Shown: positions 1 to 64,000 of the stretch, one piece after another
Numbering within the stretch: the stretch's first letter is position 1
How the letters are laid out: the number at the start of each line of letters is the position of its first letter
From: Deltaproteobacteria bacterium
Lineage (GTDB): Bacteria; Myxococcota_A; UBA9042; DTJE01
Length of the DNA: 64,000 bases
Assembly: GCA_029547805.1 (NCBI GenBank)
Contig: JAKPOP010000010.1
Coordinates: 459,675-523,674, forward strand
Direction of reading: 5' to 3'
The notes under the pieces: generated by a model
The model's database searches: none
Seen by the model: the letters and a program-made list of their open reading frames with translations, nothing else
Told to the model about the DNA's origin: nothing
Made by a program: the position numbers and the translations under genes

Positions 1-770
1 AGTTCAAGGTCCACGAGGAGACGGGCCAGACCCTGATCGCCGGCATGGGGGAGCTGCACCTCGAGATCCTGGTGGACCGCCTCCGGCGGGAGTTCAAGGT
101 GGACAGCCGGATGGGCCGCCCCCAGGTCTCCTACCGGGAGACGGTGACCCGCAGCGCCGAGGCGGACTCCCGGTACGTGAAGCAGACCGGCGGTCACGGC
201 CAGTATGGCCACGTCGTGATGCGCATCGACCCGCTGCCGCGGAACTCGGGCCTGGTCTTCGAGGACCGGACCGTCGGTGGCGTGATCCCGAAGGAGTACA
301 TCCCCGCCGTGGAGAAGGGGGTCCGGGAGGCGGCGCAACTGGGCGTTCTGGCGGGCTACCCCGTCGTGGACTGCAAGGTGACCCTCCTGGACGGGTCCTA
401 CCACGAGGTGGACTCGTCGGACCTTGCGTTCCGGATCGCCGCCTCCATGGGTCTCAAGGACCTGGTGGCCCGCGCGCACCCGGTACTGCTGGAGCCCGTG
501 ATGCTCCTCGAGGTCGAGCTGCCCTCGGAATACCTGGGGGAGGTGCTGGGGAACCTCTCGACCCGCCGGGGGCGCATCGTCCGCCTGGAGAGCCAGGAGG
601 CGGGGCACCAGGTGGCCGCGGAGGTCCCCCTGGGAGAGATGTTCGGCTACGTGACCCAGCTGCGGTCCCTGACCCAGGGTCGAGGGACGCAGACGATGGA
701 GTTTCTGCACTACGCGCCAACCCCTTCGGCCATCCAGGCCAAGGTGATCAGCGCGGGGAGGAGCATCTGA
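1..770 (+). CDS. fusA: Elongation factor G, C-terminal part (5' end outside window)
   Basis: EF-G is the GTPase that drives tRNA-mRNA translocation on the ribosome. Only the last 255 residues are present; the first whole codon begins at base 3. The fragment opens just before the conserved GMGELHLE segment of domain III and runs through domain IV (YRETVT, then the [15 protein letters not shown] region) and domain V to a TGA at 768-770. The nucleotide-binding domain is off the window. Only 2 bases separate it from rpsJ, whose ribosome-binding site (GGAGGAG, 756-762) lies inside fusA, so the two are probably translationally coupled. The tuf gene that usually follows fusA is absent. Identification is certain. 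Confidence 0.97.
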
Positions 771-772
771 AG

Positions 773-1081
773 ATGGGCATCCAGAGGATTCGCATTCGGC
801 TGAAGGCGTACGATCACAAGATCCTGGACCAGTCGGTGGCGGAGATCATCGCGACCGTCCGCAAGACCGACGCCACCGTCGCGGGCCCGATCCCCCTGCC
901 GACCAAGATCAGCCGCTATACGGTGCTCCGGTCGCCCCACACCGACAAGAAGAGCCGGGAGCAGTTCGAGATCCGGACCCACAAGCGGCTGATCGACCTG
1001 CTGGACCCGTCCCAGCAGACCCTGGAGGCCCTGACGAAGCTGGACCTGAGTCCGGGCGTGGACGTGGAGATCAAGGCCTGA
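773..1081 (+). CDS. rpsJ: Ribosomal protein S10
   Basis: Small-subunit protein of the 30S head, also the NusE partner in antitermination. It has 102 residues, the normal size, and typical S10 sequence ([16 protein letters not shown] at the N-terminus, the [10 protein letters not shown] loop, and [10 protein letters not shown]). The ATG is 2 bases after the fusA stop. It is followed after 17 bases by rplD, with no room for rplC (L3), which normally separates these two genes. Confidence 0.98.
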
Positions 1082-1098
1082 ATCGAGGCGAGGACACC

Positions 1099-1719
1099 AT
1101 GCCGAAACTGACCGTATATGACATCCAGAAGGCGAAGGTGGACGAGATCGACCTCTCGGACGAGGTCTTCGCGGCCGATTCCCGCCCCCACCTGTATCAC
1201 CCCGTGGTCCGGGCGCTGCTGCTGGCGAAGCGCCAGGGCACCGTGAAGACCAAGAAGCGCAGCGAGGTGGCCGGGTCCACCCGGAAGGTGTATCGCCAGA
1301 AGGGCACCGGAAACGCCCGACATGGCGACTCCCGGGCCCCGAACTTCCGGCGTGGCGGCGCGGTCTTTGGACCCCAGCCGCGCCCCTGGGACGTCCGGGT
1401 GCCCCGGAAACTGCACAAGGCGGCCCTGATCTCGGCCCTGTCGGATCGGGTCCGGGAGGGGCACGTGCTGGTGCTGGACCGGTGGGCCTCGGACGAGATC
1501 AAGACCCGGAAGGTGGCGGATTTCCTGAAGCGGTTCGACCTGTCGTCGGCACTGCTGGTGGACGTGTCGAACCGGTCGCTGTCGCTTTCCTGCCGGAACC
1601 TGCCGGCGGCGCGGTACCTGTCGTCGAAGGGCCTCAACCTCTTCGACGTTCTCAAGTACGACCACCTGGTGCTGACCCGGGAAGCGGCCCTGGCCATCGA
1701 CGGAGCGTTGAAGCCATGA
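1099..1719 (+). CDS. rplD: Ribosomal protein L4
   Basis: Large-subunit protein lining the peptide exit tunnel. It has 206 residues, close to the usual 200-210. The tunnel-loop region ([16 protein letters not shown], then [11 protein letters not shown], about residues 62-95) identifies it. In several bacteria L4 also represses its own operon; nothing here shows that directly. Its TGA overlaps the rplW ATG (ATGA at 1716-1719). It sits directly after rpsJ, so L3 is missing from its standard place. Confidence 0.98.
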
Positions 1720-2006
1720 AGAGCCCCTACGACGTGATTCGTCGCCCTCTCATCACCGAGAAGGCGAACATCGACAAGGAACGGCGGAACACCTACCACT
1801 TCGAGGTCCCCCTGACGGTGGACCGGCAGGAGATCCGCCAGGCGGTCGAGGCGGTCTTCCACGTCCACGTCGAGGACGTCCGGACGATGGTGGTGCAGGG
1901 CAAGGAGCGCCGCCTGGGGCGTTTCCTGGGCCGCAAGCCCTCCTGGAAGAAGGCGATCGTGACCCTCCGGGAGGGGGACGCGATCGACATCTTCGAGGCC
2001 CGCTAG
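1716..2006 (+). CDS. rplW: Ribosomal protein L23
   Basis: Protein at the exit of the peptide tunnel, the docking site for trigger factor and SRP. It has 96 residues, beginning with the L23 signature [14 protein letters not shown]. The ATG at 1716 overlaps the rplD stop codon. A longer in-frame reading from 1482 would run through rplD and has no L23 similarity, so it was rejected. Confidence 0.97.
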
Positions 2007-2025
2007 GACAGAGAAGGAGCGCGAG

Positions 2026-2850
2026 ATGGCCATCATCAAGTTCAAACCGACCTCCCCCGGACGACGGGGCATGGAGGTGGCGGACTTCTCGGACATCACC
2101 CGGGACCGCCCCGAGAAGTCCCTGCTGGCCCCGCAGCACGAGCGGGCCGGCCGCAATACCTACGGGCGGGTGACCTCCCGGCATCGGGGCGGCGGCCATG
2201 CCCAGAAGTACCGGCTCATCGACTTCAAGCGGGACAAGACCGGCGTGCCGGCCCGGGTCGCCCACATCGAGTACGACCCGAACCGCAGCGCCCGGATCGC
2301 CCTGTTGCACTACCGGGATGGCGAGAAGCGCTACATCCTCGCTCCCCGGGAGATGCGGGTCGGCGACGAGGTCGTCTCGGCCGCCCATGCCGAGATCCGC
2401 CCCGGAAACGCCCTTCCCCTCAAGAACATTCCCCAGGGAACCCTGGTGCACAACATCGAGCTGAAGCCCGGTGCCGGCGGCCAGCTGGTCCGCTCTGCCG
2501 GGACCTCGGCCCAGGTGATGGCGCTGGAGGGAGGCTACGCCCTGCTCCGGATGCCCTCCGGGGAGCTGCGGAAGGTTCGGGAGGAGTGCCGGGCGACGAT
2601 CGGCGACGTGAGCAACCCGGATCACGAGAACGTCTCGATCGGCAAGGCCGGGCGGAACCGGTGGCGCGGCGTCCGGCCCCAGAGCCGCGGCGTCGTGATG
2701 AACCCCATCGACCACCCGATGGGAGGCGGCGAGGGGAAGACCTCCGGCGGCCGTCATCCCTGCACCCCCTGGGGCAAGCCCACCAAGGGGTACAAGACGC
2801 GGCAGAACAAGCGGACGGATCACCTGATCGTGAAGCGGCGCTCGAAGTAG
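2026..2850 (+). CDS. rplB: Ribosomal protein L2
   Basis: Core 50S protein needed for subunit joining and for the peptidyl-transferase centre. It has 274 residues, the typical length. The N-terminal oligonucleotide-binding fold is followed by the C-terminal conserved [13 protein letters not shown] segment, in which the key His of DHP is kept and the second family position is Met rather than His. A GGAGCG ribosome-binding site lies before the ATG. It is part of the S10-type run, 19 bases after rplW. Confidence 0.98.
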
Positions 2851-2863
2851 CACGGAGGACGGT

Positions 2864-3154
2864 ATGCCTCGCTCGGTGAAAAAGGGTCCCTTCGTGGACA
2901 GGCACCTGGTGGAGAAGATCGAGGCGGCCCTGCGCTCGGGCCAGAAGAAGTCCATCAAGACGTGGTCCCGGCGGAGCGTGATCCTGCCGGAGATGGTGGG
3001 CTTCAACTTCGCCGTGCACAACGGCAAGAAGTTCATCCCGGTCTTCGTCACCGAGAACATGGTGGGTCACAAGTTGGGCGAGTTCGCTCCGACCCGGACC
3101 TTCCACCAGCACTCCGGAGATCGGAAGGGCAAGGTGGAAGGGAAGAAGAAGTGA
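2864..3154 (+). CDS. rpsS: Ribosomal protein S19
   Basis: 30S head protein that contacts S13 and the A-site tRNA region. It has 96 residues, with the conserved opening [11 protein letters not shown], the central [13 protein letters not shown], and the terminal [12 protein letters not shown]. The ATG follows a GGAGG-type site. It lies between rplB and rplV in the conventional S10 order. Confidence 0.98.
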
Positions 3155-3164
3155 GGGGAGTGAG

Positions 3165-3509
3165 ATGGACGATCACGTCGTGAGGGCCAAGGCCCGGTAC
3201 ATCCGAATGGCTCCCCGCAAGGTCCGGGTGGTGGCCAACGCCATCCGGGGCAAGCGCGTGGATGAGGCGACGGCGGTGCTGGCGTTCATTCCCCGGAGGG
3301 CCGTTCGGCCCGTCACGAAGGTGCTGAACGCGGCCATCGACGCCGCCCGGCAGCAGGGGTCCTTCGACATGGACAACCTCTATGTGAAGGAGATCTACGT
3401 GGACCAGGGACCTTGCCTGAAGCGGCGCCTGTCCCGAGCCAGGGGCATGGCGACGCCGATCCACAAGTTCCTGAGCCATGTGACCGTCGTGCTGGGCGAG
3501 TTGGAGTAG
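3165..3509 (+). CDS. rplV: Ribosomal protein L22
   Basis: Exit-tunnel protein that forms the constriction with L4. It has 114 residues. Recognised by YIRMAPRKVRVVANAIRGK near the N-terminus and the beta-hairpin and C-terminal part (PCLKRRLSRARGMATPI). The start is the ATG at 3165 after GGGGAG. The next gene, rpsC, begins 10 bases after its stop. Confidence 0.97.
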   Translation: MDDHVVRAKARYIRMAPRKVRVVANAIRGKRVDEATAVLAFIPRRAVRPVTKVLNAAIDAARQQGSFDMDNLYVKEIYVDQGPCLKRRLSRARGMATPIHKFLSHVTVVLGELE

Positions 3510-3519
3510 GAGGGACCTC

Positions 3520-4149
3520 GTGGGCCAGAAGACGCATCCGATCGGTTTTCGGATCCCCTACGTGAAGGGGTGGAGTTCCCGTTGGTACGCCGGGCGCAAC
3601 TACGGCCGGTGGGCCTACGAGGACGTGCAGATTCGGAAGACGGTCCGGGAGAAGATGGGCGCGGCGGGGATCTCCGCGGTGCACATCGAGCGGACCGCCA
3701 ACAAGGTGAAGGTCTTCATCCTGGCGGCGCGTCCCGGGGTGGCCATCGGGCGCAAGAGCGAGAACATCGAGGAACTCAAGCGCACCTTGACGCGGCTCAC
3801 CTCGATGGAGGTCGTCCCCTACATCCAGGAGGTCCGCAAGATCGAGCTGGACGCCCAGCTGGTCGCCGAGTCGGTCGCCCAGCAACTGGAGCGGCGCGTG
3901 TCGTTCCGCCGCGCCACCAAGCGGGCCGTGCAGCAGGCGATGAAGTTGGGGGCGAAGGGGATCCGGATCCGGTGCTCGGGGCGCCTGGGCGGTGCCGAGA
4001 TGAGCCGCGTGCTCCAGTACCGCGAGGGCCGGGTCCCGCTGCAGACGCTGCGGGCCGACCTGGACTACGGCCTGGCCGAGGCCCGGACGACCTACGGCGT
4101 GATCGGGGTGAAGACCTGGATCTACAAGGGTGACATCCTGAAGAGGTGA
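3520..4149 (+). CDS. rpsC: Ribosomal protein S3
   Basis: 30S protein with mRNA-entry and helicase functions. It has 209 residues, about the length of short S3 forms (E. coli has 233; the difference is in the C-terminal tail). The N-terminus MGQKTHPIGFRIPYVKGWSS is typical. A type II KH domain with a GRKSENIEEL loop lies at about residues 70-85, and RCSGRLGGAEMSR follows in the C-terminal domain. GTG start at 3520 behind GGAGGGA. Confidence 0.97.
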   Translation: MGQKTHPIGFRIPYVKGWSSRWYAGRNYGRWAYEDVQIRKTVREKMGAAGISAVHIERTANKVKVFILAARPGVAIGRKSENIEELKRTLTRLTSMEVVPYIQEVRKIELDAQLVAESVAQQLERRVSFRRATKRAVQQAMKLGAKGIRIRCSGRLGGAEMSRVLQYREGRVPLQTLRADLDYGLAEARTTYGVIGVKTWIYKGDILKR

Positions 4150-4200
4150 TTCCCGGTCGGCGGCCCCTGAGGCCGCGTCCTCGGGAGGGAGGAGGCGACG

Positions 4201-4617
4201 ATGCTGTCTCCGGCGAGAACGAAGTGGCGCAAGCAGCAGAAGGGCCGGATGCGGGGGACCGCCTGGCGGGGAAGCGAGGTCTCCTTCGGGGAGTTCGCCC
4301 TCCAGGCGACGGAGTGCGGATGGGTCACGGCGCGGCAGATCGAGGCGGCCCGTATCGCCATCAACCGCCACGTGAAGCGCGGAGCCCAGTTGTGGATCCG
4401 GATCTTCCCCGACAAGCCCATTTCCAAGAAGCCCCTCGAGACCCGCATGGGTCGCGGAAAGGGCGCGCCCGAGGAGTGGGTCGCGGTGATCCGCCCCGGC
4501 CGGGTGCTCTATGAGATCGAGGGAGTGGACGAGGCGACCGCCCGGGAGTGCTTCCGTCTGGCGGCGATGAAGCTGCCGATCCACACCCAGGTGCTGAAGC
4601 GGGGGGAAATCCGATGA
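4201..4617 (+). CDS. rplP: Ribosomal protein L16
   Basis: 50S protein near the A-site tRNA elbow. It has 138 residues, with the family pattern [19 protein letters not shown], the [12 protein letters not shown] segment and [16 protein letters not shown] 51-base gap separates it from rpsC, with a GGGAGGGAGG site upstream. The TGA overlaps the ATG of rpmC. Confidence 0.98.
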
Positions 4618-4823
4618 AGTCCCTGAAGGCCGAGGAGTTGCGGGCGCTCTCCGACGAGGACCTGGTCCGTCGCGAGAACGAGCACCGGGAGTCCCTGTTC
4701 AAGTTCCGGATGCGGCTGGCCACGGGCCAGATGAGCAAGATGGCCGACATCCAGGCCACCCGCAGGAACCTGGCGAGGATCCTGACCGAACAGAACCGCC
4801 GGCGAAAGGCCGCGCAGCAGTGA
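4614..4823 (+). CDS. rpmC: Ribosomal protein L29
   Basis: Small exit-site protein, 69 residues in two helices. It contains the L29 signature [11 protein letters not shown] and the conserved tail [15 protein letters not shown] chose the ATG at 4614, which overlaps the rplP stop and follows GGGGGAAA. A longer reading from 4548 only extends into rplP. Confidence 0.95.
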
Positions 4824-4831
4824 GGACAGCG

Positions 4832-5116
4832 ATGGAAGAGCAGCAGAAGGCCCCGAAGGTCCGTCACCAGCGCAACCTGATCGGTCGGGTGACCAGCGTC
4901 TCCGGCGCGAAGACGGTGGTGGTCGCCGTGGCCCGGCGGTACCAGCACCCGACCTTCAAGAAGTACATCACGAGGGTCCGGCACTACACCGCCCACGACG
5001 AGAAGAGCACCTGTGGCGTCGGGGACCAGGTCCGGATCGTCGAGAGCCGCCCCCTGTCGGCGACCAAGCGATGGCGCGTGGCGGCGCTGGTCCAGAAGTC
5101 GCGGCTGTCGGAGTGA
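4832..5116 (+). CDS. rpsQ: Ribosomal protein S17
   Basis: Primary 16S rRNA-binding protein with an OB fold. It has 94 residues from the ATG at 4832, which lies 6 bases after a GAGG site. A GTG at 4820 would add four residues and overlap the rpmC stop, and it lacks a well-placed ribosome-binding site. Family features include LIGRVTSVSGAKTVVVAV and the HDE-x3-CGVGDQVRIVESRPLSATKRW region. Confidence 0.96.
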   Translation: MEEQQKAPKVRHQRNLIGRVTSVSGAKTVVVAVARRYQHPTFKKYITRVRHYTAHDEKSTCGVGDQVRIVESRPLSATKRWRVAALVQKSRLSE

Positions 5117-5154
5117 GGCACGATGGCGGCGTGGCCATCGGGGAGAGGTGACGC

Positions 5155-5523
5155 ATGGTACAGCAAGAGAGCTATCTGGTTTCGGCCGACAACTCCGGGG
5201 CGAAGCTCCTGCAGGTGATCCGCGTGATCGGGGGTTCGACCCGCCGGTATGCCTCGGTCGGGGACATGGTCGTGGCGACCGTCAAGGAGGCCCTGCCCCG
5301 GTCCAAGGTCAAGAAGGGCGAGGTCGTGAAGGCCGTGATCGTCCGCACCGCGAAGGAGGTCGGTCGGGCCGACGGCACGTTCATCCGCTTCGACGAGAAC
5401 GCCGCGGTGCTGATCAACCAGGCGATGGAGCCCATCGGGACCCGCATCTTCGGGCCGGTGGCCCGGGAACTCCGGGCCCAGCGCTTCCTGAAGATCGTCT
5501 CGCTGGCGCCGGAGGTGCTGTGA
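5155..5523 (+). CDS. rplN: Ribosomal protein L14
   Basis: 50S interface protein and target of the RsfS silencing factor. It has 122 residues, the standard size. Recognised from [20 protein letters not shown] and [28 protein letters not shown]. The TGA at 5521-5523 shares its last base with the ATG of rplX. Confidence 0.98.
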
Positions 5524-5849
5524 TGAACAAGATCCGCAAGAACGACGAGGTCGTGGTCCTCCGGGGCCGGAACGCCGGCGCCAAGGGGAAGGTCCTCGAG
5601 GTGGACGGCAAGTCCGGCCGGGCGGTGGTCGAGGGGGTGAACCTGGTCAAGAAGCACTCCAAGCGGAAGACCCGTCGCCTGGAGGCGGGGATCCAGGAGA
5701 AGCCCGCGCCCCTGCCCCTGTCGGCCCTGAGCCTGGTGAGCCGGAAGGACGGCAAGGCGGTCCGGGTCCACTTCGAGTTGCGGGAGGGGTCCGGCGGCCA
5801 GACCCGGAAGGTGCGCGTCGCCTCCAGGACCGGCGAGGTGTTCGACTAG
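5523..5849 (+). CDS. rplX: Ribosomal protein L24
   Basis: Assembly initiator of the 50S subunit. It has 108 residues with the KOW motif near the N-terminus ([21 protein letters not shown]). The start ATG at 5523 overlaps the rplN stop (TGATG). An in-frame extension to 5013 lies inside rpsQ and rplN and has no L24 features. Confidence 0.96.
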
Positions 5850-5881
5850 GAGTCCAGGCGGTTTCGCCAGGGGAGACGGAG

Positions 5882-6421
5882 ATGACCAGACTGCAGAAGA
5901 AATACGAGGAGGAAGTGGTTCCGGCGCTGATGAACCAGTTCGCCTACCGGAACCGCTTCCAGGTGCCCCGCCTGGTCAAGGTGACCTTGAACATGGGCCT
6001 GGGCGAGGCGACGCAGAACCCGAAGATCATCGAGAACTCGGTGGAGGAACTGGGGCGGATCACGGGACAGCGGCCGGTGGTGACCCGGTGCCGAAAGTCC
6101 ATCGCCGCCTTCAAGGTCCGAAAGGGCAATACCGTGGGCGTCTCGGTGACCCTGCGGGGAGACCGGATGTGGGAGTTCCTGGACCGGCTGCTCAACGTGG
6201 CCCTGCCCCGCGTCCGGGACTTCCGGGGTGTCTCCACGAAGGCCTTCGATGGACACGGGGACTACACGCTGGGACTCCGGGAGCAGATCATCTTCCCCGA
6301 GGTGGACTACGACAAGGTGGAGAAACTGAAGGGGATGAACATCACGGTGGGAACCAGCGCCCGGAACGACGAGGAGGCCCTGGCGCTGCTGAAGGGCCTG
6401 GGGATGCCCTTCCGGAAGTGA
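5882..6421 (+). CDS. rplE: Ribosomal protein L5
   Basis: 5S rRNA-binding protein of the central protuberance. It has 179 residues. The family signature [16 protein letters not shown], the [22 protein letters not shown] block and the [18 protein letters not shown] region are all present. The ATG lies 7 bases after a GGGGAGACGGAG stretch. Confidence 0.98.
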
Positions 6422-6440
6422 AGCATCAGGAGGTGCGGAC

Positions 6441-6626
6441 GTGGCGAAGACGTCTCTGAGAATCAAGGCCAAACGGAAGCCGAAGTTCCAGGTGCGGACC
6501 TACAACCGGTGTCCGCTCTGCGGTCGTCCGAGGGCCTTTCTCCGGAAGTTCAACATGTGCCGAATCTGCTTCCGGAATCTGGCGTTGCGGGGAGACCTGC
6601 CCGGCGTCGTCAAGGCCAGCTGGTAA
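6441..6626 (+). CDS. rpsN: Ribosomal protein S14, zinc-binding type
   Basis: 30S head protein, 61 residues: the short zinc-containing form. The four ligand cysteines are visible as a CPLC pair and a CRIC pair about 12 residues apart. GTG start at 6441, 6 bases after AGGAGG. Absence of the long zinc-free S14 form is typical of many non-enterobacterial lineages. Confidence 0.97.
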
Positions 6627-6644
6627 GGCGAGGAGGGTCGGGAG

Positions 6645-7040
6645 ATGACGACTGATCCCATCGGGGACATGCTGACGCGGATTCGGAACGCCCTCCAGGC
6701 GGGACATGCGGATCTGGAGATCCCGTCGTCCAACCTGAAGAAGCGGATCGCCGAGATCCTGAAGGAACAGGGCTTCATCGAGGACTTCTCGGTCCTCGAG
6801 GATCGCACCCAGGGAATCCTCAAGATCTACCTGAAGTATGTCGCGCCCAAGCGGGGGGCCATCGCCGGGATCCGGCGGGAGAGCAAGCCCGGACGGCGCG
6901 TCTACGTCGGGAAGAACGACATCCCCCGGGTCCGGCGAGGCATGGGCCTGGCGATCCTCTCCACCCCCCAGGGGGTGATGGCCGACCAGGAGGCCCGCAA
7001 GAGGGGGATCGGCGGCGAATTGCTGTTGACCGTCTGGTGA
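6645..7040 (+). CDS. rpsH: Ribosomal protein S8
   Basis: Central-domain 16S rRNA-binding protein, known in E. coli as the translational repressor of the spc operon. It has 131 residues. Recognised by MTTDPIGDMLTRIRNA at the start and by GMGLAILSTPQGVMADQEARKRGIGGELL at the C-terminus. A GAGGAGGG-type site precedes the ATG. A 78-base gap follows before rplF. Confidence 0.98.
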   Translation: MTTDPIGDMLTRIRNALQAGHADLEIPSSNLKKRIAEILKEQGFIEDFSVLEDRTQGILKIYLKYVAPKRGAIAGIRRESKPGRRVYVGKNDIPRVRRGMGLAILSTPQGVMADQEARKRGIGGELLLTVW

Positions 7041-7118
7041 GGCGGGACGCCGGTGAGTCCGGCTCCCGGTGAACGCCGGCCCCGAGGTCGGCGCGAGCGG
7101 TGAACCGAGGAGGCGAAC

Positions 7119-7658
7119 GTGTCGCGAATCGGAAAGAAACCCATCCCGGTACCGGCCGGCGTGGAGGTTCGTCTGGAACCCCCGACCGTCACGGTGAAAG
7201 GCCCCCTGGGGATCCTGTCCCGGACCCTCCGGGGCGTCACAGTGGCCCGCGAGGGCAACGTGCTCGTGGTGCAGCCGGACCCGGCCGCCCCGGACCGGGA
7301 CAAGATGCACGGCCTGATGCGGACCCTGGTGGCCAACATGGTCGAGGGAGTCAGCACCGGATTCACGCGGGTCCTGACCATCACCGGAACCGGCTACAAG
7401 GCCGAGGGTGGCGGCCAGGAACTGACCCTCTACCTGGGCTACTCGAAGCCCGTGGTCTTCCCGCTCCCGGAGGGGGTCACCGGCACCGTGGAGGACAAGG
7501 GGCTCAAGATCACCCTGAAGAGCCGGGACAAGGAGCTGCTCGGGGACACGGCGGCCCGGCTCCGGGCGGTCCGGCCGGTGGAGCCCTACAAGGGCAAGGG
7601 CGTCGCCTACCTGGGCGAGAAGGTGCGCAGGAAGGCCGGCAAGGCGGGAACGAAGTAG
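7119..7658 (+). CDS. rplF: Ribosomal protein L6
   Basis: 50S protein near the GTPase centre. It has 179 residues and two repeated alpha/beta domains: [15 protein letters not shown] at the start and the C-terminal [27 protein letters not shown] signature. GTG start at 7119 directly downstream of GAGGAGG. The 78 bases upstream contain only GC-rich sequence with small hairpins. Confidence 0.98.
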
Positions 7659-7674
7659 CGTCGGGGAGGGTCAC

Positions 7675-8049
7675 GTGGAGATTCGGAACGCTCAGATTCG
7701 GAGACAGGCCCGGTTGAACCGGAAGGCCCGCATCCGGAAGAGGATCTTCGGCACCCCGGAGCGGCCCCGGCTGGTGATCTTCCGGAGCACGCGCCACATC
7801 TCCTGCCAGGTCATCGACGACCAGGCGGGGCGGACGCTGTGTGCAGCCACCAGCGAGGGCAAGGCCTTCGCCGAAATGGCCGGCGACGTCGCGAAGACCG
7901 AGGCCGCCAAGAAGGTGGGTGCGCTGATCGCGGAGCGTTGCAAGGCCGCCGGGATCGAGACGGTGGTCTTCGACCGGAACGGGTTCCTGTATCACGGCCG
8001 GGTGGCGGCCCTGGCGGACGCGGCCCGAGAGGCCGGCCTCAAGTTCTAG
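7675..8049 (+). CDS. rplR: Ribosomal protein L18
   Basis: 5S rRNA-binding protein. It has 124 residues, with [18 protein letters not shown] and the C-terminal [24 protein letters not shown] signature. GTG start at 7675 after GGGAGGG. It is followed 10 bases later by rpsE. Confidence 0.97.
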
Positions 8050-8059
8050 GAGGAGCGCG

Positions 8060-8560
8060 GTGGCATACGAAGAAGTCGAAGAGAAACTGGAGTTCACCGA
8101 GCACATCGTCCACCTGAGCCGCGTGGCCAAGGTGGTGAAGGGAGGACGCCGGTTCTCCTTCGCCGCACTGGTGGTCATCGGCAACGGGGAAGGCCTGGTG
8201 GGGTTCGGACTGGGCAAGGCCCAGGAGGTCCCGGAGGCCATCCGGAAGGGCGGCGAGCAGGCGAAGAAGAACATGATCCGCGTGCCGCTCTTCGGGACGA
8301 CCATCCCCCACGAGGTCGAGGGACGGTTCGGCGCGGGACGGGTGCTCCTGAAGCCCGCCGTGCCCGGAACCGGCGTGATCGCCGGCGGCGCCGTTCGGGC
8401 CGTGCTGGAGGCCGCTGGCGTCCGGGACGTCCTGTCGAAGAGCCTGGGCACCCGGAATCCCCACAACGTCGTTCGGGCGACCGTCGTTGCCTTGCGGGGC
8501 CTGACGTCGAAGGACATGGCCCTCGAGAAGCGCGGGATCCGCCAGGAGGTGGTGGAATGA
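8060..8560 (+). CDS. rpsE: Ribosomal protein S5
   Basis: 30S protein important for decoding accuracy and mRNA unwinding. It has 166 residues. The double-stranded-RNA-binding fold ([22 protein letters not shown]) and the C-terminal [19 protein letters not shown] region are clear. GTG start at 8060 after AGGAGGAG. Its TGA overlaps the rplO ATG. The L30 gene (rpmD), normally located between these two, is not there. Confidence 0.98.
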
Positions 8561-9027
8561 AGGAGCTTTCTCGCCTCTCGCCGCAGCCCGGATCGGTGAC
8601 CGCCCGGAAGCGGGTGGGTCGCGGCCGGGGCTCCGGTCTGGGGAAGACCTCCGGACGGGGTCACAAGGGAACCGGCGCCCGGACCGGCAAGGGCCGACCG
8701 CCATGGTTCGAGGGCGGCCAGATGCCGCTGCAGCGGCGCCTCCCCAAGAAGGGATTCACCCCGTTGGTCCACAAGGAGTTCGCCATCGTGAACATCGGGG
8801 CCCTCGAGGTCTTCCCCGAGGGGACCCGGGTGGACCCGGCGACCCTCCGGGCGGCCGGTCTGGTCCGCCAGGTCCGCGACGGGGTCAAGATCCTGGGAAC
8901 CGGGGACCTGACGCGTCGCCTGGACGTCGTGGCCCATGCATTCAGCGATACCGCCCGGAAGAAGATCGAGGCGGCCGGCGGCACCGTGACGGCCATCCTG
9001 GAAGCGAAGGAAGAGACCGGGGCGTAG
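8557..9027 (+). CDS. rplO: Ribosomal protein L15
   Basis: Late-assembly 50S protein. It has 156 residues with the Gly/Arg-rich N-terminus ([19 protein letters not shown]), [17 protein letters not shown], and the C-terminal L15e/L18e-type domain. The start overlaps the rpsE stop as ATGA, so the two are co-translated. A GGGGAGG site between its stop and secY serves the next gene. Confidence 0.97.
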
Positions 9028-9048
9028 CGCCCCGCGGGGAGGTTCGAC

Positions 9049-10383
9049 GTGGCCAACAGCCTCGAAGGACTGGGCAAGGTCCCCGAGCTGCGAAAGCGGC
9101 TCCTCTACACCCTGGGCATGCTCGCGGTGTACCGCCTCGGGATCTTCGTCACGGTCCCCGGTGTGGACCGCGAGATCATCTCGAACTACGTCCGATTCGG
9201 GCAGACGGGACTGCTGGGCCTGTTCGACATGTTCTCGGGCGGCGCGATGGCCCAGATGTCCATCTTCGCCCTGGGAGTCATGCCCTACATCAGCGCCTCG
9301 ATCATCTTCCAGTTGCTGGCGGTGGTCGTCCCGGCCCTGGAGCGCCTCCAGAAGGAGGGCGATGCCGGGCGGCGCAAGATCAACCAGTACACCCGGTATG
9401 CCACGGTGGCACTCTCGGCCATCCAGGGGGTGGCCATCGCCGTCTGGCTCCAGTCCCTGAACAGCCAGGCCGGGACCGAGAACGTGGTCCGGATCGGCTC
9501 CTTCCTGTTCAAGTTCCTGACGGTCCTCTCCCTGACCACCGGCACGATGTTCCTGATGTGGCTCGGGGAGTCCATCACGGACCGGGGGATCGGCAACGGC
9601 GTCTCCCTGATCATCTTCGCGGGGATCGTCGCCCGGCTCCCCGACGCGGTGGTCCAGACCTTCAGCCTCTCGACGCTCCAGGGCGGCAAACTGGAGCCCC
9701 TGACCCTGCTGGTGATCGGGGCGCTGATCGTCGCGACGATCGGGTTCATCGTGTTCTTCGAACGGGCCCAGCGACGCATCCCGGTGCAGTACGCCAAGAA
9801 GGTCGTGGGGCGAAAGCTCTACGGCGGGCAGACCACCTACCTGCCCCTGAAGGTCAACACCGCCGGCGTCATCCCCCCGATCTTCGCCTCGTCGATCCTG
9901 ATGTTCCCGGCCACCCTCTCGGGTCTGTTCCCTGGGGCCACCTGGGTCACCTGGATGCAGAACGCCCTGGGACCCGGCGGCACCCTCTACAACACCCTCT
10001 ACGTGGTGCTGATCGTCTTCTTCACCTTCTTCTACACGGCGGTCACCTTCAACCCCGTGGACGTGGCGGACAACCTGAAGAAGAACGGGGGATTCGTGCC
10101 GGGCATCCGGGCCGGCAAGGCCACCGCCGACTACATCGACCGGGTCCTCTCCCGGGTCACGGTCGGCGGCGCGATCTACATCGCGGCCATCTGCGTGCTG
10201 CCGACGATGCTTCAGCACAAGTTCCAGGTGCCCTTCTACTTCGGCGGCACCTCGCTGCTGATCGTGGTGGGCGTCGCCCTGGACACGGCCGGGCAGATCG
10301 AGGCGCACCTGATCAGCCGATCCTATGAGGGCTTCGCCGGGGCCCACGGTCCCCGGGTCCGGGGACGGAGGGACTACCAGTGA
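9049..10383 (+). CDS. secY: Protein translocase subunit SecY
   Basis: Channel-forming subunit of the SecYEG preprotein translocase in the inner membrane. It has 444 residues and ten predicted transmembrane segments. Family motifs include the [10 protein letters not shown] loop after TM1, [16 protein letters not shown] in TM2, the [16 protein letters not shown] segment, and the cytoplasmic loop with [15 protein letters not shown] and [25 protein letters not shown] start at 9049 after GGGGAGG. Its TGA overlaps the GTG start of adk. Confidence 0.98.
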
Positions 10384-11048
10384 CCGACGGTCCCCGTTAC
10401 CGCCTGATCCTGTTCGGGCCTCCCGGCGTCGGCAAGGGGACCCAGGCCCGGCTTCTCCAGCAGCGGCTCGGGATCTGCTCCATCGCCACCGGGGACCTGC
10501 TCCGGGACGAGGTGGCCCGGAAGACCGACCTGGGCCTCCAGGCCGCCCGCTTCATGGAGGCGGGGTCCCTGGTCCCCGACGAGGTGGTCATCGGGATGGT
10601 GAAGGGACGGATCCGGGCCCAGGGGGGCTGCGGCGCCGGCTTCATCCTGGACGGCTTCCCCCGCACGGTCGCGCAGGCCGAGGCCCTCCGGGCCGCCGAC
10701 ATCGGCATCGACCTGGTGGTCTATCTCCGGGTGTCGGAGGAGGCGATCATCCGCCGGCTCACGGGCCGGAAAATCTGCCCTTCCTGTGGCCGTGTCTTTC
10801 ATGTAGAATACGCCCCCCCGGCGGATGGCGCCCACTGCGACTCCTGCAGCGCCGCGCTGATCACCCGGGAGGATGACCAGGAGGCCACGGTGCGTGCCCG
10901 TCTCCGGGTCTACGAGGAGAAGACGGCCCCGCTGGTCCGGTACTACCGGGAGCAGGGCCTGCTGGCGACGGTGGATGGCATGCAGGAACCGGAACACGTG
11001 CTGCAGGACATCCTGACGGTGCTGCGCCAGACGAGGACGGAGTCATGA
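10380..11048 (+). CDS. adk: Adenylate kinase, zinc-lid type
   Basis: Interconverts ATP + AMP and two ADP in the cytoplasm. It has 222 residues: the P-loop GPPGVGKGT lies at about residues 13-21 and GFPRT at about 92-96. The lid carries four cysteines (133, 136, 153, 156; spaced C-x2-C-x16-C-x2-C) that would bind structural zinc, as in Gram-positive and many deltaproteobacterial enzymes. GTG start inside the secY stop. The map gene that usually follows adk is missing; infA follows by an ATGA overlap. Confidence 0.97.
10781..10809 (+). promoter_or_regulatory. Possible internal promoter inside adk
   Basis: A TAGAAT hexamer at 10804-10809 differs from the consensus -10 at one position and sits in an unusually AT-rich patch. 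Seventeen bases upstream is TTCCTG, a poor -35. It could give extra transcription of infA-rpmJ-rpsM and onward. It may equally be chance inside coding sequence. Confidence 0.25.
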
Positions 11049-11266
11049 TGCCGAAGGAAGAGGCCATCGAGGTCGAGGGAACGGTCGTGGAGGCGCTGCC
11101 CAACGCGACCTTCCGGGTGGAACTGGCCAATGGCCATCGGGTGCTGGCTCACGTGTGCGGCAAGATGCGGATGCACTTCATCCGCATCCTCCCGGGGGAC
11201 AAGGTGAAGGTGGAGCTCTCCCCGTATGACGTGACCCGGGGACGGATCACCTTCCGGGTGCGGTGA
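11045..11266 (+). CDS. infA: Translation initiation factor IF-1
   Basis: OB-fold factor that blocks the A site during 30S initiation. It has 73 residues, with [17 protein letters not shown], the [23 protein letters not shown] core and GRITFR at the end. The ATG overlaps the adk stop; a second ATG three bases later is equally possible. The location between adk and rpmJ is conventional apart from the missing map. Confidence 0.97.
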
Positions 11267-11276
11267 GGAGGGGACC

Positions 11277-11390
11277 ATGAAGGTAAAGGCCTCGGTGAAG
11301 AAGATCTGCGAGAAGTGCAAGGTCATCAAGCGTCGCGGGGTCGTGCGGGTGATCTGTGAGAATCCCCGGCACAAGCAGCGGCAGGGCTGA
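11277..11390 (+). CDS. rpmJ: Ribosomal protein L36
   Basis: Smallest 50S protein, 37 residues, zinc-binding type. It begins [15 protein letters not shown] and contains the C-x2-C, C and H ligand set (Cys11, Cys14, Cys27, His32). An AGGAGGGG site precedes the ATG by 5 bases. It lies between infA and rpsM as in most bacteria. Confidence 0.97.
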
Positions 11391-11404
11391 GGACGGGAGG
11401 AACC

Positions 11405-11773
11405 ATGGCTCGTATTGCAGGCGTCGATCTCCCCAGGAAGAAGCCGGTGGGCATTGCCCTCCGGTACATCTACGGCATCGGGCCCACCAACGCCCTCCGG
11501 GTCCTGGCCCAGGCCGGCGTGTCCCCCAGGACGCGGACCGACGACCTCACCGAAGGCGAGGTCGCCCGCATCCGGGAAGTGCTGGATGCCGGGTTCAAGG
11601 TGGAAGGGGACCTCCGGCGGGAAGTGGCCGCGAACATCAAGGTGCTCATGGACATGGGCTGCTACCGGGGGCTGCGTCACCGGAAGGGACTTCCGGTCCG
11701 GGGCCAGCGGACGCACACGAACGCCAGGACCCGCAAGGGTCGCCGGGGCGCCACGATCAAGAAGAAGAAGTAG
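11405..11773 (+). CDS. rpsM: Ribosomal protein S13
   Basis: 30S head protein that bridges to the 50S subunit. It has 122 residues: [25 protein letters not shown] at the start, a helix-hairpin-helix-like segment, and the C-terminal [24 protein letters not shown] signature with a Lys-rich tail. The ATG follows GGGAGGA. Confidence 0.98.
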
Positions 11774-11794
11774 TCGCAGCAGGAGGTGGCCGAG

Positions 11795-12181
11795 ATGGCC
11801 AAGGCGAAGACGGGAAAGAAGAAGATCCGCAAGGACGTGCCGCTGGGGGTCGTGCACATCAACTCGACCTTCAACAACACGATCGTGACCATCACGGACC
11901 CCACCGGGGCGGTGGTCGCCTGGTCCTCGGCCGGCCGGCGAGGATTCAAGGGCTCCCGGAAGTCCACGCCCTTCGCGGCCCAGCTGGCGGCCGAGGACGC
12001 GGCGAAGCGGGCCCAGGAAGTGGGCATGAAGTCGGTGCAGGTCCTCGTGAAGGGTCCCGGCGCCGGGCGCGAGTCGGCCGTCAGGGCACTGGCCGCCGCG
12101 GGCCTGCGGGTCACCTACATCCGGGACGTGACGCCGGTTCCCCACAACGGTTGTCGGCCGCCGAAGCGTCGGCGCGTCTGA
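11795..12181 (+). CDS. rpsK: Ribosomal protein S11
   Basis: 30S platform protein lining the E-site mRNA path. It has 128 residues from the ATG at 11795, 7 bases after AGGAGGT. A GTG at 11786 overlaps that same ribosome-binding site and so is less likely. Signatures include [18 protein letters not shown] and the C-terminal [18 protein letters not shown]. Confidence 0.96.
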
Positions 12182-12194
12182 TCAGGAGGAAGTC

Positions 12195-12854
12195 GTGGCC
12201 AGGTACACGGACGGTCTTTGCCGGATCTGTCGACGGGAAGGAATGAAGCTCTTCCTCAAGGGAGAGCGGTGCCACTCGGACAAGTGCGCATTCACGCACC
12301 GGGCCTATGCCCCCGGGCAACACGGACAGGCCAGGCGGAAGCCCACTCCCTACGCCACCCAGCTCCGGGAGAAGCAGAAGGTGCGCCGCCTCTACGGGAT
12401 GCTCGAGGGACAGTTCCGCCGCTTCTTCGAGCACGCCAACGCCATGCGGGGCAACACGGGGGACAACCTCCTTCGCCTGCTGGAGTCCCGCCTGGACTCG
12501 GTGGTCTATCGCTGCGGGTTCGGCGCCAGCCGCGGGGATGCCCGCCAACTGGTGAGCCACGGCCACATCCTGGTGAACGGCCGCCGGGTCACGATTCCCT
12601 CCTTCGTGGTGAAGGCCGGGGACGTCGTCGAGGTGCGGTCCCGCTCCGCCACCCTGAAGCGGGTCCAGGAGGCCCTCGCCATGGCGTCCAGGACCCGCTC
12701 CCCGCGTTGGCTGGAGGTGGATCCGACAAAGGCCCGGGCGGTGGTGAAGTCGCTCCCCGAGGCCGAGGACCTGAGGGACCTGATTCCGGAGGCAGAGACC
12801 GAAGGGAAGCCGGCCATCCGCCAGGAGTTGATCGTCGAGATCTACTCGAAGTGA
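12195..12854 (+). CDS. rpsD: Ribosomal protein S4, zinc-containing type
   Basis: Primary assembly protein of the 30S body and possible repressor of the alpha operon. It has 219 residues. Four N-terminal cysteines (C-x2-C near residues 9-12 and C-x5-C near 26-32) mark the zinc form. The S4 RNA-binding domain lies at about residues 100-165 (LLRLLESRLDSVVYR, then QLVSHGHILVNGRRV). GTG start at 12195 after AGGAGG. Confidence 0.97.
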   Translation: MARYTDGLCRICRREGMKLFLKGERCHSDKCAFTHRAYAPGQHGQARRKPTPYATQLREKQKVRRLYGMLEGQFRRFFEHANAMRGNTGDNLLRLLESRLDSVVYRCGFGASRGDARQLVSHGHILVNGRRVTIPSFVVKAGDVVEVRSRSATLKRVQEALAMASRTRSPRWLEVDPTKARAVVKSLPEAEDLRDLIPEAETEGKPAIRQELIVEIYSK

Positions 12855-12899
12855 CCGGCTGTCCGTGACGCAGGGCGAGGTTCCCACAGGAGGCACCAG

Positions 12900-13940
12900 A
12901 TGCAGAAGGTCTCGGAAAAGAACTGGCGGGAGTTGATCCGGCCCCGGTCGGTCGTGGTCGAGAAGGACACCCTGACCAACCGCTATGGAAAGTTCATTGC
13001 CGAGCCCCTGGAGCGGGGCTTCGGGATCACCCTGGGCAACAGCCTGCGGCGCATTCTCCTGTCCACGATCCGAGGCGCCGCGGTCACCTCGGTCCGGATT
13101 GACGGCGTGATGCACGAGTTCTCGACCATTCCCGAGGTCTACGAGGACGTCACCGAGGTCGTCCTGAACCTGAAGTCCCTGGACCTGGCGTTGAACGTCG
13201 ATGAGACGAAGCTGGTCCACGTCCACCTGGAGGGGGAGCGGACCGTGACGGGGGCCGACCTGTTCCAGGGCCCCGAGGTCACCTGCCTGAATCCCCACCA
13301 CGTGATCTGCACGATGGGCCCCGGCGCGGTGCTGGACATGGACCTCACGGTGCGCGCCGGCTACGGCTACCACCCGGCCGAGCGGAACAAGGACCCCAAC
13401 GCCCCCCTGGGCACCATCCCCATCGACGCCATCTTCAGCCCGATCCGGAAGGTGAACTACCGAGTCACCAACGCCCGGGTGGGACAGCAGACGGACTACG
13501 ACCGGCTCACCATCGAGGTCTGGACCAACGGCGCCGTGGAGCCCCCGGACGCTCTGGCCATCGCCGCGAAGATCCTCAAGGAGCAGGCCCAGGTCTTCAT
13601 CCACTTCGACGAGGGGGCCGAGGACCAGATCCCCCAGGTCACGCTCCCCTCCCAGGAGGCCGACGGCACCGTGGCCACCATCACCGACGCGGCGAACAGC
13701 GACGTGCTGTTCCGTCCCGTCGAGGAACTGGAACTGTCGGTCCGGGCCCAGAACTGCCTGCAGACCGCCGGGATCCGCCTCGTGGGAGACCTGGTGCAGA
13801 AGACCGAGGGCGAGTTGCTGAAGACCCGGAGTTTCGGTCGGAAGTCCCTCAAGGAGATCCAGGACGCCCTCCAGGACCTGGGGCTGTCGCTGGGCATGCG
13901 CCTGGAGAACTTCGACCCGAGCCAGCGCTCGGAGTCATGA
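12900..13940 (+). CDS. rpoA: RNA polymerase subunit alpha
   Basis: Alpha subunit that nucleates RNA polymerase assembly and contacts UP elements and activators. It has 346 residues. The N-terminal dimerisation domain contains [32 protein letters not shown]. An acidic linker follows, then the C-terminal domain from about residue 270 ([25 protein letters not shown]). An AGGAGG site precedes the ATG. It sits in the alpha operon between rpsD and rplQ. Confidence 0.98.
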
Positions 13941-13952
13941 CGGGAGAGGATC

Positions 13953-14357
13953 ATGCGACACAATCGGAAGCAGGTGAAACTGAACCGGACCGCGTCCCAC
14001 CGCCGGGCGCTGTTCCGCAATCTCCTGTCGTCCCTGTTCCTCCACGGGCACATCGTCACCACCGAGGCGAAGGCCAAGGAGGTCAAGCGAAGGGCGGACA
14101 TCCTGATCGGGGTCGCCCGGAAGGGAACCCTGCACCATCGGCGCCTGGCGGCGGCCCAGTTGTTCGGGGCCCCGGCAGTCCAGGCCCTCTTCGACCGGTG
14201 GGCTCCCAGTTTCCCGGATCGGGTCAGCGGATTCACCCGGTTGGTGAAACTGGGATTCCGGCAGGGGGATGCCTCCCAGATGGTGCGGGTGGAGATCCTG
14301 GGGGCCGCCCCGGCGTCGGAGGAGACCCCGGAGTCGTCGCAGGCAGGGGAGAGCTGA
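13953..14357 (+). CDS. rplQ: Ribosomal protein L17
   Basis: Exit-site protein of the 50S subunit. It has 134 residues, beginning with the diagnostic MRHNRKQVKLNRTASHRRALFRNL and containing IVTTEAKAKEVKRRAD. It closes the alpha operon. The ATG follows GGGAGAGG. The next 171 bases hold no gene but contain a hairpin ahead of rpsB. Confidence 0.97.
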   Translation: MRHNRKQVKLNRTASHRRALFRNLLSSLFLHGHIVTTEAKAKEVKRRADILIGVARKGTLHHRRLAAAQLFGAPAVQALFDRWAPSFPDRVSGFTRLVKLGFRQGDASQMVRVEILGAAPASEETPESSQAGES

Positions 14358-14450
14358 TCCCGCTGCCAGGAATCGGGAATCGCCGGGAGACCCGGCTGCC
14401 CCCGGACCCTCGCCGGTTCGGGGAGAACGCACGCTCCCATCATCCACCGT

Positions 14451-14467
14451 GGCCGGGGGTTCCGGCC
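14451..14467 (+). promoter_or_regulatory. Perfect hairpin in the rpsB leader
   Basis: GGCCGG at 14451-14456 pairs exactly with CCGGCC at 14462-14467 around a 5-base loop, 61 bases before the rpsB start. There is no downstream T tract, so it is not a standard intrinsic terminator. It may be part of an S2-responsive leader, which is known upstream of rpsB in other bacteria, or a processing or attenuation site. The rest of 14358-14528 shows no gene and no convincing promoter. Confidence 0.4.
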
Positions 14468-14528
14468 GGTCCGGGAGCGGAGGTTGGAGGTCCGGAAGGG
14501 CTCTCCATCGAAACGGAGGATTGTTTCC

Positions 14529-15344
14529 ATGCCCGACATCAAACTGCGTGACCTGCTGGAGGCGGGGTGCCACTTCGGGCACCGGACGAACCGGTGGAAC
14601 CCGAAGATGAAGCCGTACATCTTCGGCGCCCGGAACGGGATCCACATCGTGGACCTCCAGAAGACCCAGCGCCTGTTGAAGGACGCCCTGAACTTCCTGA
14701 GCCGCAAGGTGGCCGAGGGCGAGACCGTGCTGTTCGTGGGCACGAAGCCCCAGGCGCAGCTGGTGGTCGAGGAGGAGGCCCGGCGGGCCCGGATGCCCTA
14801 CGTGACGAACCGCTGGCTCGGCGGCACGATGACCAACTTCGTGACCCTTCGCAAGTCCCTGGAGCGCCTCAACGAGATCGACGCGCTGCTCGCCGAGGGG
14901 AGCGTCGAGCGCCTGCAGAAGAAGGAGGTCGTCCGCCTCGAGAAGGAGCAGGCCCGCATGCTCAAGAACCTCCGGGGGCTCCGGGGGCTGTCGGGACTGC
15001 CCGGCGCGATGGTGGTGGTGGACTCGATGAGGGAGCGGATCGCCATCCGGGAGGCCAACCGGGCCGGCATTCCCGTCGTTGCCCTGGTGGACACCAACGG
15101 CGACCCGGACAACATCCAGTACGTCGTGCCGGCCAACGACGACGCCATCCGGTCGATCCGGCTGCTGGTCGGGGCCTTCGCCGATGCCTGCCTCGAGGCG
15201 GCGACCCTGCGCCATCGAGGCGGAGAGGACGGGACCTGGGAGGCCCCGGCTCCGCAGGCGGGACCGGGACCCGACGTGATCTTCCGCGGACGAGGCGTCC
15301 CGGCATCGCCGGCCGCCGAGGACGTGCCGAACACCGACCAGTAG
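14529..15344 (+). CDS. rpsB: Ribosomal protein S2
   Basis: 30S protein at the mRNA exit. It has 271 residues, with [20 protein letters not shown] at the start, the central [13 protein letters not shown] and the [13 protein letters not shown] motif. I chose the ATG at 14529, 9 bases after CGGAGG. An in-frame ATG at 14484 would add 15 residues with no family counterpart. The C-terminal tail after about residue 235 is Pro/Ala-rich and variable. It is followed by tsf, as nearly always. Confidence 0.97.
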
Positions 15345-15399
15345 GCCCTGGTCGTTCCCTGGATGCTACCCGTTCCCTGGTGGACAAGGAGGATCGAAG

Positions 15400-15999
15400 A
15401 TGGGTTTCACGGCGCAACAGGTGAAGGAACTGCGTGAGATGACCGGCGCGGGGATCCTGGACTGCAAGAACGCCTTGACCGAGACCGATGGCGACATGGA
15501 GAAGGCCGTCGAGGTCCTCCGGAAGCGCAATGCCGCCGTCGCGGTGAAGAAACTCTCCCGGGAGGCGAAGGACGGCCTGGTCCAGACCTACGTCCACGGC
15601 GAGGGACGCATCGGCGTGCTGGTCGAGGTGAACAGCGAGACGGACTTCGTGGCCCGATCCGACGACTTCCGGAACTTCGTGAAGGAGATCTGCCTCCAGA
15701 TCGCCGCCATGGCGCCCCAGTACGTCACCCGGGAGGAGATCCCGACCGCGGAGGTGGAGAAGCAGAAGGAGATCTTCCTGGCCCAGATGGGCGAGACCAA
15801 GAAGCCCCCAGAGGTCCTGGCGAAGATCATCGAGGGAAAACTGGGCAAGTGGTACTCGGAGGTCTGCCTGATGGATCAGGCCTACATCCGGGAAGACAGC
15901 AAGACGATCCGGGACCTCCAGAACGAGATCATCGCCCGCTGTGGCGAGAACATCCGGGTGCGACGCTTCGCCCGCTATGCCCTGGGCGAAGGTCTCTGA
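15400..15999 (+). CDS. tsf: Elongation factor Ts, short form
   Basis: Guanine-nucleotide exchange factor for EF-Tu. It has 199 residues, the short form with one core subdomain, as in Thermus. The N-terminal UBA-like domain [19 protein letters not shown] and the [16 protein letters not shown] motif that contacts EF-Tu are clear. The ATG follows AAGGAGG. Its substrate gene tuf is not in the window. Confidence 0.97.
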
Positions 16000-16036
16000 T
16001 ATCCTTCCCTGGCCGCCGGAGAGGAAGGAGGCCCCG

Positions 16037-16783
16037 ATGCCGCAGGATTCCGAGTCCCAGGGCCCCCGCTTCCGTCGCGTGCTGCTGAAACTCTCCGGCG
16101 AGGCCCTCCAGGGACATCGATCGGCCGGCGTGGACCCCGAGGTGGTGACCACCTTCGCCCAGGAGGTGAAAGCGGGCCGGGAGATGGGCGTCCAGATGGC
16201 GCTCGTGATCGGGGGCGGCAACTACTTCCGGGGCATCTCGGAGGTCGGCCGCCAGTTCGACCGGGCCACCGCCGACACGGTTGGGATGCTGGCCACCGTG
16301 ATGAATGCCCTGGTCTTCTGCGACGTGCTGGAGCGCCTGGGCCAGCCGACCCGGGTGATGACCGCGTTGCAGATGCCCCAGGTGGCCGAGCCGTTCATCC
16401 GGCGGCGGGCCATCCGGCACATGGAGAAGGGACGAGTGGTGTTGCTGGCGGCGGGCACCGGTCACCCCTTCTTCAGCACCGACACCGCGGCGGTCCTCCG
16501 GGCGCTGGAGATCCAGGCCGATGCGGTCCTCAAGGGCACCAAGGTGGACGGTGTCTATACGGCCGATCCGGCCAGACACTCCGACGCGGTGCGCTACGAT
16601 CGGGTCTCGTTCTCCCGGGTCCTGGAGGAGGGACTGGGGGTGATGGATGCGACGGCCATCGCCCTCTGTCGGGAACATCGGCTGCCGCTGGTCGTCTTCG
16701 ACATCCGCCAACCGGGCAATCTGGTGCGACTGCTCTCCGGGGAACCCATCGGGACCGAAGTCATGCAGGAGGAGGAGCCATGA
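16037..16783 (+). CDS. pyrH: Uridylate kinase
   Basis: Phosphorylates UMP to UDP for pyrimidine nucleotide synthesis; a hexameric bacterial enzyme allosterically controlled by UTP and GTP. It has 248 residues, with RVLLKLSGEALQG at the N-terminus, the VIGGGNYFRG phosphate-binding segment, and TDTAAVLRALEIQADAVLKGTKVDGVY. The ATG at 16037 lies after GGAAGGAGG. A longer ORF from 15941 overlaps tsf and is not favoured. The TGA overlaps frr. Confidence 0.97.
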   Translation: MPQDSESQGPRFRRVLLKLSGEALQGHRSAGVDPEVVTTFAQEVKAGREMGVQMALVIGGGNYFRGISEVGRQFDRATADTVGMLATVMNALVFCDVLERLGQPTRVMTALQMPQVAEPFIRRRAIRHMEKGRVVLLAAGTGHPFFSTDTAAVLRALEIQADAVLKGTKVDGVYTADPARHSDAVRYDRVSFSRVLEEGLGVMDATAIALCREHRLPLVVFDIRQPGNLVRLLSGEPIGTEVMQEEEP

Positions 16784-17328
16784 TCGAGACCACCCTGAAG
16801 GAACTGGAGACCGCATTCCACAAGGCCATCGAGAACTTCGAGAAGGAACTCTCCCGGGTCCGGACCGGCCGGGCCAACCTGTCCCTGCTGGACGGGATCC
16901 GGGTGGAGTATTACGGCGTGCCGACCCCCCTCTCCCAGGTCGCGGCCCTGACGGTCCCCGACCCTCGGCTGATCCTCATCCGGCCCTGGGACAAGAAACT
17001 GATCGCCCCGATCGAGAAGGCCATCGCCGCCGCGGACCTGGGTCTGAATCCCCAGAACGATGGCGACGTGATCCGCCTGGCCATCCCCGCCTTGACCACC
17101 GAGCGGCGCCGGGACCTGGTGAAGCAGGTGAAGCGGCTCACCGAGGAGGCCAAGGTCACGATCCGCAACCTCCGCCGGGACGCACGGTCGCGGCTGGAAA
17201 AGGCCGACGGCCTGCCGGAGGACGACGTCAAGAAGGCCCTCGATCGGATCGACCGGGAGACCGACAAGACCGTGAAACTGGCCGAGGACATCTCCGCCAG
17301 GAAAGAAAAAGAGATCATGGAGTTCTAG
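16780..17328 (+). CDS. frr: Ribosome recycling factor
   Basis: Splits post-termination ribosomes together with EF-G. It has 182 residues. Typical features are the long three-helix bundle, the LSRVRTGRANLSLLDGI segment, and IRLAIPALTTERRRDLVKQVK. The start ATG overlaps the pyrH stop, and the whole rpsB-tsf-pyrH-frr block is tightly packed. An inverted repeat follows the stop codon. Confidence 0.97.
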   Translation: MIETTLKELETAFHKAIENFEKELSRVRTGRANLSLLDGIRVEYYGVPTPLSQVAALTVPDPRLILIRPWDKKLIAPIEKAIAAADLGLNPQNDGDVIRLAIPALTTERRRDLVKQVKRLTEEAKVTIRNLRRDARSRLEKADGLPEDDVKKALDRIDRETDKTVKLAEDISARKEKEIMEF

Positions 17329-17339
17329 CCGGTCATCCC

Positions 17340-17374
17340 GGTCCCGTCCCCGAGGGGCCGGAGACTCCGGGACC
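17340..17374 (+). terminator. Inverted repeat after frr, possible terminator
   Basis: GGTCCCG at 17340-17346 is complementary to CGGGACC at 17368-17374, and the enclosed segment can fold further (CCCC then GGGG). It lies just after the translation cluster and just before the promoter of the next gene. It lacks a T tract, so Rho-independent release is doubtful. Confidence 0.35.
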
Positions 17375-17375
17375 A

Positions 17376-17405
17376 TGGACCGGCGCCGGGATTCCAGACT
17401 ATACT
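17376..17405 (+). promoter_or_regulatory. Promoter of the AgmX/PglI-like lipoprotein gene
   Basis: TGGACC (-35) is followed after 18 bases by TATACT (17400-17405), a good -10. The predicted start of transcription is about 17412, 23 bases before the ATG. This separates the lipoprotein gene from the upstream translation cluster. Confidence 0.5.
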
Positions 17406-17434
17406 GCCTTCGTCCGTTCACCTCGGGAGGGGCC

Positions 17435-19450
17435 ATGGGCCGGTATCCGCTTCGGCAGCTGGTCCTTGCGGCGATGCTTTCCGGGAGCCTGCTCGGCTGC
17501 TCCTCGCGGCCGCCACCGCAGGCCCCCGACGACTTCACCCTGGAGGGGGCCCTCCCGGCCCTGGTGTCGCTGCAACTGGACGAGGTCTTCCTGGGCAACC
17601 TCGCGGCCCTGGCCGACCGGGTGCCTCGCAGGCCCGAACTGGCGGAGGCCTACGGGCGATTCGCCCTGGGCGGACTGGCCGCGGCGATGGCCGGGCAGCA
17701 CCCGGCCCTGACCCGACTGGTCGGCAGCGACCTCCGGGACCCCTCGGCCCTGCCCCGCCATCTGCGGGAAATCGCCCGGAAGGTCGAGGGAGCGGACCGG
17801 GAACTCGGCACGGCCATCGAGTCCCTTGCGGCCGCCTGGTCCACCGAGGGCGACGTCTCGGCGGCCCTGGCCTTCGCGAAGGGGACCCATCCGGCGGCGC
17901 CGGCCTTCCGGGCCCTGCTGGCCACCCGACTGCTGGCCGCCCTGGAGGGGGTGGTGGACGCCCCGGAAACCGAACGGGGCCTGCTCTTCCAGCAGGCCTT
18001 TCCAACCCTGCCCACCGGCCCCGCCACCGACATGACCCGGACGGCCTTCCCGGCCGCCCTGTCGCTGCTGGGGGACCTGTTGAAGGCCGGGGCCGGGCCC
18101 GAAGAAGGGCTGGGTCGCACCTTCGCAACCCTCCGGCAGCAGGCCGCCGATCGCCTGGGCAACCGCTGGTTCGTCCTTCCCCTCCCGGCCGGCCAGGCCG
18201 CCCGCCCTGGAGCCGTGCAGTCGGGACTCGCAGGACCCTATACCCCCCTGCTCTTGTGGGCCGTGTCCCCCGAGGGGGCGGGGGCCGAGTTACGGCCGGC
18301 CATCCGCTGGAGCCCCGAGGGGCCGGTGCCGCTCCAGGCCCCGGAGGAGGCGGCGGCCCGGAGTCGCCTCCCGGCGGAGGTCCTGGCCGGACGCCTGAAG
18401 CAGGTGCCTCCGGAGGCTCGGGAGGCCCTGGGTGCCCTGGCCCGGGGCGCCGCGGAACAGGAGCCCATGGCCTGGCCGAGCCTGAACGGCATCGGGATCC
18501 TCTCCGGCGAGCGGGGAGAACGGGGCCTCCCGGTGCTGGTGGACCTCCGGGGAGAACCCACAGCCAGGGTCTTCCAGGGCGCACTGGCCGTCCTCTCCCA
18601 GGCCGGCTTCACGGACCTGCGCCTCGCGGCCCCGGGCACCGTCGGTCGAAGCCTCGCCTTCTTCTACCGGAAGCCCCCTTCCCTGCCGGGCATCGCGCCG
18701 CTGCAGGGGGCACGGGTGCTGGTGCTGGTGGGACCTGCCTCCGCGAAGGTCTTCGGGCCGCCGGGCAGCGGGAAGGTCTCCCGGGAGGGATGGCCGGAGG
18801 GAACCCAGGTGGGGGCCGAGGGGCAGGGCCCGATGCGGGTCGAGGTGCCCTGGACCCGCGAGGAGGGGTTCCGAGGCCGGCTGGCCCAGGTGGTGGGCCT
18901 GTGGCGGGAGCGGGCCCTGGCGGCGGTCCCGGTGGACGTGCTGGCCGGAACGCCCGAGATCCCGGCGCTGGCGATGCTGGATGCGGCCCAGGAGGTCTTC
19001 GCCTCCCCGGGCAGCCCCTTCGGGGACCTGGGGACCTGGTTCCCGGGCCTCTCCTGCGCCCAGGGCGGCGCCTGCCCCGCCGCCATCCCCGTGATCTTCA
19101 GCGACGCAAAGCCCCCGAAGGAGAAGGCCCCGGTGACCGTGACCGAGACCCGGCCGGCGGGGTTCTGCGACCCCCAGTCGGTCCAGCGCACGATCCTGGG
19201 CCGGTCCGGGGCCTACCGGGCCTGCTACGAGCAGGAGCTGCAGCGCTACGGGCGACTGGAGGGTCGACTGGAGCTGCGCTTCACCATCGAGCCAGACGGC
19301 AGCGTGTCGGGGATCACGGTGGTCCAGAATGAACTGAACCGCTCCGTGGAGGCCTGCGTGATTCGCCAGGTCAGCCAGCTGAGGTTTTCCAAGCCGGACG
19401 GTGGGGTCTGCGTGATCCGGTGGCCCTTCCGCTTCCAGCCCGGAGGGTGA
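17435..19450 (+). CDS. Lipoprotein with AgmX/PglI-like C-terminal domain
   Basis: Predicted outer-envelope lipoprotein of 671 residues. The N-terminus from the ATG at 17435 is a lipoprotein signal ending in LLGC, with Cys at about residue 23, and a GGGAGG site precedes it. A longer start at 17375 would bury the signal, so it was rejected. The long middle (about 30-560) is Ala/Leu/Pro-rich and unrecognised. The last 100 residues (CDPQSVQRTILGRSGAYRACYEQEL, GRLELRFTIEPDGSV, ACVIRQVSQLRF) match the AgmX/PglI C-terminal, TonB-like domain frequent in Myxococcota envelope proteins. It carries its own promoter. The next gene starts 3 bases after its stop. The function is unknown. Confidence 0.8.
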   Translation: MGRYPLRQLVLAAMLSGSLLGCSSRPPPQAPDDFTLEGALPALVSLQLDEVFLGNLAALADRVPRRPELAEAYGRFALGGLAAAMAGQHPALTRLVGSDLRDPSALPRHLREIARKVEGADRELGTAIESLAAAWSTEGDVSAALAFAKGTHPAAPAFRALLATRLLAALEGVVDAPETERGLLFQQAFPTLPTGPATDMTRTAFPAALSLLGDLLKAGAGPEEGLGRTFATLRQQAADRLGNRWFVLPLPAGQAARPGAVQSGLAGPYTPLLLWAVSPEGAGAELRPAIRWSPEGPVPLQAPEEAAARSRLPAEVLAGRLKQVPPEAREALGALARGAAEQEPMAWPSLNGIGILSGERGERGLPVLVDLRGEPTARVFQGALAVLSQAGFTDLRLAAPGTVGRSLAFFYRKPPSLPGIAPLQGARVLVLVGPASAKVFGPPGSGKVSREGWPEGTQVGAEGQGPMRVEVPWTREEGFRGRLAQVVGLWRERALAAVPVDVLAGTPEIPALAMLDAAQEVFASPGSPFGDLGTWFPGLSCAQGGACPAAIPVIFSDAKPPKEKAPVTVTETRPAGFCDPQSVQRTILGRSGAYRACYEQELQRYGRLEGRLELRFTIEPDGSVSGITVVQNELNRSVEACVIRQVSQLRFSKPDGGVCVIRWPFRFQPGG

Positions 19451-19453
19451 GCG

Positions 19454-20587
19454 ATGTCGATTCCCTGGAACTACGACCTGCTGATCTTCGACATGGAGGA
19501 TGCGCTGGTGGACCAGTCGGTCAGCCTGTGCACCGCCCTGTCCCGGGCCGTGGACACCTACCTGACCGTGCTGATCGGGGTGGGATCCGATGGACCGCCC
19601 CTCTTCACGGCGGACGAGGTCCGGTCCTTCCAGGAGGCCATGGACTTCGAGTCCGACGAGGCCGTGCTGGAGGCCCTGCTGGTCCATGCCCTGGACCTGC
19701 TCCCCGAGGACCTCGACGAGGGGGCCTTCGAGGGGGCCGACGGCCGGGAGATGCTGGACGCGGTGCGCCACGGCGGCCATGTCCGGACCACTCTCGCGGA
19801 ACTCCGGGCCCGGAAGAACCTCCCGGGGTTCCAGCGGGCCCTGCGGCACCTGGGAGGCGGACGGCGCGGCCTGCCGCGGCTTCGCACCCGGAACCGATGG
19901 ATGGTGATGGCCGAGGGCCACATCATGATGGACAACCTGGTCCGGCGGGTGCTCGCGGAGGTCTTCCTCGGAGAGGACCTGTTCCAGAAGGAGTACGGAC
20001 GCGGCAGGCAGTTCTACCTGGGGGACGGGACGCTGGACCTGGAGACCGGCTGGCTCTCGGTGGAGGACATCACCTTCCTCCGGCAGCGGTGCCCCCTGGC
20101 CGCCCTGACCTCTCGGAGCCAGGCCGAGGCCCTGGCAGCCCTGGAGGTACTGGGGATCGCCTCGCTGATCGAGGTCGTGGTGGGACGAGACTCCCAGGGA
20201 ATGGGGGTCGCCGACGCCGAGGAGGTGGACTTCGTCCGGTCCCTGGGCATCGGTGCGACGCTCATGGCGGACTACGCCGTGCGGGTGACCGAGGCCATCG
20301 AGCGGGTCCGGGCCCAGGAGGGCATCGAGAACCTGACCCGCGTCGGGTGGATTGGCAACTGCGCCCGGGAAGGGCGCAATTTCCAGACCCTCAAGGAGCG
20401 CTACCGACTGACGTGCATCGGGGTGGCCTTCGGAGCCGATCGCAAGACCCTCACGGTGCAGCGGGAGCGGGGTGCGGACATGGTGGTCACCGAGCCTTCC
20501 CAGTTGATGCGGATGCTGCCGGAGCGTCCCAGACCTCGGGGACCGGAGTCGGCCCGACACCAGGAACCGGGTCGCCGCCGCTACTGA
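19454..20587 (+). CDS. HAD-like protein with altered nucleophile motif, function unknown
   Basis: A 377-residue cytoplasmic protein. The N-terminus LLIFDMEDALVD aligns with motif I of the haloacid dehalogenase superfamily (normally hhhDxDGT). The nucleophile Asp13 is kept, but the second acid is Glu15 and the following Gly-Thr is Asp-Ala. A possible motif II is ALTSRSQAEA near residue 220, and a late MVVTEPSQL segment resembles the end of HAD folds. It is probably co-transcribed with the lipoprotein 3 bases upstream. It could be a hydrolase of reduced activity or a binding protein. It ends convergently with dnaB, overlapping by 7 bases. Confidence 0.5.
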   Translation: MSIPWNYDLLIFDMEDALVDQSVSLCTALSRAVDTYLTVLIGVGSDGPPLFTADEVRSFQEAMDFESDEAVLEALLVHALDLLPEDLDEGAFEGADGREMLDAVRHGGHVRTTLAELRARKNLPGFQRALRHLGGGRRGLPRLRTRNRWMVMAEGHIMMDNLVRRVLAEVFLGEDLFQKEYGRGRQFYLGDGTLDLETGWLSVEDITFLRQRCPLAALTSRSQAEALAALEVLGIASLIEVVVGRDSQGMGVADAEEVDFVRSLGIGATLMADYAVRVTEAIERVRAQEGIENLTRVGWIGNCAREGRNFQTLKERYRLTCIGVAFGADRKTLTVQRERGADMVVTEPSQLMRMLPERPRPRGPESARHQEPGRRRY

Positions 20588-21993
20588 GGTTCGCCGTACG
20601 AGGCCACCTCGGCCACCGTCATCGTCTCCCGGCGCATCACGAGGCGGGCGGTTCCCGTGGGCCCGTTGCGCTGCTTCGCGACGATCACCTCCAGGATCCC
20701 CTTGTCCTCCTCCTTGGTTTCTTTCTTGTCGTAGTACTCGGGACGATACAGGAACATCACCACGTCGGCGTCCTGCTCGATGGCGCCGGACTCCCGGAGG
20801 TCGCTCAGTATCGGGCGCTTGTCCTTCCCGGGCCGCTGGTCCGGGGCCCGGGACAACTGGGACAGGGCCACCACGGGGATCCCCAGTTCCTTGGCCATCG
20901 CCTTGAGGGACCGGGAGATCTCGCTGATCTGCTGCTCCCGACTCACCCGCTTGTCCGACGGCTCCATCAACTGGAGATAGTCCACCATCACGAGGTCCAA
21001 CCCCGACTTCCACTGGAGTCGCCGGGCCTTGGCCCGCAATTCCAGCACCGAGATCCGGGGCGAGTCGTCCAGGAAGATCGGGAAGGTGGCCAACTGGGCC
21101 CGGGTGGCTTCCAGCAACCGCATCTCCGACTCGGCCAGCTGCCCGGTCCGCAGCCGCAAGGCGTCCACCCCGCTCCGGATCGCCAGCATGCGGTCCGTGA
21201 TCTGACTCTCGTTCATCTCGAGGCTGCAGAAGAGGACCGTCGCCGGCTCTCCGTACCCCCGGGCCCCGACGGCGGCGTTGATGGCCAGGTTCAGAGCAAA
21301 GGCCGTCTTGCCCATCGACGGGCGTGCCGCGATGATCACCAGGTCGGACCGCTGGAACCCCCCGAGCATCTTGTTCAGTTCGGCATACCCCGTCGTGATC
21401 CCGGTGATGGGACTCCGGTGCTCATACTGCTGGCGGACCTTCTCCATCGACCGGTCCACCGCCTCGGCCAGCGTCACCACCGACCGTCGGAGCTGTTCGT
21501 CCCGGATTGCCAGGACCCGCTTCTCCGACCGATCCAGGTACTCCTCCGGCTCGATCTCGGCGCCGTATCCCTCGGAGACGATCGTGCCGGCCGCCTCGAT
21601 CATCCGGCGCACCAGGGCCCGATCCCGGATGATCCGGGCCTGGGCCTCCAGGCCGCTGGGCGAGGTGGCCTCCCGGACCAGGTGGGACAGGAAGGCCGGC
21701 CCGCCCACGAGCTCCAGATCCCCCTGCGTTCGCAGGGCGTCCGACACGGTCACGACATCGATGCCACGCTGGCTCTCGAAGAGGCGAATCATCGCCTGGA
21801 AGACCCGCTGGTGCCGCTCCACGAAGAAGTCCTCGGCCCGAAGGTGCTCCAGCGCGGCGGCCATTGATGCGGCATCGAGCAGGATCGTCCCCAGCAGGGC
21901 CTCCTCGGCCTCGGGGCTGTGGGGAAGGGGGACCTCCCCGGGACCGACGCGCCGACCGGTGGGACGGGACTTCCTGGGGGGACGGGTCTCCAT
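20581..21993 (-). CDS. dnaB: Replicative DNA helicase
   Basis: Hexameric 5'-3' helicase that unwinds DNA at the replication fork. It has 470 residues: an N-terminal helical domain (PHSPEAEEALLGTILLD) and a RecA-like domain with Walker A (ARPSMGKTA) near residue 222, Walker B-type LDLVMVDYLQLM, and the DLRESGAIEQDADVVMFLYR motif. The start ATG at 21993 is only 8 bases from the -10 element and has no Shine-Dalgarno, so the mRNA is probably leaderless. Divergent from mutL. No intein is present. Confidence 0.97.
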   Translation of the reverse strand: METRPPRKSRPTGRRVGPGEVPLPHSPEAEEALLGTILLDAASMAAALEHLRAEDFFVERHQRVFQAMIRLFESQRGIDVVTVSDALRTQGDLELVGGPAFLSHLVREATSPSGLEAQARIIRDRALVRRMIEAAGTIVSEGYGAEIEPEEYLDRSEKRVLAIRDEQLRRSVVTLAEAVDRSMEKVRQQYEHRSPITGITTGYAELNKMLGGFQRSDLVIIAARPSMGKTAFALNLAINAAVGARGYGEPATVLFCSLEMNESQITDRMLAIRSGVDALRLRTGQLAESEMRLLEATRAQLATFPIFLDDSPRISVLELRAKARRLQWKSGLDLVMVDYLQLMEPSDKRVSREQQISEISRSLKAMAKELGIPVVALSQLSRAPDQRPGKDKRPILSDLRESGAIEQDADVVMFLYRPEYYDKKETKEEDKGILEVIVAKQRNGPTGTARLVMRRETMTVAEVASYGEPQ

Positions 21994-22001
21994 CGCGAGG
22001 C

Positions 22002-22030
22002 AGCATAGATTCCACCTCTCCAGGAATCAA
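22002..22030 (-). promoter_or_regulatory. dnaB promoter
   Basis: On the minus strand, TTGATT (22030-22025), a 17-base spacer, then TATGCT (22007-22002). Transcription would begin at or next to the ATG at 21993, giving a leaderless message. It lies back to back with the mutL promoter. Confidence 0.65.
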
Positions 22031-22040
22031 TAGGGGACCG

Positions 22041-22069
22041 TTGACGTCGCGGAGTGGGCACCGTACCTT
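22041..22069 (+). promoter_or_regulatory. mutL promoter
   Basis: TTGACG at 22041-22046, a 17-base spacer, then TACCTT at 22064-22069. The mutL ATG at 22077 is 8 bases past the -10, so transcription and translation starts would nearly coincide. There is no purine-rich ribosome-binding site in between. Confidence 0.6.
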
Positions 22070-22076
22070 GTGCGCC

Positions 22077-23849
22077 ATGGAGACGCCCCGCATCCAGGTC
22101 CTCCCGGAAGAGACGATCAACCAGATTGCCGCGGGCGAGGTGGTGGAGAACGCGGCGTCGGTGGTCAAGGAACTGCTGGAGAATGCCCTGGATGCCGGGG
22201 CGACGCGGATCGGGGTGCTGCTGGAGGGAGGGGGAATCGGGCGGACCGAGGTCTGGGACGACGGGTGCGGCATGTCTCCCGAGGAGGCCCGGCTGGCCCT
22301 CCAGCGCCACGCCACGAGCAAGATCCGCCGGGCCGAGGACCTGGACAGACTGGGGACGTTGGGGTTCCGGGGGGAGGCCCTGCCCTCCATCGCCTCGGTC
22401 TCCCGCTTCACGCTGGTCAGCCGCCGGCGCGAGGACGACGCGGGAGTTCGCATCGAGGTCCTGCCAGGCGGCCTCCGGGATCGCCCCGAGGCCTGCCCCG
22501 CAGGCACCCGGGTGATCGTCGAGGACCTCTTCCACAACGTCCCGGCCCGACGGAAGTTCCAGCGGGGGGAACGGGCCCAGGTCGCAGCCGTGACCGACGT
22601 GGTGACCCGCGCCGCCCTGGCTCGCCCCGACGTGCACTTCACCCTGTCGTCCCAGGGGCGCACGCTGCTGGACCTGCCTCCCTGCCCGGACCTGGACAGC
22701 CGGGCCCCGGCCTGCCTGGGACGGGAGGCCCTGGGTCGTCCGGTGTCCCTCCGGCGAAGCCTCCCGGACGGGATCGCCATCGAGGGGGTCCTGGGCGAGC
22801 CCTCCCGAGCCCGGGCCGACGCCTCACGACTCGTGCTGCTGGTCAACGGCCGGCCGGTGCAGGACCTGGGCCTGCGGCGGTCCGTCCTGCTGGCCTACGG
22901 GGTGCTGCTTCCTCCGGGGCGGTTCCCGGCGGCGGTGCTGCACGTGCGCCTGGATCCAGGGGACGTGGACGTCAACGTGCATCCCCGGAAGACCGAGGTG
23001 CGCTTCCGGGCCGCCCGGGAGGTCCAGGGGGCGATCTTCGAGGCCTGCCGGGAGGCCCTGGCCTCGACGTCCTGGGTCGAGGTCCCGGGACCGATGACCA
23101 CCCGGCCGATCTCCGATCCCGGCGTCCTTGGAGGCCTCCCCGGGGGACCGGAAACCCGGGAGACCGCATGGGAACCGCCGGAGGCCTTCCGGGAACCTGG
23201 TGTCCGGGAGGTGGCGGCCCCTGCCCGTCCCTTCCCGGCGATGCTGGACCTGACCCCGTCTGCCCGGGGGCGCTGGTCCTCCTTGCGCTACGTCGGCCAG
23301 GTGGGGGAGACCGTGCTGGTGCTCCAGGGCCCCGGGACCATGGTGCTGGTGGACCAGCACGCGGCCCACGAGCGGGTCCACTTCGACGCCCTCTGGCGAG
23401 GCATCCGGTCCGGAACCGTGGCCCGGGAGGCCCTGCTGTTTCCCGAGGTGGTTCACCTGGAGGACCGGGAGGCCTCCCGGCTGTCCGAGGCGATCCAGGT
23501 CCTCTCGGGACTGGGATTCGACCTGGAGGCCTATGGAGGATCCGCGGTGATCGTCCGGGGCCTCCCGGCGGTCCTCCGGGGCAAGGCCGTCGGACCGGTG
23601 GTCCGGGAGGTGGCGGCCTCCCTGGCCGACGACTCGGTCCGAAGCGGGGTGGAGCCCCTGGAAAAGGCCGTGGCCACGGTGGCCTGCCATGCCTCGGTGC
23701 GGGCCGGCGACCCCCTCGGAGAGGAGGAGGTCCAACGCCTGCTCCAGGCCATGGACGCCGTGGAGGACCTGGCGGCCTACTGCCCCCACGGCCGTCAGGC
23801 GGTGGTGGTCTTCCCGCTGGAGACGGTGCTCCGATGGTTCGGTCGATGA
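22077..23849 (+). CDS. mutL: DNA mismatch repair protein MutL
   Basis: Couples MutS mismatch recognition to strand incision. It has 590 residues. The GHKL ATPase domain is at the N-terminus (ETINQIAAGEVVENAASVVKEL, LDAGATRI, DDGCGM, LGFRGEALPSI). The C-terminal domain has DQHAAHERVHFD near residue 427, ACHASVRAG near 536 and CPHGR near 571. These are the metal-site motifs of MutL proteins with intrinsic endonuclease activity, although the last acid of the first motif is Asp rather than Glu. The start at 22077 is supported by the promoter. The miaA ATG overlaps its stop. Confidence 0.96.
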   Translation: METPRIQVLPEETINQIAAGEVVENAASVVKELLENALDAGATRIGVLLEGGGIGRTEVWDDGCGMSPEEARLALQRHATSKIRRAEDLDRLGTLGFRGEALPSIASVSRFTLVSRRREDDAGVRIEVLPGGLRDRPEACPAGTRVIVEDLFHNVPARRKFQRGERAQVAAVTDVVTRAALARPDVHFTLSSQGRTLLDLPPCPDLDSRAPACLGREALGRPVSLRRSLPDGIAIEGVLGEPSRARADASRLVLLVNGRPVQDLGLRRSVLLAYGVLLPPGRFPAAVLHVRLDPGDVDVNVHPRKTEVRFRAAREVQGAIFEACREALASTSWVEVPGPMTTRPISDPGVLGGLPGGPETRETAWEPPEAFREPGVREVAAPARPFPAMLDLTPSARGRWSSLRYVGQVGETVLVLQGPGTMVLVDQHAAHERVHFDALWRGIRSGTVAREALLFPEVVHLEDREASRLSEAIQVLSGLGFDLEAYGGSAVIVRGLPAVLRGKAVGPVVREVAASLADDSVRSGVEPLEKAVATVACHASVRAGDPLGEEEVQRLLQAMDAVEDLAAYCPHGRQAVVVFPLETVLRWFGR

Positions 23850-24793
23850 CCCCCCGTGGATCCCAGGCCATGCCGCTCCTCTGCCTGATGGGGACGACGG
23901 CCTCGGGCAAGACGGCCCTCTCGATCCGCCTGGCCGAGGCGCTGGCGGGCGAGGTGGTCAACGGGGACTCGATGCAGGTCTTCCGGGGTCTGGAGATCGG
24001 CACGGCCGCTCCGACCCCGGAGGAGCGAGGGGCCGTTCCCCATCACCTGTTCGGCATCTGGGAACCCACCGAGGAGCCCGACGCGGCCCGCTGGGCCCGG
24101 CTGGCGGCCGATCGATGCCGGGAGATTGCCGGTCGGGGCCGCGTGCCCATCCTGGTCGGCGGCACCTTCTTCTGGTTCCGGGTGCTGCTGGAGGGTCTCT
24201 CGCACATCCCGCCGGTCCCCCGGGAGGTGCGACTGGAGGTGCTGGCGGACCTGGCGCGGGAGGGACCCGAGGCCCTGCACCGACGCCTGCAAGGGCTGGA
24301 CCCCGCCATCGCCGCCCGCCTCTCCCCCGGGGACTCCCAGCGGGTCGCCCGGGCCCTCGAGGTGGTCCTGGCCACCGGGACCCCCCTCTCGACCCTCCAG
24401 CAGCAAGCGCCGGTGCCCTTCCTGGAGGCACGGGTCCTCCGCCTCGCCCCGACCCTGACGGTGGAGGAGACCGACCGGCGCATCGCCCAGCGGGCCCGCC
24501 GGATGTTCGAGGAGGGCATCGTGGACGAGGTCCGCCGAGTGCTGGGCGCCGGATGTCCCCCGGACGCCCGGCCCCTCCGGACGGCCTCCTACGCCCCGGT
24601 CGTGGACCTGATTCTGGGACGCTGCACGGAACCGGAGGCCCGGGAGCGGGTCATCCTGGGACATCGCCAGTATGCCAAACGCCAACGGACCTGGCTCCGG
24701 AGGGAATCGGACCTGGTGCGGATCTCCGGGGCCTCCCCCTGGGAGGACGCCCTCCGGGTCGTGACGGCTTTCCTTCGGGAGGTCCGGGGCTGA
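23846..24793 (+). CDS. miaA: tRNA dimethylallyltransferase
   Basis: Adds a dimethylallyl group to A37 of tRNAs that read codons beginning with U. It has 315 residues: P-loop GTTASGKTAL, the substrate motif NGDSMQVFRGLEIGTA, VGGTFFWFRVLLEG, and the C-terminal GHRQYAKRQRTWLRRE signature. The start is taken as the ATG at 23846, overlapping the mutL stop (ATGA). An ATG at 23870 (MPLLCLMG) is an alternative nearer the P-loop. mutL-miaA adjacency is common in bacteria. Confidence 0.95.
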   Translation: MTPRGSQAMPLLCLMGTTASGKTALSIRLAEALAGEVVNGDSMQVFRGLEIGTAAPTPEERGAVPHHLFGIWEPTEEPDAARWARLAADRCREIAGRGRVPILVGGTFFWFRVLLEGLSHIPPVPREVRLEVLADLAREGPEALHRRLQGLDPAIAARLSPGDSQRVARALEVVLATGTPLSTLQQQAPVPFLEARVLRLAPTLTVEETDRRIAQRARRMFEEGIVDEVRRVLGAGCPPDARPLRTASYAPVVDLILGRCTEPEARERVILGHRQYAKRQRTWLRRESDLVRISGASPWEDALRVVTAFLREVRG

Positions 24794-24841
24794 CCGGGCG
24801 CCGAGGGGGGTGAGACCGCCCCGGGGCACCGTCACGGCGGG

Positions 24842-25678
24842 TCAGAAATCCAGCGTGGCCCGGATCTGGCGGCGCTTCTGGAACATCTTCTCCTGGCGCT
24901 CCTGCTCCTCCTTGCAGATGATGCAGAAGGTCGTCTCGGGGCGGGCCAGCAGGCGCTTGCGCCCGATCGGATTCCCGCAGGACTCGCAGATGTCGTACTC
25001 CCCTTCCTCGATGCGGGTCAGGGCCTTTTCGATCTTTCGCAACAGGAACTTCTCCCGGTCCCGCATCCGGTACTCGAAGGACTGATCGTACTCCGTCGAG
25101 GCCTGGTCCACCTCGTCGGGGGCCCGGGACTCCAGGTTCTCCTGGGCCTCCATCGTCTCCCGGGCCGACTCGATCAGCGCCTGCCGCCTCTCGCTCAACA
25201 GTTGCCGGAACTCCTCCACCTCCTCGGGGGTCAACCGCTTCTGGAGGTCTTCATCCCGACCGCCGCTCTTCGGGGGCACCCGGGGTCCGGTCCGCCCCTC
25301 TTCCTCCTCGGGATGGGGCTCCGGAACCCCAGCGGGAGTCTTGCCCGCCGCCTTGGCCGGAGCCTTCGCCGGGGCCTTGGCCGGGGCCTTGGCGGCCTTC
25401 GCGGGCGCCGCCGCCTTCGCCGGGGCCTTGGCAGGCGCCTTGGCGGAGGCCTTCGCAGGTGCCTTTGCCGGGGCCTTGGCCGGTGCCGCCGTCTTTGCGG
25501 GAGCCTTCGCGGCGGCCTTGGCGGGCGCCGCCGCCTTCGCCGGGGCCTTGGCAGGCGCCTTGGCGGGCGCGGCCGCCTTCGCGGGGGCCTTCGCCGGTGC
25601 CTTGGCGGGCGCCGCCGCCTTCGCGGGAGCCTTTCCCGTCGTCACTTCCTCGTCCGTTGGAGCGGTCTTCTTCGCCAC
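24842..25678 (-). CDS. dksA: DksA/TraR-family RNA polymerase-binding protein with long Ala-Lys-Pro tail
   Basis: DksA enters the RNA polymerase secondary channel and, with ppGpp, controls rRNA and stress promoters. The last 145 residues are a full DksA: a coiled coil whose tip keeps two Asp in PDEVDQAS, then a zinc finger with Cys231, 234, 252 and 255. The first 120 residues are unusual: AKAPAKA/AAPAKAP repeats, strongly basic, like histone H1 tails. Similar tails occur on some proteins of Myxococcota. GTG start at 25678, 6 bases after AGGAGG. The gene has its own strong promoter and lies just downstream of drmC on the same strand. Confidence 0.9.
   Translation of the reverse strand: MAKKTAPTDEEVTTGKAPAKAAAPAKAPAKAPAKAAAPAKAPAKAPAKAAAPAKAAAKAPAKTAAPAKAPAKAPAKASAKAPAKAPAKAAAPAKAAKAPAKAPAKAPAKAAGKTPAGVPEPHPEEEEGRTGPRVPPKSGGRDEDLQKRLTPEEVEEFRQLLSERRQALIESARETMEAQENLESRAPDEVDQASTEYDQSFEYRMRDREKFLLRKIEKALTRIEEGEYDICESCGNPIGRKRLLARPETTFCIICKEEQERQEKMFQKRRQIRATLDF
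25333..25640 (-). repeat. Coding tandem repeats (Ala/Lys/Pro) in the dksA-type gene
   Basis: The segment consists of degenerate 12-15-base units encoding Ala-Lys-Ala-Pro. It contains a larger exact direct repeat: 46 identical bases at 25401-25446 and 25521-25566, exactly 120 bases (40 codons) apart. The frame is kept throughout, so the repeats lengthen or shorten the protein tail without disrupting the DksA domain. Confidence 0.9.
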
Positions 25679-25734
25679 GGCAACCTCCTTCCCAACAAGG
25701 CCTCTCCGGGGTCGGCCACTCGGGCCGGAGGCTC

Positions 25735-25763
25735 ATTATTTGGGAGGCCTCTCGAATCGTCAA
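25735..25763 (-). promoter_or_regulatory. Promoter of the dksA-type gene
   Basis: On the minus strand, TTGACG (25763-25758), a 17-base spacer, then AATAAT (25740-25735), one of the best sigma-70 matches in the window. A leader of about 50 bases precedes the GTG. The remaining 25764-25890, between this promoter and drmC, contains no gene and no clear terminator. Confidence 0.65.
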
Positions 25764-25890
25764 GCCACTCCCCAAAGAAGGCACAAGCAGACCAGATTGG
25801 CCATGGCGCGTCCCGTCTTGCCCACCGGGAGGTCCCCGTCACCTGTTTGCTGATGTTCGAGCGTTTCGGCGAAGCCTCGGATGTCCTCGG

Positions 25891-26676
25891 TCACTGTGAC
25901 GGCAGGGGCCTCAGCAACCCACGGTCGATCAGCCCCTGGAAGTGACTCACCACGCTGGCCGCCAGGGTCCGGTCGCGTATCAGAAGCCCGAGTTCGATGT
26001 TTCTTTCCAACGCAGCCTCGGTGAGGTTGGCCGAGGTCACGAACACCGCTTCCTCATCGGCCACGACCGCCTTGGCGTGCAGAACGCCTCCTCGAGCCTC
26101 CAGGTCGAGGGCCCGGGGGTCGTAGAAGACCGCTGGACGCGCCATGCCAGGCCAGTCGGTTCCCCAGAATCGGTCCGCAAACTGGCGCACCAGGTGTTCG
26201 GTGGCCGTCGTGTCGCCGCGCCGGCGCTGGATGTTCAGCAGCAACGTCACACGGAGATCCGGCATCTCATCCATCCGCCGGGCCAGCACCTCGAAGGCCC
26301 TGGGGCCGTCAAAAAACACGAAGGTGCTCGCCCAGATGGAGCATCGGGCAGACCCAAGCAGTTCCTCGTAGACGCGGCGTGTATCGCGGGCGTGCAGACC
26401 CGGCACCTCGGGCCCCGACCACACCAGGTCAGGCCTCGGCGACCGAGAGGCTGCCTTTGCGAGGCTGCGAAGCCACATCGCAGCGACACGTCCCGAGACC
26501 CCGGTCCTGTCGAGGTCGGCCAGCGCCTCCAAGACCGTATCTGTTGCCCCCGTGCTCCCGAGCAACGATCGCAGGGAAGCCGGAGTGTACGGCGGGGACA
26601 ACAACCCTGATTCCAGGGCGGCCGCGAGCCGCTCGCAGAGATGTGGTGCCAGTTCGATCAGCCTGTCGATCATCAT
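25891..26676 (-). CDS. drmC: DISARM protein DrmC, phospholipase D-like
   Basis: DrmC is the phospholipase D-fold component found in both DISARM classes; its exact role is unsettled, and it is reported as dispensable in a studied system. It has 261 residues. One HKD motif is visible near residue 200 (HAKAVVAD, followed by TSANLTEAALERNIELGLLI). The upstream IWASTFVFFDGPRAFEVL and LRVTLLLNIQRR segments fit the first strands of a PLD domain. With a single HKD, an active enzyme would need a dimer. The start ATG overlaps the drmB stop as ATGA. It is the last gene of the operon. Confidence 0.88.
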   Translation of the reverse strand: MMIDRLIELAPHLCERLAAALESGLLSPPYTPASLRSLLGSTGATDTVLEALADLDRTGVSGRVAAMWLRSLAKAASRSPRPDLVWSGPEVPGLHARDTRRVYEELLGSARCSIWASTFVFFDGPRAFEVLARRMDEMPDLRVTLLLNIQRRRGDTTATEHLVRQFADRFWGTDWPGMARPAVFYDPRALDLEARGGVLHAKAVVADEEAVFVTSANLTEAALERNIELGLLIRDRTLAASVVSHFQGLIDRGLLRPLPSQ

Positions 26677-28466
26677 TCGTCCAGAAAGAATGCCGCGTCA
26701 GGAGTTCCGAGAACCGGCACCACCAGCGCGCGGTCAAGGTAGTCGTTACGCATCTCGCAGGAAGTCTCTGCGATCAGCGTGCAGGCGTGACAGGCGGCAC
26801 CGTGAAGCCAGCGATCCTCCATGCTGGTGCCTGCGTCGTGCTGAGCGCAGATCGGGTCATTCGAGCACAGCGTGCTGGTGCCCAGGGCGTGCGCCAGATG
26901 GTCTTCGAAGTAGCGAGCCTGCTGGACCAGACCACCAAGCGTTCCCTCGGCATCCGGGCTTCCCGTGTACAGCAGAATGCCGAAGCGCTTCCCTTCGGTG
27001 TCCACGTAGATCCGCTCGCGGATCGAACTTGCGGGATACCCGCATCGCATGGCAAGGGACTGGAGGATCAGGTGCGAGAGCGTGTGAAGAAGCACATAGG
27101 GCCCGCCGGGAAACGGCCGCTGGTTCTTTTGACTGGCTGTCCATCGATCGTGCCCGGACCGGAGACTGTCGAGGCGACGCTGAACCGCCGGACGTTCCAG
27201 CCAGCGTTGAACCGCTTCCGCGCGCAACTTCACGAACACGCCCTCGCCACGGTTTTCCACAGCGGGGAACCATGTCGGTTCGATGGCAATCTGCGCTCGC
27301 TCCACATCGGTCTCATACTCCCCCTGGATATCCGGCATCACGGCCTCCAGCCGAGTGAAGCCGATGAGCGCCATCACCTCTCGCAGCCGATGCAACTGGA
27401 TCACGGCCTCAATGCCGCCCCATCGCCCCGAGCGGCGCCACACCCGATCGGGCAGGAGGCGGGCGTGGAAGTTCGGGTCGACCGGTACGTCCTCACCGAA
27501 GCCTTCGGGCGCCGCGAGAATGGCATCGAGCTCGGCCTGCTTGACGGGACGCTCGGTCTGGGCGCCGCGCTTCCGCCTACCGATGGCCTCCAGGACTTCC
27601 TGATCGCTGAAGGAAGCAAGCCTCTCCGCGATCCTGGGCTTTCTCTTGATGAAGCGAAGGCCCGCAGCATCCTCGACGATCTGAAGGTCGTCCCAGAGGT
27701 CCGCCACGGCGGCGTCCACCGCACCGGAGCGCTCGGGCAGCGAGAGCACGCTCAAGACCTGCGGGAAATAGGCGTTGGACGCCGTGCGGATGAGGAGCCG
27801 GCTCGGTTGATTGCACTCCTCGACCGCGTCCTTGCCGAGCCAGGGCCGCGCCCCCCGACAGGTGCCAAGGGGGTTGTTCTCGAGGAGCGTCGCCTCGTAG
27901 AGGTTTCGCTGTTTGCCGCACTCGCAGCGGACGACCAGTTCCGCCAGGTCCCCGCTGGTCCCGCGCTCGTCAAGCCAGAGTTGTCGGCTGCATGTCTTGT
28001 CGGAACCGTGCACAAAGCCTTTCCAGTCGAGGTCGTCCACGTGTCCTTTGGGGCACGCCCGCACGAAGCGGGTGGCGACCACCGCCCGGCCATCGAAGCG
28101 GCCCTTCTCGTCGAGGGCCTTGCGATGCACCAGCCGGCGCGATCGCTCCCGGTTCTGGGAGCCACCCTCGTCCTGTACGATAAACCACTCGGGGAAGCGC
28201 CAGGCGCCGATGCCCCTTGCCGGCTCGCTGGGATCGCTCGGATCGGCCGGAGGAGCATAGAGCCGGGGAGACCGGACGCCGGTCATGACCTCGAGCCTGC
28301 GGGAAAGCCTTGGCTCGACGATTTCCTCCAAATCGCCTGGCTTCGGCCATGATGTCTCAAGCCCACCGACGATCGCTGAATGCGCGGGCAGGTCAATCAA
28401 CGCCCCAGGCCCGTAGGTGGTGATGACCTGGCTTCGCCGGACCTGGCCGTTCGCCTTGTGATTCAT
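26673..28466 (-). CDS. drmB: DISARM protein DrmB (DUF1998)
   Basis: Core DISARM subunit that, in described systems, partners the DrmA helicase and blocks incoming phage DNA. It has 597 residues. The opening RRSQVITTYGPGALIDLP is characteristic. Paired cysteines (RACPKGH, RCECGK) in the first half suggest a zinc ribbon. The DUF1998 region lies at about residues 455-580 (LLHTLSHLILQSLAMRCGYPASSIRERIY, then a Cys-rich HGAACHACTLIAETSC). It overlaps drmA upstream and drmC downstream by four bases each. Confidence 0.92.
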   Translation of the reverse strand: MNHKANGQVRRSQVITTYGPGALIDLPAHSAIVGGLETSWPKPGDLEEIVEPRLSRRLEVMTGVRSPRLYAPPADPSDPSEPARGIGAWRFPEWFIVQDEGGSQNRERSRRLVHRKALDEKGRFDGRAVVATRFVRACPKGHVDDLDWKGFVHGSDKTCSRQLWLDERGTSGDLAELVVRCECGKQRNLYEATLLENNPLGTCRGARPWLGKDAVEECNQPSRLLIRTASNAYFPQVLSVLSLPERSGAVDAAVADLWDDLQIVEDAAGLRFIKRKPRIAERLASFSDQEVLEAIGRRKRGAQTERPVKQAELDAILAAPEGFGEDVPVDPNFHARLLPDRVWRRSGRWGGIEAVIQLHRLREVMALIGFTRLEAVMPDIQGEYETDVERAQIAIEPTWFPAVENRGEGVFVKLRAEAVQRWLERPAVQRRLDSLRSGHDRWTASQKNQRPFPGGPYVLLHTLSHLILQSLAMRCGYPASSIRERIYVDTEGKRFGILLYTGSPDAEGTLGGLVQQARYFEDHLAHALGTSTLCSNDPICAQHDAGTSMEDRWLHGAACHACTLIAETSCEMRNDYLDRALVVPVLGTPDAAFFLDE

Positions 28467-31400
28467 GCGCGATCCTCCCCGGCGATCCTACTCAGATCCC
28501 TCAGAAAGAGATTGACCACGGGCTCCACGTCGCGGAGCGAACGATTGGCTCGGAACTTCCGGTGGTGTTCGGACTCGAAGTCCCGGTCCAGCATCTCCCG
28601 AAGGAGTGGTTTCGGTCCAGCCATCTCGTGCTTCTGGTATTGCATGGCCACGCCATTTGCCCTGTAGTCCTCGAAGACCTTGCGCCAGGAATCGAGCAGG
28701 TCCACGATCCGGTTCTGGACGCTCCGGAGACGCTCCTCCCGCTCCGCCTCGTCCGCGAAGGGCTGCTGGCGCACCCGTTCAAGGAACACCTCGACAAGTC
28801 GGCGCTCGAGCGCGGCGCGTACGTCCCCGATCCGCTCGACCCCCCGCGGCGGCGTGAGTTCGGGCTGGGTGTGTCGCGCGAGGCCCACCAGAGCGCCGGC
28901 GAAACCACGGTCGAGTGCGCGGGCCGCGAATGGCGTGACGCTCCCGACCTCCACGGAGCGATAGAAGGTCTCGTGGTAGTGACGGAAGCGCTCATAGTGG
29001 GAGCGGTCGCGCGGTTTGTGAATGTTGAAGATCGTGACGACGAGGCCGGGGCGTGTATCGTCGCGGCCCACGCGGCTCGTGGCCTGGATGTACTCGGCAT
29101 GGCTCTTGGGCTGGCCGAACACGACCATGAGTCCCAACCTCGGGATGTCGAGTCCGACCGAGATCATGTTCGTTGCGAGCGCGCAGTCCACGTGGTGCTT
29201 GTCGTGATACGGTGCCTCGAGCCTGCGGCGCGCCTCGGCCACCTTGTCAGTGGTGACCCGCGAGGTCAGTTCCACCACCTCGGAAAACGTCTTGCGGTCG
29301 CAGAAGAGACCCGGCTCCTCGCCGATTCTTCGACGGGTGCTGTAGGCCTTCAGCGTGTTCTGGACCTCCTCTTCCAGAATGCGCCGCGCCCCGCCCAGTT
29401 CCCGCAGGGAGTTGAAATAGCCCACCACGGTCATGTACGGGTCGGCGGGGTTGGCCTGGTTGGCCTGCCCGCCCGCGTCGCGCCAGGCGCGCTCGGCCGC
29501 ACCCATGAGTGCAAGGTACGCATGGCGCATCACGACCTTGGGATTCCGACCCTGGGCGGCAACGCCGACGTAGAGGCGCGCCGGGACTTTTCCAGCAGGG
29601 ACGGTCCGGGCGAAGAAGGAGTCTCGGCGGTCCGGTCCGGGCGGCGGGAACACCTGCGTGAGCGGACGGGCAAAGAGGGCCTGGATCTGGTCCTGGGCCT
29701 GGCGCACGGTGGCAGTGGACGCGACGATCTTGGGCCTCACGGCCCGACCCTCGATCTCCCGCAGGCACAGCGCCTCGATCGGCGCCTCGTAGAGGCCGGC
29801 CATCGTGCCGAGCGGCCCTGATATCAGATGCAACTCGTCCTGGATCACAAGGTCCGGAGGAGACAGCGGTGCGGCGAGGCGCGCGCCCCGGCCGGGTTCG
29901 GCGGCCCCGTAGAAACCATCCCCATCGTGCCGATCCGCCCCCCCAAGCAGCAGACCAGCCTGTCCAACCCACGGAAGCGAGGCGAACTTGTCCACGGTGG
30001 CGATGAGAAAGGCCGGAAGTCGCCGGTAGATCGACTCGTCCACGGCGACGATGGGCAGCGCCTGATCACGAGAAAAGTCGCACTCTGGATTTGTGCAGAC
30101 GATGCGCAGTTCCCGGGGCTGGTCGTCGTTGGGCAACAATGCAAAGGACTCGGGCTCGAAGCGGGCACCGCACCACGGGCAGTTCTCGAGCGGGATCGGC
30201 GAAGGTTTCCCCTTCGGGTCTGCCTTGAACTGCCGCACCTTGACCCGGGCCGAGTCCGCCCGCTTTTCCCCCTTGCACCCGAGGATGTTCGGTGTGGCCC
30301 CCTTGCCGACCCACAGGCCGATCTCGAACGGCCATGCGCCGTAGCGCGCCGGGTCGCGCTTCCGTTCGAGTTCGAGGGCGCAGACGAGCCCGGCCGCGCG
30401 CCCGAGTTGATCGAGGGTCAGGAGCCGGAGCGTGTAGCGCATGATCACGCTGACGCCCGCCCCGGCGAGTCCCTGCTCCCCCGGGTGGCGCAGGCGCCGG
30501 ATCACCATCGCGAAGGCGGCGAGCCCCAGGTAGGCCTCGGTCTTGCCTCCGCCGGTTGGAAAGAAGAGCAGATCCACGGTGCGGCGGTGCGGGTCTCGCG
30601 GATCGACGATGCCGGGGAGGTTCAGGAGGAGGAACGCGATCTGGAAGGCGCGCCAGCGCGGAGTCTCGATCCCGAGGCGCTTCGAGAGCGCCCGGGCCAC
30701 GGCCCGGTTGGCCACGCGGAAGGCATCGAGGGCGTCCGGGTCCTCGGCAAGCACGTCAATCCCCCTCGCGATCCGGTTCGCCGCGACATTGGCCAGACGG
30801 AGAAGTTCCTCGGAGGTCTCTCGGTGCCTGTCTGAAAGCGAGACGACGGCGCGCCTCTGCTCCGCGATCCACGTGCGGTATGCCTCCACGAGGGGCGACA
30901 GCGCCGCCCTGGCCTCTTCGCCGTCGGCGAGAGCCCCCAGTTTCTCCATCGAGGTCTCCACACCGGGCACGTCCACCGTCTTCGTCTTTTCGACCTGGGC
31001 CTCCGGGATCCACGCGGTGCGGATCACGCGGCAGACACCGTCCTCCACCTCCCAGGCCGCCGAGACGCCGTGGCCGGTCGCATACTCCGGCGTGTCCGCG
31101 TAATGCAGGTCGGCCACTCGGTCGTCCCAGTTGTCGGCAAGCGCCCCGCGGGGGTCGGGTCGCGGTACGAAGGAATGATCGCACCGCACTTCGATCTCGG
31201 CCTGGAAGGCGTAGGCGCGATCGGGATTCTCCTGGTCGGGCGTACGGCGGTTGACCAGAAAGACCGAGACCGAACGGGTACCCGCCGGGATCAGTCCCGC
31301 CAGTTCCTTCCCTGCGACCGGCCGCTCGACGACGTAAATCTGGAGGCCGTCCGACCCGGTGACATCGCGCACGACCGGTTCGGACCGCCCATCGAGCGGG

Positions 31401-31861
31401 AGTGGGACGATGACCTCGCGCGGCGTCCGCTGCCAGACAGACATCGGCTTGCCGTCTTCGCCCTGGACCTCCACGGGCGCATAGTCACCCCACCGCACCG
31501 TCACATCAAGGGCGCCCGCCGCCTCGGGCACGAGGAAAGAGAGACCCATCGAGGAAGGGAAGTGGCCCTTCTTGGCGGCCTTGCGATCCTCGCCCGTTTC
31601 GTCGTCTGGGCCCGCCGATTCGGAGACCACCACGAAGTCGTCGTCCTCGTCGGGGTCGGCACCCTTCTCGGGGGCCGTGCCTGATGGGATGAGGAAGCCC
31701 GTCAGGTACCACTTCGATGGTCGCACCCAGCCCGGGAGCCTCTCTTCGGCGAACGCGTGTCCTGCCCAGGGCCCGACCAGGTCGAGCCGCAATGCCTCGA
31801 CGATGCGCTCGCGCGCCTCCACCGAGGTTCCAGGTGTCGTACTGCCCGGATCCCGCGTCAT
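28463..31861 (-). CDS. drmA: DISARM helicase DrmA
   Basis: Superfamily 2 helicase-like ATPase, the core nucleic-acid-binding subunit of DISARM. It has 1132 residues. Walker A (FPTGGGKTEAYLGL) lies near residue 435, the DEXH-type motif II (IQDELHLISG) near 674, STATVRQA as motif III, and the C-terminal helicase region ends with ATNMISVGLDIPRLGLM and QATSRVGRD (motifs V and VI). An acidic low-complexity stretch (DPDEDDDFVV) lies near residue 73. GGAGGAAG precedes the ATG. Twenty-one bases upstream ends a small ORF that overlaps drmMI. Confidence 0.93.
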   Translation of the reverse strand: MTRDPGSTTPGTSVEARERIVEALRLDLVGPWAGHAFAEERLPGWVRPSKWYLTGFLIPSGTAPEKGADPDEDDDFVVVSESAGPDDETGEDRKAAKKGHFPSSMGLSFLVPEAAGALDVTVRWGDYAPVEVQGEDGKPMSVWQRTPREVIVPLPLDGRSEPVVRDVTGSDGLQIYVVERPVAGKELAGLIPAGTRSVSVFLVNRRTPDQENPDRAYAFQAEIEVRCDHSFVPRPDPRGALADNWDDRVADLHYADTPEYATGHGVSAAWEVEDGVCRVIRTAWIPEAQVEKTKTVDVPGVETSMEKLGALADGEEARAALSPLVEAYRTWIAEQRRAVVSLSDRHRETSEELLRLANVAANRIARGIDVLAEDPDALDAFRVANRAVARALSKRLGIETPRWRAFQIAFLLLNLPGIVDPRDPHRRTVDLLFFPTGGGKTEAYLGLAAFAMVIRRLRHPGEQGLAGAGVSVIMRYTLRLLTLDQLGRAAGLVCALELERKRDPARYGAWPFEIGLWVGKGATPNILGCKGEKRADSARVKVRQFKADPKGKPSPIPLENCPWCGARFEPESFALLPNDDQPRELRIVCTNPECDFSRDQALPIVAVDESIYRRLPAFLIATVDKFASLPWVGQAGLLLGGADRHDGDGFYGAAEPGRGARLAAPLSPPDLVIQDELHLISGPLGTMAGLYEAPIEALCLREIEGRAVRPKIVASTATVRQAQDQIQALFARPLTQVFPPPGPDRRDSFFARTVPAGKVPARLYVGVAAQGRNPKVVMRHAYLALMGAAERAWRDAGGQANQANPADPYMTVVGYFNSLRELGGARRILEEEVQNTLKAYSTRRRIGEEPGLFCDRKTFSEVVELTSRVTTDKVAEARRRLEAPYHDKHHVDCALATNMISVGLDIPRLGLMVVFGQPKSHAEYIQATSRVGRDDTRPGLVVTIFNIHKPRDRSHYERFRHYHETFYRSVEVGSVTPFAARALDRGFAGALVGLARHTQPELTPPRGVERIGDVRAALERRLVEVFLERVRQQPFADEAEREERLRSVQNRIVDLLDSWRKVFEDYRANGVAMQYQKHEMAGPKPLLREMLDRDFESEHHRKFRANRSLRDVEPVVNLFLRDLSRIAGEDRA

Positions 31862-31882
31862 GGATGTTCTTCCTCCAAGTTC

Positions 31883-32020
31883 CTAAACGTACGGTGGTCC
31901 TGATGCCAGCATCTTCCCCACGAGGAAGCAGGATCCACCCGAACTCGCCTGTCCGGTGACCATGCCACTGAGGTCGGCCCCGTCCATGACGGGCACTCGT
32001 GCATGCGGGGACGGGGTCAT
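31883..32020 (-). CDS. Small ORF (45 aa) between drmMI and drmA, unknown
   Basis: A 45-codon frame begins with an ATG overlapping the drmMI stop codon (ATGA at 32020-32017) and ends with TAG at 31883, 21 bases before drmA. The predicted peptide runs MTPSPHARVPVMDGADLSGM, then a Gly/Ser stretch, then CFLVGKMLASGPPYV. It has no motif I recognise and no independent ribosome-binding site, so translation would depend on coupling. In an operon where every other junction is within 4 bases, the space is otherwise unexplained. It could be a real accessory peptide, a decayed gene, or just a spacer. Confidence 0.4.
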   Translation of the reverse strand: MTPSPHARVPVMDGADLSGMVTGQASSGGSCFLVGKMLASGPPYV

Positions 32021-35000
32021 AGCAGTTCCCCCTTGGTTGCCCCCTCGGCTGCCTTCTTTCCGTCGCGCCTGCCCGCCGCCGCGGCGCCGGAGCGGGACTC
32101 GGCGCGGGCGCGGTCGGCGTTGAGGTCGAGCAGGCGCGCGAGGACCTCGGCATGGACCTCGTCGGGCCAGCGGTAGCGCCAGGGCCTCTTCTTGTCGCCC
32201 CACTCCTCCTCGTCCACCTCGTAGTCGAGGAAGAAGTCGCAGTCGGTCGGGAGGTCGGTCCAGCCGTAGGCCTCGAGCACGGCCCGGTCCATCGCAGCAT
32301 GGAGTTCCCGGAGCCTCAGGATGCCGGGGTCGGTCTCGTTCGGGTCGTGGAAGCGGTTGTAGGTCTTCGTGAGGCCCTCGTTGTTCTTCACCATGAGGGC
32401 GGCGCGGAAGTCATAGTACGCCTTGCCGGCGGCTTCGAGGGCCGGGTGGGTCTCCCAGCCCTCGGGGAAGGGGAAGGTCTCGAAGCAGTCGGAGGGGGTG
32501 TAGCGAAGGTCGTCCTTCATGGACGACCCGAAGAAGCGCGCCCAGACCTCGTGCGGGCGGGCCTGGAGGGCGCAGAAGGCGGCGTGGGTGGGGAAGGGGA
32601 AGACAATCAGCGAGTCTGCGTAGACCATTGCCGCCGGCAGAAAGCTGACCGCCGCCTGTTGCCCAACGCGCGATATCACCAGCACCCGCTCCAGCCCCGC
32701 GATGGCGGCGTAGAGTTCCGGGCGTGCGTTCCAGTATTTCCACCACTCGTGCACCATCCGCGGGTACTTCTTTGCGTCCTTGGTGACCCGCTCCGGCTTC
32801 ACCTTCGCCTCGACGATCGCCATGAACTCCGGCCAGCGGCGGCGGCACTCCTCCTCGCTCCGCTCGCCGAAGTTGATGACATAGCGGTGGTGGGCGTGCG
32901 TCGGGCTCGTGTTCACCTCCTCGCCGCCGATGTAGGGGAAGATGACCTCGCGGTAGTCCGGGTGCTCGGCGAGGATCCGCTCCATCTCGGCGATCGGTGT
33001 CGCAACCCCCTTCGTGTCGGTGTCGTCGAAGGTGAAGCCCTGTCCGTAGATCTTCACGCCCTCGAATTGCTTACCCTTGTTCGCTAGGAGCCGCGTCGGG
33101 TCGGCGTGGCTGCCGCGGTGGAACAGGAACGCCGTGATCTTCGGCACCTCGCGGTCATCGAGGCGCTTCGGCCCAGGGAGGGCCCCCTTCATCACATGGA
33201 CGACGCTCACCACGACCGCGGCCATCCCGGGCCACTTGACGCGCTTCCTGACGGCGTAGATCTCGCCGCCGTGTTGGCAGATCCAGCGCAGTCCTCCGCC
33301 GCGCGTGTCGCCCTGGGCGATCGTGTTCGTGGCGATTAGGCCAAACGTCCCGTCCACGCGAAGTAACGCGAACGCGCGCCGGAAGAAATACGCCACGAGG
33401 TCGCAGCGGTTCTTGGCTTCCGGGTATGCGTCGTAGAGCCAGTCGCGGTACCGTTCACCCAGTTTTGTGGAGATGATCGTCCCACCCATGAACGGCGGAT
33501 TCCCCACGATCGCGTCGAACCCCGGGTTCTCGCGCTCGAAGACCTCCGGGAACTCGATCTCCCAGTGGAACGGTGCAAGCGGCGGGTCGGCGTGGCGGCG
33601 GTCCTCCAGGAAGGCACGGTAGCGATCGGCCACACCGCTCACCACCGCGTCCGCGAACTCCGCCCGCCTCCGCTCCCGATCCTTCGGCTTCTCCCCTTCG
33701 AAAAAGGCCGCGACAGCGAGGTCGCCCAAAAGCCGCACCTGGCCGATCTCGAACTGGGCCTTGTCCCATAGGCCGCGCAGGTCCGAAGCCCCCTCCCCCG
33801 CCTCGCGGATCTCCCGGCGCAGCGCGGACACCTTCTCCAGGTGCTCTCGCACGCGCATGGCCTCGAAGCCGGCCTGGAAGATCGGCGCATCCGTCTCCCA
33901 GTGGAAGGCTTCGATCTGCCGACGCGACAGGCCCACCAGCGAGTCCCCGTGCCGCAGCGCGTGGTCCACGAAGGTGAGCGGGTGGTCCTTGGCAAGCGTC
34001 ACGAGCCACAGCGACATCTTGGCCAGGTCCACGGCCACGGGATTGCGGTCCACTCCGTAGAGGCACCGCTGGGCGACCAGACGGCGCGCGTGGACCACCT
34101 CGTCCTCGTCGGGCGGGATCGCAGGCGCCTCGCGATGGGCGTGCCAGGACTCGATGAGGGCATCGGCAAGGTATCGGCAAGTCTCGACGAGAAACGCCCC
34201 GGACCCCATCGCCGGATCGCAGACCTTGAGGTCGAGAATCTGTTCGGGCCGCGGGGGCCGGCCGTCCGGTTCCCGCAGGCGCGCGAGGATGGGATCCAGG
34301 GTCGTGCGCACGATTGGCTCGGTAAGGGATCGAGGCGTGTAGTGCGATCCCGATCGGCGCCGCTCCTCGCTCGGCTGGAGGACCATCGCGCCCCGAGGCA
34401 TCAGGTCGGGCGTCGCGGCCTGGTCCACCAAGGACAGAAGCGCCGCGTGCAGGTCCTCGATCGTCATGGCCTCTTCGACGCGCCGCTTCACGGCATCGGT
34501 GGGCTTGCGGTCGGCGCGGTCCTGAATCCACTTCGCACGATTCGCCGCCGGCTCCGCGAGGAGCGCCTCCAAATCCACGGTCGCGGGCGCGCCGTGCCTC
34601 TTCTGCGAGCGAATCGCCACCGAGCGGCCGGTCGCGGTCTCCAGCCGAAACCCCATCATCGTCTCGTACACCGAGCCGATCTGCTCGACGTCGAGTGCCC
34701 GGTACGAGATGCGCTCGCCGTCCAGCACGAGGAGTTTCTCGAGGACGCGGTAGATCGTGCCGTCGGGGACGAGCGGGGGGGTGATCCGCTCGTGGTCCTG
34801 CCACGAGCCGCCGCGCCTCCCCTCGAGGAAGGGGAAGCGGTCGGGGTCGAAGAGCACGCCGCGGCGCCGCGGCAGTTGCATCCCAGGCGCTCGGGCGCCC
34901 TCATGAACCATGCGGAAGAGTGCCAGGAGTTGCGCCCAGGCCCCGTAGCGCTGGTCCATCGTGTCGGGGTGCAGCGCCGCGTCCTCGCGCAGCCGTTCAT

Positions 35001-36000
35001 GGAGCCCGGCAAGCGAGTAGGAACGCAGGAACGTCTCGTGATCGGGCAGCATCCCCCGCTCCTCGGCGTAGAGCAGGAAGACAAGGCGGAGGATGACGGT
35101 CAGGAGCGCGTGGTACACCTCGTTGGGCTCCTCGGCCAGTGTGTGCCGCAGAAGTTCGCCCCTTGATGCGTCGTGGGCGGCCTGGAAGCCCCGGAGGAGT
35201 TCGTAGAGGGCGTGGAGCACCTGCTCGGCAAGGCGCTCGCTCACCTCGTTCTGGAACTTGCGACTCTCGGCGAGGAGCGCGGCGAGGCGTTGATGGCGTG
35301 GAAGGGCCAGAAGCCGCCGCTCGCCGAGCAAGAGCCGCAGGGCCGCGCAGATGGGTCGGCCCATCGTCTGAACCATGTCGGCGACCTGGAAGTCGAGCCA
35401 GCCCGAAGACTCTCCGCGCGGTGCCGAGACGAGGCGCAGCGCCCGACCGTTCACCAGGAGGCCGGCCGGAACGCGCGTCTCGCGCAGGAGCCGCTCCATG
35501 CGGGAATGGGGGGGCAGATCGAGACGGCCGCCCGTCGGGCGGTCGAAATCCGCCGAAGGCTCCAGCACCTGCACGAGGAGCTGCCAGGGCGGGGCGCCCT
35601 CCTCGGGGTCGGGTTCCCGGACCGCGTAATCGGGCCGGAGGGTCTCGCCGATGTCAGGAAGCGGGACGTGCAACTCCGGTGGGATCAGGGCCTGCTCGAT
35701 GCCGGCGTATCCCTTTGGGGAGAAGGACCAGCCGAGGACCGATCGTGCGAAGGCGCGAAAGTCGCGGATGGAGGGCTCGGACTGCGCCTTGCCGCCGTAG
35801 GGCTGTTCGGTTTCGCGAATGCCGCCGGGGAGGTCGCCGCCCTCGAGAAAGTCGCGGAGCAAGTGCTGCCCCTCGGCGTCGCTCCGGTTCAGAATCGCCC
35901 CCGCGCGCACGAGCGCCGGGGCGGAGACGACGAGCCCGGTCGGCCGGACGAACCCGAGCCACTCAAGGTGCGCCAGGACGTGCGGGTCGAGTCTTGCCAT
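32017..36000 (-). CDS. drmMI: DISARM class 1 adenine-specific DNA methyltransferase DrmMI
   Basis: N6-adenine methyltransferase that marks host DNA as self in class 1 DISARM. It has 1327 residues, the size of large type IIG/BREX-like methylases. The S-adenosylmethionine motif DPAMGSGAF lies near residue 595, and the catalytic motif IV NPPF (DAIVGNPPFMGG) near 833. The C-terminal third carries an FGSSMKDDLRYTPSDCFETFPFP segment typical of the target-recognition side of such enzymes. The ATG is 2 bases after the drmD stop. The open frame continues another 298 codons upstream, antisense-like across drmD, which is a GC-skew artefact. Confidence 0.93.
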   Translation of the reverse strand: MARLDPHVLAHLEWLGFVRPTGLVVSAPALVRAGAILNRSDAEGQHLLRDFLEGGDLPGGIRETEQPYGGKAQSEPSIRDFRAFARSVLGWSFSPKGYAGIEQALIPPELHVPLPDIGETLRPDYAVREPDPEEGAPPWQLLVQVLEPSADFDRPTGGRLDLPPHSRMERLLRETRVPAGLLVNGRALRLVSAPRGESSGWLDFQVADMVQTMGRPICAALRLLLGERRLLALPRHQRLAALLAESRKFQNEVSERLAEQVLHALYELLRGFQAAHDASRGELLRHTLAEEPNEVYHALLTVILRLVFLLYAEERGMLPDHETFLRSYSLAGLHERLREDAALHPDTMDQRYGAWAQLLALFRMVHEGARAPGMQLPRRRGVLFDPDRFPFLEGRRGGSWQDHERITPPLVPDGTIYRVLEKLLVLDGERISYRALDVEQIGSVYETMMGFRLETATGRSVAIRSQKRHGAPATVDLEALLAEPAANRAKWIQDRADRKPTDAVKRRVEEAMTIEDLHAALLSLVDQAATPDLMPRGAMVLQPSEERRRSGSHYTPRSLTEPIVRTTLDPILARLREPDGRPPRPEQILDLKVCDPAMGSGAFLVETCRYLADALIESWHAHREAPAIPPDEDEVVHARRLVAQRCLYGVDRNPVAVDLAKMSLWLVTLAKDHPLTFVDHALRHGDSLVGLSRRQIEAFHWETDAPIFQAGFEAMRVREHLEKVSALRREIREAGEGASDLRGLWDKAQFEIGQVRLLGDLAVAAFFEGEKPKDRERRRAEFADAVVSGVADRYRAFLEDRRHADPPLAPFHWEIEFPEVFERENPGFDAIVGNPPFMGGTIISTKLGERYRDWLYDAYPEAKNRCDLVAYFFRRAFALLRVDGTFGLIATNTIAQGDTRGGGLRWICQHGGEIYAVRKRVKWPGMAAVVVSVVHVMKGALPGPKRLDDREVPKITAFLFHRGSHADPTRLLANKGKQFEGVKIYGQGFTFDDTDTKGVATPIAEMERILAEHPDYREVIFPYIGGEEVNTSPTHAHHRYVINFGERSEEECRRRWPEFMAIVEAKVKPERVTKDAKKYPRMVHEWWKYWNARPELYAAIAGLERVLVISRVGQQAAVSFLPAAMVYADSLIVFPFPTHAAFCALQARPHEVWARFFGSSMKDDLRYTPSDCFETFPFPEGWETHPALEAAGKAYYDFRAALMVKNNEGLTKTYNRFHDPNETDPGILRLRELHAAMDRAVLEAYGWTDLPTDCDFFLDYEVDEEEWGDKKRPWRYRWPDEVHAEVLARLLDLNADRARAESRSGAAAAGRRDGKKAAEGATKGELL

Positions 36001-36002
36001 GG

Positions 36003-39000
36003 CTAACCCGTCTCCGGCCAGAGATAGACGAGCCCCACGGGCTCCACACGCTTCGCCCTCACCTCGTAAAAGTCGCGGATCCGGGCGGGCTCGTGGGCCA
36101 GGTCGTGCTCGAACTGCTTGAGACGCTCCCGCCAGGCGCGGACGTCGGCCTCGAGCTGCCTCTTGGCGTCCTCGACTTCGCGTCTCCTCTCTTCGAGTTC
36201 CCGCCTCGTCAACGCCTGGCGGATGCGGTCCTCCTCGAACAGCAACCCTTGAGCGAGAGCCTGCTCCTCCCTCTTCAGCTGCTCTTCGATCGGTAGCTTG
36301 CCTGCTTCGTACTTCGCCAGCTCCTTGCGGACGCGCTCGCGCTGGCGCTCGAGGGTCTCGACAAGGGCTCGCGCCTCGGACTCCCCGCGGTCGCGGAGCC
36401 TTTCGATGGCCGCCAGAGCCCACTCCTCGGCGCGCGGCTCGAGGTGGGGCAGCAGGTCTTGGATGTCGCGGGGGGCCGCCTGAAGGAGCCTCCGCTGGAT
36501 CGCCTCGCCCGGCACGCGGGCGGCATTTTCGGCGAGGGAGCGTTCGAGGAGGTCGAGGGTCCTGGCCTCGGCTTCCCGCGCATAAGGCACGAGAGGCCCT
36601 CGGCGCTGGGACGGTTCGACCCAGCGCGCCGTGACCGGGACGATCTCCTCGTGCAGCCGCTCGGCTCCACGACCGTAGAGCGAGAGCCGACCGAGCAGGA
36701 TCACGCGCGGGATCGAGTCGGCGGCCTGGGCGATGCAGGCCCGCGAGAGGTCGTGATAGACGAACCCCTGGGCTCGGAAGCGGGCAAGCAGCCTCTGGGC
36801 CACGCGCTGCGCGAGGTGCAGGTGCACGGTGTCCTCGGTCAGCACGCCCGCGTCCTCGAAGACGACGGGCCGGATCGGGGCCTCGCGGCGCCACTCGGCG
36901 ATCTTCTGGTCCTCCCGGCGGGGTACGCGCAGGCTGTCGAGCGTCGCGGCCCAGCTCGGGTCGGCCTGTGCGCGCCGATCCAGCGGCGGGAAGACGTACA
37001 CGCGGCGGCCATGCTCGTCTGTCGCCTCGGCGAGCGGCTCGGCGCCGAGGATCTCGAGCGAGCAGGACAGGGCCTCGCGGAAGGCGCCGGCGTCGAACCG
37101 CATGAAGGCACGCGATTTCTCTAGCAGTTCGCGGCAGCGATCGATCTGGACTTGGAGGTCCTTCTGCCGCTCGCGGGCCGATTCCAGTTCCTCTTCCGTC
37201 ACGTTCCTGCGCATCGCATCGAGGTCGGCCGCCTGGATCTCCCGCGCCAGCCGATCGACGTCGCGATGGCGGATGCCCTTGGCGAGGCGACGCTCGATAT
37301 CGTCCTCGATCACCTTGGACAGGCTGCCGAGTTCCTGCTTGATGGTCTCTGTCTTCTGGACGAGCACCTCGAGCACCCGGTCCTCGGCCCGCTGGGGCAG
37401 GACGAAATAGCGACAGCGAACCTCCGGGGCCGGCTGGAGTTTTCGGTCGATGCGGCCGTTACGCTGTTCGATGCGGCCCGGGTTCCAGGGGAGATCGAAG
37501 TGGAACAGGTCGGTGCAGTGGGCCTGGAAGTTCAGCCCCTCGCGGGCGGCGTCTGTCGCCAGGAGGATGCGCAGCGGGTCATTGGCCGGGTGCGTGTTGA
37601 AGCGCCGCTGGATCTCCTTGCGCCGGGTGCTGCTGGTGAGGCCATCGATCACCTCGATGCGCTCGTCCGCGCGGTCCGTGCCCTCGATCGCCTGATCAAG
37701 GATGGCCTTCAGGTAACGCTTCGTGCCCTCGCGGTTCTCGGTGAAGATGAGCACGCGGCGGTCAAGCCAGCGGGGTGGCGGGCCGTTCGGCCGCTGGCCG
37801 AACGGGGGGAGTTCCGGGCAGAGCTGATCGCGAATCCAGTCGATGAGGTATCGTGTCTTGGCGTCGGGAAGGTGGCGGCTCCGTTCGGCGATCTCCTGCA
37901 TGCGGTCCAGGAGGGCCTGCTCACGGCGAAAGAGCGCTTCCGAGGCAGCGTCACGGGGCGATTCGGCCTCCGCCGCGGTGGTGACCGTTTCGACCTCGGC
38001 CGCCTCCTCCGTGTCGGCCTCCTCGGGGGACAACAGACCGCGATCATCATCGGCATCGGGGACCGAGGTGAAGCGCGCCGCGGCCTCGTCGCCGACCGCT
38101 GGCGCCTCCACACGCCCCTTCGCCCACTCCCGCTCGATTGTCGTCCGGTGAACCTTGAGGCTGCGGGCGAAGGCCTCGATGGACGAGAGCAGCCGCTGCT
38201 GGAGGCCGACCACAAGGAGCCCCGCGGCCACCTGCGCGGGCTTCGTCGTACCTGCGAAACGCTCCTCCCGCACGGTCCGGTATTCGTCCAACAGCCGCGA
38301 AAGCACGAGTTCGGGGGCATCGTCAGGCAGCCCGTCGAGCGGGATGCCGACGACAACGCGCCTGGGAAAGCCGCCCTGGATCGCGCGGATGTCCTCCTTC
38401 AGGCGGCGCACCACCACCTCTTCAAGCCGCTCGGGGCGAATCTTCACGCCACGAGTGAACCGGTACGGGTCGAGGATCTCCATCAGCGTCGAAAAGGAGT
38501 TCGAGTACCCGTTGTGCGGCGTGGCCGACAGAAACAGGCGATGCTCGAAGCGGCTCGCGATATCGCGGATCGCGCGCGTGAACCTGGTCTCGATGCCGTA
38601 GCGCCCTCCGCTTGTGGGCGCGGCGTGGTGGGCCTCGTCCAGGATGAGAAGGCTTCCAGGGAGGAAGCCCCCCAGCCACTCCCGCATCGGGTCGGCGTAC
38701 GCCGGGTCAATCAGCAGGTTGTGGGAGACGAGGAATCGACTGTGGGTGCGCCAGGGGTTCACGCCGAAGCCGCGCTCCCGACGCATCCTGGCAATGTAGG
38801 CACGATCCAGGATCTCGAACACGAGGCCGAACCGCTCCTCCAGTTCGGTCTTCCATTGCTCGATCACCGACGGAGGCGCAGCGACGACGATGGTCTTGAC
38901 CTTTCTACGCAGCAGGAGTTCGGATGCAATGAGGCCCGCCTCGATTGTCTTGCCGAGGCCCGTGTCGTCCGCGATGAACAGATTGACGCGCGGCAGCCGC

Positions 39001-39431
39001 AGCGCCTTGCGCAGAGGCTCCATCTGATAGGCGTCGATCCGGATCCCCGCGCGGAAGGGCGACTGGAAGAGGTTCGGGTCGGTCGCGGTCACGCAATTCC
39101 AGCGGAGTGTATGGAAGAAGGCGGCAAAGGCACGCGGCGGATCGAACCCCTTGGCCCCGAGATTCCCCCAGCCCTCGTCCGTCAGGACCCGTCGGTCGGG
39201 CTCGTGGTCCCAGAAGACCTCAAGGGTCTGGCCCTGGTTGTCGTCGTCCGCGCACGCCAGCCGGACGATCGGCGACTGGCCGGGTTCGTCCGCCACAACA
39301 GTCTCTTCGACCAGCCATCGCCGGGAGCGTACCTGGACCAGGTCCCCCGGTTCCGGCACGCTTTTGGGATGACTCCCCGGCAACGTCTGGGAAGCCGACG
39401 GAATCGTCGTCGATTGGAAGTCCACAGGCAT
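36003..39431 (-). CDS. drmD: DISARM class 1 SNF2-type helicase DrmD
   Basis: SNF2/RapA-like ATPase that defines class 1 DISARM. It has 1142 residues from the ATG at 39431; a GTG at 39440 would add three, and GGGGG precedes the ATG by about 9 bases. Motif I (DDTGLGKT) lies near residue 156, DEAH near 265, SATP near 303, and motif VI (QRNGRIDR) near 690. The C-terminal 150 residues are rich in Glu, Arg and Lys and predicted coiled coil. It is first in the operon behind a recognisable promoter. It resembles bacterial RapA-type translocases, but the neighbouring genes settle the assignment. Confidence 0.92.
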   Translation of the reverse strand: MPVDFQSTTIPSASQTLPGSHPKSVPEPGDLVQVRSRRWLVEETVVADEPGQSPIVRLACADDDNQGQTLEVFWDHEPDRRVLTDEGWGNLGAKGFDPPRAFAAFFHTLRWNCVTATDPNLFQSPFRAGIRIDAYQMEPLRKALRLPRVNLFIADDTGLGKTIEAGLIASELLLRRKVKTIVVAAPPSVIEQWKTELEERFGLVFEILDRAYIARMRRERGFGVNPWRTHSRFLVSHNLLIDPAYADPMREWLGGFLPGSLLILDEAHHAAPTSGGRYGIETRFTRAIRDIASRFEHRLFLSATPHNGYSNSFSTLMEILDPYRFTRGVKIRPERLEEVVVRRLKEDIRAIQGGFPRRVVVGIPLDGLPDDAPELVLSRLLDEYRTVREERFAGTTKPAQVAAGLLVVGLQQRLLSSIEAFARSLKVHRTTIEREWAKGRVEAPAVGDEAAARFTSVPDADDDRGLLSPEEADTEEAAEVETVTTAAEAESPRDAASEALFRREQALLDRMQEIAERSRHLPDAKTRYLIDWIRDQLCPELPPFGQRPNGPPPRWLDRRVLIFTENREGTKRYLKAILDQAIEGTDRADERIEVIDGLTSSTRRKEIQRRFNTHPANDPLRILLATDAAREGLNFQAHCTDLFHFDLPWNPGRIEQRNGRIDRKLQPAPEVRCRYFVLPQRAEDRVLEVLVQKTETIKQELGSLSKVIEDDIERRLAKGIRHRDVDRLAREIQAADLDAMRRNVTEEELESARERQKDLQVQIDRCRELLEKSRAFMRFDAGAFREALSCSLEILGAEPLAEATDEHGRRVYVFPPLDRRAQADPSWAATLDSLRVPRREDQKIAEWRREAPIRPVVFEDAGVLTEDTVHLHLAQRVAQRLLARFRAQGFVYHDLSRACIAQAADSIPRVILLGRLSLYGRGAERLHEEIVPVTARWVEPSQRRGPLVPYAREAEARTLDLLERSLAENAARVPGEAIQRRLLQAAPRDIQDLLPHLEPRAEEWALAAIERLRDRGESEARALVETLERQRERVRKELAKYEAGKLPIEEQLKREEQALAQGLLFEEDRIRQALTRRELEERRREVEDAKRQLEADVRAWRERLKQFEHDLAHEPARIRDFYEVRAKRVEPVGLVYLWPETG

Positions 39432-39450
39432 CCGAATCACCCCCTGGCCA

Positions 39451-39478
39451 AGTATTCCGGTGGTTCGCAGAAAGTCAA
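39451..39478 (-). promoter_or_regulatory. Promoter of the DISARM operon
   Basis: On the minus strand, TTGACT (39478-39473), a 16-base spacer, then AATACT (39456-39451). Transcription would start near 39444, about a dozen bases before the ATG at 39431. It is the only clear promoter seen upstream of the five drm genes. Confidence 0.5.
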
Positions 39479-39696
39479 CGAGGACTCTGAATGCGAGACT
39501 ACTTCAGGTAACCGCGAAATTCGTCGCAGGACCGCGGCACCATGCCCATGCCGGAGGACGGAGGCCTGCGACGCGACCCGGGCATCCAACGAACCATCGG
39601 GGGATCGCCCCAGGTCGTGCGAGGCGAAGGACAGGCCTGGGCCTCGACGCGTGTCCTTGACCTGGACTCCTGGCCCTGACTCCTCTCCGCGCCGCG

Positions 39697-39725
39697 TTGA
39701 GACAGGGGGCCGGACATGCTAGCGT
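39697..39725 (+). promoter_or_regulatory. speE promoter
   Basis: TTGAGA at 39697-39702, a 17-base spacer, then TAGCGT at 39720-39725. A leader of about 70 bases precedes the ATG at 39804, which has GGAGG at 39795-39799 nearby. Confidence 0.5.
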
Positions 39726-39803
39726 TGCCACCCGGCGAGTCCCTGGAGTCCCTCCGCGGCCGAGGGCCTCCCGCCAGCAAACGGGTCCGATTGGAGGTGC
39801 ACA

Positions 39804-40655
39804 ATGGCCAGCACGGATGTCCGCTTCGTCGAGGATGCCCCCTTCTGCCCCACCCGCTGCGAGTATCCGATCCGCCAGGTCCTCTACCAGGGCCGCAGCG
39901 AGTACCAGGAGTTCGCGGTGGTCGAGAGCCCCTGGTTCGGCCGGATGCTGGTGCTGGACGGGGTGGTCCAGTTCACCGAGCGGGACGAGTTCTACTACCA
40001 CGAGATGCTGGCCCACGTGGCCCTGCACGCCATGGAGGCCCCCCGGCGGGTGATCGTGATCGGCGGCGGGGACGGCGGGGTCGTCCGGGAGGTCCTCAAG
40101 CACCCGACCATCGAACAGGTCTTCCTGATCGACATCGACCCGGAGGTCGGACGGGTCTCCCGGGAGTTCTTCCCGACGGTGAGTTGCGGGCTGAAAGACC
40201 CCCGGGTGGTCGAGCGGCCCATGGATGGCGCCCGGTTCCTGCGGGAGTATCAGGGGCGGGCCGATGCCATCCTGGTGGACTCCACCGACATCATGGGCTT
40301 CGCCGAGAGCCTCTTCACGCCGGAGTTCTTCGCCGAGGCGAACCGGATCCTCGAGGACCACGGCCTCTTCGTGACCCTCTCGGAGTCCATCCACTACCAC
40401 CTGCCCATCGTCCGGCAGGTCCAGAACCTGCTGCGGGCAGCCTTCCGACAGGCGGACCTCTACACCGCCCCCATCGCGACCTACCCCGGCTACTGGTGGT
40501 GCTTCGCCGTCGGGTCCAAGGGGGCCTCCTGCCGGGAGCCGGTCCGGGCCCCGGTGACCCCGACGCGCTACTACGGCGACGAGGTGCACCGCTGGTGCTT
40601 CGTCCCGAAGGTCCTCTATGACCGGATCATGGAAGAGGGCCGCGAGTCCCTGTAG
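39804..40655 (+). CDS. speE: Spermidine synthase (polyamine aminopropyltransferase)
   Basis: Transfers an aminopropyl group from decarboxylated S-adenosylmethionine to putrescine. It has 283 residues. The substrate-binding loop VIGGGDGGVVREVLKH (about residues 84-99) and the DxDPEV acid after it are clear, as are YYHEMLAHV and GYWWCFAVGSK. The catalytic DSTDPxGPAxxL segment appears as DSTDIMGFAESLF, so substrate preference may differ from the E. coli enzyme. Single gene with its own promoter; a tRNA gene follows. Confidence 0.92.
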   Translation: MASTDVRFVEDAPFCPTRCEYPIRQVLYQGRSEYQEFAVVESPWFGRMLVLDGVVQFTERDEFYYHEMLAHVALHAMEAPRRVIVIGGGDGGVVREVLKHPTIEQVFLIDIDPEVGRVSREFFPTVSCGLKDPRVVERPMDGARFLREYQGRADAILVDSTDIMGFAESLFTPEFFAEANRILEDHGLFVTLSESIHYHLPIVRQVQNLLRAAFRQADLYTAPIATYPGYWWCFAVGSKGASCREPVRAPVTPTRYYGDEVHRWCFVPKVLYDRIMEEGRESL

Positions 40656-40695
40656 GTCCCCCGCCTGCCGGTGCCCTCGATTCCCCGCTCGGGAC

Positions 40696-40724
40696 TTGCC
40701 CCGGGGCGTGCGGCAGCGTATGCT
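40696..40724 (+). promoter_or_regulatory. tRNA-Pro promoter
   Basis: TTGCCC at 40696-40701, a 17-base spacer, then TATGCT at 40719-40724. The predicted transcript starts about 10 bases before the tRNA 5' end. Confidence 0.6.
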
Positions 40725-40741
40725 CTGGGCCGCCTTGGACC

Positions 40742-40815
40742 CGGGGAGTAGCGCAGTCTGGCAGCGCGCCTGCTTTGGGTGCAGGATGTCGGCAGTTCAA
40801 ATCTGCCCTCCCCGA
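40742..40815 (+). tRNA. tRNA-Pro (anticodon UGG)
   Basis: The cloverleaf folds fully. The acceptor stem CGGGGAG pairs with CTCCCCG (40808-40814) and the discriminator base is A at 40815. The anticodon stem CCTGC/GCAGG encloses the loop TTTGGGT, giving anticodon TGG at 40776-40778. The T arm GGCAG-TTCAAAT-CTGCC is canonical. CCA is not encoded; the next bases are CCCC. It reads proline CCA and, by wobble, other CCN codons. Its own promoter lies just upstream. Confidence 0.95.
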
Positions 40816-40862
40816 CCCCCCGATGCGATGCGGCTGTCCGGCTTTCCCCCGCGAGGATGGAC

Positions 40863-41762
40863 ATGGCACCGGACGATTCCCCCGGATCCGCCACCGGCCG
40901 TCGCCTCCAGTGGGCCGTGGCCCTGCTGGGCGGCTGGATGGCCGTCGAGGCCGTCGGAGGCTGGTGGACCGGGTCCCTGGCCCTCCTCTCCGATGCCGGG
41001 CACATGGCCTCGGACGTGGCCGCCCTGGTCCTGGCCCTGCTGGCCGCCCGGCTCGCCCGCCGATCCCCGACTCCACGGCAGACCTTTGGCTTCCACCGGG
41101 CCGAGGTGCTGGCCGCCCTGATCAACGCCTCGGCCCTGATGGCCGTCGCCGCCTCGGTGTTCTGGGAGGCCCTCCACCGCCTCCAGTCGCCGCCGGAGGT
41201 CCTCGGGGTCCCGATGCTGGTCATCGCCGCCGGGGGCCTCCTGGTGAACGCCGGGGCGATGCTGCTCCTCAGGGAACACCACCGGCATGACCTGAACACC
41301 CGGGCCGCCTTCCTGCATCTGGTGGGGGACACCCTCGGGAGCCTTGGCGCCGTGGCCTCGGGGGTGGCGCTCGTGGCCTGGGACGCCCGCTGGGCAGACC
41401 CCGTCGTCTCGATCGGCATCGGGGTGCTGCTGGTGGTCTCGGGCCTGCGCCTCCTCCGGGAGGTCCTGGACATCCTGATGGAAGGCATGCCCCATCACCT
41501 GGACCCCGAAGGACTCCGGGAGCGCATCCTGGCGACCCCCGGGGTGAAATCCTTCCATGACCTCCACGTCTGGACGCTCTCCTCGGGCCGGGAGGTCCTC
41601 TCGTGTCACCTGGTCCTGGACGGCACACAGCCCCCGAGGGCGGTCCAGCGGGGGCTCCGGGAGCGTCTGGCCCTGCTGGGCCTCCATCACCTGACCGTGC
41701 AGATCGAGGAGGAGGACTGCGGAGAGGACTGCGCCTCGGGGTCCACGCCCCCCGCGGCCTGA
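40863..41762 (+). CDS. Cation diffusion facilitator (CDF) metal exporter
   Basis: Inner-membrane proton-coupled exporter of Zn2+ or a related divalent ion, CzcD/ZitB type. It has 299 residues from the ATG at 40863, which follows GCGAGG by 6 bases; a frame reaching 40779 would overlap the tRNA. Six transmembrane segments are predicted. The metal site is visible as SDAGHMASD in TM2 (H-x3-D) and HLVGD in TM5. A His-rich REHHRHD loop lies between TM4 and TM5. The cytoplasmic C-terminal domain starts near residue 205 and ends in an acidic, Cys-containing tail (EEEDCGEDC) that could bind metal. Confidence 0.9.
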   Translation: MAPDDSPGSATGRRLQWAVALLGGWMAVEAVGGWWTGSLALLSDAGHMASDVAALVLALLAARLARRSPTPRQTFGFHRAEVLAALINASALMAVAASVFWEALHRLQSPPEVLGVPMLVIAAGGLLVNAGAMLLLREHHRHDLNTRAAFLHLVGDTLGSLGAVASGVALVAWDARWADPVVSIGIGVLLVVSGLRLLREVLDILMEGMPHHLDPEGLRERILATPGVKSFHDLHVWTLSSGREVLSCHLVLDGTQPPRAVQRGLRERLALLGLHHLTVQIEEEDCGEDCASGSTPPAA

Positions 41763-41763
41763 C

Positions 41764-42327
41764 TCAGGGCTCCCCTTCGCCGGAAGGGGCATCCGGGTCG
41801 TAGAGATAGAGGGGGCCACGAACCGTCTGCTTGAGTTCCCGCCCGAACCGCCGTCGCCAGTCCTCCAGGTAGAGCACCCGGCGCAACGTGCCCCGAAGCC
41901 ACCGGACCTCGTCGAGGTTCATGCGGTCCAACAGCCGGGGCGGCTGGTAGCGCAGGTGACGGATCTCCCGAAGGACCTCCTCCGCCCGGGAGTCCCGCAC
42001 CTCCTGGACCTCCAGGGGGAGGCCCTCCTCCTCCGGCCGCTCCACCCGCCCGATGTTCCGCAGGAAGTACTGGGGACAGAGGTTCTCCAGGTGTCCCTCG
42101 ATCCCCTCGGGGCGCTCCAGGGGTCGCTGCTGCACCGTGCGACCGCGGATCCGCCCGGCGCGTCGCAGCAGCGCCCGGAGCCGACGATAGACCGGACGGT
42201 CCTCCATCGACGGGCGATCGGCGGTCCGCTCCACGGGAAGGGGTCGCTCCAGGCGGTCCGCCAGGCGTCGGGCAAAGGCCTCGGGGCGCAGGGTCAGGGC
42301 CTCCGGCGACCGTCCTTCCTCCCCCAC
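41764..42327 (-). CDS. Unrecognised basic protein, last gene of the FHA-Ycf46 operon
   Basis: 187 residues, rich in Arg, Leu and Glu, predicted mostly helical and soluble, with no signal peptide or membrane segment. I recognise no domain. Repeated LRxxLRR-type stretches (RRLRALLRRAGR, VRWLRGTLRRVLYLEDWRRRF) suggest a helical, possibly nucleic-acid- or protein-binding fold. It begins 16 bases after the DUF2997 gene on the same strand and so likely belongs to that operon. It ends one base from the convergent CDF gene. Confidence 0.6.
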   Translation of the reverse strand: MGEEGRSPEALTLRPEAFARRLADRLERPLPVERTADRPSMEDRPVYRRLRALLRRAGRIRGRTVQQRPLERPEGIEGHLENLCPQYFLRNIGRVERPEEEGLPLEVQEVRDSRAEEVLREIRHLRYQPPRLLDRMNLDEVRWLRGTLRRVLYLEDWRRRFGRELKQTVRGPLYLYDPDAPSGEGEP

Positions 42328-42343
42328 CGCCCCCCCCTCGCGG

Positions 42344-42553
42344 CTACTTCTTTCCGACCCGGACGTGCTCCTGGGCCGTCGCCGTCTCCTGGACCTCTTC
42401 CTGGTAGTACTCCCCGGTGTTCTCCTGGGCGACCAGGGCCCCCAGTTCCTCCAGGAACTTCGTGACTTCCTTGCAGGACCGCCCCTTCACGCCCTTCACG
42501 CCGAAGGTGAAGGTCCCGTCGGGCCGGATCTCGATGTCGATCTGGTGTCCCAT
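42344..42553 (-). CDS. DUF2997 family small protein
   Basis: 69 residues, beginning MGHQIDIEIRPDGTFTFGV and containing VKGRSCKEVTKFLEELGA, which fits the DUF2997 family of small proteins. The family commonly lies next to DUF1257 (Ycf35-like) and Ycf46-like AAA proteins in cyanobacteria and some other bacteria, as here. The function is unknown. The start is the ATG at 42553 after GGAGGGAT. A much longer frame on this strand is a shadow. Confidence 0.8.
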   Translation of the reverse strand: MGHQIDIEIRPDGTFTFGVKGVKGRSCKEVTKFLEELGALVAQENTGEYYQEEVQETATAQEHVRVGKK

Positions 42554-42588
42554 CGATCCCTCCTGCCTCGTCCCCGGCCGGACCGTGG

Positions 42589-42987
42589 TCAGAACTTCTT
42601 GACCTGGATGTGGATGGTCTGGTCCGCCGTGGTCTCCTCCAGGGCCAGCGTGTAGCCCCGCTTCTCCAGTTCCTGCTTCACCTTCCGGTGGGTGTACTTC
42701 TGGGTCACCAGGCGCACGAAGGTCTGCTCGTCGATCCCCCGGGTGGTCTCGACGCCCCACCAGTCGGCGATGAACTGGACCCCCTGGGGACCCACCCGCA
42801 CCCCCACGTCGTAGGTCTTGCTGACATGGATCACCAGGTCCGCCTCGGTGGTCTGCTTCTGGTATCCCCGGACCTTGAGCCGCTGGCCCTCGGCCGCCTC
42901 GGTGAAGGCGAACCCCAGGTCGTGGAGGGCCTGCTTCAGGGTCACGATGTCGTGGATCTTGGTCTGGACGGTGGTGAAGTGAGACAT
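42589..42987 (-). CDS. DUF1257 (Ycf35-like) protein
   Basis: 132 residues starting MSHFTTVQTKI. It matches the DUF1257 family, whose plastid and cyanobacterial members are called Ycf35. It contains ADLVIHVSKTYDVGVRVGPQG, VQFIADWWGVE and a C-terminal alpha/beta part ending HIQVKKF. The biochemical role is not established. It lies 9 bases after the AAA gene in the same transcript and is followed by DUF2997, the usual partner. Confidence 0.85.
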   Translation of the reverse strand: MSHFTTVQTKIHDIVTLKQALHDLGFAFTEAAEGQRLKVRGYQKQTTEADLVIHVSKTYDVGVRVGPQGVQFIADWWGVETTRGIDEQTFVRLVTQKYTHRKVKQELEKRGYTLALEETTADQTIHIQVKKF

Positions 42988-42996
42988 GGCCTTCCT

Positions 42997-44562
42997 CTAC
43001 ATCTCGATCCGGGGCGCCGTCTCCTCGGTCGCCTCGTCCCCGGCCAGCGAGGCCCGCCGGGCGCGTCCATTGGCCCAGTCCCGCATCCCGTCGATCTTCT
43101 CCTTCATCGTCAGGGACAGGGGCACCATCTCGGAGACGCTGGCCAGGATCCCCTCGGTGGTCAGGTCCTGGGCCCGATCGAAGGCGTCGTAGAGGGCGCT
43201 GACCACCGCCTGCTCGATCTCCGCCCCGCTGAAGGACTGGGTCCGGGCCGCCACCTCGGCCACGTCGAAGACCCCCGGGTCCCGGGTCACCCGGCTGCGC
43301 CGGTTCAGTTTCTCGATCTGGATGCGGAAGATCTCGGCCCGCTCGGTCGGGTTCGGGAGGTCCACGAAGAAGATCTCGTCGAACCGCCCCTTCCGCAGCA
43401 ACTCCGGCGGCAGCATCGAGACGTCGTTGGCGGTGGCGATGACGAAGACCGGCGTGGTCTTCTCCTGGAGCCAGGTGATGAAGGAGGCGAAGACCCGGGC
43501 CGTGGTCCCCGCATCGGACTCCCCGGAGGACTTCGTCCCCGAGAAGCCCTTCTCGATCTCGTCCAGCCACAGGATCGACGGGGCCACCGCCTCGGCGGTG
43601 CGGATGGCCCGGCGGATGTTCTCCTCCGAGGACCCCACGAGGCTGCTGAAGACCTTGCCCACGTCCAGGCGCAGCAGGGGCATCTGCCAGAGTCCCGACA
43701 CGGCCTTGGCCGTCAGGGACTTCCCGCAGCCCGGGACGCCGATCAGCAGGATCCCCTTGGGAAGCGGCAGCCCGAAGTCCTGGGCCTCCTGGGAGAAGGC
43801 CTTCTGGCGCTTCTTGAGCCAGTCCTTCAGGACCTCCAGTCCTCCCACGTCGCTCCACTGGGCATCGGTCTCATAGAACTCCAGGATCCCCGACTTGCGG
43901 ATGATGTGCTTCTTCTCGGCCAGGATCGTGGCGATGTCGAAGTCCTTCTTGCGGACCAGGGCCTTGCTGAGCACGTAGGAGATCTCGCTCTCGGTGAGGC
44001 CCAGCGCCGCATCGACCACCCGCTTCTTCTGGCCGGGGTCCTTGAGCATCGTGATCCCCGGGCGGGCCTGCAACGGCACGCTGGCCAGCGTCCGGTCCAG
44101 CACCTGCTCGATCTCCTGGGCGGTGGGGAGGTCGAAGTCCACCACCGCCATGTCCTTCTCCAGTTCCAGGGGGGCCTTGAAGACCGCGGACAGGAGCACG
44201 ATGTGCTTCTTGTAGCGACTGGAGGAGGCGAAGGACCGGCACAGGTCCCGCAGGCGCCGGACGATCGTCGGGTCCGTCAGGTAGGGATGGAAGTCCCGCA
44301 TCACGAAGATGGCGTGGTCCTCGTATCCCTCGATCCCATCCAGGGCCCGGGCCGGGTCCTTCACGTCCTTGGACAGGACGTTGCCTTCCTCCCGGAAGCC
44401 CTCGGTGCAGGACCAGGTGACGATCTTGCGCCCCCGGTCCCGGCCAATCTCCCGGAGGCGGCCCTCGACCCGTTCCTCCTCGGGGCTCACGATGTAGATC
44501 AGCGGGTAGGCCGCCTTGATCAGGTCCGTGATCTCCTGCGTGCTGGACACGCCCGTCTTCAT
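42997..44562 (-). CDS. Ycf46-like AAA+ ATPase
   Basis: 521 residues. The first 200 form a degenerate AAA-like domain ([14 protein letters not shown], the [10 protein letters not shown] segment) without a P-loop. The second half is a true AAA+ module: Walker A GVPGCGKS near residue 278, Walker [10 protein letters not shown] near 333, sensor-1 FVIATAND, and arginine-finger region [21 protein letters not shown]. This is the layout of Ycf46 proteins of cyanobacteria and plastids. The start overlaps the stop of the FHA gene as ATGA. A role in remodelling a protein partner is inferred. Confidence 0.85.
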
Positions 44563-46454
44563 CCGCCCTCCCGTGTCGACGCGCCCTCGGCGAGGTCTGC
44601 GTCATCGAGGGACTGACGCAGCACCTGCACGTCCTTCGCCAGCATCCGCTGGAGGTTTCGCAGCGAGGCGTGCATCTCCTGGGAGTCCTGGCCCCCGAGG
44701 GCGCGCCGGACCCGGTCGGGCCACTCCCCAGGGTCGGCACCCAGGGCCTCGATGATGGGCAGGATCTCCCGGATCGCACCCTGGAGCACCAGCAGGTCCT
44801 CCTCCAGGGACTCCACCTGGGCCACGAGCCCCCGGAGGGCCGGCGAGGCCCCCAGACCGCCTGTCTCCGGCCCGATCTCGGGCCCCTCGACGGCCTTCCG
44901 CTGCTCCAGTTCCCGCTGCAACTCCTCCACCCGCAGCGTCAGCGTCCGGACCTTCTCGGCCGCTGCGGCCCCCTCGGCGGCCACCTGGGCCTGGGTCTCG
45001 GTCCCGGCGACCAGGTCCCGGCGCATCGCCTCCATCGCCTGACTCAGGCCCGCGACCTTCTCCCGGAGGGCTTCCAGTTCCCGCATCGCCGCCCGGTAGT
45101 CCGGGTGGTCCGAGATGTCCTCCTTCTCCAGCCGACGGACCCGGGCCGCCTCCTCCATCTCCCGGAGCCGCCCCTCCAGGTCGTCCCGCTCGGCCCGCAG
45201 CGCCGCCAGTTCCGCGGTCGTCTCGGCCTGCAGGGCCCGCAACTCGTCCACCTCGCGGCTCTTCCGGTGATAGTCGTCCAGCAGCCGCTGCTTCTCCTGT
45301 TCCAGGTCGGCGATGCCGACGCCCAGGCGGACCTCCCGGATCTCCCGCTCCTTCCGTTCCAGGTCCCGGCGCATCGACGCCATCAGGTTCCGGTTCTCGT
45401 CGATCACCGCCTCCAGGTTCCGGAGTTTCCGCTCCAGGTCCTTCTGGCGCCCCGCGTCTCCCTTCACGTACTCTTCGAGCCGCTGGGACTCCTCCCGGAG
45501 CACCCGAAGGTCATATTCCCGACCGTCCAGTTCCCGGCGCAGCCGCTCGATCTCCCGGTCCTTGTCCGTCAGGCGGACCTTCAGGGAGGACATCTCCTCG
45601 GAGTTCTGGGTGGTCCGCCCCCGGACCGCCTCCAGCTGGGCCCCCAGGGCCGCCACCTTCTCCCGGAGGTCCGCCGCCTCGGCCTCCCGGTTCGAGAGGT
45701 CCGCCCGGGAGGCGTCGAGGAGCCCCTGGAGGTGGATGTTCTGGTCCCGGAGGTCCTGGCTCTTCCGGAGGATGCCGTCCATCGCGGCAGCGGCGCTGGC
45801 GGCCCGGGACTCGGCATTCTCGACCCGGCGCTCGGCGTCGCCCAGCAGGCCCTTCAGGTGCTGGATCTCGTCCTCCAGTTCCCGGGTTCGATCGCCATCG
45901 GGCCTCCCGGGGGATCGCTGCTCGGCCCTCAGGGCCTCGTTCTCGGCCCGGAGGCGCTGCAGTTCGGCCAGCAGGGCCGGGTCCACCCGCAGGGCCGGGT
46001 CCAGCACCGGCCGGGAACCGGTCCCTCCCCGGGAGGGCTCGTCCACGCGCACCGAGGGAACCGGGGCCTCGACCTTCCGGGACACCTCCCGGTCCTCCAG
46101 CGTCCGGTCCTCCGGGGTCCGGACCTCCCGGCTACCGCGGCCTGCGGCCCTGGCGGGAGCGCCCTCCCGGAACACCGCCTCGACCTCGCCGAACCGGATC
46201 CGGTCCCCGTCCTGGAGCCGGTGGGGCCCCTGGACCGGCTGGTCGTTGATGCGGCAGGGGTTGGTGGAGCTCCGATGGAGGTACTCCCACCCCTCGGGGG
46301 TCTTCCGGATGCGGCCATGATCCCGGCTCACGGAGGGATCGGACACCACGATGTGGCAGGTGGGACTCCGACCGACGATCGCCCCCCCCGGAACCTCGGG
46401 AATCTCCTTCCGCTGAAGCCTTCCGGAGGCGTCCTTGAATTCGATGGTCGCCAT
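44559..46454 (-). CDS. FHA-domain protein with very long coiled coil
   Basis: 631 residues. An N-terminal forkhead-associated domain (about residues 20-100: GAIVGRSPTCHIVVSDPSVSRDHGRI, then INDQPVQGPHRLQDGDRI) binds phosphothreonine peptides in known homologues. After a Pro/Arg linker, about residues 165-560 form a near-continuous Glu/Arg/Leu-rich coiled coil of SMC-like look but without ATPase heads. It heads the operon with the AAA ATPase. The ATG at 46454 is 7 bases past an extended -10, so the message is probably leaderless. No kinase gene is visible nearby. Confidence 0.85.
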   Translation of the reverse strand: MATIEFKDASGRLQRKEIPEVPGGAIVGRSPTCHIVVSDPSVSRDHGRIRKTPEGWEYLHRSSTNPCRINDQPVQGPHRLQDGDRIRFGEVEAVFREGAPARAAGRGSREVRTPEDRTLEDREVSRKVEAPVPSVRVDEPSRGGTGSRPVLDPALRVDPALLAELQRLRAENEALRAEQRSPGRPDGDRTRELEDEIQHLKGLLGDAERRVENAESRAASAAAAMDGILRKSQDLRDQNIHLQGLLDASRADLSNREAEAADLREKVAALGAQLEAVRGRTTQNSEEMSSLKVRLTDKDREIERLRRELDGREYDLRVLREESQRLEEYVKGDAGRQKDLERKLRNLEAVIDENRNLMASMRRDLERKEREIREVRLGVGIADLEQEKQRLLDDYHRKSREVDELRALQAETTAELAALRAERDDLEGRLREMEEAARVRRLEKEDISDHPDYRAAMRELEALREKVAGLSQAMEAMRRDLVAGTETQAQVAAEGAAAAEKVRTLTLRVEELQRELEQRKAVEGPEIGPETGGLGASPALRGLVAQVESLEEDLLVLQGAIREILPIIEALGADPGEWPDRVRRALGGQDSQEMHASLRNLQRMLAKDVQVLRQSLDDADLAEGASTREGG

Positions 46455-46461
46455 GGCGGGA

Positions 46462-46467
46462 AGGATA
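46462..46467 (-). promoter_or_regulatory. Extended -10 promoter of the FHA operon
   Basis: On the minus strand, TGCTATCCT gives an extended -10 (TATCCT, 46467-46462). No good -35 is found at 17-18 bases. The ATG starts 8 bases after the hexamer with no Shine-Dalgarno, again implying a leaderless transcript. The 182 bases between the divergent starts at 46454 and 46637 hold nothing else clear. Confidence 0.45.
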
Positions 46468-46636
46468 GCAGAAGACGGGGGCGTCGAACAGCGGCATCCG
46501 GCGCCTGTCACAAGCGGACAGGATGTCCGGGTTTCCAGCGGACGCCTCGGCTTCCGAAGGGGCATCCCGGCCCGGATGGGGGACTTGAGGGTATCATCGG
46601 GACCGGTCGGGGGCGATTCCACGAACGGGGTCGAAG

Positions 46637-47443
46637 GTGGACCGCAGGACGATCCTCGCAATCCTGTCGAGCCTGGCCCTCCACGGCCTGCTGCTGGCCT
46701 GGCCTGGCCCTCGCCTTCCCCCGCCGGACGCCCCCGGAAGACCTCCCGTGTCGCTGCGGGTCCTGACGCCCAAGGCCCCCGGCGCCGGGTCCGACCATGC
46801 CCCGGCACCAGCCCCGTTCCCCGATCGGAAGGCGGCAGTGGGGTTGGTGGACCCCGGAAGGGCCGCCCCTTCAGGTCCCTCGAAGCGACGGGTCACGGCA
46901 CCGGTTGACCCCTCGCGCCGCAAGCCCGGCCCGGCGCCGCGGCCGACTCCCTTCCCGCCGCTGCCCGCAGACGCCACCGACACCCCCGGACGCCCCTCCC
47001 CGGGACTGGCCGAGGGCCCGGGGACGTCCGGAGGACCGGGAGGGAGCGGCGAACCCGGCGGGCCACCGGGACTCGACCCCGGCGTTCCGGCGTCGCCCGG
47101 TGTCGCCCCCCCGGAGGGGATCGCCGGGAGCGCATCGGCCCCGGATCCCCTCCACGAGGCCCGCGTCCGCTACGCATGGAAGGTCCGGCAGGCGCTGGCC
47201 CGCTCCCTGGCGTCCCCGGTCCCTCTCCGGAGACACGGCCCCTCCCCCGACCTCGCCTTCCGGCTGCGAATCCGGGAGGATGGCCGGGTGCTGGAGGCGA
47301 TTCCCGACGCTCCCTGCCAGGACGAGGGATTCTGCCGCGAGGTCCGGGAGGCCGCCCTGGCCCTCGGAAACCTTCCGAGCCCGCCCGGCGGGGCCATGGA
47401 GATCCGCGTCCCGGTGCGGGTGCACCCCCTCCGTCCCCGCTGA
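46637..47443 (+). CDS. TonB-like periplasm-spanning protein
   Basis: 268 residues. A single N-terminal membrane anchor (RTILAILSSLALHGLLLAW) is followed by about 130 residues of Pro/Gly/Ala-rich linker. A C-terminal domain of about 90 residues (YAWKVRQALARSL, LAFRLRIREDGRVLEAI) fits the TonB C-terminal fold. TonB-type proteins pass inner-membrane energy to outer-membrane receptors. No exbB, exbD or receptor gene is adjacent, and a pair of cysteines in the C-terminal domain is unusual. GTG start at 46637. Divergent from the FHA operon. Confidence 0.7.
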   Translation: MDRRTILAILSSLALHGLLLAWPGPRLPPPDAPGRPPVSLRVLTPKAPGAGSDHAPAPAPFPDRKAAVGLVDPGRAAPSGPSKRRVTAPVDPSRRKPGPAPRPTPFPPLPADATDTPGRPSPGLAEGPGTSGGPGGSGEPGGPPGLDPGVPASPGVAPPEGIAGSASAPDPLHEARVRYAWKVRQALARSLASPVPLRRHGPSPDLAFRLRIREDGRVLEAIPDAPCQDEGFCREVREAALALGNLPSPPGGAMEIRVPVRVHPLRPR

Positions 47444-47483
47444 CCGACATCCGCATCGCCACGCGCCACGCGTGGTCCCGGCC

Positions 47484-48695
47484 CTAGCCATGACGGGTGA
47501 CCACCCGAGAACCGGCGTCCCCCTCCCAGGTCCCGTCCTCCCCGTTCTCGGCCAGGGCCGGACTGGCCCCGGAGGCCCACTCCCCGTCGAGGTCCGGGCC
47601 CAGGGTGCCCCGTCGCCGTCGGTAATACCAGGTCGATCGGGGCAGCCCGCTGGCCAGGATCTGTCGCCGCCGCTCCCCCCGGGACGGTCGCGGCCCCGGG
47701 TCGATGGGCCCTCCCCCGAGGGCCAGGGCATCCTCCAGCGCGACGGCTCCGAGGGCCCCAGGGCCACAGAGGGCCTCGGCCCGCCGGACCACGTTCCGCA
47801 GCTCCCGGACGTTGCCGGGCCAGGGCCAGCGCCGCAGCAGGTCCAGGGCCTCCGGGTCCGGGAGGCCCTCCGGGACCGGTCCTCGGCAGAGGTGACGGGC
47901 CAATACCGGGAGGTCCTCGGGCCGTTCCCGGAGGGGAGGCAGGCGGATCACCAGGCAGGCCAGGCGCTGGACCAGGTCCAGGCGCAGGCGCCCCTCGGCC
48001 ACCGCCCGGGAGGGGTCCCGGTTCGTCGCCGCCAGGACCCGGGTCTCCACCGGGACCTCGCGGGTGCTCCCCAGCCGGGTCACCCGGCCCTCCTCCAGGC
48101 AACGAAGCACCTTGGCCTGGATGGGGCCGCTGGCCTCCCCCACCTCGTCCAGCAGCAGGGTCCCCCCGGTGGCCGCCTCGAAGGCCCCGACCCGCCTCGA
48201 TGCCGCACCGGTGAAGGCCCCCGGGACCCAGCCGAAGAGTTCCCCCTCGGCCAGGTCCCGGGGCACCGCCGCCAGGTTCACCGCCACCCAGGGCCTTCCG
48301 GGGCCCCCCAGGTCATGGATCGCCCGGGCCAGCAGTTCCTTTCCCGTCCCCGACTCCCCAAGAATCAGCACCGAGTCCCGGGTCCCGGCGGCACAGACGG
48401 CCAGGTGAAAGGCCCGCACGAGGCCCTCCGAGACCCCGACCAGGCCCGGACCCAGGCGGACCTCGACCCCGAAGGGACCCCGGGAGGCGGCCAGGCAGGA
48501 GGTCCGGAGGCCCCCGATCACCCTCGCCTCCCCGGGCCTCCAGGAAAGACCCGGCCTCTCCCCGTCCACCACGACCCGGTCCCGGTCCAGGCGCACCCGC
48601 ACTCCCGGGGCCCAGGGCACCTCGGCGGCCCGGGGGCCCACCGCGAACCGTCGCACCCGCCCCCGGACCAGGACGGCCAGCAGGCACAGGTCCAT
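47484..48695 (-). CDS. Sigma-54-dependent transcriptional activator
   Basis: 403 residues. A short unrecognised N-terminal region (1-115) replaces the usual receiver or sensor domain. The AAA+ module (about 120-335) has Walker A GESGTGKE, the sigma-54-contacting loop as GAFTGA, LLLDEVGEAS as Walker B, and the WPGNVRELRN segment. The C-terminus contains a putative helix-turn-helix (GERRRQILASGLPRSTWYYRRR), less typical than Fis-type. The ATG at 48695 follows GGGAGGG. An open frame continuing to 50810 is antisense to tatC and not coding. Its targets are unknown; it is divergent from tatB. Confidence 0.85.
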   Translation of the reverse strand: MDLCLLAVLVRGRVRRFAVGPRAAEVPWAPGVRVRLDRDRVVVDGERPGLSWRPGEARVIGGLRTSCLAASRGPFGVEVRLGPGLVGVSEGLVRAFHLAVCAAGTRDSVLILGESGTGKELLARAIHDLGGPGRPWVAVNLAAVPRDLAEGELFGWVPGAFTGAASRRVGAFEAATGGTLLLDEVGEASGPIQAKVLRCLEEGRVTRLGSTREVPVETRVLAATNRDPSRAVAEGRLRLDLVQRLACLVIRLPPLRERPEDLPVLARHLCRGPVPEGLPDPEALDLLRRWPWPGNVRELRNVVRRAEALCGPGALGAVALEDALALGGGPIDPGPRPSRGERRRQILASGLPRSTWYYRRRRGTLGPDLDGEWASGASPALAENGEDGTWEGDAGSRVVTRHG

Positions 48696-48768
48696 CGGTC
48701 CCTCCCATTCGTTGCCACGACTCCCGTATCGTTTCCGGCGGCCTCGTTGTTCCCCACCGGGCCGTCGG

Positions 48769-48797
48769 TTGCCCGCCGGGCCACCTTCTGGTAGCGT
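48769..48797 (+). promoter_or_regulatory. Promoter of the tatB operon
   Basis: TTGCCC at 48769-48774, a 17-base spacer, then TAGCGT at 48792-48797. The form is the same as the speE promoter. A short leader with GGGAGG precedes the tatB ATG at 48820. Confidence 0.5.
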
Positions 48798-48819
48798 TTC
48801 CTCCGTCGGGAGGCGGGGG

Positions 48820-49167
48820 ATGTTCGGCATCGGCTGGACCGAGATCCTGGTGATCCTCGTGGTGGCGCTGCTGGTCCTGGGACCCGACCGCCTGCCGGGC
48901 ATCGCCCGGAGCCTCGGGCGGGGACTCCGGGATTTCCGCAAGGCGATGCACGCCCTGGACGAGGACGAGACCCCGTCCCGGCCGGCGGGATGGACCGCCC
49001 CCGTCCCACCCCAGGTACCGGAAGCCCCGGCGCCCACCTCGGCGCCCACCCCGGCGCCGTCCCCGGCTCCCGCGATCCCGGCCCCCGAGTCCCTCGCGGA
49101 ACCGTCCTCCCATCCCGACTCCCTCCCGGAACCCGAGGAGCGGTCCGACACCCGGAGGCCCGGGTGA
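48820..49167 (+). CDS. tatB: Sec-independent translocase protein TatB
   Basis: Receptor subunit of the twin-arginine pathway in the inner membrane. It has 115 residues: MFGIGWTEILVILVVALLVLGPDRLP with the polar Glu8 and the GP-hinge typical of TatB, an amphipathic helix (ARSLGRGLRDFRKA), then a Pro/Ala-rich tail. The GPDRLP form favours TatB over TatA, but the two cannot be fully separated by sequence alone. I chose the ATG at 48820. tatC follows 20 bases after its stop. Confidence 0.88.
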   Translation: MFGIGWTEILVILVVALLVLGPDRLPGIARSLGRGLRDFRKAMHALDEDETPSRPAGWTAPVPPQVPEAPAPTSAPTPAPSPAPAIPAPESLAEPSSHPDSLPEPEERSDTRRPG

Positions 49168-49187
49168 GGCAGCGAGGGACGCGGACG

Positions 49188-50660
49188 ATGCCCGACGGGC
49201 AGATGACCGTCACCGAGCATCTGGCGGAACTCCGCAGCCGACTGCTGAAGTCCGTGGCGGCCCTGGCGCTGGCGTTCCTGGTCGCCTGGAACTTCCACGA
49301 GCAGGCATTCCACTGGATCGCTCGCCCGGTGCTCCAGGGACTCCGGCGCCAGGGGATCCAGCAACTGCAGGCCCTCCAGGTCACCGAGACGGTCATCGCC
49401 CATCTCCAGGCCAGCCTGCTGGGAGCCCTGGTCCTGGCGACGCCGGTGATCTTCTACCAGGCCTGGGCCTTCGTGGCCCCGGGACTCCTCCGGCGGGAGA
49501 GGCGGGTCGTCCTGCCCGTGATCGGCCTCCTCTCGGCCTTCTTCCTGCTGGGCGTCCTCTTCTGCTACTTCGTCTTTCTGCCCCTTGTGGTGGACTTCCT
49601 GGTGGCCTTCACCCAGACCTCCGGGGATGTGGCCCTCCAGCCCACCGTCCAGCAGACCTTCCGGCTCGCGGTGGCCTTCCTGGCGGTCTTCGGCCTGGTC
49701 TTCGAACTCCCGCTCCTGATGTTCTTCCTGTCGATGCTGGGGGTCGTCCCGGCCACCACCTTCCGAAAATATGCCCGGTATTTCGTCGTGTTCGCCTTCG
49801 TGATCGGCGCGATCCTCACGCCGCCGGACCCCCTGTCGCAGGTCCTCATGGCGGTCCCCCTCTGCGCCCTCTACCTGGTCGGCGTGGTCTTCGCGAAGGC
49901 CGGGGAGGCCTTCCGGGGGTCCCGGCGATCCCTCGGGGCCTCGGCCCTCGCCATCGCGGTCTTCCTGGCCTTTGCCGGCGCGGTGGGGAGCGCCGCCTGG
50001 TACTGGAACCGCCCCGCGACACCCGAGCTCCTCCCCGGGCGGGACGGCGCCTGCCTCCGCCTGGACTGCCGACTCGACTCCTCCCTGGGCCGGGCCTGCC
50101 TGCCGGGGCCCGAAGGCCCGGCGGTCCCGGGAACCGGAAGGTGGGCAATGGTCGCGGGAGCCGATGGCCGGGTGGTGGTTCGCACCGCCTCCCGGGAAGA
50201 GGACTGCCCCGGTGCCCGGATCGACGGATTCTGCGTGGTCCAGGGGACCCCCGAGGGTCTCCGGAAGGACACGCCGGCGCCGGCGGACCCGGTGCGCCTG
50301 CACGTCGAGTCTCCCTGTCCGGGACTCCTCTTTCCGGACCTGCCCCAGGCGCCGGACGCCCTGACCCTGGTCCTCGTCGAGGGACCCTCTCCGCTGGTCA
50401 CGGCCCGGATCCGGGTCGAGGGGCCCGGGGCCGACCTCTGGAGGCGCCTTGCCGACACGTCCCCCCCGACGACGAGTCTCCCCTCGATCGACCGGTGGAG
50501 GGACTGGGGGGACTGGGAACTGGTCCAGGACGACCCGGATCACCTGGAGGCCATGGCGGTGATGCTCCCGGGCCGGGCCCGGCAACGGGTCCGAGACCTG
50601 GGGGATCGCCTCTCGCGAGACCCGGTGGCGACCGTTCCTTCCCCGCTGGAGGCCCGGTGA
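49188..50660 (+). CDS. tatC: Twin-arginine translocase TatC with extra TM segment and C-terminal domain
   Basis: TatC binds twin-arginine signal peptides and organises the Tat translocon. Residues 1-240 are a normal six-segment TatC, with EHLAELRSRLL, the FVAPGLLRRERR loop (Phe95 and Glu104 equivalent to the signal-binding residues) and FELPL in TM4. The protein does not stop there: a seventh hydrophobic segment (about 251-272) leads into a 218-residue extension with six cysteines (CLRLDC, RAC, EEDC, GFC, PC) that would face the periplasm. Total 490 residues, about twice the usual. The frame is uninterrupted. ATG at 49188; ATG 49203 is possible. It overlaps the next gene. Confidence 0.9.
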   Translation: MPDGQMTVTEHLAELRSRLLKSVAALALAFLVAWNFHEQAFHWIARPVLQGLRRQGIQQLQALQVTETVIAHLQASLLGALVLATPVIFYQAWAFVAPGLLRRERRVVLPVIGLLSAFFLLGVLFCYFVFLPLVVDFLVAFTQTSGDVALQPTVQQTFRLAVAFLAVFGLVFELPLLMFFLSMLGVVPATTFRKYARYFVVFAFVIGAILTPPDPLSQVLMAVPLCALYLVGVVFAKAGEAFRGSRRSLGASALAIAVFLAFAGAVGSAAWYWNRPATPELLPGRDGACLRLDCRLDSSLGRACLPGPEGPAVPGTGRWAMVAGADGRVVVRTASREEDCPGARIDGFCVVQGTPEGLRKDTPAPADPVRLHVESPCPGLLFPDLPQAPDALTLVLVEGPSPLVTARIRVEGPGADLWRRLADTSPPTTSLPSIDRWRDWGDWELVQDDPDHLEAMAVMLPGRARQRVRDLGDRLSRDPVATVPSPLEAR

Positions 50661-51355
50661 ACACCAGACGCCCATCGTCCTCCGACACCCGCTGGACCAT
50701 CCCGGAGGTCTATCGGCGACTCCGGGCACTCCGAGGGGACCTGCACTGGTGGCCCGGAGAGACCCCCTTCGAGGTGGCCGTGGGGGCCCTGCTGACCCAG
50801 AACACCGCATGGACCCACGTCGAGCGGGCCATCGAGGCCCTCAAGGCCGCCTCCCTGTTGAGCCCCGAGGCCCTCGCCTCCGTCCCGGAACCCGAACTGG
50901 CGGAGGTCCTGCGCCCGGTGGGCTACTTCCGGGTCAAGGCCCGACGCCTGAAGGCCCTGGTGGACTTCCTGATCCGGTGCTGTGATGGGGACCCGAGACG
51001 GCTGGCCCGGTGGCCGGTCCTGGAGGCCCGTCAGCGCCTGCTGGAGGTCCACGGCGTCGGCCGGGAGACCGCCGACTCGATCCTGCTCTACGGAGCCGGA
51101 CTCCCGATCTTCGTCATCGATGCCTACACCCGGCGGATCTTCGGCCGCCTGGCCCTGCTGGACCCGAACCGGGACTACGACGTCCTCCGGCAGGCCTTCG
51201 AGGACGCCCTCCCCCGGGACGTGGCCCTCTGGAACGACTACCATGCCCAGGTCGTGATCCACGGCAAGGAGGTCTGTCGGCCCCGACCCCGGTGCGGCGA
51301 GTGCGTGCTGGCGTCCCGGTGCCCCGGGAGCCCGCAGACGGGGAGCGGCCGATGA
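50657..51355 (+). CDS. Endonuclease III-family DNA glycosylase without the catalytic lysine
   Basis: HhH-GPD base-excision repair glycosylase, 232 residues from the GTG that overlaps the tatC stop. The helix-hairpin-helix (VHGVGRETADSIL, about 131-143) has Glu137 where endonuclease III has the Schiff-base lysine. The catalytic Asp is kept (IDAYTRR, Asp155). Four cysteines (207, 213, 216, 222) form the iron-sulfur loop. This resembles monofunctional MagIII-type 3-methyladenine glycosylases rather than the bifunctional lyase Nth, so I give no gene symbol. Substrate is inferred, not shown. Confidence 0.8.
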   Translation: MNTRRPSSSDTRWTIPEVYRRLRALRGDLHWWPGETPFEVAVGALLTQNTAWTHVERAIEALKAASLLSPEALASVPEPELAEVLRPVGYFRVKARRLKALVDFLIRCCDGDPRRLARWPVLEARQRLLEVHGVGRETADSILLYGAGLPIFVIDAYTRRIFGRLALLDPNRDYDVLRQAFEDALPRDVALWNDYHAQVVIHGKEVCRPRPRCGECVLASRCPGSPQTGSGR

Positions 51356-52236
51356 CCCTCGCCTCCTGGACGACCACCGTGCTGGACCTGTTGCTCCCCG
51401 GGGCGGGACAGGTGGCCCGAGGGAGGACCCGGTCGGGCTGGAACACCCTGGCGGCCTTCCTGGGCGTCGGGTCCCTGCTGGCCTTCAGCGTGGCATGGAT
51501 GGGCCTGGATCCCCGCCGGGCCCTGGTGACCCTGGTCATCGCCTGGGGGACCTTCGAGGGGCTGCTGGTCCTGGAGGAATCGCCCCCCGCAGCGGCTCCC
51601 CCGTCCCTGCGGCGCGGCCTCGCGGCCTGGGTCATCGGGATCCTGGTCTGGGTGGCCGTCGGGGCCGTGATCTCCCTCCGGGTGGGTCTGGCGCCCATCC
51701 GGGACCATGGACTCTGGCCCGCCTTCCTTCCCGGGGAGTGGGTGCTGGTGGACCGGGTGGACCCGGAGCACGCCCCGGACCTGCAGGGGCGGCTGGTCGT
51801 CGCCCGCACCGCATCGGACCTCACGGTGGGACGGATGGTGGCTGTCGGCCCGGCCAGGGTCCAGTGGAGCGGTCCCGAGATCGTGGTGGACGGGAAGGTC
51901 CTGCCCCTGGTGGACCTCGGGGACGTGGCCATCGACGCCCCTTTCCAGGTCCCGGAGGAAGAGCGGGGGCTCCGGGCCTGGATGGAGTCCGTGGGCGACC
52001 GGAACCATCCCGTCTTCTTCTCCCGGCTCGTCACGACCTCCTCCCGGGAATTCGTGCTCCCCGAAGGGACCGTGCTCCTGCTGGCCGACAACCGGTCGAC
52101 GCTGGACGCCCGGGACGGGAGGACCCTTGGGCCATTGTCACTCCGGGACATCGTCGGCACCGTCGGCCCCGTGATCTGGTCCCCGGGGCCCTGGGGACTG
52201 CCCCGGTGGCAGCGCATCGGAATGCAGTGGCCCTGA
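51352..52236 (+). CDS. Signal peptidase I-like membrane protein lacking catalytic Ser/Lys
   Basis: 294 residues, with two to three hydrophobic segments in the first 115. The C-terminal half aligns with S26 signal peptidases: box B would be G120-L-W-P-A instead of SMxPT, the lysine box (RLVVAR...TVGRMVAVG) has no Lys, and box E is well kept (LLADNRSTLDARDGRTLG). With both dyad residues gone, it should not cleave signal peptides. It may be a chaperone-like or regulatory relative. The ATG overlaps the glycosylase stop (ATGA), placing it in the tatBC transcript. Confidence 0.65.
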   Translation: MTLASWTTTVLDLLLPGAGQVARGRTRSGWNTLAAFLGVGSLLAFSVAWMGLDPRRALVTLVIAWGTFEGLLVLEESPPAAAPPSLRRGLAAWVIGILVWVAVGAVISLRVGLAPIRDHGLWPAFLPGEWVLVDRVDPEHAPDLQGRLVVARTASDLTVGRMVAVGPARVQWSGPEIVVDGKVLPLVDLGDVAIDAPFQVPEEERGLRAWMESVGDRNHPVFFSRLVTTSSREFVLPEGTVLLLADNRSTLDARDGRTLGPLSLRDIVGTVGPVIWSPGPWGLPRWQRIGMQWP

Positions 52237-52243
52237 TTCCGGC

Positions 52244-52249
52244 TATACT
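52244..52249 (+). promoter_or_regulatory. -10 element for the DUF1566 lipoprotein gene
   Basis: TATACT lies 8 bases after the preceding stop and 28 bases before the ATG, matching the -10 of the other lipoprotein gene at 17400. No good -35 is seen at the expected place. Confidence 0.35.
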
Positions 52250-52276
52250 TCCCGTGTCCATCGAGGAGGACACCCG

Positions 52277-53023
52277 ATGAAGGCGCGCATCTCCGGCGGA
52301 TGGATCCTGGCGGCCCTCGTGGTTCTCGGCTGCTCCGGGTCGTCGTCCACACAGCCGGACACCTCCCTTCTCCCGGGCGATCTGGCCGTCGATGAGTCCC
52401 CCGACGGCGCGGTCGAGGACCTCCCGGCAGAGGACGCCCTGGAACCGGTGGACATGGGACCCGACGCACCGCCCTGTTTCCAGACGACCAGCCCGTGGGG
52501 CTTCCAGGACCTCTGCGACGGCACCGTCCTGGACACCCGGACGAGGCTGGTCTGGGAGAAGGTGCACTCCTTCGCGTCGGGCCTGATCGAGGCCCGGAGT
52601 CTCTGTGAGGCCTCCCAGACCGGGGGGCTGGAGGACTGGCGGCTCCCGACCATCGACGAACTGCGGACGCTGATCCTGGGATGCGAGAAGACGATGCCCA
52701 CGGGGGCCTGCCCGGTCCATGATGCCAACGGCATCTGCGAGGACAAGACCAAGGCCACCTGCTGGACCGAGGACTGCCGGGGCTGCGGCATCGGCGGCGG
52801 CCCGGTCTCCTCCCCGGCAGACCCCAACCGGAAGTGCTACCAGGACGCGACCTTCCAGTGGCAGTGCTCCCTGGCCTACCTCTCCGACACCCAGGTCCAG
52901 GCCAGAAGCCCCTCGGACCGCAGGTCCTGGTTCGTGACGTTCTACGACGCCGGGATCGACGTGCCGCCATCCATGTCCGATACGAACTGGGCGGTGCGGT
53001 GCGTCCGGGGTCCCGTCCCCTGA
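52277..53023 (+). CDS. DUF1566-domain lipoprotein
   Basis: 248 residues. Lipoprotein signal with lipobox VVLGC (Cys19), then an Asp/Glu/Pro-rich linker (about 20-66) like those on surface lipoproteins of deltaproteobacterial lineages. The rest is a Lcl/DUF1566-type domain: PWGFQDLCDGTVLDTRTRLVWEK, GGLEDWRLPTIDELRTLI, and SDTNWAVRCVRG. Many cysteines (CQ..C, CEDKTKATC, CRGC) suggest disulfides. Adhesion or carbohydrate binding is a guess. GAGGAGGA precedes the ATG. Convergent with the BatA-like gene. Confidence 0.75.
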   Translation: MKARISGGWILAALVVLGCSGSSSTQPDTSLLPGDLAVDESPDGAVEDLPAEDALEPVDMGPDAPPCFQTTSPWGFQDLCDGTVLDTRTRLVWEKVHSFASGLIEARSLCEASQTGGLEDWRLPTIDELRTLILGCEKTMPTGACPVHDANGICEDKTKATCWTEDCRGCGIGGGPVSSPADPNRKCYQDATFQWQCSLAYLSDTQVQARSPSDRRSWFVTFYDAGIDVPPSMSDTNWAVRCVRGPVP

Positions 53024-53037
53024 CCCCCTGGCCCCCC

Positions 53038-55065
53038 TCAGATCCGTTCCCGAAGGAAGGCCTCGACCACCAACAGCAGCAGGGCTCCCTGCAGCACCGG
53101 AGTCACCAGGGATTTTCGGCTCTTCCCGGGCGCCGGCGCGGCCGTCCCCGGGCGGGGGCCTCCCCTGGACACCTGGGGGGACAGGCCCGGACCGAACCGA
53201 CTCTCCCGGGGATCGGGATGCACGACGAAGACCTCCCGCAACCGGGAGTCGCCCCGCCCGTCGCCCCGGACATGGACCGTGTAGACGCCCGGCTGGTCCG
53301 TGCCGGTGAACACCCCCGGGGCACGCACTGCCAGGGCGGGCCCCGAGGGAGGGGTGACCCACAACTCCGTCTCCCCCTCGGGCCAGCGCAGGGGGCGGGC
53401 CTCGCCGGGCCTCACGGGTTCGGTCTCCGATCCCCCGGTGGAACGGGTGGCCCATTCCAGCGTCTCCCGGATCCAGGCCACGAAGACGGGGGCCAGGGGA
53501 AGGTCGGTCCAGGAGGGGTCGAGGCTCGAGAGCCACAGGATCACCCGCCCCTCCCCCAGGGATCCCGCCAGCCAGAGCGGCAGGCCGGACCCCACCGAGG
53601 CCAGGGGTCGCCACCCCTCGGCCCACCCGGCCTCCGGGAGCGCCACCTGGCGGACCCGGACCTCCTGGAATCCGGCCGCCACGGCCTCTCCCAGGAAACT
53701 CCCCTCCTCCTCGATCACCGGCCGTCCCTCGCCCGACGCGGGATCGAGCGTCCAGACCCGACGCAGGGGGCCCGGCACGAGACCCTTCCAGGTGTCGTTC
53801 CATGCCTGAAGGGGCGTCCCGGGACCCGGGGCCAGCCAGAGGACGCCCCCGGTCCGAACGAAGTCCTCGAGGGCCCGGACCCGGTCCGGAGACACGGGCC
53901 CCGGGTCGGCGACCACGACGGCCGCCACTCCGGCCAGTTGCAGCGGCGAGAAGCCCCCGACGGTGACCCGCCTCGTCTCCCGGGACCATCCGCCGACCGT
54001 CACGCCCAGGGCGTGTCCCACGAAGAAGGCCGGACCCTGTCCCCCGCCGGGTCCCTCGAGGACCAGCACCGAGGCCCGGCTCCCGTTCCCGACGACGAAC
54101 CACGCTGCATCATCGTCCGGCAGGGAATCCGGGGGCAATCGGACCTCCCCGAAACGGACACCTTCGGGGACGTGGAATTCCATCGAGACCGAGCAGCGTC
54201 GCATCGCCGGACACGCGACCCGATCGGCGGTGACCTGGCCGCCCACCCGGATCGACAACAGATCGTCCAGGGGCCGAAGGGAACCGTTCCACACCTCGGC
54301 CTGGAGCCGCCAGGCACCCGGGCCGGCCTCGGGGTCCGGCAGCGCCCGCACCGACAGGATTCCGTGGTTCTCCCCTGGTTCCCCGCCGGTCACGTCCTCC
54401 TGCAACAGAGCGATCCCGTCCTGGACCTCCTCCCTCCCCTCCAGGGAATCGTCGTTCCGAAAGTCCGACAGCGCCAGGACCCGGCGATCCGGAAGGGGAC
54501 TCTCCCGAAGACGCCTCCGGGCGGTTCCCAGGGCCGTCTTGAGGTCTCCCGCCTTCCAGGTCGGGACCAACCGCTCGACCCGGAGGGCCGCCTGGACGGG
54601 ATCCAGTCCCGGCCCCCGCCGGGGCTCCACCTCCCGGGGACGACTGGTCCGGACCAGGAAGACCCGGGACCCCTCGGGCAGTTCCCCCAGGGCCTCCCGG
54701 GCCCGCACCAGGGCCTCCTGGAAGTCCGACCGCTCCCGGGACTTCCACCGCATCGAGAGGCTGTCGTCGATGACCAGAGCCAGGGCCAGGGGCCGTTCCC
54801 CCGAGAGGCCCGAGGAGGGCACCTCTCGGTACGGGCGGGCGAAGGCCACCGCGAGCAGGACCAGCAGCAGCACCCGACTTGCCAGGAGCCCATGGTGCAT
54901 CCACCGCACCCCGAGAGCCGCTCCCCGGGCCCCGAGGACCAGGCGCATGAGGGCCTCGAGGGGAACCACCGGGGCCTGGCGCCGAATCCAGAAGTGCAGC
55001 AGGAGCGGCAGCAGCGCCGCGAGGACCCCCACCAGCATCCAGGGAGAGGCGAAGCCGATGGTCAC
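53038..55065 (-). CDS. BatA-like protein: membrane anchor plus von Willebrand A domain
   Basis: 675 residues. The N-terminal BatA signature (FASPWMLVGVLAALLPLLLHFWIRR) and a second membrane helix near residue 65 are followed by a vWA domain with a metal site starting DDSLSM (about residue 99). A long region resembling membrane-proximal glutamine-amidotransferase-like domains (about 320-560) follows, with a final TM segment (TPVLQGALLLLVVEAFL). The GTG start at 55065 overlaps the stop of the DUF58 gene. A longer frame to 55632 is antisense shadow. It is the last member of the MoxR operon. Confidence 0.8.
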   Translation of the reverse strand: MTIGFASPWMLVGVLAALLPLLLHFWIRRQAPVVPLEALMRLVLGARGAALGVRWMHHGLLASRVLLLVLLAVAFARPYREVPSSGLSGERPLALALVIDDSLSMRWKSRERSDFQEALVRAREALGELPEGSRVFLVRTSRPREVEPRRGPGLDPVQAALRVERLVPTWKAGDLKTALGTARRRLRESPLPDRRVLALSDFRNDDSLEGREEVQDGIALLQEDVTGGEPGENHGILSVRALPDPEAGPGAWRLQAEVWNGSLRPLDDLLSIRVGGQVTADRVACPAMRRCSVSMEFHVPEGVRFGEVRLPPDSLPDDDAAWFVVGNGSRASVLVLEGPGGGQGPAFFVGHALGVTVGGWSRETRRVTVGGFSPLQLAGVAAVVVADPGPVSPDRVRALEDFVRTGGVLWLAPGPGTPLQAWNDTWKGLVPGPLRRVWTLDPASGEGRPVIEEEGSFLGEAVAAGFQEVRVRQVALPEAGWAEGWRPLASVGSGLPLWLAGSLGEGRVILWLSSLDPSWTDLPLAPVFVAWIRETLEWATRSTGGSETEPVRPGEARPLRWPEGETELWVTPPSGPALAVRAPGVFTGTDQPGVYTVHVRGDGRGDSRLREVFVVHPDPRESRFGPGLSPQVSRGGPRPGTAAPAPGKSRKSLVTPVLQGALLLLVVEAFLRERI

Positions 55066-56024
55066 AGGGCCCTCCTGGGGGTCGACGCCCGGGGTCCCGG
55101 AACCGGCGCTCCCGGTCCCCCACCAACCCCCGGTTCCGTCCCGGAGGATTGGATCACCTCCAGGGCCTCCTTCCAGGCCGCCCGGGTCATCGGGACCGAC
55201 AGGTATCGAATCCGGGACTCGTGACAGGCCCGCTGCCAGTCCTGGAGGAACGCCTGCATCGCCTGAAGGTAGGACCGTCGCAGGGCCCGGGCGTCCATCA
55301 GGGCGGTTCCCCGAGTCTCGGGGCTCTGGAAGACCGCCGTTCCCTGCCAGGGGAAGGTCCGCTCCTCGGGGGTCAGGACGTGGAGGAGGTGCACCGCATG
55401 TCCCCGGGCGGCCAGGGCCCGGAGCGAGTCCATCACCGGTTCCCGGGCAGTCAGCAGGTCGCTGGCGATGACCACGATCCCCCGACGACGGGCACGAACC
55501 ACCACCTCCCGGAGGGCCGGCACGAGGTCGGTGCCGCCGCCGGGCCGAGTTCCGACCCACAGGGAGTTCAGATCCCTCCAGTGGGAGGGCACGGACCGGG
55601 GAGGCAGGTGTGCCAGCCTCCCCTCGGCACACACCGTCGCCGCCACCTCGTCCCCCTGCTGCAGCAGCACCCAGGCCAGCGCCGCCAGCAGGCCCGCCCC
55701 GTGACGGTATTTCGAGACGCCGCCCGGGGCCTCTCCCATGCTCCCGGAGGCGTCCAGGACCAGCCAGGCCGAGAGGTTCGTCTCGTCCAGGTAGCGCCGG
55801 ACGTAGGCCCGGTCCGTCCGGGCCAGCACCTTCCAGTCCAGGTGCCGCAGGTCGTCCCCGAAGGAATAGGGCTTCAGGTCGCTGAACTCGCGGCTCTGGC
55901 CCAGGTGGGATGCCAGGTGGACCCCGCCCCGGATCCCGCCGGCGACCATTCGCGGACGGAAGACGGCCCCCGCCAGGGCCTGGCGGGCCTCCTCCCCCAG
56001 CAGGACCTCCGGCAACGGGGGCAT
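55062..56024 (-). CDS. DUF58 domain protein
   Basis: 320 residues. It has the DUF58 core SREFSDLKPYSFGDDLRHLDWKVLART and the vWA-like LVLDASGSMGE. DUF58 proteins are nearly always encoded beside MoxR AAA+ ATPases and vWA membrane proteins and are thought to act with them in protein or cofactor maturation at the membrane. ATG at 56024, 4 bases after the moxR stop. Its stop overlaps the BatA-like start. Confidence 0.88.
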   Translation of the reverse strand: MPPLPEVLLGEEARQALAGAVFRPRMVAGGIRGGVHLASHLGQSREFSDLKPYSFGDDLRHLDWKVLARTDRAYVRRYLDETNLSAWLVLDASGSMGEAPGGVSKYRHGAGLLAALAWVLLQQGDEVAATVCAEGRLAHLPPRSVPSHWRDLNSLWVGTRPGGGTDLVPALREVVVRARRRGIVVIASDLLTAREPVMDSLRALAARGHAVHLLHVLTPEERTFPWQGTAVFQSPETRGTALMDARALRRSYLQAMQAFLQDWQRACHESRIRYLSVPMTRAAWKEALEVIQSSGTEPGVGGGPGAPVPGPRASTPRRAL

Positions 56025-56028
56025 CGGG

Positions 56029-57030
56029 CTACTCCCGCAGGACCAGCGACTGCACGACGTCCAGTCCCGACACCCGGTCCGCCGCTCCGTGGAAGTTCAC
56101 CACGACCCGGTGGGCCAGCACCGGCACCGCCAGGTCCCGGACGTGGTCCGGGGTCACCGCAAACTCTCCCCGGAGGAGCGCCGACGCCTTGGCCGCCAGG
56201 ACCAGGTGCTGGGCCGCCCGGGGTCCCGCGCCCCAGGCCACATAGTCCCGGACCTCCCGGGTCGCCGTCGGGTCCTGGGGACGGGTCTTCCGAACCAGCG
56301 CGACGGCCTCCCGCAGCACGTAGTCCGGGGTCGGCATTCGCCGGACCAGGTCCTGCAGTTCCAGGACCTCCTGGGACCCCATCACCCGCTCCAGCGTCCC
56401 CTCCGACAGGCCCGTGGTCTCCTGGACCACCCGGACCTCCTCCTCCAGGCTCGGATACTCCACCCGCACCACCAGCAGGAACCGGTCCAGTTGGGCCTCG
56501 GGCAGGGGGTAGGTCCCTTCCTGCTCGATGGGATTCTGGGTCGCGAAGACCACAAAGGGCTCCGGAAGCGGGTGGACCTCGCCCGCCACGGTCACCTGGT
56601 GCTCCTGCATGGCCTCCAGCAGTGCCGACTGGGTCTTCGGCGGGGTCCGGTTCACCTCGTCGGCCAGCAGCAGGTTGGCGAAGACCGGCCCCCGGGCGAA
56701 CCGGAACGCCCGCTGGCCAGTACCCCGGTCCTCCTCCAGCACCTCGGTGCCCGTGATGTCCGAGGGCATGAGGTCCGGCGTGAACTGGACCCGGCGAAAC
56801 GACAGGTCCAGGCAGTGGGCCAGCACCTTCACCATTGTGGTCTTGGCCAGCCCCGGCACCCCGATCAGCAGGCCATGTCCCCCGGCCATCAGGGCCGTCA
56901 TGAGCAGTTCCAGGGCTCGCTGCTGCCCCACGATCCGGCGCCCCATCTGCCGCACCAGGCGCTGCCAGGCCTCCCAGGCCTGACGCACCCGTTCCTCGTC
57001 CCGAAGCCACTCTTCGCGCGGGTCCGCCAA
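56029..57030 (-). CDS. MoxR family AAA+ ATPase
   Basis: 333 residues. Walker A GVPGLAKT near residue 56, Walker [16 protein letters not shown] with the adjoining SALLEAMQE, sensor [22 protein letters not shown] and the C-terminal lid. These are all hallmarks of MoxR chaperone-type ATPases. Start is a TTG at 57030, 7 bases downstream of GGAGGT; no ATG or GTG fits. It works with DUF58 and vWA proteins, here directly downstream. Confidence 0.9.
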
Positions 57031-57034
57031 GATG

Positions 57035-58711
57035 CTACCTCCCCCTCTCCCGGAGCCGATCCTCCCGCTCCGCCAGGTCCCTGTGCCCCATGGACCGGAA
57101 GGCCTCCGCCAGTGCCCGGTGCGCCTCTCCCTCCCAGGGATCGGTCCGGACGAAGACCAGCAACGGATCGACCGCCTCTGGCAGCCGCCCGGCCCCGACC
57201 AGGGCGAGCCCCCGCTCCCGGGCCAGCCAGGGGAACTCCTCCTCGTCCAGCGCCGTCTGGTCCAGCACCGCGAGGGCCTCCTCGGGCCGCCCCCCCTGGC
57301 GAAGCACCCGGGCCAGCCGACCCACCACCTCGGGATGGGGGACCGGCATCGCCGCCAGGACCTCCCGGAGCAGCGTCGCCGCCGACAGGAACCGTTGAGT
57401 CCCGGCCAACCGGTCCGCCAGACGGACCCGGGCCTCGACTTCCGGAGCCAGGGCCGACAGCGACTCCCCGGTCCCCTCCCGCATCACCATCCCGGGCCTC
57501 GGGTCCGGGACCTCCGGGGCCCGGTTCTCCCGCTCCCGGAGGAAGGCCAGGAACCACTCCCCGGGGCGGGCGCCCACGACGCGCAGGAAGGCGATTTCCG
57601 CATCCCCGCCGCGCATCTCCTCGACCAGCCGGGCCACCGCATCGTCCCCCTTCCGCGCCGTGGTCCATGCCATGAAGGCCGCCAGTTCGGCGAAGGCCAG
57701 TTGCACTGCATCGGAACTCCCCAGGGACAGCAGGCCCTTCTCGATGCGGTCCAGGGGAATCCACCGACGCTGCAGGGTGGCCGTGTCCAGCAGTCGGGCG
57801 GCCGTGCGGCCCACCTCCCCGACGGGCCGCCCCCTCCAGGAACGCTCCCAGGCCTTCGCGACCCCCTCCTGGAACCAGATCGGGACCCGCCCTCCCCCCC
57901 GGATCGTCAGCAGGTAGTGGACGATCTCGTGGGCCAGGGTGTCGGCGTAGGGGTAGCCCCAAGGCAGGGCATCGGGCGTCACCATCACGACCCGTCGGAG
58001 GTCGCAGACCGCCACGGCCCCTGCGGCGTCCAGTTGGGACCGCTCCAGGCCCGTCACCCGGGCCATGTCCTGGAACGACGGCACGAGCCAGACCGAGAGG
58101 GCCTCCCCGGGGTCCTCCCGGACCCCCAGGCGATCAAGGAAGAGGTCCAGGGCCGCATCCCCCGCCTCGAACAGGTACGGAAGCAGGGCCTCGGCGGTTC
58201 CCGGGGGATGGATCACCCGGATCCGCTGTCCCGGGGACATCGCCTCGACCAGGCCCGCAGCCACCTCCCGGCTGCCCCGGACCACCGGGAGCAGCGACCT
58301 CGCCAGGGGATCCCGACTCCGGGACAGGAAGTGGTCCGCCGAGGGCAGGTCCCCCTCCAGCAGTTTCAGGACCCCCCACCAGAGGACGTCGTCCCGTCCC
58401 GACGGTCCACCCACCAGTTCCCGGCGCATCGCCGAGAGGTCCCAGCCCTGGAAGGCCGTCTGGAGGACCGTCTCCCGGATCGGACGCGGGGACCCGAGAC
58501 CGGGCTGCGCCCCCAGCAGGACTGCCAGAAACACCGCCAGAAGTGGAATGGATCCTCCCCTCCCCCGGGGCCGCGCCCGGGTCCCGGGGCGCCCTCTGCC
58601 CCGCGGCGCCCCGCTCGCGGCCCTTCGGCCGCTCCCCTCCAGGGGCCAGCCCATCCGGGCGGGCGCCGATTCCACCATGGCGACCAGGCCTGTCCGGTGC
58701 AATCTCCCCAT
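57035..58711 (-). CDS. Exported MA-type metallopeptidase with TPR-like C-terminus
   Basis: About 558 residues. A hydrophobic signal segment ([19 protein letters not shown]) lies near residue 55-73. The middle has a gluzincin-type [10 protein letters not shown] zinc motif near residue 260, with [11 protein letters not shown] containing the third ligand Glu. The C-terminal 150 residues are TPR-like helices ([50 protein letters not shown]). The start is uncertain: ATG at 58711, 58678 and 58654 are all in frame and none has a good Shine-Dalgarno, and the Arg-rich stretch before the signal is odd. It lies 4 bases from moxR, so it heads that operon. Confidence 0.7.
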
Positions 58712-58764
58712 GGTCGGCACTCTGCCGAATCCCCCGCGGGAACGCAAGACCGGGTCCAGGCGAG

Positions 58765-58770
58765 TATAAT
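58765..58770 (+). promoter_or_regulatory. Overlapping divergent -10 elements
   Basis: A perfect TATAAT on the plus strand (58765-58770) serves the DUF4157 gene, whose ATG is 32 bases on. On the minus strand TATACT (58768-58763) overlaps it and faces the peptidase-MoxR operon. Neither has a convincing -35. Polymerase could occupy only one at a time. Confidence 0.45.
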
Positions 58771-58801
58771 GAGTCTGTCGTCTCCAACGGGAGGTCGGGA
58801 G

Positions 58802-59443
58802 ATGCAGTCATCCGGACGGGGAGGGAAGCGTTCCCGGTCCCGGCGCGACGCGGGCACCACCCTCGAAGAACGCCTGATCCAGCGATACCTGGAGGCGGGC
58901 ACCCTGGCGCTGCAGGACGACCGCCCGGAGAGGCTCGACCCGACGCTCCGCCGGGAGATGGAGACCCTGACCGGCGCCGACCTGTCGGGGGTCCGGGTCC
59001 ACACGGGGCCGGGGGCGCGGCGGATGGCGCAGACCCTGGGAGCCCGGGCCTTTGCGCTGGAGGGAGGGGACGTCTTCCTGCCGCGGGAGCACTTCGAGCC
59101 GACCACCGCCGAGGGGAAGGCGCTGCTGGCCCACGAACTGACCCACGTCGCCGAGGGACAGACCGGCCTCTCCCGGGTCCCCCGGCGTCCCGTTCGGGAG
59201 GAGATGGAGCAGCGGGCCCGCCAGGCCGAAGAACTGGTCCTCGCGCAGGAGGACGCACAGCGCCGTCCGCCGGCCACCGAGGAGGCCCGGGAACCCGAGC
59301 GGGTGCGGCTCCCGGGGACGGGGAAGGAGGCCGGTTCCCCCGAGGGTCGGACGGTCCTCGTGGACAAGGATGCCCTGGAGCAGAAGGTCTGGGAACGCCT
59401 GGAACGGGAGACGCGCCGTCACCGGGAACGCCTCGGGTCCTAG
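58802..59443 (+). CDS. DUF4157 (HELTH-motif) protein
   Basis: 213 residues, no signal peptide, charged and probably cytosolic. The DUF4157 core is at about residues 60-123: LSGVRVHTGPGARRMAQTLGARAFALEGGDVFLP, ending LLAHELTHVAEG, a zincin-like motif. DUF4157 domains are frequent in cargo of extracellular contractile injection systems and in other secreted effectors, but no injection-system gene is present here. The C-terminal part is Glu/Arg-rich and helical. ATG at 58802 with GGGAGG upstream. Longer frames to 57032 are shadows. Confidence 0.8.
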   Translation: MQSSGRGGKRSRSRRDAGTTLEERLIQRYLEAGTLALQDDRPERLDPTLRREMETLTGADLSGVRVHTGPGARRMAQTLGARAFALEGGDVFLPREHFEPTTAEGKALLAHELTHVAEGQTGLSRVPRRPVREEMEQRARQAEELVLAQEDAQRRPPATEEAREPERVRLPGTGKEAGSPEGRTVLVDKDALEQKVWERLERETRRHRERLGS

Positions 59444-59534
59444 GATTCGGAACACCGGGCCCGGCCATTGCCTCCAGGCACGGACCGGACGCGGGGGTCA
59501 CGTCCTGCCCCGAGGCGCCATCCTCTCCCTCGCA

Positions 59535-59563
59535 TTGCTTCCACCGGGTGCCGTTGGTATCTT
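59535..59563 (+). promoter_or_regulatory. rseP promoter
   Basis: TTGCTT at 59535-59540, a 17-base spacer, then TATCTT at 59558-59563. The ATG of rseP is at 59597, with GGAGG at 59580-59584. Confidence 0.55.
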
Positions 59564-59596
59564 CTGCCCGGTCTGTCGCGGGAGGCGGGACCTCGG

Positions 59597-61210
59597 ATGT
59601 GGAAATTCCTGATCTTCCTGGGCGTCCTGATCACCTTCCACGAGATGGGACACTTCCTGGTCGCCCGGCTGCTGGGCGTCACGGTGCTCCGCTTCTCCGT
59701 GGGGTTCGGGCCGAGACTGCTGGGATTTCGGCGAGGAGTCACCGAGTACTGGCTCTCGGCCATCCCCCTGGGCGGATATGTCAAGTTCCTCGGAGACGAC
59801 CCGGACCACCCCCCTGAAGGGGTCGATCCGAAGACCACCTTCCTGTTCACCGACCTCTGGCGAAGGGTCCTGATCGTGCTGGCGGGACCATTCTTCAACC
59901 TGATGCTGCCCCTGCTGCTGCTGTTCCCGCCCAATGCCCTCCAGCGGGAGGTCGTCCCGGCCGTCCTGGGAAGCCTGGCCGTCGGGGAGCCTGCCTGGGA
60001 GGCAGGACTTCGCCCCGGCGACCGGATCCTCGAGGTCGAGGGGCGCCCCGTCGAGGCGTGGTGGGAACTGGTGGCGGAGGTCTCCCGATCCCCGGGCCGA
60101 CCCCTGCGCTTCCGCATCGAGCGGGCAGGGCAATCGATGGAACTCCCGGTCACCCCGAAGGCGGTGCAACTGGGAGGGCTCCGGGACATCGGCTGGGTGC
60201 CCCAGGTCGGGCGCATCGAGGCCTCCCCGAACCGCACGCCGCCGGTCGTCACCGTCGATGCGGACGGCCCGGCGGCCCGGGCGGGCATCCGGGATTTCGA
60301 TACCGTGCTGGCCGCCAACGGGACCCCCCTCTGGGGGATCCCCGACCTGGAGCGGGCCCTGGCCGAGTCCCGACAACGGCCGGTGACCTTCGAGGTGGCC
60401 CCGACCCAGGAAGACCAGGCGGAACCGGGTCCCTCCCGGACCGTCGTGCTGGGGCCCCTGGGCGACGAGGCCCCCGGGATCTCCGACGCCTCCCTGGTGG
60501 TCACGCGGGTGGACCCCGACAGCCCGGCCCACCGATCGGGACTGGAGGTCGGGGACCGGATCCTGGCGCTGGACGGCCGGCCCATGTCGGACTGGGCCTT
60601 CCTGGCCCAGGGCCTCGCCCGGGACCCAGGCGTCCCCCACACCCTGGAGGTCCGCCGAGGCACCGAGTCCCGGATTCTCCCCCTGGACCTCCGGAACCCC
60701 GAGTGGAAGCCCGGGTCCGCGAGTCCCCGATGGCTGTCCCCGGGTCTCCACGTGCGCCGGGCCGTGCTGGAGGCGCCCCAGGTTCCGAATCGTTCCCCGC
60801 TCCGCTACGCCTGGTACCAGACGACGACCCGCACCCACGAGATCCTCATGGTGACCGCTGCGGGGCTCTTCGGGCTCTTCACGGGCAAGGTCTCGTTGAA
60901 GGAGATGGGCGGCCCCCTGATGATCTACGACATCGCCGCGACGGCCCATGCCCTGGAGGATTTCCTGGACCGCATGGCCTGGCTGTCCATGAGCCTGGCC
61001 CTGCTGAACCTGCTGCCGATCCCGGTCCTGGACGGGGGACACCTGCTCATGTTCACCATTGAGGGGGTGCGCCGACGTCCGGTGGGTCCCCGGGGACGGC
61101 AGGTGGCCAACTGGTTCGGCCTGGCATTCCTGCTGGCCCTCATGGTGCTGGTGTTCCTGAACGACATCGAGCGGAAGTGGGGCCTGTTCTCCCGCCTGAC
61201 CGGCGGATAG
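59597..61210 (+). CDS. rseP: Site-2 protease RseP (intramembrane zinc metalloprotease)
   Basis: Cleaves transmembrane anti-sigma factors and remnant signal peptides in the inner membrane. It has 537 residues. The zinc motif HEMGH lies in TM1 (residues 15-19) and the third-ligand motif NLLPIPVLDGGH in the penultimate TM (near 475). Two PDZ domains are visible at about 125-195 and 215-350 (VLGSLAVGEPAWEAGLRPGDRILEV; SPAHRSGLEVGDRILALDG). The start MWKFLIFLGVLITFHEMGHF is set by the promoter and family length. The gene is separate from the dxr/bamA cluster it often joins. Confidence 0.93.
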   Translation: MWKFLIFLGVLITFHEMGHFLVARLLGVTVLRFSVGFGPRLLGFRRGVTEYWLSAIPLGGYVKFLGDDPDHPPEGVDPKTTFLFTDLWRRVLIVLAGPFFNLMLPLLLLFPPNALQREVVPAVLGSLAVGEPAWEAGLRPGDRILEVEGRPVEAWWELVAEVSRSPGRPLRFRIERAGQSMELPVTPKAVQLGGLRDIGWVPQVGRIEASPNRTPPVVTVDADGPAARAGIRDFDTVLAANGTPLWGIPDLERALAESRQRPVTFEVAPTQEDQAEPGPSRTVVLGPLGDEAPGISDASLVVTRVDPDSPAHRSGLEVGDRILALDGRPMSDWAFLAQGLARDPGVPHTLEVRRGTESRILPLDLRNPEWKPGSASPRWLSPGLHVRRAVLEAPQVPNRSPLRYAWYQTTTRTHEILMVTAAGLFGLFTGKVSLKEMGGPLMIYDIAATAHALEDFLDRMAWLSMSLALLNLLPIPVLDGGHLLMFTIEGVRRRPVGPRGRQVANWFGLAFLLALMVLVFLNDIERKWGLFSRLTGG

Positions 61211-61259
61211 CGCTCTGGTGGCCCAGGCGGTCCTTCCTGGACCCCGGGCAGGAGGCACC

Positions 61260-61949
61260 ATGCGACCGGGTCGGATCGCGCTGGCCTGCGACACCTCCAC
61301 GGAACAGCAGGCGATGGCCCTCTGGGAGCACGATCGGATCACGGTCGAGTGGTCGCTGGCGACCCGGGGAGGCACCAGCCGGGGCCTCGCCGAGGACATT
61401 GCCGCCATGCTGGCCCGCCGGGGACTGCATCCCCGGGACCTGGACCTCCTGGTCACCTCCCTGGGACCGGGGTCCTTCACGGGAGTCCGGGTGGTGCTGG
61501 CGACCCTCAAGGGCCTGGCGATGGCCCTGGGCAGACCCCTGTTCGGCGTGGACGTCCTGGAGACCCTGGCCTGGCCCCATCGGGGGCGGGTGGTCCTGGC
61601 GGCCCTGGACGCCCGCCGAGGGGAGGTCTATGGAGCCGCCTGGGACGCCGACGGATGCCTCCTGGTGCCCTCCCAGGCGATCCCTGCCGAGGCCCTGGCG
61701 GAGCGCATCGCGGAGCGGCTGCCACCGGAGGCCCGGGTCCTGGCGGTGGGCGACGGGGTGCTGGCGTGGAGGGAGGCCCTGGAACGGAGGCTCGGGACCC
61801 GCCTGGACCTGGGTTCGCCCCGGGATCACCTGATTCGAGCCCCGGCCATGATCGAGCAGGTGCTGGCCGGGGGCCGGTCTCCCCTGGACCTGGCGTCCTC
61901 CGAACCGCTGTACCTGCGGCTCCCGGATGCCCAGGTCCCCCGGACCTAG
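61260..61949 (+). CDS. tsaB: tRNA threonylcarbamoyladenosine protein TsaB
   Basis: Scaffold partner of TsaD and TsaE in making t6A37 on tRNAs that read ANN codons. It has 229 residues: ALACDTSTEQQAMAL at the N-terminus and the diagnostic LVTSLGPGSFTGVRVVLATLKGLA. The ATG at 61260 follows GGAGG. It probably shares the rseP transcript (49-base gap). Its end overlaps the convergent mechanosensitive channel gene by 4 bases. Confidence 0.92.
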   Translation: MRPGRIALACDTSTEQQAMALWEHDRITVEWSLATRGGTSRGLAEDIAAMLARRGLHPRDLDLLVTSLGPGSFTGVRVVLATLKGLAMALGRPLFGVDVLETLAWPHRGRVVLAALDARRGEVYGAAWDADGCLLVPSQAIPAEALAERIAERLPPEARVLAVGDGVLAWREALERRLGTRLDLGSPRDHLIRAPAMIEQVLAGGRSPLDLASSEPLYLRLPDAQVPRT

Positions 61950-63592
61950 GAGCCCGTCCGGTTCCGCGACGGGTCTGGCTGGGACGCGATGTGCACGGTG
62001 TGGGTGGGGAAGGCGAAGGCACAGCCGGCCTTCTCCACGACCTCCATGATCTCCAGCAGCACCTGGTGACGGACGTCCCGGAAGGCGTAGGCGTCCTCCA
62101 CCAGGAACCACGCCATGATCTCGATGTCCAGCGACGACGGACCGAACTGCTGGAACCGGACCACCACCCGGTCGGGCCAGACCAACGGGTGTCGTCGAAG
62201 CAGGGCCTCGATCTCCCCGGTCACCTTCCGGATCCGCTCGACGCCGGTCCCGTACTCGAGCCCGATGACCGTATGCAGGCGGAACCGGTCCCGGGCCGTC
62301 AGGTTCTCAAGGCGCATGTCGGCGAGTTTTCCGTTGGGGATCGACACCAGGACCCGATCCATGGTCCGGATGCGGGTGGATCGAAGCCCGATGGCCTCGA
62401 CGGTCCCCGAGACCCCGTCGACCTGGATGAAGTCCCCCACCTGGATGGGCCGGTCCACCCCGATGGAGAAGGCTCCAAAGAGGTTCTCCACCGTCTTCTG
62501 GGCCGCCAGGGCCAGGGCCAGGCCTCCCACGCCGAGCCCCGCCAGCAGGCTCGCGACCGGATAGCCCAGGGCCGAGAGGGCCGCCACGATTCCCAGGCCG
62601 CCGACCAGCAGCTTCCCGATCCGGGTCCCGAAGGAGAGGAGGAACTGCGCCGAGGGGCTGTCCTTCGCCCAGGGGCTCTCCTCGAGACCCCGATGCAGCA
62701 CGTCCATGGTCCGGAACAGAGCCCAGAAGCCGTCCACCCAGGCCAGGGCGATCAGCACCCGGTAGAGGTGATCCAGGGCCGCCGGAGCAAAGACGAGCCA
62801 GGGGAGGGCGATCCTCAACAGGATCAGCATCCAGGCCACCCGGAAGGGACCTCGCATCGAGACGGCCAGTGCGTCGTCCCACGAGGACCGGGTCCGCTGG
62901 GCGGCCGCCAGGAGGATTCTCCGGGTCACCGAGGCCAGGGGAACGGCCAGCAGGAAGGCCAGCACGACCAGCGGGACCAGGGCCAGCCACTGCCAGCGAA
63001 GCAGGCCCCAGGCGGAGGGCAGCAGCAAGGGATCCGGCAGGTTCTCATACATCCACTGGCCCGGCAGGGCCGCGAACCACTCCTCGACCCGTTCCACCGA
63101 CCGCCGGGAGACCCGCCAGGGCGGCCCTTCCTGGGAGACGTTGCGGACCAGCCGGAGGGGCTCCCGCTGGCCGCTGGGCATCGGCAGGCGAGTGACCTCG
63201 TCCACCCCCGCCGGGAGCCCGTCGTCGGTGGCGCCGTCCGTGGTCGCGGCAATCCGGCCGGGGTCCGGCCACCCATGGTGGTCCAGCACCGCCGCCAGGC
63301 GCCTCGCGATGCGTGCCCCCTCCGGCTCCAGGCCCTTCGGAAGGTCCAGGAACGCCGTCGCCTCGTCCCATCTGCCCCGTTTCAGGAGCCCTTGCAGTTC
63401 CTGGAACACCACCCGGGGGGAATCGGGGCTGACCAGGGGTTCCGACGGTCCCTCGGACACCGTGGACCGGGCCTCGGCGGCGGCTCCCGGCGCCTCTTCC
63501 GCCAGGGTTCCCATGGCCCAGCCCGGGCCCAGGATCAGGCACAGGGCCCACGCCGGTCGAAGAAACGCGCATCCTCTTCGGTTCGTCGGCAC
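61946..63592 (-). CDS. MscS-family mechanosensitive channel
   Basis: Osmotic-safety channel of the inner membrane. It has 548 residues from the GTG at 63592, which follows AGGAGG by 5 bases; a longer frame to 63694 has no site. A signal peptide (ALCLILGPGWAMGTLAEE) leads to a periplasmic region of about 150 residues, then several TM helices. The pore helix GLGVGGLALALAAQKTVENLFGAF and the beta-domain (VGDFIQVDGVSGTVEAIGLRSTRIR, SIPNGKL) are unmistakable. It is larger than E. coli MscS (286), more like YbdG/YnaI-type channels. Confidence 0.93.
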   Translation of the reverse strand: MPTNRRGCAFLRPAWALCLILGPGWAMGTLAEEAPGAAAEARSTVSEGPSEPLVSPDSPRVVFQELQGLLKRGRWDEATAFLDLPKGLEPEGARIARRLAAVLDHHGWPDPGRIAATTDGATDDGLPAGVDEVTRLPMPSGQREPLRLVRNVSQEGPPWRVSRRSVERVEEWFAALPGQWMYENLPDPLLLPSAWGLLRWQWLALVPLVVLAFLLAVPLASVTRRILLAAAQRTRSSWDDALAVSMRGPFRVAWMLILLRIALPWLVFAPAALDHLYRVLIALAWVDGFWALFRTMDVLHRGLEESPWAKDSPSAQFLLSFGTRIGKLLVGGLGIVAALSALGYPVASLLAGLGVGGLALALAAQKTVENLFGAFSIGVDRPIQVGDFIQVDGVSGTVEAIGLRSTRIRTMDRVLVSIPNGKLADMRLENLTARDRFRLHTVIGLEYGTGVERIRKVTGEIEALLRRHPLVWPDRVVVRFQQFGPSSLDIEIMAWFLVEDAYAFRDVRHQVLLEIMEVVEKAGCAFAFPTHTVHIASQPDPSRNRTGS

Positions 63593-63614
63593 GCCATCCT
63601 CCTGTCCCGGGCGA

Positions 63615-63620
63615 TGATAG
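63615..63620 (-). promoter_or_regulatory. Extended -10 promoter of the MscS-type gene
   Basis: On the minus strand, TGCTATCAT forms an extended -10, 22 bases before the GTG at 63592 and upstream of the AGGAGG site. There is no good -35 at 17 or 18 bases. Confidence 0.4.
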
Positions 63621-63715
63621 CAGCAATCCGGCAGGCCCTGGACTCTGGCCGGAGACCCCCATCCGGGCGATACTCCGAAACCGCGAGCCGCCACCCTCTC
63701 GAACCAGGAGGAACC

Positions 63716-64000
63716 GTGCAGGCGACACTCCGCGCCCTGGCTGCCGGGGCCCTGGCCTCAGGACTGCTGGCCTGTGCCTCGATGACGTCCCCAGGATGCG
63801 ACCCGGGACCGGGGGCGGATATCGCCGAGACGGACCTCCCCGACGACGTCCCGGAGACCCCGGGGGCCTGCCCGCCGACGGAGGCGACGCCCCTCGAATC
63901 GGACCTCCTGCCCCGGCCGTACCGGGTCCTGGGGCGTGGGGCCGGGTCCTGTCGGGACCGGCGGCCGTCCACCGCCATCGTGGCGGGCCTCGACCCCGGG
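63716..64000 (+). CDS. Lipoprotein, N-terminal part (3' end outside window)
   Basis: 95 codons are present and the frame is still open at the window edge. GTG start at 63716 after AGGAGG. A lipoprotein signal ends in LLAC (Cys near residue 20), followed by an Asp/Glu/Pro-rich linker (ADIAETDLPDDVPETPGACPP) of the same style as the DUF1566 lipoprotein. The remainder is too short to assign. Confidence 0.7.
   Translation, partial: MQATLRALAAGALASGLLACASMTSPGCDPGPGADIAETDLPDDVPETPGACPPTEATPLESDLLPRPYRVLGRGAGSCRDRRPSTAIVAGLDPG

Follow-up and report, generated by a model that had tools for sequence, protein, structure and literature searches.

The window (the whole stretch of DNA analysed, 64,000 nucleotides) contains on its minus strand, at 25891-39431, a complete class 1 DISARM operon that is an ordinary member of a known family. 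A PADLOC profile search gives a strong match to each of the five class 1 components, and the genes are co-directional in the order drmD-drmMI-drmA-drmB-drmC, with all frames open over 13.5 kb. This five-gene order is also kept in relatives carrying several of these genes. Coordinates and scores are collected in Table 1. A sequence-only reading had claimed that all five components are intact and in the standard order, which the matches and open frames bear out; the profile search that it had proposed as a check places all five proteins in DISARM.

Table 1. Features of the DISARM locus, in window positions
Feature	Position	Strand	Evidence
drmD, SNF2-type helicase, 1142 aa	36003..39431	-	PADLOC DrmD 1.9e-297; Pfam Helicase_C, SNF2-rel_dom
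drmMI, N6-adenine DNA methyltransferase with MmeI-type target-recognition region, 1327 aa	32017..36000	-	PADLOC DrmMI E=0, 1336 bits; Pfam Eco57I, N6_Mtase, MmeI_TRD
drmA, YprA-family helicase, 1132 aa	28463..31861	-	PADLOC DrmA 4.6e-277
drmB, DUF1998/MZB zinc-binding protein, separate gene, 597 aa	26673..28466	-	PADLOC DrmB 3.4e-87; PF09369 1.7e-8
drmC, PLD-family nuclease, 261 aa	25891..26676	-	PADLOC DrmC 6.4e-82; Pfam PLDc_2
Stretch replaced by 107 bp in same-genus genome G011	25773..39803	.	Approximate insertion limits
Promoter-like site TTGACT-16-AATACT, 9/12 matches, just upstream of drmD	39451..39478	-
drmMI-drmA junction, apparent slot, occupied by further genes in many relatives; 155 bp in this copy	31862..32016	-	Gap distribution in relatives
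45-codon ORF in slot, ATGA overlap with drmMI stop, status uncertain	31883..32020	-	Codon score
DrmMI residues 1-260, possible restriction-nuclease-like fold, no E-x-K on expected strand	35221..36000	-	AlphaFold2 model, pLDDT 92.5

The motifs named in that reading can all be found in the translations: DDTGLGKT and DEAH in DrmD, DPAMGSGAF and NPPF in DrmMI, TGGGKT in DrmA, and HAKAVVAD, an instance of HxKx4D, in DrmC. The NPPF of DrmMI is kept in 75/75 aligned sequences, the window's included. The mechanical ORF for drmMI, 32017-36894, begins within drmD, and starting the gene at the ATG of position 36000 makes better sense. For drmD the start is most likely the ATG at 39431, with AGGGGG ahead of it and the frame open from there; the sequence-only reading had put the end of the operon at this same position. 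Junctions of 2-4 bases had been claimed at three of the four steps, and this is right, with a spacing of 2 bp for drmD/drmMI and 4-bp overlaps for drmA/drmB and drmB/drmC. The fourth, the 155 bp between drmMI and drmA, is the sole loose joint, and this wide joint, which passed without comment in the earlier reading, is where the unusual biology of the operon lies. The one recognisable promoter of that reading is present as a site upstream of drmD, but only as a weak consensus match; a consensus scan finds 2 promoter-like sites of that quality in 14.3 kb against 0.5 expected, so a drmD promoter is plausible and weakly supported.

The surroundings give an indication of how the operon arrived. 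The block is flanked by a dksA-like gene on one side and a spermidine synthase gene, speE, on the other. Homology to G011 reaches window position 25772 and restarts at 39804, the 14 kb in between corresponding to 107 bp in G011, and weak alignment may reach slightly further inward at both edges. In the more distant family genomes G002, G003, G006 and G010, speE is the only flanking gene found in the stretches examined, and hence the empty-site comparison is with one genome, G011. GC content is 67.5% in the block against 71.4-71.6% in the flanks, and DrmA occurs in 1/13 family genomes searched, the window's own. From these comparisons, the operon is best read as acquired as a block after the split from the sister genome G011. 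No 10-mer, direct or inverted, is shared between 25701-25960 and 39431-39830, and no integrase is found among ten ORFs scanned next to the operon. A tRNA-Pro gene (40742-40817, plus strand) was considered as an integration site and rejected: the operon is found on the 5' side of the tRNA with speE in between, and the G011 matches run unbroken from the speE start past the tRNA. The description of the host as uncommon is weak: in the phylum a DrmA relative at E<=1e-100 is found in 60/377 genomes, counting the window's own, although the family has it in only 1/13. The description of the chromosome as myxobacterial-type is consistent with the large genomes in the phylum sample (up to 12.7 Mb).

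The window operon resembles known class 1 DISARM (Serratia DrmA structures 7s9v/7s9w; PMC9142583) in all five genes by profile, and its DrmA aligns over residues 84-1062 with the solved Serratia DrmA 7s9v at E = 2.1e-170. It differs in host and in the 155-bp drmMI-drmA joint with its 45-codon ORF. DrmMI also shares features with MmeI and other Type IIG (Type IIL) enzymes, matching MmeI_TRD and MmeI_Mtase, with MmeI 5hr4 at 4.5e-7, whereas it lacks an E-x-K on the strand where one would be expected, at a position that is also not conserved, and it is encoded in a five-gene operon. According to PMC12458937, ARMADA, Druantia and Dpd have a YprA-family helicase in common with DISARM, and ARMADA in addition has an SNF2-type helicase and a methyltransferase; the window differs from all three in its separate drmB and its PLD nuclease DrmC, which is the DISARM arrangement.

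The AlphaFold2 model of the N-terminal domain of DrmMI aligns in VIA-align with HsdR and DrdV at Z 6.1-6.7 (possibly resembling DrdV, at Z 6.4-6.6), values that the tool describes as frequent between unrelated models, and mitoribosomal chains rank above both at Z 7.0-7.8. Foldseek finds nothing in the PDB below E 0.001, and the Pfam hit to MmeI_N falls short of its cut-off. Where E-x-K would be expected, residues 144-146 read QVL, at a position that is variable in 75 aligned sequences. The domain may be a restriction-nuclease fold that lacks the usual catalytic residues. If so, DrmMI would be a methyltransferase only, and cutting would be left to DrmC or a host nuclease.

To place the 155-bp joint, we compare relatives at the best 80 of 185 loci from one similarity search. 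Among these, the drmMI-drmA joint exceeds 500 bp in 29/52 loci, compared with 10/73 for drmD-drmMI, 0/42 for drmA-drmB and 0/33 for drmB-drmC (Fisher, against each other joint, p about 7e-7 or lower, with loci not all independent: L061/L063 have related inserts, and several tight Nostoc operons are >97% identical). In 23 of the same 52, the gap is <=100 bp, and among the tight joints listed 6/15 have an ATGA overlap. The phylum sample has a wide drmMI-drmA joint (>500 bp) in 12/14, or 11/13 without one duplicate, and the two downstream joints are that wide in 0/19 and 0/17 with the duplicate removed. On plasmids, the slot is >500 bp in 4/6 readable loci. On the DrmMI tree, the slot state changes at least 11 times, and in a pair of close Nostoc operons it is precisely this joint that differs. 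The inserts vary, and 18/29 of those in the best 80 of 185 loci have a known or candidate defence match, including DarTG, CBASS, Pycsar, GmrSD, McrBC, IetS, PtuA-like and others. From the excess of gaps at this joint and the variety of defence inserts, class 1 DISARM therefore looks like two modules, drmD-drmMI and drmA-drmB-drmC, around an exchangeable slot, which in the window copy is nearly empty. Type I restriction loci and BREX loci can carry embedded accessory genes, and are similar in being modification systems with other genes between their own; the DISARM slot differs in its place, with the modification genes on one side and the restriction genes on the other. Such embedding is not known to have been noted for DISARM. 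A search of titles and abstract openings in the open literature found no description of the drmMI-drmA slot, within a scope that did not extend to the founding DISARM paper (PubMed 29085076).

The 45-codon ORF was considered as the remnant of a lost insert or as a small DISARM protein that had escaped notice. Its codon score gives an ambiguous answer, lying under 98.7% of 373 real gene pieces and over all 746 wrong-frame pieces. Against the insert proteins and the 80 loci it has no credible similarity (best E 1.0 by blastp and 0.88 by tblastn, and 0.23 by blastn of the 155-bp joint).

A different account of the locus makes drmD and drmMI a restriction system of their own, Type IIG/BREX-like or ARMADA-like, which came by chance to lie beside a drmABC module. 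The wide joint does fall exactly between those two halves, DrmMI matches Type IIG restriction-methyltransferase profiles at 591 bits and PglX weakly, DrmD matches HmaA and BREX helicase profiles at about 161-176 bits, and the pairing of SNF2-type helicase and methyltransferase genes is, according to PMC12458937, common to ARMADA and class 1 DISARM. The DISARM profiles score far higher, however, at 1336 bits for DrmMI and 988 for DrmD; drmB is a separate gene, as it is for DISARM in the same paper; and the tight drmMI-drmA joints with their ATGA overlaps in relatives therefore make the five genes one unit. We consider this account very improbable, and its simplest form, a Type IIG enzyme with unrelated neighbours, we reject given the profile scores and the tight relatives.

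Defence islands collect defence genes anywhere, and the apparent slot might be just such clustering, with nothing special about the drmMI-drmA joint. The occasional opening of the drmD-drmMI joint and the transposases within some inserts (L038, L060, L105) would fit; against this are the downstream joints, never above 500 bp in either survey, and the Nostoc pair, and we regard it as unlikely. An operon that is present and non-functional in this host, as decaying or unexpressed cargo, is similarly doubtful. Its acquisition since the split from G011, the weak promoter evidence and the uncoupled drmMI-drmA joint speak for it, while the five open frames over the full length, the intact motifs and the coupling at the other three joints speak against it. 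We hold with high confidence to the overall reading of a complete class 1 DISARM, acquired as a block, of two modules joined by a slot.

As to how the system would work, published DISARM work suggests that DrmMI would methylate adenine residues of the host chromosome. A complex of DrmA and DrmB would bind DNA that is unmethylated and has a single-stranded 5' end and be freed from its own inhibition, as PMC9142583 describes for DISARM, and would stop incoming DNA with the help of DrmD as helicase and DrmC as nuclease. In published DISARM work, DrmC is reported as non-essential, and a methylation test was of 5-methylcytosine, not adenine methylation. The slot between the two modules would gain and lose further genes, in many cases defence genes. 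With moderate confidence, we favour a stronger version of this, in which class 1 DISARM is built around a site of exchange inside the operon, where its modification half meets its restriction half. Whole defence systems would be gained, swapped and lost there, several being of the toxin-antitoxin or nucleotide-signalling type (DarTG, CBASS, Pycsar, SIR2-STAND, TIR), perhaps via recombination in the conserved flanking genes. Such uptake, swapping and loss would equip one operon with a first line of defence backed by a second that can be changed, and the window copy would be a nearly emptied slot.

The window operon is one clean and complete class 1 DISARM, with an acquisition datable to after the sister-genome split, and the slot matters more than the operon itself. 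Annotation rules that require adjacent DISARM genes would, we suggest, split or miss operons in which it is occupied. If the slot is general, then the public class 1 DISARM operons would be a ready list of defence systems nested in another, some without a recognised family, and would provide a natural experiment on joint as opposed to sequential action of DISARM and its passenger.

The sequence-only reading that called this operon a complete class 1 DISARM was right, and it is an ordinary one of its kind. Five genes form a single operon, in an assembly of 4.08 Mb and 32 contigs. PADLOC names all five proteins with E from 6.4 × 10−82 to 0, their Pfam domains agree with those names, and every motif quoted in that reading is found in the translations. 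The mechanically listed drmMI start is within drmD; the drmD stop is followed, 2 bp on, by an ATG at 36000.

Features in the window
Feature	Position	Strand	Basis
DksA-family protein	24842-25678	-	
drmC	25891-26676	-	ORF, PADLOC/Pfam
drmB	26673-28466	-	ORF, PADLOC/Pfam
drmA	28463-31861	-	ORF, PADLOC/Pfam
drmMI	32017-36000	-	ORF, PADLOC/Pfam
drmD	36003-39431	-	ORF, PADLOC/Pfam
Small gene, DUF1257 protein, AAA ATPase (consecutive)	42344-44562	-	

The DISARM block was gained after the split from G011, a genome of the same genus. In G011, the flanks that align to window 17068-25772 (84%) and to 39804-45101 (88%) are separated by 107 bp, versus 14 kb in the window. Adjacency of the flanks is not kept in four more distant family genomes, so the empty site comes from one genome, G011. 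DrmA is found in 1 of the 13 family genomes searched, the window's own, and DrmA relatives are common in the host phylum, in 60 of 377 genomes at E ≤ 10−100 with the own genome included. GC content is 67.5% within the block versus 71.4-71.6% in the flanks. The ten neighbouring ORFs scanned include no integrase, and the compared end regions of the block share no 10-mer. Beside the block, the DksA-family protein has a long Ala/Lys/Pro-rich, histone-H1-like N-terminal extension; over residues 133-278 it is 95% identical to its counterpart in the sister genome, where the repeat part aligns as several shifted pieces. The DUF1257 gene set, 88-98% identical in the sister genome, is presumably similar to the set of Ycf35/Ycf46 type in cyanobacteria and plastids. 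On contig C26 of the own genome, a further DUF1998/MZB match above the family cut-off, with an open frame of 1951 aa (L002), is possibly a further YprA-family helicase of the host.

In the DrmAB structural study (PMC9142583), the helicase complex is kept closed by a DrmA loop, DNA with a 5' overhang opens it, stimulation is stronger with unmethylated DNA than with DNA containing 5-methylcytosine, and DrmC is reported as non-essential. Window DrmA aligns to the solved DrmA with E = 2.1 × 10−170. DrmMI has the methyltransferase motifs, with NPPF in 75/75 aligned sequences including the window's, and a target-recognition region that is MmeI-type by Pfam. The structure model of residues 1-260 (pLDDT 92.5) is similar to restriction-nuclease domains, those of HsdR and DrdV, with Z = 6.1-6.7, in a comparison where mitoribosomal chains rank higher and the tool itself notes 7-8 as the usual best value for models with no clear match. 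On the strand expected to bear E-x-K the sequence is QVL, and relatives vary there. The favoured reading is a putative dead nuclease domain, in which case DrmMI would only modify.

What may surprise a specialist is the drmMI-drmA joint in relatives. A DrmMI search gave 185 relatives, and the five genes were mapped onto the best 80 loci, which span many phyla (closest DrmMI at 77%), are chosen by similarity to one DrmMI, and make inserts visible only up to about 10 kb. Among these best 80 of 185, the joint is tight (≤100 bp) in 23/52 loci and wide (>500 bp) in 29, up to 8963 bp, with 0/52 between 100 and 500 bp; some loci have an insert in common, and several tight operons are Nostoc near-duplicates, which if anything inflates the tight share. 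The excess is a comparison among the four joints inside the operon: drmD-drmMI is wide in 10/73 (Fisher p = 7 × 10−7 versus the slot), drmA-drmB in 0/42 (p = 3 × 10−10) and drmB-drmC in 0/33 (p = 10−8). The window joint, at 155 bp, is between the two groups and holds only a 45-codon ORF, which may or may not be a gene. The intermediate length of the joint suggests an emptied slot, which may instead never have been filled. No published account of the slot was found in the open literature, a search that the founding DISARM paper fell outside.

The pattern recurs in 20 DrmA-bearing stretches hand-picked among DrmA matches in host-phylum genomes. Fourteen carry drmMI, and the joint exceeds 500 bp in 12/14, or 11/13 once L142, a duplicate of L067 of the first set, is set aside; the two that fall short are L146 (tight) and L159, whose 268 bp likewise lies between the tight and wide groups. 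Without L142, drmA-drmB exceeds 500 bp in 0/19 (a negative value at L160 is an artefact), drmB-drmC in 0/17, and drmD-drmMI in 1/11. Eight plasmid loci were opened among 20 listed; one was unannotated and one ran past the record end, and the six readable ones give four occupied slots and two tight joints. On a Candidatus Thiodictyon plasmid (L105), ISAs1 transposase genes flank drmMI on both sides, the slot holds an MqsA antitoxin, and drmD is listed as a short SNF2-related piece only, in a gene table that omits pseudogenes. On a Sphingomonas plasmid (L110), a tight DISARM operon, with drmC not listed in an incomplete gene table, is situated between cas3 and type I-E cas genes, so DISARM itself may be a passenger in another defence locus.

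Inserts were typed by Pfam, PADLOC or blastp cluster.

Defence genes and candidates at the slot, by locus
Locus	Content	Place or basis
L008, L027	DarT + DarG	slot
L007	DarT + DarG	contig ends ahead of drmA
L009	DarT alone	contig ends ahead of drmA
L014	CBASS cyclase + phospholipase	slot
L050	Pycsar cyclase	slot
L016	nuclease matching PADLOC 'Aga' models (presumably Argonaute-associated)	slot
L023	IetS	slot
L033	GmrSD	slot
L060, L067, L068, L082	GmrSD	slot; by cluster
L055	McrC + LmuB-like	slot
L049	Thoeris-like TIR	slot
L038	SIR2-STAND	slot; Pfam, no PADLOC match
L061	PtuA-like ATPase	slot
L063	PtuA-like ATPase	slot; by cluster
L051	E1-E2 + NsnB-like	slot
L043	candidate PDC-M02B	slot
L143	PtuA	slot, phylum sample
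L144	NsnB/AriA-like	slot, phylum sample
L145	PDC-M56A	slot, phylum sample
L157	PD-T4-6-like kinase	slot, phylum sample
L161	SIR2-STAND	slot, phylum sample; Pfam only

A defence gene or candidate match is present in 18/29 occupied loci, a count that excludes L032 (AAA_21) and L059 (YhcG nuclease) as uncertain, was made without scanning L013, L054, L058, L078 and L083, and draws on 43 of the 98 slot proteins of ≥100 aa, scanned with Pfam more than PADLOC. The slot proteins of L011, L024, L044 and L070, scanned partly or wholly, gave no defence match. For the phylum sample, one main protein was scanned from each of 10/11 occupied slots, and those of L149, L150, L154, L156 and L158 had no defence match. 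At L041, a predicted pPIWI-associating nuclease (6453-7583, +; Pfam E = 9 × 10−19) is directly behind drmMI on a contig piece that stops before drmA, possibly another slot passenger.

The slot state, assigned to 49 of the 50 rows of a quick DrmMI tree, changes on that tree at least 11 times. L065 and L070, two closely related Nostoc operons, share 93% identity up to within some 20 bp of the drmMI stop of L065 and 95% identity from the drmA start onward, with a 2.6 kb insert in the L070 joint and none in L065. Cassette exchange via conserved flanks would produce such a pattern; a simple insertion or deletion may also account for this difference.

Other defence genes or systems sit within class 1 DISARM operons at the drmMI-drmA joint, and the unmatched slot proteins of L011, L044, L070, L149, L150, L154, L156 and L158 are candidates for unrecognised systems.

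Follow-up and report, generated by a model that had tools for sequence, protein, structure and literature searches.

In the T6SS, a contractile machine is controlled by threonine phosphorylation through PpkA, PppA and Fha, and its sheath is recycled by the AAA+ protein ClpV. Binding of Fha to phosphorylated TssL activates secretion (PMC3953482). A different set of proteins, the AAA protein Ycf46 together with Ycf35 (DUF1257) and DUF2997, occurs in cyanobacteria and plastids, and in cyanobacteria DUF2997, ycf35 and the ferredoxin gene fed7 form a cluster without a contractile injection system (CIS) (PMC4284462). The papers found on eCIS, tCIS, CISSc and hot-spring CIS in the open literature, to which the search was confined (subscription journals lay outside it), describe no module made of FHA, Ycf46-like AAA, DUF1257 and DUF2997 proteins; the hot-spring CIS paper lists an ATPase gene that it does not specify. 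The open full texts held no functional paper on DUF2997 or DUF1257 and nothing tying FHA or pentapeptide proteins to eCIS.

The locus described here is a five-gene operon in the window, that is, the whole stretch of 64,000 nucleotides that was analysed (G000:C4:459675-523674, G000 being the host assembly and C4 one of its contigs). The host is an uncultured myxobacterium represented by a Myxococcota MAG of 4.08 Mb and 97% completeness, with the Myxococcota MAG JAGOKF010000002.1 as its same-genus neighbour. As in the cyanobacterial and plastid system, an AAA protein with a Ycf46-type N domain, a DUF1257 protein and a DUF2997 protein are encoded together; unlike that system, the operon has an FHA/coiled-coil protein, a fifth protein and an association with CIS. 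As in the threonine phosphorylation pathway of the T6SS, FHA and PP2C genes accompany a contractile machine and one homologue is a kinase fusion, but the host has no TssM, the ATPase is Ycf46-like instead of ClpV and no partner kinase was recognised next to the operon. The operon is probably a cytosolic, phosphothreonine-gated accessory or control AAA module of a two-sheath CIS of the eCIS type, a device that resembles a phage tail. That it has a real role in CIS is held with high confidence, while the specific phospho-gated remodelling mechanism is a tentative proposal that may well be wrong.

The five genes and their products

ORF calls on the window place the operon at 41764-46454, with five tightly packed genes that are all on the minus strand. 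The first gene (46454-44559) encodes a protein of 631 aa with an FHA domain at residues 26-89 and a coiled coil of about 500 aa. It is followed by the Ycf46-like AAA gene (44562-42997, 521 aa), the Ycf35-like DUF1257 gene (42987-42589, 132 aa), the DUF2997 gene (42553-42344, 69 aa, with a conserved GxxC) and a fifth gene, U5 (42327-41764), which starts with GTG and encodes a helical protein of 187 aa. The successive junctions measure -4 (an overlap), +9, +35 and +16 bases, and the Pfam E-values are 2.8e-16 for FHA, 2.4e-30 for AAA, 1.1e-19 for DUF1257 and 2.3e-12 for DUF2997. The original prediction had given these five ORFs and this range of gaps correctly, leaving out the strand, and had reasoned that independent promoters inside the cluster would speak against it; neither a sigma-70-like promoter nor a minus-strand terminator-like site was found within the operon, a result of little weight at 70% GC. 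Next to the operon lie a cation-efflux-like gene, oriented tail-to-tail with it, and a TonB-like gene, oriented head-to-head, both named from our own reading of the ORFs.

The FHA core is kept (GR at 27-28, SxxH at 43-46 and the Asn of the SxN loop), with NP in place of the usual NG. The AAA protein consists of a degenerate N-terminal domain (about residues 1-230), conserved and without a Pfam model, and of one active AAA domain in which Walker A (GxPGCGKS), a further Walker motif, the sensor ATAND and the arginine-finger region RKGRFDE are kept in 57 relatives. Like ClpV, it is an ATPase for which a contractile sheath is a possible substrate; unlike ClpV, it is CDC48/Ycf46-like, with a degenerate N domain and one active ring. 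The same protein matches the PADLOC models for IetA (2e-25) and TRIP13 (4e-9), as might a component of an anti-phage defence system. Both matches, however, span only the generic AAA domain, and the operon is conserved at the level of the class instead of being sporadic. Nor were Iet/CD-NTase-type partner genes recognised, since no other operon protein matches a PADLOC defence family beyond coiled-coil similarity. A defence function is considered extremely improbable.

The AlphaFold model of the DUF1257 protein is good (pLDDT 90, pTM 0.78). Despite this, all its matches in the PDB were below threshold and therefore no fold is claimed; the candidates dropped were the BamC N-domain (E 0.04) and several SRPBCC/AHSA1-like proteins (TM <0.4). 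In BFVD, the model has one good match, an unnamed viral protein. The fifth protein carries the motif PQFxLRNIxRxER, of which PQFxLRN..R is nearly invariant, as is a Trp. It could not be placed by the original prediction either, and it has no match in Pfam, NCBIfam, PHROG, PADLOC or the PDB, even with a profile of 33 sequences. Its structural model is unreliable (pTM 0.28) and too poor for a structure search. By sequence, U5 represents a new family with the motif PQFxLRN, and three other genes of the operon are relatives of uncharacterised chloroplast genes.

Conservation of the gene set and its location in CIS clusters

Sixty loci were inspected, comprising the window and 59 loci from other genomes. 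All five genes were present in the same order and strand in 45 of the 60, and most of the incomplete loci lie at a contig end or come from outlying families. The AAA gene was found in 59 loci, DUF2997 in all 60, the fifth gene in 50 and the FHA/coiled-coil gene in 52, where it is conserved together with the AAA gene. Since the five-gene set is syntenic in many families, its conservation is far beyond chance. The survey outside cyanobacteria thus bears out the proposal that AAA, DUF1257 and DUF2997 act as one unit, with the FHA protein as a partner that is constant across Myxococcota. The statement that both DUF families are known mainly from cyanobacteria and plastids did not hold: 43 of 53 relatives and 72 of 284 Myxococcota genomes carry DUF1257 (67 counted as positive in the co-occurrence tables), and the AAA-DUF1257-DUF2997 triad or parts of it also turn up on plasmids and in phages from several phyla. 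Prochlorococcus phages carry DUF1257, and the DUF2997 of the window gave no tblastn match in phages. A search of viral contigs returned a single weak match.

The genome of the host contains CIS genes in two places. The first part, at about 88 kb on contig C19 (L194/L195), encodes a Pvc16_N protein, a sheath, a gp19 tube, a tail-chaperone-like protein, a second sheath, a second tube, a CIS_tube/LysM protein and a VgrG-like protein; the Pvc16/Afp16-type cap protein lies at G000:C19:87937-88425 (E 7.7e-18). The second part (C4, 660-666 kb; L234) encodes gp25, J, a Tail_P2_I protein with PASTA and also a conserved protein whose sequence begins FKRLNFFRGFLTT. Core parts of an eCIS are present in the host: sheaths, a gp19-like tube, baseplate gp25 and J, a VgrG-like spike and a Pvc16/Afp16-type cap. 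No match to TssM/IcmF (PF06761) was found in the host genome, and a T6SS identity was dropped for that reason. Judged from its genes, the CIS of the host is of the eCIS type; its particle may be released outside the cell, but it could also be cytosolic or membrane-bound.

The operon stands apart from these genes, which are either about 155 kb away on C4 or on C19, and in most of the class of the host it likewise does not adjoin CIS genes. For this reason the link was invisible to the original prediction, which took the operon for a candidate undescribed system, by implication a free-standing one. A compact, conserved operon far from the CIS genes could also be a stand-alone phospho-signalling complex, made of an FHA scaffold and an AAA protein and unrelated to CIS; the physical linkage elsewhere and the co-occurrence described below already disfavour this explanation, which is regarded as very improbable.

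In other lineages, AAA, DUF1257 and/or DUF2997 lie inside CIS clusters or within about 12 kb of them. This was seen in Spirochaetota (Spirochaetales loci L161, L165/L226, L224, L225 and plasmid pTRESU01 of Treponema succinifaciens), in Planctomycetota (L227, L168 and L232) and in other Myxococcota (L201 of genome G198 and L229+L171 of G292). The eCIS genes of the host and of these loci are of the Afp/PVC-like kind, including Pvc16_N, sheath, gp19 tube, LysM CIS_tube, VgrG, gp25 and J. In L226, the genes run J, sheath, DUF1257, P2I, FF, FHA, VWA, tube, sheath, tube, CIS_tube, VgrG, AAA, DUF2997 and pentapeptide, so that DUF1257 is split from AAA-DUF2997 and both halves are still within the CIS cluster; L224 and L225 resemble it in the placement of DUF1257. 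On pTRESU01 of T. succinifaciens DSM 2489, DUF1257 has a tube gene on one side and a P2I gene on the other, while VgrG-family genes enclose the gene for an AAA protein that is 52.5% identical to that of the window. The myxobacterium G292 has Pvc16, sheath, tube, baseplate and FHA genes, AAA, DUF1257 and DUF2997 in one run, and there the FHA/coiled-coil gene itself is within a CIS cluster (L171). The triad lies within about 5-12 kb of sheath genes in L227, L232 and L201. In none of the linked loci did the fifth gene turn up within a CIS cluster. Gene calls around distant homologues also included tail sheath, baseplate J, VWA-FHA, PP2C and pentapeptide-repeat genes. A winged-helix AAA protein (PF22977) encoded beside the module in L171 was considered as an Afp15-type CIS marker and rejected as uninformative, because it exists in multiple copies and 49 of the 53 relatives have it, also those without CIS.

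Co-occurrence with CIS and the AAA and sheath trees

Among 284 Myxococcota genomes, a sheath was detected in 63 of 67 with DUF1257 against 71 of 217 without it (Fisher 2e-20, phylogeny ignored). When only sheath matches at E<=1e-17 were counted, the figures became 56 of 67 against 9 of 217 (Fisher 3e-38, phylogeny again ignored). Pvc16_N was present in 59 of 67 against 55 of 217. Within the class of the host, 38 genomes have both DUF1257 and Pvc16_N, 4 have DUF1257 only, none has Pvc16_N only and 10 have neither. Both are missing from G002, G003, G009 (f1), G014 (f3), G020, G027, G030 and G033 (f9), a pattern suggestive of several joint losses, as read from counts uncorrected for phylogeny. 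Planctomycetota show the same co-occurrence, in 8 of 13 genomes with DUF1257 against 2 of 34 without it, and no sheath was detected in the other 5 of the 13.

In the AAA tree, a single group, with support 91/80 and thus just below the starred threshold of the tool, unites 44 proteins of Myxococcota, Planctomycetota and Spirochaetota. Of these, 42 come from sheath-bearing genomes; no sheath was detected in the genome of L081 (G193), which costs one extra change on the tree if scored as CIS-less, and that of L136 was not screened. Thirteen AAA proteins fall outside the group, from plasmids, a mycobacteriophage, other planctomycetes and L178. A sheath tree, built by a quick method, indicated that Myxococcota without DUF1257 mostly carry a separate lineage of sheaths of about 590 aa (9 rows, SH-aLRT 100), whereas genomes of the three phyla with DUF1257 carry the two-sheath lineage. 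Four genomes without DUF1257 (G025, G113, G201 and G244) hold a sheath of the two-sheath lineage, and they would lack the gene through loss or assembly gaps. On the sheath tree, DUF1257 goes with one two-sheath CIS lineage and is absent from another lineage.

The association of the operon with CIS is strong. The triad, or the AAA gene with one partner, nevertheless occurs without CIS on plasmids of Bacillus licheniformis, Paenarthrobacter, Planktothrix, Pseudanabaena and Geminocystis, in a phage-like contig and in cyanobacteria. An alternative explanation is therefore a general Ycf46/Ycf35 machine, perhaps of redox- or Fe-S-linked proteostasis, whose linkage to CIS would reflect sharing or hitchhiking. 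It agrees with the presence of the triad or its parts next to fed7 in cyanobacteria (PMC4284462), next to Hsp70/GrpE on the Pseudanabaena plasmid and next to 4Fe-4S or radical-SAM proteins in Paenarthrobacter and Treponema, as well as on the CIS-free plasmids of Bacillus and Planktothrix. It accounts poorly for the clustering of AAA proteins from CIS genomes across three phyla, from which the plasmid-borne cyanobacterial homologues are excluded, for the retention of both separated halves within the CIS cluster in Spirochaetota and for the strength of the co-occurrence, and is judged unlikely. The CIS-less triads and the sheath-less genomes with DUF1257 indicate that CIS is not the sole context of these genes, and the form linked to CIS is most reasonably regarded as a specialised branch of the triad.

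Phosphorylation and the possible action of the module

A PP2C gene (C19:83402-84178) is separated by about 4.5 kb from the nearer, first part of the host CIS genes, and FHA is encoded in the operon, the pairing expected of a threonine phosphorylation pathway like that of the T6SS. In the family of the host (G000, G001 and G005), a gene pair of PP2C and a small lipoprotein adjoins CIS, and a pair of the same type adjoins the FHA-AAA operon in L052, L063, L079 and L125. Tandem FHA genes are located upstream in Kofleriaceae-type loci, and in L178 a fusion of a Ser/Thr kinase with the AAA protein is encoded beside DUF1257, in a genome (G289) where no sheath was detected. Control of the module by phosphorylation, which the original prediction had suggested from the FHA scaffold, is plausible in view of the recurrent PP2C neighbours and of the homologue that is a kinase-AAA fusion.

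In the proposed mechanism, the Ycf46-like protein would form a ring and use ATP to remodel a CIS component, whether by chaperoning assembly, loading cargo, firing or recycling subunits. DUF1257, DUF2997 and the fifth protein would serve as substrate adaptors of the ring. The FHA/coiled-coil protein would scaffold it and recognise a phosphothreonine that is placed by a Ser/Thr kinase and taken off again by the PP2C linked to CIS, and the signal would switch on assembly or firing of the CIS in the manner of PpkA/PppA/Fha control of the T6SS. A broader possibility, thought rather unlikely, is that Ycf46-like AAA, DUF1257 and DUF2997 are the dedicated ATPase of the whole two-sheath CIS lineage, an assembler or recycler comparable to ClpV that evolved from another AAA family and is gated through FHA by threonine phosphorylation; in that case, the plastid proteins Ycf46 and Ycf35 would be related to a chaperone of contractile machines. 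The accessory-module reading suggests that CIS other than the T6SS can possess a phospho-controlled ATPase module of their own, and assembly or firing would consequently be regulated within the producing cell. It would also provide the first concrete functional context for three uncharacterised plastid and cyanobacterial families, Ycf46, Ycf35/DUF1257 and DUF2997, and for one unnamed family. These proposals are testable in culture, since T. succinifaciens DSM 2489 is a cultured strain with a CIS cluster, the AAA gene and DUF1257 on its plasmid.

Injection-system proteins and recurrent neighbours of the module

The Tail_P2_I baseplate protein of the contractile injection system (CIS) carries an N-terminal PASTA domain both in the host genome (L234:11562-12407) and in a Spirochaetales locus (L165:8438-9289), where the domain was confirmed by Pfam. 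This domain hints at peptidoglycan binding by the Tail_P2_I protein of this CIS lineage. The host CIS cluster also contains an ORF of 1251 aa, rich in proline and arginine (L195:5269-9024), for which the searches returned no recognisable family match and which might be a tape measure or structural protein. Two proteins recur alongside the module (L171, L078, L226, L125 and L167) and may be further accessory parts of the CIS: one carries pentapeptide repeats, and the other is small and helical, with a pattern near KxYVxxG.

Module components in other gene contexts

In a Bacillota MAG, a Ser/Thr protein kinase domain (Pkinase match, 8.5e-26) is naturally fused to the Ycf46-like AAA (L178:5771-7990), and DUF1257 follows directly. 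On the Treponema succinifaciens plasmid, the AAA is adjoined by a radical-SAM-like 4Fe-4S protein (L240:11914-12522) whose C-terminal end, ECEIIINPDGIVTTTG, is similar to the start of DUF2997; a separate DUF2997 was not found in the stretches of this plasmid examined. A single gene run on a Pseudanabaena plasmid (L237:3864-9808) comprises GrpE, Hsp70, DUF1257, an ATPase, DUF2997 and AAA, an arrangement that hints at a chaperone role for the triad of AAA, DUF1257 and DUF2997. DUF2997 and DUF1257 adjoin Hsp20-like and purM-like genes on a marine viral contig (L181:3588-4131), and DUF1257 is also present in the Prochlorococcus phages P-SSM2/P-SSM5, where it is presumably host-derived.

Doubtful genome labels

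An operon of the Myxococcota type sits on a contig titled Klebsiella pneumoniae (L147), and the operon on a contig titled Rhodobacteraceae (L159) maps exactly as in the deltaproteobacterial locus L160. Both MAG labels look wrong.
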